A stretch of 16,132 bases of DNA from an uncultured Solobacterium sp. (GTDB lineage: Bacteria > Bacillota_I > Bacilli_A > Erysipelotrichales > Erysipelotrichaceae): the NCBI GenBank assembly GCA_905194705.1, contig CAJJTI010000031.1, positions 1-16,132 of the forward strand, read 5' to 3'. The position numbers and the translations under genes were made by a program. Shown here piece after piece: positions 1 to 16,132 of the stretch. Position 1 is the stretch's first letter. Each line of letters opens with the position of its first letter. The notes under the pieces were generated by a model. That model was given only the letters and a program-made list of their open reading frames with translations. It was not told the origin of the DNA and made no database searches.

Positions 1-1
1 T

Positions 2-1762
2 TTATATAAGATTACTCTTCCTAAAGATTTGAAACCTACGCCTGGTCTAAAAGTAATGCTAGATATTACTGAATACGGAAGATTATTGAAATTAACATAT
101 CGTGAATCAATTGGATATAAAGATGATCCAGGTATTGATATTTTGTCAGTACTGCTAGATTACGATATTGTTTCTAAATTTTCAGACGAAGTAATTCAAG
201 AAGCCAATGCAGTAAATGAAGTTAGTGAAGAAGAGAAAAAAGATAGAATTGACCTGACTGAAGAAACAATTATTACAATTGATGGTGATTCATCAAAAGA
301 CTTTGATGATGCAGTAGGGGTTATTAAAACTGAAGATGGCTGGATTTTAAAAGTAAATATTGCGGATGTATCACACTATGTTAAAGAAAACTCTGAATTA
401 GATAAAGAAGCTTTAAAAAGAGGTACCTCAACATATGTGACAGATAGAGTTGTACCAATGTTACCACAAGTGTTAAGTAATGGTATATGCAGTTTGAATC
501 CTGATGAAGTAAGACTTACTTTAACTTGTGAAATGCATGTAGGAAAAAATGGTGAAATTAAAGATTATCGTATTTATCCTAGCTTTATCAAGTCTCACGC
601 AAGAATGACTTATGCAAATGTAAATAAGATTTTATTTGGTGATCCAAAAACAACAAGTCAATATGAATTCTTAAATGAAATGCTACATGATTTAAGAGAT
701 TGTGCAGATAGTATTCGTAAACAAAGACACGAAAAAGGTGCTATTGACTTTGAAACACAAGAAGCTGAGATTATAGTGAATGACATTGGTTATCCAGTAG
801 ATATCCGTGTTAGAGAAAGAGGACACGCAGAAAGAATAATTGAAGACTGCATGATTGCAGCTAATGTATCTGTAGCAGACTATATGAACAAGAATCAAAT
901 TCCTTGTTTATACCGTGTTCATGGTGAGCCTGAAATCAAGAAACTTCGTAATTTTGAAGAAACATCATCAAACTTAGGTTGCAAGTTTACGCTTCAGAAA
1001 GCAAATGTTACACCAAAAGAAATTCAAAGTTATCTTGAAAAACATATTGATGCTGAGAATTATCCAATCTTGTCTACGATTCTTTTACGTTGTATGCAGA
1101 AAGCTAAATATGATGCAAAATGTTTAGGGCATTTTGGTTTAGCTGAAGAAGAATATTTACACTTCACTTCACCGATTAGACGTTATCCAGATTTAGTTGT
1201 TCATAGAATGCTATGGGATTATGTATTTAATAATACAAATCGTAATAAAGAAACAGATGCCAAGTTAATGAATGATTATGCAGAACAGACTTCACTTCGC
1301 GAAAGAGAAAGTATTGAAGCAGAACGTGAAGTGGAAGATATGAAAAAAGCTGAATATATGATTGCTAGAGTTGGGCAGAAATTTGAAGCAACAATATCTT
1401 CTGTAACAAGTTTTGGCTTTTTTGCAGAGTTACCTAATACCGTTGAAGGTCTTGTTTCTATTACATCATTAGATGATGATTACTATATCTTTGACTCTCG
1501 TACTACTTCTCTTGTTGGTACAAATAGACATAAGAGATACAGTATTGGTGATAAAGTAAAGATTGTTGTGCTGGCAGCTGATAAAGACACAAGAAGAATT
1601 GATTTTGGTCTAGATAAGCCTAAGAAGAAAATTCAAAGAGAAGCACCTTCAAAGAGAACACATTTTTCACGCCGTAAGGATGATCGTAGCCGTAATCGTA
1701 AAGATGATCAAAAGCGCGGTGGAAGAGGTCGAGGAAAACAACATGGCAAGAGAAGAAAGTAA
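2..1762 (+). CDS. rnr: Ribonuclease R, 3' part (5' end outside window)
   Basis: Processive 3'-5' exoribonuclease that degrades structured RNA and works with tmRNA/SmpB in clearing faulty mRNAs. The reading frame is open from base 2, so the TTG at base 29 is not the start; the N-terminal helix-turn-helix and most of the first cold-shock domain lie off the left edge. About 586 residues are visible. The RNB catalytic domain (about bases 245-1230) keeps the acidic cluster (IDGDSSKDFDDAV, about 278-316), IADVSHYV, the RGTS and PMLP motifs, and the arginine-rich FTSPIRRYPDL motif near 1165-1197. An S1 RNA-binding domain follows (about 1370-1615), then a very basic Lys/Arg/Gly tail of about 50 residues. 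All expected active-site acidic residues are present. It overlaps smpB by 20 bases, a common functional pairing in Firmicutes. Identification is secure. Confidence 0.96.
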   Translation, partial: LYKITLPKDLKPTPGLKVMLDITEYGRLLKLTYRESIGYKDDPGIDILSVLLDYDIVSKFSDEVIQEANAVNEVSEEEKKDRIDLTEETIITIDGDSSKDFDDAVGVIKTEDGWILKVNIADVSHYVKENSELDKEALKRGTSTYVTDRVVPMLPQVLSNGICSLNPDEVRLTLTCEMHVGKNGEIKDYRIYPSFIKSHARMTYANVNKILFGDPKTTSQYEFLNEMLHDLRDCADSIRKQRHEKGAIDFETQEAEIIVNDIGYPVDIRVRERGHAERIIEDCMIAANVSVADYMNKNQIPCLYRVHGEPEIKKLRNFEETSSNLGCKFTLQKANVTPKEIQSYLEKHIDAENYPILSTILLRCMQKAKYDAKCLGHFGLAEEEYLHFTSPIRRYPDLVVHRMLWDYVFNNTNRNKETDAKLMNDYAEQTSLRERESIEAEREVEDMKKAEYMIARVGQKFEATISSVTSFGFFAELPNTVEGLVSITSLDDDYYIFDSRTTSLVGTNRHKRYSIGDKVKIVVLAADKDTRRIDFGLDKPKKKIQREAPSKRTHFSRRKDDRSRNRKDDQKRGGRGRGKQHGKRRK

Positions 1763-2210
1763 AGAAAAAGTTGTTGCGCTGAATCGTAAAGCATCACATG
1801 ATTATTTCCTGGAAGAAAGATATGAATGTGGCATCGCTTTAACAGGTACAGAAATTAAATCTGTGCGTGCTGGAAAAGTACAATTTAAAGATGCTTTCAT
1901 TTCTATATATAAGGGTGAAGCCTGGATAAAAGGTATGCATATATCACCTTATAAGTATGGAAATATCTTCAATGTTGATGAAACTAGAGATAGAAAGCTG
2001 TTACTTCATAAATATGAAATACGTAAGTTATACGATAAAGTACGCTTAAAGGGATATACACTTGTTCCTACAAGGATGTACTTAAAAAATGGTAGAGCAA
2101 AGATGGAAATTGCGTTAGCTAAAGGTAAGAACTTATACGATAAGCGTGAAACAGACAAATTACGCGATGCTAAGCGTGAGATGGAAAAAGCATTGAAATT
2201 TAATAGATAA
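1743..2210 (+). CDS. smpB: SsrA-binding protein SmpB
   Basis: Small basic protein that binds tmRNA and delivers it to stalled ribosomes for trans-translation. The 155-residue product is the usual family length. Seen motifs include SHDYFLEERYECGIALTGTE near the N-terminus, IKSVRAGKV, the RKLLLHKYEI block, GYTLVPTRMYLKNG, and the C-terminal LAKGKNLYDKRE followed by a basic helix. I chose ATG 1743 (MAREESKEK) over an in-frame ATG at 1680, because the latter would add 21 non-conserved residues read in another frame of the rnr tail, and because GAGGA at 1731-1735 gives good spacing to 1743. The start lies inside rnr, so translational coupling is likely. The tmRNA gene, which often follows smpB, is not found directly downstream. 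Confidence 0.96.
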   Translation: MAREESKEKVVALNRKASHDYFLEERYECGIALTGTEIKSVRAGKVQFKDAFISIYKGEAWIKGMHISPYKYGNIFNVDETRDRKLLLHKYEIRKLYDKVRLKGYTLVPTRMYLKNGRAKMEIALAKGKNLYDKRETDKLRDAKREMEKALKFNR

Positions 2211-2291
2211 AAGCGATAAAAGCAATTTGAATATTTGATGTTTCAAAAAAGTATTTTTGATATTAGAATTTATATGTATAAGTAAACTTTT
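2211..2291 (+). other. Short spacer between smpB and the RpiR gene
   Basis: TTGATG (2235-2240) and GATATT (2259-2264) at 18-bp spacing could form a weak promoter for the regulator. TCAAAAA/TTTTTGA (2243-2249 with 2254-2260) makes an A/T-only hairpin that could slow transcription leaving smpB. No tmRNA-like sequence is present here. Confidence 0.3.
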
Positions 2292-3038
2292 ATGGAATTC
2301 TATATTAAAAATTATGACATACTAACAAATACAGAGCGAGATTTATTACATTATATCCTTGACAATGAAGAGTTGGTTCAAAAATTGACTGCCGCTAAAC
2401 TTGCTGATAGATGTGGTGTTAGTAAAACAGTTGTTATTAACATGTGCCAAAAGTTAGGTTTTGATGGATATAATGAACTAAAATATTATTTGAAAAATAA
2501 AAATAACAATAATCAAAATCTTGTTAAAGAAGATAATACAAAATCTTTGCTAGTTGATATAGTTGAAAAAACATTAGCAATTAATGATGAAGTTGCTATA
2601 GACGCAATTGCTAAAAAAATATGCTCGGCAGAATGTGTTTACGTTGTATCTAGAGGTACCTCTAAAGCAATTGGGATGTATTTAACACATTTGCTACTCA
2701 CATTGAATATTAAATGCATTAATATTCCTGACTATAACTTGTTGGATATTATTGCTAAAAAGATGTCTCATAATGAAGTAATGATTGCTTTATCACTTTC
2801 TGGCGAAACACCAATTATTGTACAAATAGCCAAAATAGTGAAAGCATATGGTAATTCATTAATCACAATTACAGCATTTTCTAACAGTACATTATGCATG
2901 TATAGTGATTATTCATTGTATTTCAGTTCAGCTTCTCTTGATACCAAAAATAATGATGTAGTAACAAGAATTGGCATGATGGCGGTTATTGATTATTTGA
3001 TTAGCTATTTAAAAAATATATGTAGCGTGAGAGATTGA
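2292..3038 (+). CDS. MurR/RpiR-family transcriptional regulator (HTH + SIS)
   Basis: Predicted sugar-phosphate-responsive regulator of the following PTS operon. Residues about 1-77 form an HTH_6 winged helix (LADRCGVSKTVVINMCQKLGF at 37-57). Residues about 110-240 form an SIS domain (VYVVSRGTSKAIG; LSLSGETPIIV) that binds phosphosugars in this family. At 248 residues it is somewhat shorter than the usual 270-290. GlvR of Bacillus subtilis, which controls the glvA-glvR-glvC maltose-6'-phosphate operon, belongs to the same family, and the neighbours here (GlvC-like EIICB, GlvA-like GH4) are of the same type. By analogy it may be an activator, but that is inference. The start codon has no clear Shine-Dalgarno; the in-frame ATG at 2274 is followed at once by a stop, so 2292 is the first usable start. 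It has its own terminator, separating it from the operon. Confidence 0.9.
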   Translation: MEFYIKNYDILTNTERDLLHYILDNEELVQKLTAAKLADRCGVSKTVVINMCQKLGFDGYNELKYYLKNKNNNNQNLVKEDNTKSLLVDIVEKTLAINDEVAIDAIAKKICSAECVYVVSRGTSKAIGMYLTHLLLTLNIKCINIPDYNLLDIIAKKMSHNEVMIALSLSGETPIIVQIAKIVKAYGNSLITITAFSNSTLCMYSDYSLYFSSASLDTKNNDVVTRIGMMAVIDYLISYLKNICSVRD

Positions 3039-3053
3039 TTTCACGCTTTTTTT
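3024..3053 (+). terminator. Rho-independent terminator of the RpiR gene
   Basis: Perfect 7-bp stem AGCGTGA (3024-3030) / TCACGCT (3041-3047), 10-nt loop, then seven T (3047-3053). The left arm lies inside the last codons of the regulator gene, so the stop codon falls in the loop. It separates regulator transcription from the PTS operon downstream. Confidence 0.85.
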
Positions 3054-3080
3054 GACCAAAGTCATTTTGCGTGACCAAAG
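3053..3080 (+). promoter_or_regulatory. Candidate operator: repeated TGACCAAAG with TGAC/GTCA half-sites
   Basis: TGACCAAAG occurs twice in direct orientation (3053-3061 and 3072-3080), 19 bp start to start (about two helical turns). An inverted GTCA lies between them, giving TGAC-N4-GTCA-N7-TGAC. It lies just after the regulator's terminator and before a cre-like site, where an RpiR-type activator would be expected to bind. Assignment to this regulator is inference. Confidence 0.5.
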
Positions 3081-3082
3081 AA

Positions 3083-3096
3083 AGAAAGCGTTTTCA
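3083..3096 (+). promoter_or_regulatory. cre site (CcpA catabolite control)
   Basis: AGAAAGCGTTTTCA matches the classical catabolite-responsive element TGWAANCGNTNWCA at every specified position except the first base. It lies 68 bp upstream of the EIICB start codon, a location where CcpA-HPr(Ser-P) would repress a sugar PTS operon in a Firmicute. Confidence 0.75.
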
Positions 3097-3107
3097 AAAA
3101 AATGGTT

Positions 3108-3121
3108 AACTCAATTGAATT
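3108..3121 (+). promoter_or_regulatory. Short palindrome in the PTS operon leader
   Basis: AACTCAATTGAATT is an inverted repeat centred on the perfect octamer TCAATTGA (3111-3118). It may be a second operator or overlap the core promoter. I cannot place a convincing -35/-10 pair here: TTGAAT at 3115-3120 has only a poor partner (AATTAT, 3135-3140, at short spacing). The translation signal is clear: AAGGAG at 3150-3155, 8 nt before ATG 3164. Confidence 0.35.
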
Positions 3122-3163
3122 GGGGTAAACTCTCAATTATCCTTTAGGCAAGGAGATACGATA

Positions 3164-4726
3164 ATGAAAAAGTATAGTGAACAAATTCAACGCTTTGGAA
3201 GATCTTTACTACTTCCTATTGGTGTTATGGCACCAGTCGGATTGTTATTAGGACTTTCTGGAGCATTCACTCAATCTTACATGATTGAGCTCATCCCATT
3301 TTTGGGGAATCCTACAGTAAAACTCATATTTATGAGCATCAGACAGATTGCGGATTTAATCTTTGCGAATATCCCAATTATGTTTGCTATGGGTGTTGCA
3401 ATTGGTATGTCTAAGAAAGATAAAAGTATTGCAACTTTTGCGGCTGTAATGTCTTACTTAGTTTTCTTAGTAACAATGAACGTTTGGTTAAAAGCTACAG
3501 GACAGTTAATCACAGATGGAAGTAATATTTCTATTTATGGTCAAACGACTGTATTAGGTATCCAAACATTAAATGTCAACGTTCTTGGTGGTATTATTGC
3601 AGGTCTAGTAGCTGCTTGGGCAACTGACAAATATTATAATTTGGAACTTCCTCTAGCATTTGCATTCTTCCAAGGAAAGAAATCAGTACCATTAATTTCT
3701 ATGGGTGTATGTATTGTTATTGGCTTAATTCTTCCTTTCTTTTGGCAATATTTCATTGCTTTCTGTTCAAGTTTATCAGGCCTATTAACACATAAAATAT
3801 TAGGACCTATCTTAAGCGGATTTGTAAACAGAATGATGATTCCATTTGGTTTACACCATGTTTGGAATGCAATGCTAAGATTTACTGAAGCTGGTGGTAC
3901 TTATGTAATCAATGGTGAAACATATATTGGTTATTTAAATGCTATGAATGAAATTTTATTCAACTTAGGACCAGATAGTGAATATTGGGCAATGATGCCT
4001 GAATTAACTAGATTTGGTGCCCAAAACCAAATGGTAAGAACACTATTTGTTTTCCCTGCAATTGGTCTAGCAATGTATCAAACTGCTTATCCAGAAAACA
4101 AAGCTTTAGCTAAATCGTTAATTTTAACTTCTGTATTAACTGCTGCTTTAGGTAACGTTACAGAACCATTAGAATTTACATTCTTATTTATCGCACCGCT
4201 GCTATATTTAATTTATGCATTATTAGGAACAGTTATTTCTCTAGCTCTTTACTTTATGGGAACAGCTGTTGGTTATATTAGAGGTACAATATTTGACTTT
4301 ATTATTTTCGGTGTAATGTATAAAAACTCACATTGGATCAATATTGTTATTGTTGGTATTATCGCCTTCGTAGTTCATTACTTCTTATTCAAATGGTGGA
4401 TTGTAAAATTTGATGTTAAGACACCAGGTAGAGAGGATGCTCCAAGCAATGATAATGTATTGGTAAGAGAAAAGAGATATGGTGAAATTGCTGATATTGT
4501 AATTGAAGCATTAGGTGGACCAGAAAATATTGGTACAGTAGAGAATTGTATTACACGTTTGAGAGTTGATATTAACGATAATAAGAAGATTGATAAAGAT
4601 TTATTGATGAAATCAGGTTGTTCTGGAATTTTCTTCCCAACAACAAAACATATTCACATTGTATTTGGACCATTAGTAGAATTTGTAAGAAATGCAGTTG
4701 ATGAAAAATTAGGAAGAATAGGTTAA
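3164..4726 (+). CDS. PTS EIICB, glucose superfamily, alpha-glucoside (GlvC/MalP-like) type
   Basis: Membrane permease that imports and phosphorylates a sugar. Residues 1 to about 420 form the EIIC domain with some ten membrane segments. It carries family landmarks: FGLHHVWN, GNVTEPLEFTFLFIAP and, after the last segment, KFDVKTPGRED, closely matching the linker of the maltose permease GlvC. Residues about 440-520 form EIIB, whose phosphorylated cysteine is Cys462 in VENCITRLRVDIN. There is no EIIA domain; a free EIIA-Glc is encoded three genes later. GH4 6-phospho-glucosidase follows after 5 bp, so an alpha-linked disaccharide or alpha-glucoside is the likely substrate. Maltose is the known substrate of the nearest described type, but the NagA-like enzyme in the operon leaves room for an acylated or amino sugar. 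At 520 residues the length is normal. Confidence 0.92.
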   Translation: MKKYSEQIQRFGRSLLLPIGVMAPVGLLLGLSGAFTQSYMIELIPFLGNPTVKLIFMSIRQIADLIFANIPIMFAMGVAIGMSKKDKSIATFAAVMSYLVFLVTMNVWLKATGQLITDGSNISIYGQTTVLGIQTLNVNVLGGIIAGLVAAWATDKYYNLELPLAFAFFQGKKSVPLISMGVCIVIGLILPFFWQYFIAFCSSLSGLLTHKILGPILSGFVNRMMIPFGLHHVWNAMLRFTEAGGTYVINGETYIGYLNAMNEILFNLGPDSEYWAMMPELTRFGAQNQMVRTLFVFPAIGLAMYQTAYPENKALAKSLILTSVLTAALGNVTEPLEFTFLFIAPLLYLIYALLGTVISLALYFMGTAVGYIRGTIFDFIIFGVMYKNSHWINIVIVGIIAFVVHYFLFKWWIVKFDVKTPGREDAPSNDNVLVREKRYGEIADIVIEALGGPENIGTVENCITRLRVDINDNKKIDKDLLMKSGCSGIFFPTTKHIHIVFGPLVEFVRNAVDEKLGRIG

Positions 4727-4731
4727 TTTTT

Positions 4732-6066
4732 ATGAGAAAGCCAAATGTAATAACAATTTCTGGAGCTGGTAGTTGCAGAACACCAGCCGTAATCGGAACG
4801 ATGATGGAAATGAAAGAAAGATTTCCAGTATCAAAAGTAATTTTCTACGATCCAGATTTAGAAAGATTCAAAAAAATTGAAGATTATTGTTTATTATTAA
4901 TCAAATGCATGAGTCCTGAAACCGAAGTTGTTGTGACGGATAATATGGACGAAGCATATTGCAAGACAGATTTTGTGTTCTGCCAAATGCGAGTTGGAAA
5001 GAGTGAAATGCGCTCATATGATGAAAAAATTCCACTGAAATATGGTTTGGTAGGACAAGAAACATGTGGTCCAGGTGGTTTTGCATATGGAATGAGATCA
5101 ATTGGCGGCATGAAAGAAATGGTTGAATGTGTAAGAAAATACAGTAAAGATACATGGATTTTAAACTACACCAATCCTGCAGCTATTGTTGGTCTTGCAT
5201 TACATAGACTATTTCCAGATGACAAGAGAATTGTAAATATGTGTGACCAACCATATTCAATGATGGTAAGTTTTGCAAAAATATTAGGTGTTGATTCAAA
5301 AAAATTACATGCTAGATATTTTGGACTGAATCATTTTGGATGGTTTACAGATATCTATGATGAAGAAGGACATAACTACTTTGAACAGTTACGAGATTAT
5401 TTAGCAAACAATGATTTTAAGCCATATAATGCTGAACAAAGAACTAAGTCATGGTTAGACACATACTTAAGAGTGAATAGAATGATGAAGTGTGTTAATG
5501 AATATATTCCGAATACATACTTGCAGTATTATTTTTATTCAGATGAGATTGCTAAAGAAAGTGATCCAAACTTTACAAGAGCAGATGAAACAATGCAAAC
5601 AAGAGAAAAAGAAGTTTGGGATACTTGTGCTACAGCAATTGGTAAAAATAGCTTAGAAGGCATAAAAGTATTAACTTCTCCAGTATTTGGATCAATGATG
5701 ATAGAAGTGGCAGAATCTATTGCTTATGATTTAAATAACGAGTTTATTGTTATGGCACCGAATGATAATCTTATTCCTAACTTCTCACATGATGCAATTG
5801 TTGAGGTGGCTGGAACACTTGGTAAAGATGGAGTCCATCCAATTGCGTATGGCGATATTAAACCTTTCTATAAAGGTCTAATGGAAAATCAATATGCTTA
5901 TGAAGAATTAACATGTGAAGCTTGGATTGAACAAGATTATACAAAGGCATTGCAAGCTTTAGCTTTGAATAGAACAGTTAATAGTTTTGATAAAGCAAAA
6001 GCAGTCTTAGATGATTTAATGGAAGCAAATAAGGATTATTGGCAATTAAAGGTTAAAAAAGGTTAA
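4732..6066 (+). CDS. GH4 NAD+/Mn2+-dependent 6-phospho-glucosidase (GlvA/MalH-like)
   Basis: Cytoplasmic hydrolase that splits the phosphorylated disaccharide delivered by the PTS, using NAD+ and a divalent metal in an oxidation-elimination mechanism. The 444 residues match the length of GlvA (about 441). Seen features: N-terminal dinucleotide-binding strand with GAGS (residues 11-14); the hallmark block KYGLVGQETCGPGG with YGMRSIGG; NYTNPAAIV; metal-ligand Cys171 and neighbouring Asp172; metal-ligand His201 in LNHFGW; and the tyrosine-rich NTYLQYY. The signature C-D-M-P reported for 6-phospho-alpha-glucosidases reads C-D-Q-P here; the beta-specific enzymes have CN(V/I)P, so the Asp favours alpha specificity. 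The second glycine of the usual GGGS is Ala. It sits 5 bp after the permease and 5 bp before the NagA-like gene. Function class is secure; exact substrate is not. Confidence 0.92.
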   Translation: MRKPNVITISGAGSCRTPAVIGTMMEMKERFPVSKVIFYDPDLERFKKIEDYCLLLIKCMSPETEVVVTDNMDEAYCKTDFVFCQMRVGKSEMRSYDEKIPLKYGLVGQETCGPGGFAYGMRSIGGMKEMVECVRKYSKDTWILNYTNPAAIVGLALHRLFPDDKRIVNMCDQPYSMMVSFAKILGVDSKKLHARYFGLNHFGWFTDIYDEEGHNYFEQLRDYLANNDFKPYNAEQRTKSWLDTYLRVNRMMKCVNEYIPNTYLQYYFYSDEIAKESDPNFTRADETMQTREKEVWDTCATAIGKNSLEGIKVLTSPVFGSMMIEVAESIAYDLNNEFIVMAPNDNLIPNFSHDAIVEVAGTLGKDGVHPIAYGDIKPFYKGLMENQYAYEELTCEAWIEQDYTKALQALALNRTVNSFDKAKAVLDDLMEANKDYWQLKVKKG

Positions 6067-6071
6067 ATGAT

Positions 6072-7274
6072 ATGTATATTAAGTGTGATAAAATTTATTT
6101 TCCTAATCAAATTATTAAATCGGGATATTTGACAATTGCAGATGGTAAAGTTGGCGAAGTAGTCAAAGAAATACCAGATAGTGAAGAGTATATAGATTAT
6201 ACAGGGTATAGCATTATTCCGGGATTTATTGATCAACATCTTCATGGCTGGGGCACAGGCAGTTTTGGAAATGATAAGTCAGTTCATTCTATTAATGAAA
6301 TGAAAAAAAATCTTCCTTATGAAGGTGTTACAAGTTTCTTGGCTACAAGTGGAGCAGAACCTATTGACGATCTTGTTGAAGGGATTAAAAATGCAAGTTA
6401 TGTTGTGGACAATCAAAAAGATGATGGTGCAACTTTACTTGGTGTTCATCTTGAGGGACCATTTATTAATAAAGAATTCAAAGGTATGCAAAGAGAAGAA
6501 TGTTGCATAAATCCAGATATGGATATTATGAAACAATTCATGAATGCGCAATCGCATGAACATATTATTAAATTGATGACAATTGCTCCAGAGTTACCTG
6601 GATCATTAGAAATGATTAAGTTTTGTAAAGCAAACAATATTCAATTAAATATTGGACATAGTGCCGCAACATTTGATTGTATTAAAGAACTGAAGGAATA
6701 TGGGTTAGGTGGGGTAACACATATGTTCAGTGGTATGAAAGGGTTCCATCATAGAGAGTTAGGTGTTGCTGGAGCTGCAATGTATTTTGATGATTTGAAT
6801 TGTGAATTTGCTAAACAAACTGGAATGACAGTTAAACCAGAAGCTTTTGAAATTATTTGGAAGTTAAAAGACAAAAATAAAATTATTATGACTACTGATT
6901 GTGGCGGTATGGCATTAGCAAAAAAACAAAAATATCACTATATCAGAAAAGAAACATTCATTCCCGATGGAGAATACTTACTCATTAGAAGCGATGACGG
7001 AACGGAAAGAAGAATCAAAAAAGATTGCTATTCTGAAGTAAGAGATTTAGAGTTAAGTTATATTAAATCGATTCGTAATCTAATTAAGAATGTTCATCCA
7101 TCAATGCATGAAATATGCAAAATTACAGCGGAGAACCCTGCTAAATATATATCAGTATATGATAAAAAAGGTAGTTTAGATGCAGGTAAAGATGCGGACT
7201 TCTTGGTTGTAGATGATAATTTTGAATTGATTGCTACATACTGTATGGGTAAGCCATATATTTACGGAGAATAG
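6072..7274 (+). CDS. NagA-like amidohydrolase (divergent N-acetylglucosamine-6-phosphate deacetylase family)
   Basis: Metal-dependent TIM-barrel amidohydrolase of the NagA family. The fold and catalytic residues are present: HLH (His56/His58) after the GFIDQ strand, Glu128 in HLEGPF, His196 in GHSAA, His217 in THMFS, and Asp276 in TTDCGG. The C-terminal NPAKYISV and GKDADFLVVDD are typical. Substrate-contact positions differ from ordinary NagA: THLFNAM reads THMFSGM (Asn-Ala to Ser-Gly at 220-221), GIHVxP reads GMTVKP (His to Thr253), and the usual LAGS loop before the last helices is not recognisable. This suggests a related but different acyl-sugar phosphate, or a disaccharide derivative. 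The start at 6072 is 5 bp after the GH4 stop, with an AAGG-rich Shine-Dalgarno. It is co-transcribed with the PTS genes. Family placement is strong; calling it nagA would overstate the evidence. Confidence 0.85.
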   Translation: MYIKCDKIYFPNQIIKSGYLTIADGKVGEVVKEIPDSEEYIDYTGYSIIPGFIDQHLHGWGTGSFGNDKSVHSINEMKKNLPYEGVTSFLATSGAEPIDDLVEGIKNASYVVDNQKDDGATLLGVHLEGPFINKEFKGMQREECCINPDMDIMKQFMNAQSHEHIIKLMTIAPELPGSLEMIKFCKANNIQLNIGHSAATFDCIKELKEYGLGGVTHMFSGMKGFHHRELGVAGAAMYFDDLNCEFAKQTGMTVKPEAFEIIWKLKDKNKIIMTTDCGGMALAKKQKYHYIRKETFIPDGEYLLIRSDDGTERRIKKDCYSEVRDLELSYIKSIRNLIKNVHPSMHEICKITAENPAKYISVYDKKGSLDAGKDADFLVVDDNFELIATYCMGKPYIYGE

Positions 7275-7277
7275 AAT

Positions 7278-7757
7278 ATGTTTAAAAATTTCTTTAAACC
7301 AAAACCAACAAATTTTATTTCACCTTTTAAAGGAAAGTTAATGACTATTGAAGAAGTTCCAGATCCTGTATTCAGCGAAAAATCAATGGGTGATGGATTT
7401 GCAATAGAAATGCATGATGGTAATGTTTATGCTCCTTGTGATGGTGAAATAGTAGTGTTATTTCCAACAGGACATGCAATTGGTATTAAGTCTGTTGATC
7501 GAAATGAGTATTTACTACATCTTGGTTTAGAAACCGTAAATTATAAAGGTGAAGGTTTTCAAACATTTGTTAAAGTTGGCGATAAAGTTAAACAAGGAGA
7601 TTTATTAGCAAAAGTTGATTTGGATTTTTTTAGAACAAACAATGTATGTATGGTTAGTCCTATTATTGTGACAAATGCAAATCAAAGGAAAATTAAACTA
7701 TTAAAAAGCGGAGAAGTAGAAGCAAAAGAAAAAGATATTCTATCTATTACGGCTTAG
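7278..7757 (+). CDS. PTS EIIA, glucose type (Crr-like)
   Basis: Soluble phosphocarrier that passes phosphate from HPr to the EIIB domain. The 159-residue beta-sandwich protein keeps both family histidines: His66 in GHAIGIKS and the phosphorylated His81 in YLLHLGLETV, exactly 15 residues apart as in E. coli EIIA-Glc (75/90). Other landmarks are SPFKGKL near the N-terminus, MGDGFAIE, APCDGEIVV, GEGFQTFVKVGDKVKQGDLL and SPIIVTN. It starts 3 bp after the NagA-like stop with GGAGAA as Shine-Dalgarno. It completes the EIICB encoded upstream, which lacks its own EIIA. It is of the wrong superfamily to serve the mannose-type EIIB/EIICD encoded further right. Confidence 0.94.
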   Translation: MFKNFFKPKPTNFISPFKGKLMTIEEVPDPVFSEKSMGDGFAIEMHDGNVYAPCDGEIVVLFPTGHAIGIKSVDRNEYLLHLGLETVNYKGEGFQTFVKVGDKVKQGDLLAKVDLDFFRTNNVCMVSPIIVTNANQRKIKLLKSGEVEAKEKDILSITA

Positions 7758-7768
7758 AAGGAGTATGT

Positions 7769-8512
7769 ATGGATCATATTACAAATATTAAAGGATTAGT
7801 TAAATATAACAGAACGAAGTTAATTAAATTTATTTGCATAGTTTCTTTAATATTCTCTCTTGTTAATCTGACATTTAGTTATACAGGCGTGAGTACATTG
7901 AAGATTGTCCTATTAGCAATATTTAATTATATATGTGGAATATATTTTGCTTATTTCCTTAAAAAAGATTTGGATAAACCAAGTTTTCAGTCATTAAGTG
8001 AAATGATGAAAATATACATAAAAGATATTTTGATTATTGGATTGATTCAAATTTTACTAATTGTAATATGGATGGGATTATTAACAATATTAAGTAAATT
8101 TAAAATTGGAGTAGTTATTTTTCAACCATTAAGCATGATAGCATATGTATTATTAAATTATATGAATTTCTGTGTGATGTTTGATGTGTTTGAAGGAGAA
8201 AAAATAGAAGTATCTAGTTTCACAACTGCACTTAAAGATGTAACTAAAAATAAAAAAACGTTTGTTTATTTAATGTTAAAGATATTCTCAATTATAATCG
8301 TTGGTGGTTTAGTTGTTTATCTTGTAAATATATTTGCATATGCTCCACAAATTGATGCTACTTTAAAAGCAATGAAAAAATTTGATGATACTTTAATTAA
8401 TCCGTATTTCAGCACAAATTTAAGTAATTTTATTCAAAGTTTTGGCGCACAAATTATTTCGGGATTAATTCTAATTTGGATTGGTAATACAAGTATTGAA
8501 TTAAAACACTAG
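7769..8512 (+). CDS. Unknown multi-pass membrane protein
   Basis: I do not recognise this 247-residue protein. It has about six hydrophobic segments (roughly residues 20-39, 43-64, 85-107, 112-135, 163-186 and 222-241) with a short positively charged N-terminus and a cytoplasmic-looking KDVTKNKK stretch before the fifth segment. The general look is of small Firmicute membrane proteins of the DUF624/DUF975/YciC kind that sit in sugar operons, but no diagnostic motif supports one of them. The start at ATG 7769 is fixed by AAGGAG at 7758-7763; an out-of-frame ATG at 7765 stops after eight codons. It is the last gene of the operon, 11 bp after EIIA, and is followed by a terminator. Confidence 0.8.
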   Translation: MDHITNIKGLVKYNRTKLIKFICIVSLIFSLVNLTFSYTGVSTLKIVLLAIFNYICGIYFAYFLKKDLDKPSFQSLSEMMKIYIKDILIIGLIQILLIVIWMGLLTILSKFKIGVVIFQPLSMIAYVLLNYMNFCVMFDVFEGEKIEVSSFTTALKDVTKNKKTFVYLMLKIFSIIIVGGLVVYLVNIFAYAPQIDATLKAMKKFDDTLINPYFSTNLSNFIQSFGAQIISGLILIWIGNTSIELKH

Positions 8513-8686
8513 AAAACAAAGAAAAACTAGGGATGACCTAGTTTTTCTTATGTAATATTGTTTGCTGCACATGCCTACAGCACGTTGCGTCAGGAGTGTA
8601 CAAATCATGGAGAACTTTCTTTTGATAGAAATAGATTTTTGAAGGAGTAGATTTGTAAACGCAACTAGTTAGTTAATACTAACTCT
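8513..8686 (-). ncRNA. Candidate small regulatory RNA, about 174 nt
   Basis: The gap between the membrane-protein gene and the HxlR gene holds no credible protein gene but is highly structured. Reading leftward from a consensus promoter, the transcript would contain: a 5' hairpin (AGTTAGT/ACTAACT, plus-strand 8667-8684, 4-nt loop); a two-part stem GTTGCGT/ACGCAAC (8584-8590 with 8659-8665) and TACAAATC/GATTTGTA (8599-8606 with 8650-8657), interrupted on one side; a large loop; a hairpin formed by GCTGTA and TGCAGC (8565-8582 region); and the terminator at 8519-8549. CUCC occurs three times on the RNA strand (at 8641-8650, 8606-8615 and 8591-8598), complementary to Shine-Dalgarno sequences. 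I match it to no known RNA family; 6S, SRP and tmRNA landmarks are not seen. The RNA strand and ends are inferred. Confidence 0.5.
8519..8549 (+). terminator. Bidirectional hairpin terminator
   Basis: Stem of 13 bp (8519-8531 with 8537-8549; GAAAAACTAGG / CCTAGTTTTTC core) and a 5-nt loop. The T-rich right arm ends the PTS operon on the plus strand. Read on the minus strand it is followed by TGTTTT, so it can also end a leftward transcript, the candidate small RNA described here. Confidence 0.85.
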
Positions 8687-8692
8687 GTATAT

Positions 8693-8721
8693 AATATATC
8701 AATTAATAATTTATGTGTCAA
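8693..8721 (-). promoter_or_regulatory. Near-consensus sigma-A promoter reading leftward
   Basis: On the minus strand: TTGACA (8721-8716), 17-nt spacer, TATATT (8698-8693). The -35 is perfect and the -10 matches 5 of 6. Predicted start near 8686, directly in front of the hairpin series of the candidate small RNA. No open reading frame follows it on this strand before the terminator at 8549-8519. Confidence 0.65.
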
Positions 8722-8734
8722 TAAAATAATAGAT

Positions 8735-8768
8735 AAAAAAAGAAAGAATAGGACAAATTCTTTCTTTT
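8735..8768 (-). terminator. Terminator of the HxlR-family gene
   Basis: On the minus strand: 12-bp stem (8757-8768 with 8738-8749, AAAGAAAGAAT / ATTCTTTCTTT), 7-nt loop, followed by a T run (plus-strand A run 8735-8741). It lies 20 bp after the HxlR stop codon and just upstream of the leftward promoter at 8721. Confidence 0.75.
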
Positions 8769-8787
8769 GAGAATCTTTCGAAATATA

Positions 8788-9135
8788 TTAATTTGATTCG
8801 TTACTTTTGCCATGATAGTTTCTCTCTCCCCATTTAGAAAGAGATAATAATATTTCTTTTAATTTTTCTCCTTCTTTTGTTAGAGAATATTCAACACGAA
8901 CAATTGCACCATCATTATATGATTTGCGAGTAATAACGCCTTTTTCTTCTAACTTTTTTAGATTAGAAGATAAAACTTTTTTACTTAAGTCTTTATTTTG
9001 TCTTAACAATTCGCCGAAATGCATTGGACCATCGAAAAGGCAGAACAAAATGTCTAATTGCCATTTATGAGAATAGAAGGCAGAACATGCAAAACGTAAA
9101 CTTTCTTTCTCATTTTTTCTTTGATTTGTGTCCAT
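8788..9135 (-). CDS. HxlR-family winged-helix transcriptional regulator
   Basis: DNA-binding regulator, probably of the divergent mannose-type PTS operon. The 115 residues show the HxlR pattern: HKWQLDILFCLFDGPMHFGELLR (about 23-45), the recognition-helix region SKKVLSSNLKKLEEKGVITR (51-70), the beta-wing VRVEYSLTKEGEKL and a final amphipathic helix ending in WGERNYHG. Shine-Dalgarno AGAAAGGA lies just before the ATG on the minus strand. Cys17 lies in the helix before the HTH, and Cys32 in the first core helix; thiol switching is known for family members such as YodB and HypR, though the cysteine spacing here differs from the usual CPxxxxL motif. A TGTAA-N4-TTACA palindrome lies 27 bp before the start codon, suggesting autoregulation. 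Family call is secure; ligand unknown. Confidence 0.9.
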   Translation of the reverse strand: MDTNQRKNEKESLRFACSAFYSHKWQLDILFCLFDGPMHFGELLRQNKDLSKKVLSSNLKKLEEKGVITRKSYNDGAIVRVEYSLTKEGEKLKEILLSLSKWGERNYHGKSNESN

Positions 9136-9158
9136 TTTAGTTCCTTTCTCGGTTTCAA

Positions 9159-9175
9159 AAGTGTAATCGGTTACA
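9159..9175 (+). promoter_or_regulatory. Candidate HxlR operator O1
   Basis: TGTAATCGGTTACA (9162-9175) is a near-perfect palindrome, TGTAA-N4-TTACA. Its left end is AAGTGTAATC (9159-9168), which reappears inverted 99 bp away. It lies close upstream of the HxlR start codon, fitting autorepression. Confidence 0.55.
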
Positions 9176-9267
9176 TTTTTTAAACCGGTGAAAAAAATGT
9201 GCCTAATTGAATTACGGAAATAAAAAGGTAAAAATAAATATAGAAAAAAAACAACCTATTTAATTCT

Positions 9268-9277
9268 GATTACACTT
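9268..9277 (+). promoter_or_regulatory. Candidate HxlR operator O2 (inverted copy)
   Basis: GATTACACTT is the exact reverse complement of AAGTGTAATC in O1. It lies where the -35 region of the rightward PTS operon promoter would be, upstream of a very AT-rich stretch (9281-9297). I cannot fix a definite -35/-10 pair for that promoter. Confidence 0.5.
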
Positions 9278-9343
9278 GTTACTATTAATTATATCACTAG
9301 ATTGTTATCTGATAGTGAATGTTATTTAGAGGAGGAAAATAAA

Positions 9344-9817
9344 ATGAAAAATATTGTTTTTACAAGAATTGATGAACGCTTAATACATGGACAGGTAATC
9401 ACTTCATGGATTAAGGTGAATGACATTAATACGATTGTGGTCGTAGATGATGCTACTGCAACAAATACTTTTGCAAAAAGAATTTTATTTGCTGCTGCTC
9501 CTAAAAGTATTACTTTGAAAGTATTTAAACTTAATGAAGCAATTGAATATCTTCTAGGAGAACATGAAGAAGAAAAAATTATGTTAATGACTAAAGTGCC
9601 TCATCCAATTCTTGAACTTTTAAATGCAGGAGTTGAAATTAAAGAAGTTAATTTAGGAAATATGGGTGGTGCAGCTGGCAGAAAAAGATTTAATTTAAAT
9701 GTAAATGCCAGTGATGCAGAAGTACAAGATTTCAAAGACATTATTGCAAAAGGAACGGATATGTATGCACAGATGGTTCCAAGTGATAAAAAGATAGAAT
9801 TAACAAAACTTTTATAG
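9344..9817 (+). CDS. PTS EIIB, mannose/fructose/sorbose family
   Basis: Soluble phosphotransfer subunit that donates phosphate to the incoming sugar at the EIIC/EIID permease. The 157 residues match the family length. The phosphorylated residue is His15 in RIDERLIHGQV, the invariant family motif; further landmarks are VVVDDATATNTFAKRI, MTKVPHPILELL and NLGNMGGAAGRKRF. I chose ATG 9344 because of the strong GAGGAGG about 8 nt upstream; extending to a TTG at 9302 would add 14 unconserved residues. It is the first gene of the operon, divergent from the HxlR regulator. No EIIA-Man is encoded nearby, so phosphate must come from an EIIA elsewhere in the genome. Confidence 0.94.
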   Translation: MKNIVFTRIDERLIHGQVITSWIKVNDINTIVVVDDATATNTFAKRILFAAAPKSITLKVFKLNEAIEYLLGEHEEEKIMLMTKVPHPILELLNAGVEIKEVNLGNMGGAAGRKRFNLNVNASDAEVQDFKDIIAKGTDMYAQMVPSDKKIELTKLL

Positions 9818-9822
9818 TTTAT

Positions 9823-9867
9823 AACTCTTCTTTGTATATGCAGGGCCCGTATATATTGAAGAAAGTC
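9823..9867 (+). promoter_or_regulatory. Intercistronic hairpin between EIIB and EIICD
   Basis: TATATGC (9835-9841) pairs with GTATATA (7 bp, one G-U) around an AGGGCCC loop; TTCTT / AAGAA segments outside can extend the stem. There is no T run, so it is not a typical terminator. It may act as an mRNA processing or stability element that sets the ratio of soluble EIIB to membrane EIICD. AGGGG just before 9902 serves as the EIICD ribosome binding site. Confidence 0.35.
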
Positions 9868-9901
9868 TTATAATAATCAATTTCGACGAAAGGGGAAAAA
9901 T

Positions 9902-11500
9902 ATGTCGATATTACAAATAGTTCTAATTTCAATTTATTTTATATTCGCACAATCTACATTACCATTTGGTTCAATGGGAACTTGGGCAACAATAGATAGA
10001 CCATTAGTTGCAGGTTTAGTTGTAGGTTTGATTTTAGGTAATCCAGTTCAAGGTACGATTATTGGTGCAAGTATTAATATTATTTATTTAGGTATTATTA
10101 GTGCTGGTGGATCAATTCCTTCTGATTCAGGTATGGCTGGTATATTTGGTACAGCTTTAGCTTTAGCCGGTGGACTTGATACTTCTACAGCCTTAGCGTT
10201 AGCGGTTCCTCTAGGATTACTTGGCTCTGTAGAAAATACAGTAGTTATGACACTTCAATGTTTTTTAGTTAAAGTAATCGATAAATGGATTGATGAAGGT
10301 AAATCTAAGATGGTATTTGTAGGTGACTATGTAATACCTTATGCATTCAAATATGTTATTAGATTCATCATGTCATTTGTCATTCTATATTACGGTTCTT
10401 CTGCAATCAATTCAGTTGCGACAAGCTTAGATGGACCATATTTAAATGCATTAAATGTTATGGGTGGAATGATTCCAGCTGTAGGTCTTGGATTAATGCT
10501 TATTGCTATTTTTAAGGGCAAAGCTAGATGGTTCTTCTTCCTTGGTTTCTTAGGTGCTTCTTATTTAGGACTTGGTGCAATTCCAACAGCTTTGATATTT
10601 GGCATTATTGCAATACTTATTGCTAATTTCCAACCTGAAGATTTTGAAGCATTTAAAAATACACAAGATACAAATGAACATCAATTTAAATTGATTGATA
10701 AGAAAACTTTAGTTAAATCATGGGTAAGATGGGAAATATTCTGCGAAACATTATATAACTATGAAAGAATGCAAGGTATTGGTTTCTGTACAGGAATGAT
10801 TCCATGTCTAGAAAAGATTTATAAAGATGATAAAGAAGGTTTAATTGCAGCGATGAAACGTCATGCAATGTTCTTCAATACAGATCATAATTTTGGCGGA
10901 ATGATTCTAGGTATTTGCGTATCTATGGAAGAGCAGAAAAAGTTAGGTGAAGATATTCCAGAAGAAGCTTTCGTATCATTAAAATCTGGTTTAATGGGAC
11001 CATGTGCAGGTGTTGGTGATACCCTTTCACAAGTTGTTTTAATTCCTATTCTAATCATTATTTTCATTAACTTAGCTTTACAAGGTGCTACTTGGGCGCC
11101 TATTGCATATACAGTAATCTTTTTATTGATATTCTACGGTATTGGATATTGGATGCTATTTGTTGGTTATAAAAATGGTGGTGAAACGGTGTTCAAGATC
11201 ATGGAATCTGGAATTTTAGATAAAGTTATTGATGTTGCTAATATTCTAGGTTGTGCAGTTACTGGTGCATTATTATGCAATTATGTATCATTCTCGTGGA
11301 ATGTTGTTATGGTTCAAAATGAAGTCGAAATTTTTAACTTACAGACAGGTGTATTTGATGCCATTCTTCCTAATGCAATGCCATTATTATTAACATTAGG
11401 TGTATATGCTGCAGTTAAGAAGGGTGTTAAAGCTTCATACGTAACATTTGGAATGATGATTATTGGTTTCTTATTAGGTTTAACAGGTCTAGTAGCTTAA
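9902..11500 (+). CDS. PTS EIIC-EIID fusion, mannose family permease
   Basis: Membrane permease in which the two normally separate mannose-family subunits are joined in one 532-residue chain. Residues 1 to about 245 are EIIC-type: several membrane segments with FGSMGTWATIDRPLVAGL and the glycine-rich GIISAGGSIPSDSGMAG. After a charged linker (about 248-270), EIID begins at KKTLVKSWVRWEIFCE. It continues with NYERMQGIGFCTGMIPCL (Asn286 onward), KRHAMFFNTDHNFGG, SMEEQ and the signature LKSGLMGPCAGVGDTLSQ, then hydrophobic segments to the C-terminus. In most described systems ManY/ManZ-type proteins are two genes with the EIID N-terminus in the cytoplasm; the reading frame here is continuous with no stop or frameshift across the junction. 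No EIIA gene lies in the operon. The substrate cannot be read from sequence. Confidence 0.92.
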   Translation: MSILQIVLISIYFIFAQSTLPFGSMGTWATIDRPLVAGLVVGLILGNPVQGTIIGASINIIYLGIISAGGSIPSDSGMAGIFGTALALAGGLDTSTALALAVPLGLLGSVENTVVMTLQCFLVKVIDKWIDEGKSKMVFVGDYVIPYAFKYVIRFIMSFVILYYGSSAINSVATSLDGPYLNALNVMGGMIPAVGLGLMLIAIFKGKARWFFFLGFLGASYLGLGAIPTALIFGIIAILIANFQPEDFEAFKNTQDTNEHQFKLIDKKTLVKSWVRWEIFCETLYNYERMQGIGFCTGMIPCLEKIYKDDKEGLIAAMKRHAMFFNTDHNFGGMILGICVSMEEQKKLGEDIPEEAFVSLKSGLMGPCAGVGDTLSQVVLIPILIIIFINLALQGATWAPIAYTVIFLLIFYGIGYWMLFVGYKNGGETVFKIMESGILDKVIDVANILGCAVTGALLCNYVSFSWNVVMVQNEVEIFNLQTGVFDAILPNAMPLLLTLGVYAAVKKGVKASYVTFGMMIIGFLLGLTGLVA

Positions 11501-11506
11501 TTAGAC

Positions 11507-11971
11507 ATGGCAAAAGAATTATCAGATTATCGAACACTTGAAGAGTTAAATATACATGATTCACCACGATTCTATGTTACAAATAAACCAACAGTTATCG
11601 TGAGTGTTAGCTTAATGACGGGGGTAGGATGCATGCTCCTACCTCATGTTATGGCTAAAATACTAGGATTATTATTTATAGTTCCTTCAGTATATATTCT
11701 CTTATTTGTTAAAAATGAAAGATTGATTGAATTCTATGATGAATATTTGGTTATATATAAAAATAAGAATAGTGGAATGAAAATTCAGTATTCTTTTATT
11801 AACGACTTTACGACCAAAAGAAGTCATTATGGAACACAAGTAATATTTTTTACGATGAATAATGGTGATTATGTATATGTAGAAACATTTCAATTTAAAA
11901 GTGTTAAAAATGTATTAAATAAATATTTGAAAAATAAAGAAATAAGAAAGGATAAAACTAATGCAAATTAA
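11507..11971 (+). CDS. Small two-TM protein with PH-like cytoplasmic domain (unknown)
   Basis: I do not recognise a named family. The 154 residues have a soluble N-terminus, two adjoining hydrophobic segments (about 29-47 and 51-68), then a charged beta-rich domain (about 70-145, with ERLIEFYDEYLVIYKNKN and GDYVYVETFQFKS). That arrangement resembles bacterial PH/YcxB-like membrane proteins. It starts 6 bp after the EIICD stop with no good Shine-Dalgarno, so its translation is probably coupled to the permease. Its 3' end overlaps the VOC gene by 11 bp. Its place directly after the permease suggests a PTS accessory or anchoring role, which is inference only. Confidence 0.75.
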   Translation: MAKELSDYRTLEELNIHDSPRFYVTNKPTVIVSVSLMTGVGCMLLPHVMAKILGLLFIVPSVYILLFVKNERLIEFYDEYLVIYKNKNSGMKIQYSFINDFTTKRSHYGTQVIFFTMNNGDYVYVETFQFKSVKNVLNKYLKNKEIRKDKTNAN

Positions 11972-12341
11972 AAATGTTGGATTATTTGTAGAAGATTTAG
12001 AAGGCGCTAAAAAGTTTTTTGAAGACTATTTTGACGCAAAAATTCATGCTGTCTATAACGAAGAAGAGAATAAATTTTACTCCTATATCTTAGATTTAGA
12101 CGAAGGAGCAAATATTGAAATTATGACTAAACCTGAAATCGTTAAAGCAGAAAAAAATATTAATAGAACAGGATATTGTCATATTTGTATTAATGTCGGC
12201 AGTAAAGAAAAACTTGATGAAATTATTGCTAAATTCCATAGAGATAATTACAAAGTTTTATATGAACCAGCAACAGTAGGTGGAAAAGAAGCTAGAGCTA
12301 TTGCATTTGAAGGAAATGTTATTGAAGTACTTTACAAGTGA
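11961..12341 (+). CDS. VOC-superfamily (glyoxalase/dioxygenase fold) protein
   Basis: Small 126-residue metalloenzyme-type fold made of two beta-alpha-beta-beta-beta repeats (about 1-60 and 68-125). Second-shell motifs are clear: VGLFVEDLEGAKKFFEDYFD at the N-terminus and GYCHICINVGSKEKLDEI in the middle. Of the four usual metal-ligand positions I see Glu53, His74 and Glu122, but the first one, normally His or Gln, appears to be Asn5. The enzyme may use a different metal site, or be a lyase, isomerase or epimerase rather than a glyoxalase. AAAGGAT before ATG 11961 is the Shine-Dalgarno. The 11-bp overlap with the preceding gene places it in the operon. The reaction is unknown; the sugar-phosphate context suggests an aldehyde or keto intermediate. 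Confidence 0.85.
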   Translation: MQIKNVGLFVEDLEGAKKFFEDYFDAKIHAVYNEEENKFYSYILDLDEGANIEIMTKPEIVKAEKNINRTGYCHICINVGSKEKLDEIIAKFHRDNYKVLYEPATVGGKEARAIAFEGNVIEVLYK

Positions 12342-12350
12342 GGTATTACT

Positions 12351-13139
12351 ATGAATCTTTTTAGAAAACTGTTTGGAGATAAAAAACCAATCATCGGTAT
12401 GGTTCATTTAGCACCGTTACCAGGTTCTCCTAAATATGAAGGTGATCTTGAAGAAGTATATATCAAGGCAAAACATGATTTAGATGTATTAATGGAGGGT
12501 GGCGTAGATGCTGCTATTGTAGAAAATTTTGGCGATGTTCCTTATTCGACAAGTAATGAATTAGTTTCTTATACAGCGTTTACAAATATCTTTACAAGAT
12601 TAAAAGAAAATAGTTCTATTCCATTAGGGGTTAATGTTCAGTTTAATGATTTTAAAGCTGAATGGGCAATTGCTTATGCTTGTAATGCAGATTTTATTAG
12701 AGTTGAATGTTTTGCTGAGAATAGAATGGGCCCAAATGGAATTGTCGTGTCTTGTGGTCCTGAATTAATGAGATTAAAAGGAAAATATCCAAAAGATATC
12801 TGCTTGATTTGTGATGTACATGTAAAACATACATTTGAAATTGTATCTCAACCATTAGATTTTACGATTGAATCAATTAAAGAAGGTGGTGCTGATGCAC
12901 TAATATGTACAGGAATTTCAACTGGCAAAAGCCCAAGTATCGAAGATGTAGAAAAAATGAAAGAACTATCAGATGGTTTACCTGTAATATTGGGAAGTGG
13001 TGTTAACAGTAATACAGTAAAAGATTATTTAGCAGTAAGTGATGGTGCTATTATTGGTTCTTATTTAAAAGAAGATGGTGTTGTTGAAAACCCTGTTTCT
13101 TTAGATAGAGTGAAGTTATTAATGGCTAATGTTAAGTAG
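12351..13139 (+). CDS. BtpA/SgcQ-family TIM-barrel protein, canonical copy
   Basis: The 262 residues match the BtpA/SgcQ family along the whole length: IIGMVHLAPLPGSP near the N-terminus, GVDAAIVENFGD, PLGVNVQFND, FIRVECF, the CDVHVKH motif (Asp155, His157, Lys159, His160), ALICTGISTG, VILGSGVNSN and the C-terminal DGAIIGSYLKEDG with NPVSLDRV. These conserved acidic, Lys and His residues cluster at strand ends, as in TIM-barrel enzymes. E. coli SgcQ lies in a PTS operon (sgc), so a link to PTS sugars is established, but no reaction is firmly assigned to the family. GTGAGG, overlapping the VOC stop codon, provides the Shine-Dalgarno. This copy keeps the whole motif set and is the better candidate for an active enzyme. 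Confidence 0.92.
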   Translation: MNLFRKLFGDKKPIIGMVHLAPLPGSPKYEGDLEEVYIKAKHDLDVLMEGGVDAAIVENFGDVPYSTSNELVSYTAFTNIFTRLKENSSIPLGVNVQFNDFKAEWAIAYACNADFIRVECFAENRMGPNGIVVSCGPELMRLKGKYPKDICLICDVHVKHTFEIVSQPLDFTIESIKEGGADALICTGISTGKSPSIEDVEKMKELSDGLPVILGSGVNSNTVKDYLAVSDGAIIGSYLKEDGVVENPVSLDRVKLLMANVK

Positions 13140-13149
13140 GACTAAATAT

Positions 13150-13917
13150 ATGGCTTGTAAGAAAAAAGTATGTGTTATTACAGGTGCTGCTGGTGGCATT
13201 GGTATAGAAGTGACAAGAAAGTTTTTAGAAAACGGTTATCATGTTGTAATGATGGATTTAAAAGAAGAATGCATTAAGAAAAAAATACATGATAATAACT
13301 TGGAAAATGAAGATTTATCATACTATGCAGTAAATATTACAGATGAAGAATCAGTAAAAAAAGTAATTGCTGAAATAGAAGAAGAACTGGGTGAAATTGA
13401 TGCTTTAGTTAATACTGCAGGTATTTGTGGAAAGTATGATATGACAACAAATTATTCATTTAAAAACTTTAAACAGGTATATGAAGTAAATGTATTTGGT
13501 ACATTCTTAATGATTCAAAACGTATTACCAATTATGTGCAAGCAAAAGAAAGGTGCAATTGTAAACTTTGGATCATGTTCAGGGATGAGAGGATATACGC
13601 TTGAAGTTGGTTATGGGTCTAGTAAATGGGCTGTTATCGGAATGACAGAAAATATTGCCAGTGAATACGGTAAATATGGTATTCGTGTAAATTCTGTTTC
13701 ACCAGGATGGGTAAATACTGAAATGATGAAACAAACGTTAAATGATTATAGTGATCTTGAAAAAGAAAATACAGAATCTTCAGTTGTTTATGGAGCAATT
13801 GAACGACCTGCAGAGCCAAAAGAAATTGCTGATGCTGTGTATTATTTATGCAGTGATAATGCTTCATATATCACAGGAACTAATTTAGTTGTAGATGGTG
13901 GAAAAACAATTATTTAA
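13150..13917 (+). CDS. Classical short-chain dehydrogenase/reductase
   Basis: NAD(P)-dependent oxidoreductase with a complete SDR core. The cofactor loop TGAAGGIG lies at residues 11-18, NTAG in the DALVNTAGICG strand, catalytic Ser142 in NFGSCSG, and Tyr155 and Lys159 in YGSSK. PGWVNTEM and the C-terminal YITGTNLVVDGG are typical. I chose ATG 13150 (255 residues), since GTAGGA gives normal spacing and the glycine motif then begins at residue 11; an in-frame ATG at 13129, inside the end of the first BtpA gene, is possible. An Asp follows beta-2 (MMDLKEE), which favours NAD(H) over NADP(H). Closest in look to FabG-like or sugar/polyol dehydrogenases. Lying between two BtpA genes, it probably oxidises or reduces the pathway's sugar-derived intermediate. 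Confidence 0.93.
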   Translation: MACKKKVCVITGAAGGIGIEVTRKFLENGYHVVMMDLKEECIKKKIHDNNLENEDLSYYAVNITDEESVKKVIAEIEEELGEIDALVNTAGICGKYDMTTNYSFKNFKQVYEVNVFGTFLMIQNVLPIMCKQKKGAIVNFGSCSGMRGYTLEVGYGSSKWAVIGMTENIASEYGKYGIRVNSVSPGWVNTEMMKQTLNDYSDLEKENTESSVVYGAIERPAEPKEIADAVYYLCSDNASYITGTNLVVDGGKTII

Positions 13918-13936
13918 TAAAGGAGAAATTGAAATT

Positions 13937-14725
13937 ATGAGAAACGAATTTTTTAATAAGAAAAAAGTAATTGGCATGGTTCATTTACTTCCAATGCCAA
14001 GTAATGCTTCATATAGAGGAGACAATGAAGAAATTGTGAAAGCAGCTTTAGATGATGCAAAAACACTATTGGATTGTGGTGTTGATGCAATTATGCTTGA
14101 AAATTTTAATGACTGGCCTCAATATAGTACAGAAATTCCTCTAGAATCATATTCTTTAATGCTTGCAATTGCTACAAAAATTAAAGCAATGTGTAAAGAT
14201 ACACCATTTGGGGTGAATATTGAAATGAATTGCTGGAAACAGGAATGGTTAATGGCTTATGCTGTTGGTGCTGATTTTACTAGAATTGAAGCCTTTGTTG
14301 ATAACAGAGCTGGTTCATTTGGTATGATTGAAGCATGTTCCACACAAATGATGGATATTATGAAACAATTCCCATCTAAGACTATGTTATTTACGGATGT
14401 TCATACAGCAGAAACATATGGTTTCCCTAATGTTCCAATTAACGAATTAGCACAAAATGCAATTGGTCATGAATCAAGTGCAATTATTGTTACAGAAAAT
14501 GACGATAGTAAGAAAATAACATGTGATGATGTTAGATCGATGCGTGAAACTATTGGAGATTTCCCAATTATTGTTGGTGCAGGCGTAAAAACTAACAATG
14601 TAATTGACTACTTTGAAGCTGGTGCTGATGCCGTAATTGTGGGACGTGGCTTTAAAACAGGTGATGCAGTAGATGCTACAAAAGTTAATGAATTCATGAA
14701 AGTAGTTAGAGATAAATATAATTAA
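13937..14725 (+). CDS. BtpA/SgcQ-family TIM-barrel protein, diverged paralog
   Basis: Second BtpA/SgcQ homologue, also 262 residues from ATG 13937. AAGGAG at 13920-13925 is the Shine-Dalgarno, with a slightly long 11-nt gap. An in-frame ATG at 13895 inside the SDR end would add 14 unconserved residues. Shared with the first copy: VIGMVHLLPMP, GVDAIMLENFND, FGVNIEMN, DFTRIEAF, TDVH and the ending DAVIVGRGFKTGD. Key differences: DVHVKH becomes DVHTAE (Asp154 onward), FND becomes MNC, and the TGxxTG loop becomes TENDDSK. The Lys-His pair and the phosphate-type loop are therefore lost or replaced while the barrel is intact. It may have another substrate, or form a heteromer with the first copy. 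Last gene of the operon. Confidence 0.88.
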   Translation: MRNEFFNKKKVIGMVHLLPMPSNASYRGDNEEIVKAALDDAKTLLDCGVDAIMLENFNDWPQYSTEIPLESYSLMLAIATKIKAMCKDTPFGVNIEMNCWKQEWLMAYAVGADFTRIEAFVDNRAGSFGMIEACSTQMMDIMKQFPSKTMLFTDVHTAETYGFPNVPINELAQNAIGHESSAIIVTENDDSKKITCDDVRSMRETIGDFPIIVGAGVKTNNVIDYFEAGADAVIVGRGFKTGDAVDATKVNEFMKVVRDKYN

Positions 14726-14740
14726 TCTAATTATAAAAGA

Positions 14741-14800
14741 ATAAATAATAGAACCCTTTGTAATAATGAACTTGTCGTTGTTATGAAGGGTTTTATTTAT
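14741..14800 (+). terminator. Long hairpin terminator of the BtpA/SDR operon
   Basis: Core stem AACCCTT (14752-14758) / AAGGGTT (14786-14792). It is extended outward by ATAAATA (14741-14747) / TATTTAT (14794-14800) and inward by ATAATGA / TTGTTAT with two G-U pairs. The T-rich stretch TTTTATTTA follows. The symmetry would allow it to stop the opposing minus-strand gene as well. Confidence 0.75.
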
Positions 14801-14873
14801 GATAGATTAAATTATTGCGTGGTTTTAAACAAAGGTTGTTTATAATATTTAAAAGTAATTATATATAATTGAA
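14801..14873. other. Spacer between convergent genes
   Basis: AT-rich spacer with one clean hairpin, TAAACAA/TTGTTTA (14826-14832 with 14836-14842, 3-nt loop). No T run follows on either strand, so its role as a terminator of the leftward gene is doubtful. Confidence 0.3.
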
Positions 14874-16130
14874 TTATTTTCTGTTATTAACAATAACTTT
14901 TGCTAACTGTTCAATGCCCTCTGCAGTAAGTGGAAATAACAGAATATAGAATAAGATACTATACTGGCCTTTAGCTTCCCATAATAAGAAAAACAAGAAG
15001 CATCCAATAAATATTAATGGAATAAATATTTTTTCAGTTGTCATCTTTTTACGGTTGAATAATATGTAACAAAGAGCACCTAAATATATAACGTTCATTA
15101 ATATATTTTCATAAAAGATAATCAGTTGATTTATTTTTCCTGTCATAAAAGAACTAGTGAAGTGAGAATAAATGTCATTTTCTTTATCATAGGTTATCCA
15201 TAAGAATGATTGAGCTTGTGGATTACCTTTACCAAACTGTTGTGCTTTGTTTGCACTGATTGTCCAAAATCCTTGATAATCTGGATTGATATACATAGAA
15301 CAAATCTTGTCATGGTAGAAATCTAATAGTTTATGGTCATGTACAAGAGTATTTAAGTTATTTATGGTTCTTTTAATACCATCTTTTCTCATTGCATCAG
15401 TATTTGTTCCATATTGTTTATAGAGATATGGTTCATACCAGCCATTATGCCATCCAGCTCCTCTTGGACCATAAGAAGTCCCCATTACTAATGCAATTTC
15501 TTTATAAGTAGAAGTTTTCAGGTCGATGGAAGAATCTAAAGAGGATACAGTTTTATTAGCGATATCAGGAGAAAGAATAATGAATATTGTAGAAATAATA
15601 ACAATCAGTATTCTTTTGATATTTTTGGTTTGTATGAATTCGAGAATATAAAGAATGATTTCAGCAATTAGCAATATATAAGCAGTTCCTTTTAAAAGGG
15701 TTGCACATAGCAAGAATACAAATGATAGCATCATATTTCTTATCGGATTAACATGATAATGATTAAGAAAATAATAAATTCCAGCACACGTAAAAAATAA
15801 TGAGGGAATATTTGAATATAGAAACATTACATAAACTTGTAAAGATATAAATGATATGCAAAGCAAAAGCGTTATGATTGTTATCTTTTTGTTGCGACTG
15901 ATAAGAGACGATATTTTAATTAAATAATAATAAATGAGTACTAGAAAAATAACATTCACAAATTGGAATGCAATATAGTTTTTACCAAATATTAAAATTA
16001 ATAAATAGTAATACAAAACAATGGGAATCTGGAAAGGGTATTGAGAAATATAGTTCCCATATGTAAACATAGAGTAATCATGACTTTTTAAACCAACTGC
16101 AGCTTCTATTACTCTCTCACTGTCCCATGT
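14874..16130 (-). CDS. GT-C-type membrane glycosyltransferase-like protein, C-terminal part (5' end outside window)
   Basis: Large hydrophobic protein running leftward; 418 residues are visible. The frame stays open from base 16130, so the ATG at 16070 is internal: the residues before it (TWDSERVIEAAVGLKSHDYS) resemble the loop after the first helices of PMT/ArnT-like glycosyltransferases, including a DSERV motif. MFTYGNYISQYPFQIP follows. The first two-thirds has about six to seven membrane segments. A soluble stretch follows (GTSYGPRGAGWHNGWYEPYL to WITYDKE), then three more segments ending in LLWEAKGQYSILFYILLFPL. Such proteins use polyprenyl-phosphate sugars to decorate cell-surface polymers; donor and acceptor are unknown. 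It converges on the BtpA operon and shows no functional link to it. Confidence 0.75.
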   Translation of the reverse strand, partial: TWDSERVIEAAVGLKSHDYSMFTYGNYISQYPFQIPIVLYYYLLILIFGKNYIAFQFVNVIFLVLIYYYLIKISSLISRNKKITIITLLLCISFISLQVYVMFLYSNIPSLFFTCAGIYYFLNHYHVNPIRNMMLSFVFLLCATLLKGTAYILLIAEIILYILEFIQTKNIKRILIVIISTIFIILSPDIANKTVSSLDSSIDLKTSTYKEIALVMGTSYGPRGAGWHNGWYEPYLYKQYGTNTDAMRKDGIKRTINNLNTLVHDHKLLDFYHDKICSMYINPDYQGFWTISANKAQQFGKGNPQAQSFLWITYDKENDIYSHFTSSFMTGKINQLIIFYENILMNVIYLGALCYILFNRKKMTTEKIFIPLIFIGCFLFFLLWEAKGQYSILFYILLFPLTAEGIEQLAKVIVNNRK

Positions 16131-16132
16131 AG

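Follow-up and report, generated by a model that had tools for sequence, protein, structure and literature searches.

BtpA/SgcQ proteins form a widespread barrel family to which, to our knowledge, no reaction has been assigned, and a literature search judged by title and abstract opening found no work on their catalysis. In the sgc operon of Escherichia coli, SgcQ reportedly lies in a PTS cluster whose permease belongs to another family, and neither a VOC enzyme, nor an SDR, nor a second BtpA is said to accompany it. The mannose-family PTS of the dga (D-glucosaminate) and gfr (Amadori-product) operons serve amino-acid-like sugars. Among the families discussed below, glyoxalase I binds its metal by the ligands H/E/H/E, and the redox-sensing HxlR regulators of the YodB/HypR type have a Cys about 13 residues before the Trp of the KW pair.

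The window, i.e., the whole analysed stretch of 16,132 nucleotides, carries a gene row in which a mannose-family PTS, with its IIB, IIC, and IID domains all present, is followed by enzymes of these families (Table 1). According to the ORF list and Pfam, the order after IIB is the IIC-IID fusion, a 154-aa protein, VOC, BtpA1, SDR, and BtpA2, then the terminator. With ORF starts as called, the spacers range from an 11-nt overlap to 84 nt. The compact row described in the original prediction is real, and ORFs and Pfam agree on it; the hairpin after it is terminator-like, and such sites within 8500-15000 number three, against 2.1 expected from shuffles. The predicted count of seven genes also stands, but IIC and IID are one fusion rather than two genes, and the seventh gene encodes the undescribed 154-aa protein. 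The HxlR gene to which the row had been linked is present and divergent, but it falls outside the predicted interval of 9344-14725. Since the same set recurs in three Bacillota families, the gene row is more than chance. No mannose-type EIIA was found in the window, where the EIIA seen (7278-7757) is of the glc type; ARAGORN found no tRNA there, and Rfam gave no match at gathering cut-offs.

Table 1. Features of the gene row and its divergent regulator (window coordinates)
Feature	Position	Strand	Basis
HxlR-family regulator, divergent	8788-9135	-	PF01638, 80.1 bits (cut-off 20.8)
Candidate HxlR operator GTAATCGGTTAC	9163-9174	+	one mismatch from GTWACCGGTWAC
Mannose-family PTS EIIB	9344-9817	+	PTSIIB_sorb PF03830, 151.6 bits
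Fused PTS EIIC-EIID	9902-11500	+	EII-Sor PF03609, 181.6 bits, and EIID-AGA PF03613, 263.2 bits, in a single ORF
154-aa protein, two helices, then PH-like beta domain	11507-11971	+	no family; predicted model
VOC enzyme without first metal-ligand His	11961-12341	+	Pfam Glyoxalase, 38.9 bits
BtpA1, BtpA/SgcQ barrel	12351-13139	+	PF03437, 236.6 bits; DVxVKH kept
SDR	13150-13917	+	adh_short_C2, 203.7 bits; Ser-Tyr-Lys kept
BtpA2, one-clade subfamily	13937-14725	+	PF03437, 154.7 bits; DVxVKH changed to DVHTAE
Terminator-like hairpin	14749-14795	+	hairpin scan

Another row of the window (2292-7757) consists of an RpiR-type regulator, a glc-type PTS IICB, a family 4 glycosidase, an amidohydrolase (NagA-like by eye), and EIIA-glc, and is followed by a 247-aa protein without family. 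It makes a second sugar operon, whose substrate may be an N-acetylated disaccharide.

How far do the individual proteins depart from their families? IIC and IID are fused in all seven PTS loci compared (59-74% identical). The 154-aa protein has no Pfam or NCBIfam match at 1e-3, and a fold search with its predicted model (pLDDT 87.2) gave nothing with E < 1e-3, the best being PH-type domains at 5.6e-3. Its counterpart occupies the same position in loci L001, L003, and L015 (20-32% identity), and relatives (25-27%) occur in ABC-type loci but far from the block. In VOC, position 5 is N and E53, H74, and E122 are retained, and the four-ligand set of glyoxalase I is thus incomplete at its first ligand. 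This His is replaced by N or I in all 31 aligned rows and kept in 18 of 19 controls. The SDR carries an Asp after beta2 and, by the general rule, is presumably of the NAD type. Both BtpA proteins lie above the PF03437 cut-off of 30 bits; BtpA1 keeps the DVxVKH and TGxxTG motifs, as seen in the PF03437 alignment here, whereas BtpA2 keeps neither. To judge by the alignments, the sites of both VOC and BtpA2 are altered. BtpA2 forms a single clade (support 100/100), and among the best 120 of 140 matches to it identity falls from 63-98% in matches 1-91 to 32% in match 92. Its predicted barrel (pLDDT 93.5) is near ThiE, KDPG aldolase, HisF, and also MfnB in fold comparison.

Other BtpA relatives show different surroundings. 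A separate PF03437 clade, linked with HAD, FGGY, and ABC genes, is also without KH. Plasmid BtpA clusters (L074, L075, L077-L085, from Rhizobium, Pantoea, and others) have PfkB/ribokinase or FGGY kinases and ABC transporters, and some add phosphotriesterase, glutamine amidotransferase, Zn-hydrolase, TenA, or allophanate hydrolase. In L020, L057, and L060 and, by gene-row likeness, in L056 and L058, BtpA lies in a mannose-PTS row together with a TrpA-like protein; L020 adds a beta-lactamase-like gene and L057 two ADP-ribosylglycohydrolase genes. The tree label trpA denotes a Pfam match for L020, L057, and L060 and gene-row likeness for L056, L058, and L067.

A scan of contigs from 84,980 species, with one genome per species according to the collection's description, gave 21 loci, 20 of which encode BtpA2 (66-76% identity in that listing). 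The remaining one, L020, was rejected as a BtpA2 locus, its protein being a BtpA1-like relative of 40% identity. The carriers are gut and rumen bacteria; by records or tree listing, they belong to Erysipelotrichaceae, Oscillospiraceae, and Lachnospiraceae. All 18 loci whose contig reaches far enough have VOC in the row, L004 and L017, at contig ends, being left out of the VOC and BtpA1 counts. SDR is there in 17 of 19 loci (L017 left out), is missing in L007 and L008, and is placed upstream of IIB in L002 and L015 (46-49% identity). BtpA1 was found in 11 of 18 loci and is dispensable; one further locus, L002, has a remote BtpA (39%). The BtpA2 proteins of L007 and L008 are identical, and the 1.3-Mb assembly that contains L008 (G005) also has L006; L007 and L008 may therefore be one locus. 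The claim that the enzymes are conserved together in several genera would have suffered had the four never co-occurred elsewhere. They do co-occur, and 20 further BtpA2 loci in three families bear the claim out.

The system is nevertheless rare and patchy in distribution. Among 315 genomes from the order of L010, 20 match the BtpA2 alignment at 1e-60; in 13 the match is BtpA2 itself (at most 1e-130), and the other seven match only via BtpA1-like proteins. The 295 genomes drawn from the order of L005 gave one match. L013 is the type strain JC13 of Dielma fastidiosa, a cultured human-gut species, and its version of the operon includes EIIA. A Dielma genome also holds, at L073, another fused IIC-IID, with IIB, an amidohydrolase, an IF-2B-type protein, and a remote BtpA.

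The transporter itself changes between loci. In the 17 loci readable in this respect (L004, L017, and L019 left out), seven have the PTS (IIB and the IIC-IID fusion) and ten an amino-acid ABC transporter. Its genes for the solute-binding protein (SBP), permease, and ATPase precede VOC on the same strand, and the ATPase and VOC genes are 12 to 137 nt apart; in L016 only permease and ATPase are within reach of the contig end. Pfam assigns those of L010 to SBP_bac_3, BPD_transp_1, and ABC_tran, while their best NCBIfam names are parts of a cystine transporter, all below cut-off (176.8/312, 207.3/300, 317.8/406). The PTS is thus not obligatory, a point that the original prediction missed. The enzymes stand directly behind transporter genes in several genera, as expected of an uptake-linked pathway.

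We searched 15 genomes (14 holding the BtpA2 block, plus G168) with the fused IIC-IID and the SBP. The former was present at 59% identity or more in four and the latter at 72% or more in nine; no genome had both. G160, the genome of L016, whose ABC genes run off the contig end, had no SBP and no close fusion, and G168 had an SBP at 40% only. Many of the 15 also have less similar mannose-PTS and SBP proteins. The locus L018 is instructive, as it keeps the PTS where sister species have the ABC transporter: its downstream genes are those of ABC loci, and HxlR, IIB, and the fusion occupy the ABC position. In the trees its BtpA2 groups with those of the ten ABC loci (100/100), and its VOC groups with theirs (96/98) and branches outside them (93/88). 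From this context and these trees, it is most likely that one transporter was exchanged for the other in place. Comparison of the loci shows VOC, SDR, and BtpA2, often with BtpA1, as a module kept together while the transporter in front of it is of either kind.

VOC can be followed beyond the BtpA2 loci. In the 315 genomes, a VOC at least 52% identical to that of L005 occurs in 22 places, adjoined by ABC in 17, by PTS in four, and by neither in one (L104). The more distant VOC proteins of that search (37-44%) gave 19 control places, several of them on short contigs, whose neighbours were identified by BLAST with the genes of the window and of the first 21 loci as reference; none was beside ABC and one was beside a PTS-like gene (L126, where an EIIA-man-like gene adjoins VOC and IIB is about 4 kb away). 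The row may be shorter or rearranged: ABC-VOC lacks both SDR and BtpA in L100 and L101, ABC-VOC-SDR lacks BtpA2 at the same chromosomal place in L102, the order is VOC-ABC-SDR in L054 and L105 (L054 with BtpA1 nearby), and L106 has ABC, a 168-aa protein, and VOC. Divergent ABC-VOC pairs (SBP 35-43%) are carried by L054/L105 and L113/L114. Genomes of two orders encode, within the group of ABC genes that precedes VOC, a protein of 168-173 aa without a Pfam match (L106:1545-2048, L114:7685-8203).

Only L005 itself had this VOC among 394 genomes drawn from its order. Four had it among 392 from the order of L015 (L015, L113, L114, L115), with PTS in L015 and a divergent ABC in L113. In L114, a PatB C-S lyase, a cystathionine lyase/synthase-type enzyme, CysK, ABC, and VOC lie on one strand. 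L115, whose contig starts 348 nt before VOC and leaves the upstream side beyond reach, has VOC, PatB, O-acetylhomoserine sulfhydrylase, a cystathionine-type enzyme, and CysK. PatB and CysK of both loci exceed NCBIfam cut-offs. The PatB-like gene of L010, an Erysipelotrichaceae ABC locus, is below (295.6 vs 340); such genes run convergent by the ABC loci of this family and may be background synteny.

Regulation differs between loci as well. Of the loci read, the window, L001, L018, L019, and L103 have a linked HxlR gene. The palindrome GTWACCGGTWAC occurs in all four HxlR-IIB spacers, exact in L001 (two sites), L018, and L103 and, in the window, as GTAATCGGTTAC, with one mismatch and shifted. 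L103 was found after the pattern had been set. The exact pattern was present in two of 87 loci and a slightly wider one in three of 135 (L001, L018, L103), with one additional site elsewhere in L001; a first-order random model of each spacer gave an equal match in 2, 0, 0, and 0 of 1000 draws. We regard GTWACCGGTWAC/GTAATCGGTTAC as a candidate HxlR operator. Several observations count against it. Once two mismatches are allowed, the pattern is not rare in the window as a whole. The block TGCCTAATTG (window 9200-9209), common to the spacers of the window, L001, and L103 and absent in L018, follows the palindrome at 7 nt in L001 and L103 and at 25 nt, i.e., 18 nt further, in the window, where the 7-nt position holds only TAAACCGGTGAA. 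In L019, where HxlR lies beyond BtpA2, no such site was found.

Elsewhere the regulators are of the PTS type, DagR-like in L002, L005, and L015 and Mga/PRD/EIIA in L013; among the annotated neighbours of ABC-type loci, whose annotation is partial, no regulator was identified. Perfect -24/-12 sites precede the IIB ORF by 77 and 90 nt in L003 and L005, and the pattern has one more match at an unrelated place in L067. PtsI adjoins the PTS in L005, L015, and (by clustering) L003, and EIIA-man is present in L013 and L019; the L015 region likewise holds an EIIA-man-like gene. These features are those of a sugar-uptake system rather than of a stress response. L015 further encodes, within its PTS row (4559-6717), a CoA-disulfide-reductase-like protein with a rhodanese domain and a C_GCAxxG_C_C redox protein.

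What, then, does the operon do? A shared set of three to four enzymes that stands behind either a sugar or an amino-acid transporter suggests a breakdown pathway for a compound without a name so far, and we give an even chance to a substrate-inducible uptake and breakdown operon as the whole explanation. IIB and the IIC-IID fusion, with EIIA encoded elsewhere, would import and phosphorylate a sugar-like compound, while HxlR would repress the operon via GTWACCGGTWAC until an inducer is present. SDR might oxidize or reduce one carbinol with NAD(H), the altered VOC could perform a proton-transfer, isomerase, or lyase step of non-glyoxalase type, and BtpA1 and BtpA2, as barrels of phosphate-binding type, may cleave or rearrange the sugar-phosphate part. 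Because both transporters would have to serve the substrate, and VOC orthologs share rows with C-S lyase and cysteine synthase, its likeliest class is a sugar compound also bearing an amino-acid part, perhaps a cysteine conjugate. The more specific proposal of a pathway for sugar-amino acid conjugates, likeliest of cysteine (thioglycoside or thiazolidine), is unlikely as it stands; here the same VOC, SDR, and BtpA2 would serve phosphorylated versions fed by the PTS and free versions fed by ABC, with the active sites of VOC and BtpA2 rebuilt for an undescribed reaction. The uptake and breakdown reading is weakest for the ABC type: its substrate would arrive unphosphorylated, and the annotated neighbours of ABC loci include no kinase, though the barrels look phosphate-binding. 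Also against it are the absence of BtpA1 in six of 18 loci and of SDR in two of 19, the position of the L010 ABC below the cystine cut-offs, and the main ABC group, which may go back to a single swap event in one lineage, although L054/L105 and L113/L114 have divergent pairs of ABC and VOC.

A plainer account is possible, though we would not expect it: the PTS would take up some ordinary rare sugar or sugar acid, and the ABC lineage would have re-used the enzymes for another compound, with no shared substrate. BtpA relatives elsewhere do go with PTS, or with PfkB/FGGY kinases and sugar ABC transporters, and BtpA1 is present in six of seven readable PTS loci (the remote BtpA of L002 included) and absent in five of ten ABC loci. 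Yet the VOC of the window is 55-61% and its BtpA2 69-73% identical to those of ABC loci, with the same conserved positions, a small divergence for a change of substrate. In an operon for defence against electrophiles or reactive carbonyls, a reading that takes up the original prediction's guess of a reactive carbonyl intermediate, HxlR would be thiol-sensing, VOC a glyoxalase, and SDR a carbonyl reductase; this is quite unlikely. The VOC and SDR folds would suit it, as would a DJ-1/PfpI gene near ABC loci, the CoA-disulfide-reductase-like gene of L015, and the best NCBIfam matches of HxlR, which, though far below cut-off, are to the redox regulators RrpB and RrpA. The guess is weakened because HxlR is not constant, its place being taken by PTS-type regulators in L002, L005, L013, and L015. 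Moreover, the PtsI and EIIA genes of several loci indicate sugar uptake, and the first glyoxalase I ligand is missing from VOC throughout. The HxlR proteins of the window, L001, L018, and L019 share an invariant Cys eight residues before the Trp of the KW pair, and in none of the four is there a Cys about 13 residues before it. Two different kinds of input beside a single enzyme set, PatB and CysK in VOC rows, and the likeness of the barrel to biosynthetic enzymes (ThiE and MfnB among them) could also point to an operon for biosynthesis, in which a sugar phosphate is coupled to an amino acid resembling cysteine, e.g., in a low-molecular-weight thiol, each transporter supplying one input. We consider this very improbable: Pfam and NCBIfam recognised no ligase, glycosyltransferase, or ATP-using enzyme in the enzyme block itself, and the DagR-like and PRD regulators suit catabolism.

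The exchange between PTS and amino-acid ABC in so compact an operon narrows the substrate class and opens a testable way to the first reaction of a BtpA protein. The predicted HxlR operator makes the inducer screenable.

In comparison with known systems, the window resembles the sgc operon of E. coli in having a BtpA/SgcQ protein beside PTS genes. With the dga and gfr operons it shares the mannose-family PTS, and L002, L005, and L015 also a DagR-like regulator, at 346, 336, and (partial) 59 bits against a DagR cut-off of 1400; however, none of the enzymes in the operon here was recognised as belonging to dga or gfr. The ABC transporter of L010 is closest by NCBIfam name to the TcyJLN-type cystine system, below cut-off in all three parts, but differs in its linkage to VOC, SDR, and BtpA2. 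VOC has a sequence relative in the glyoxalase I/VOC superfamily, PDB 3e5d (E = 3.8e-18), and differs from glyoxalase I in having Asn or Ile for the first metal-ligand His. The sister clade of BtpA2 (97/89) is formed by BtpA proteins from mannose-PTS operons that include a TrpA-like gene (L020 and L060, and L056 by likeness of its gene row); in contrast to BtpA2, they keep DVNVKH or DINVKH and TGxxTG and have as partners the TrpA-like protein and, in L020, also a beta-lactamase-like one. The parts thus belong to known families, whereas their arrangement and the transporter exchange seem new, as neither was met in titles and abstract openings of the literature searched.
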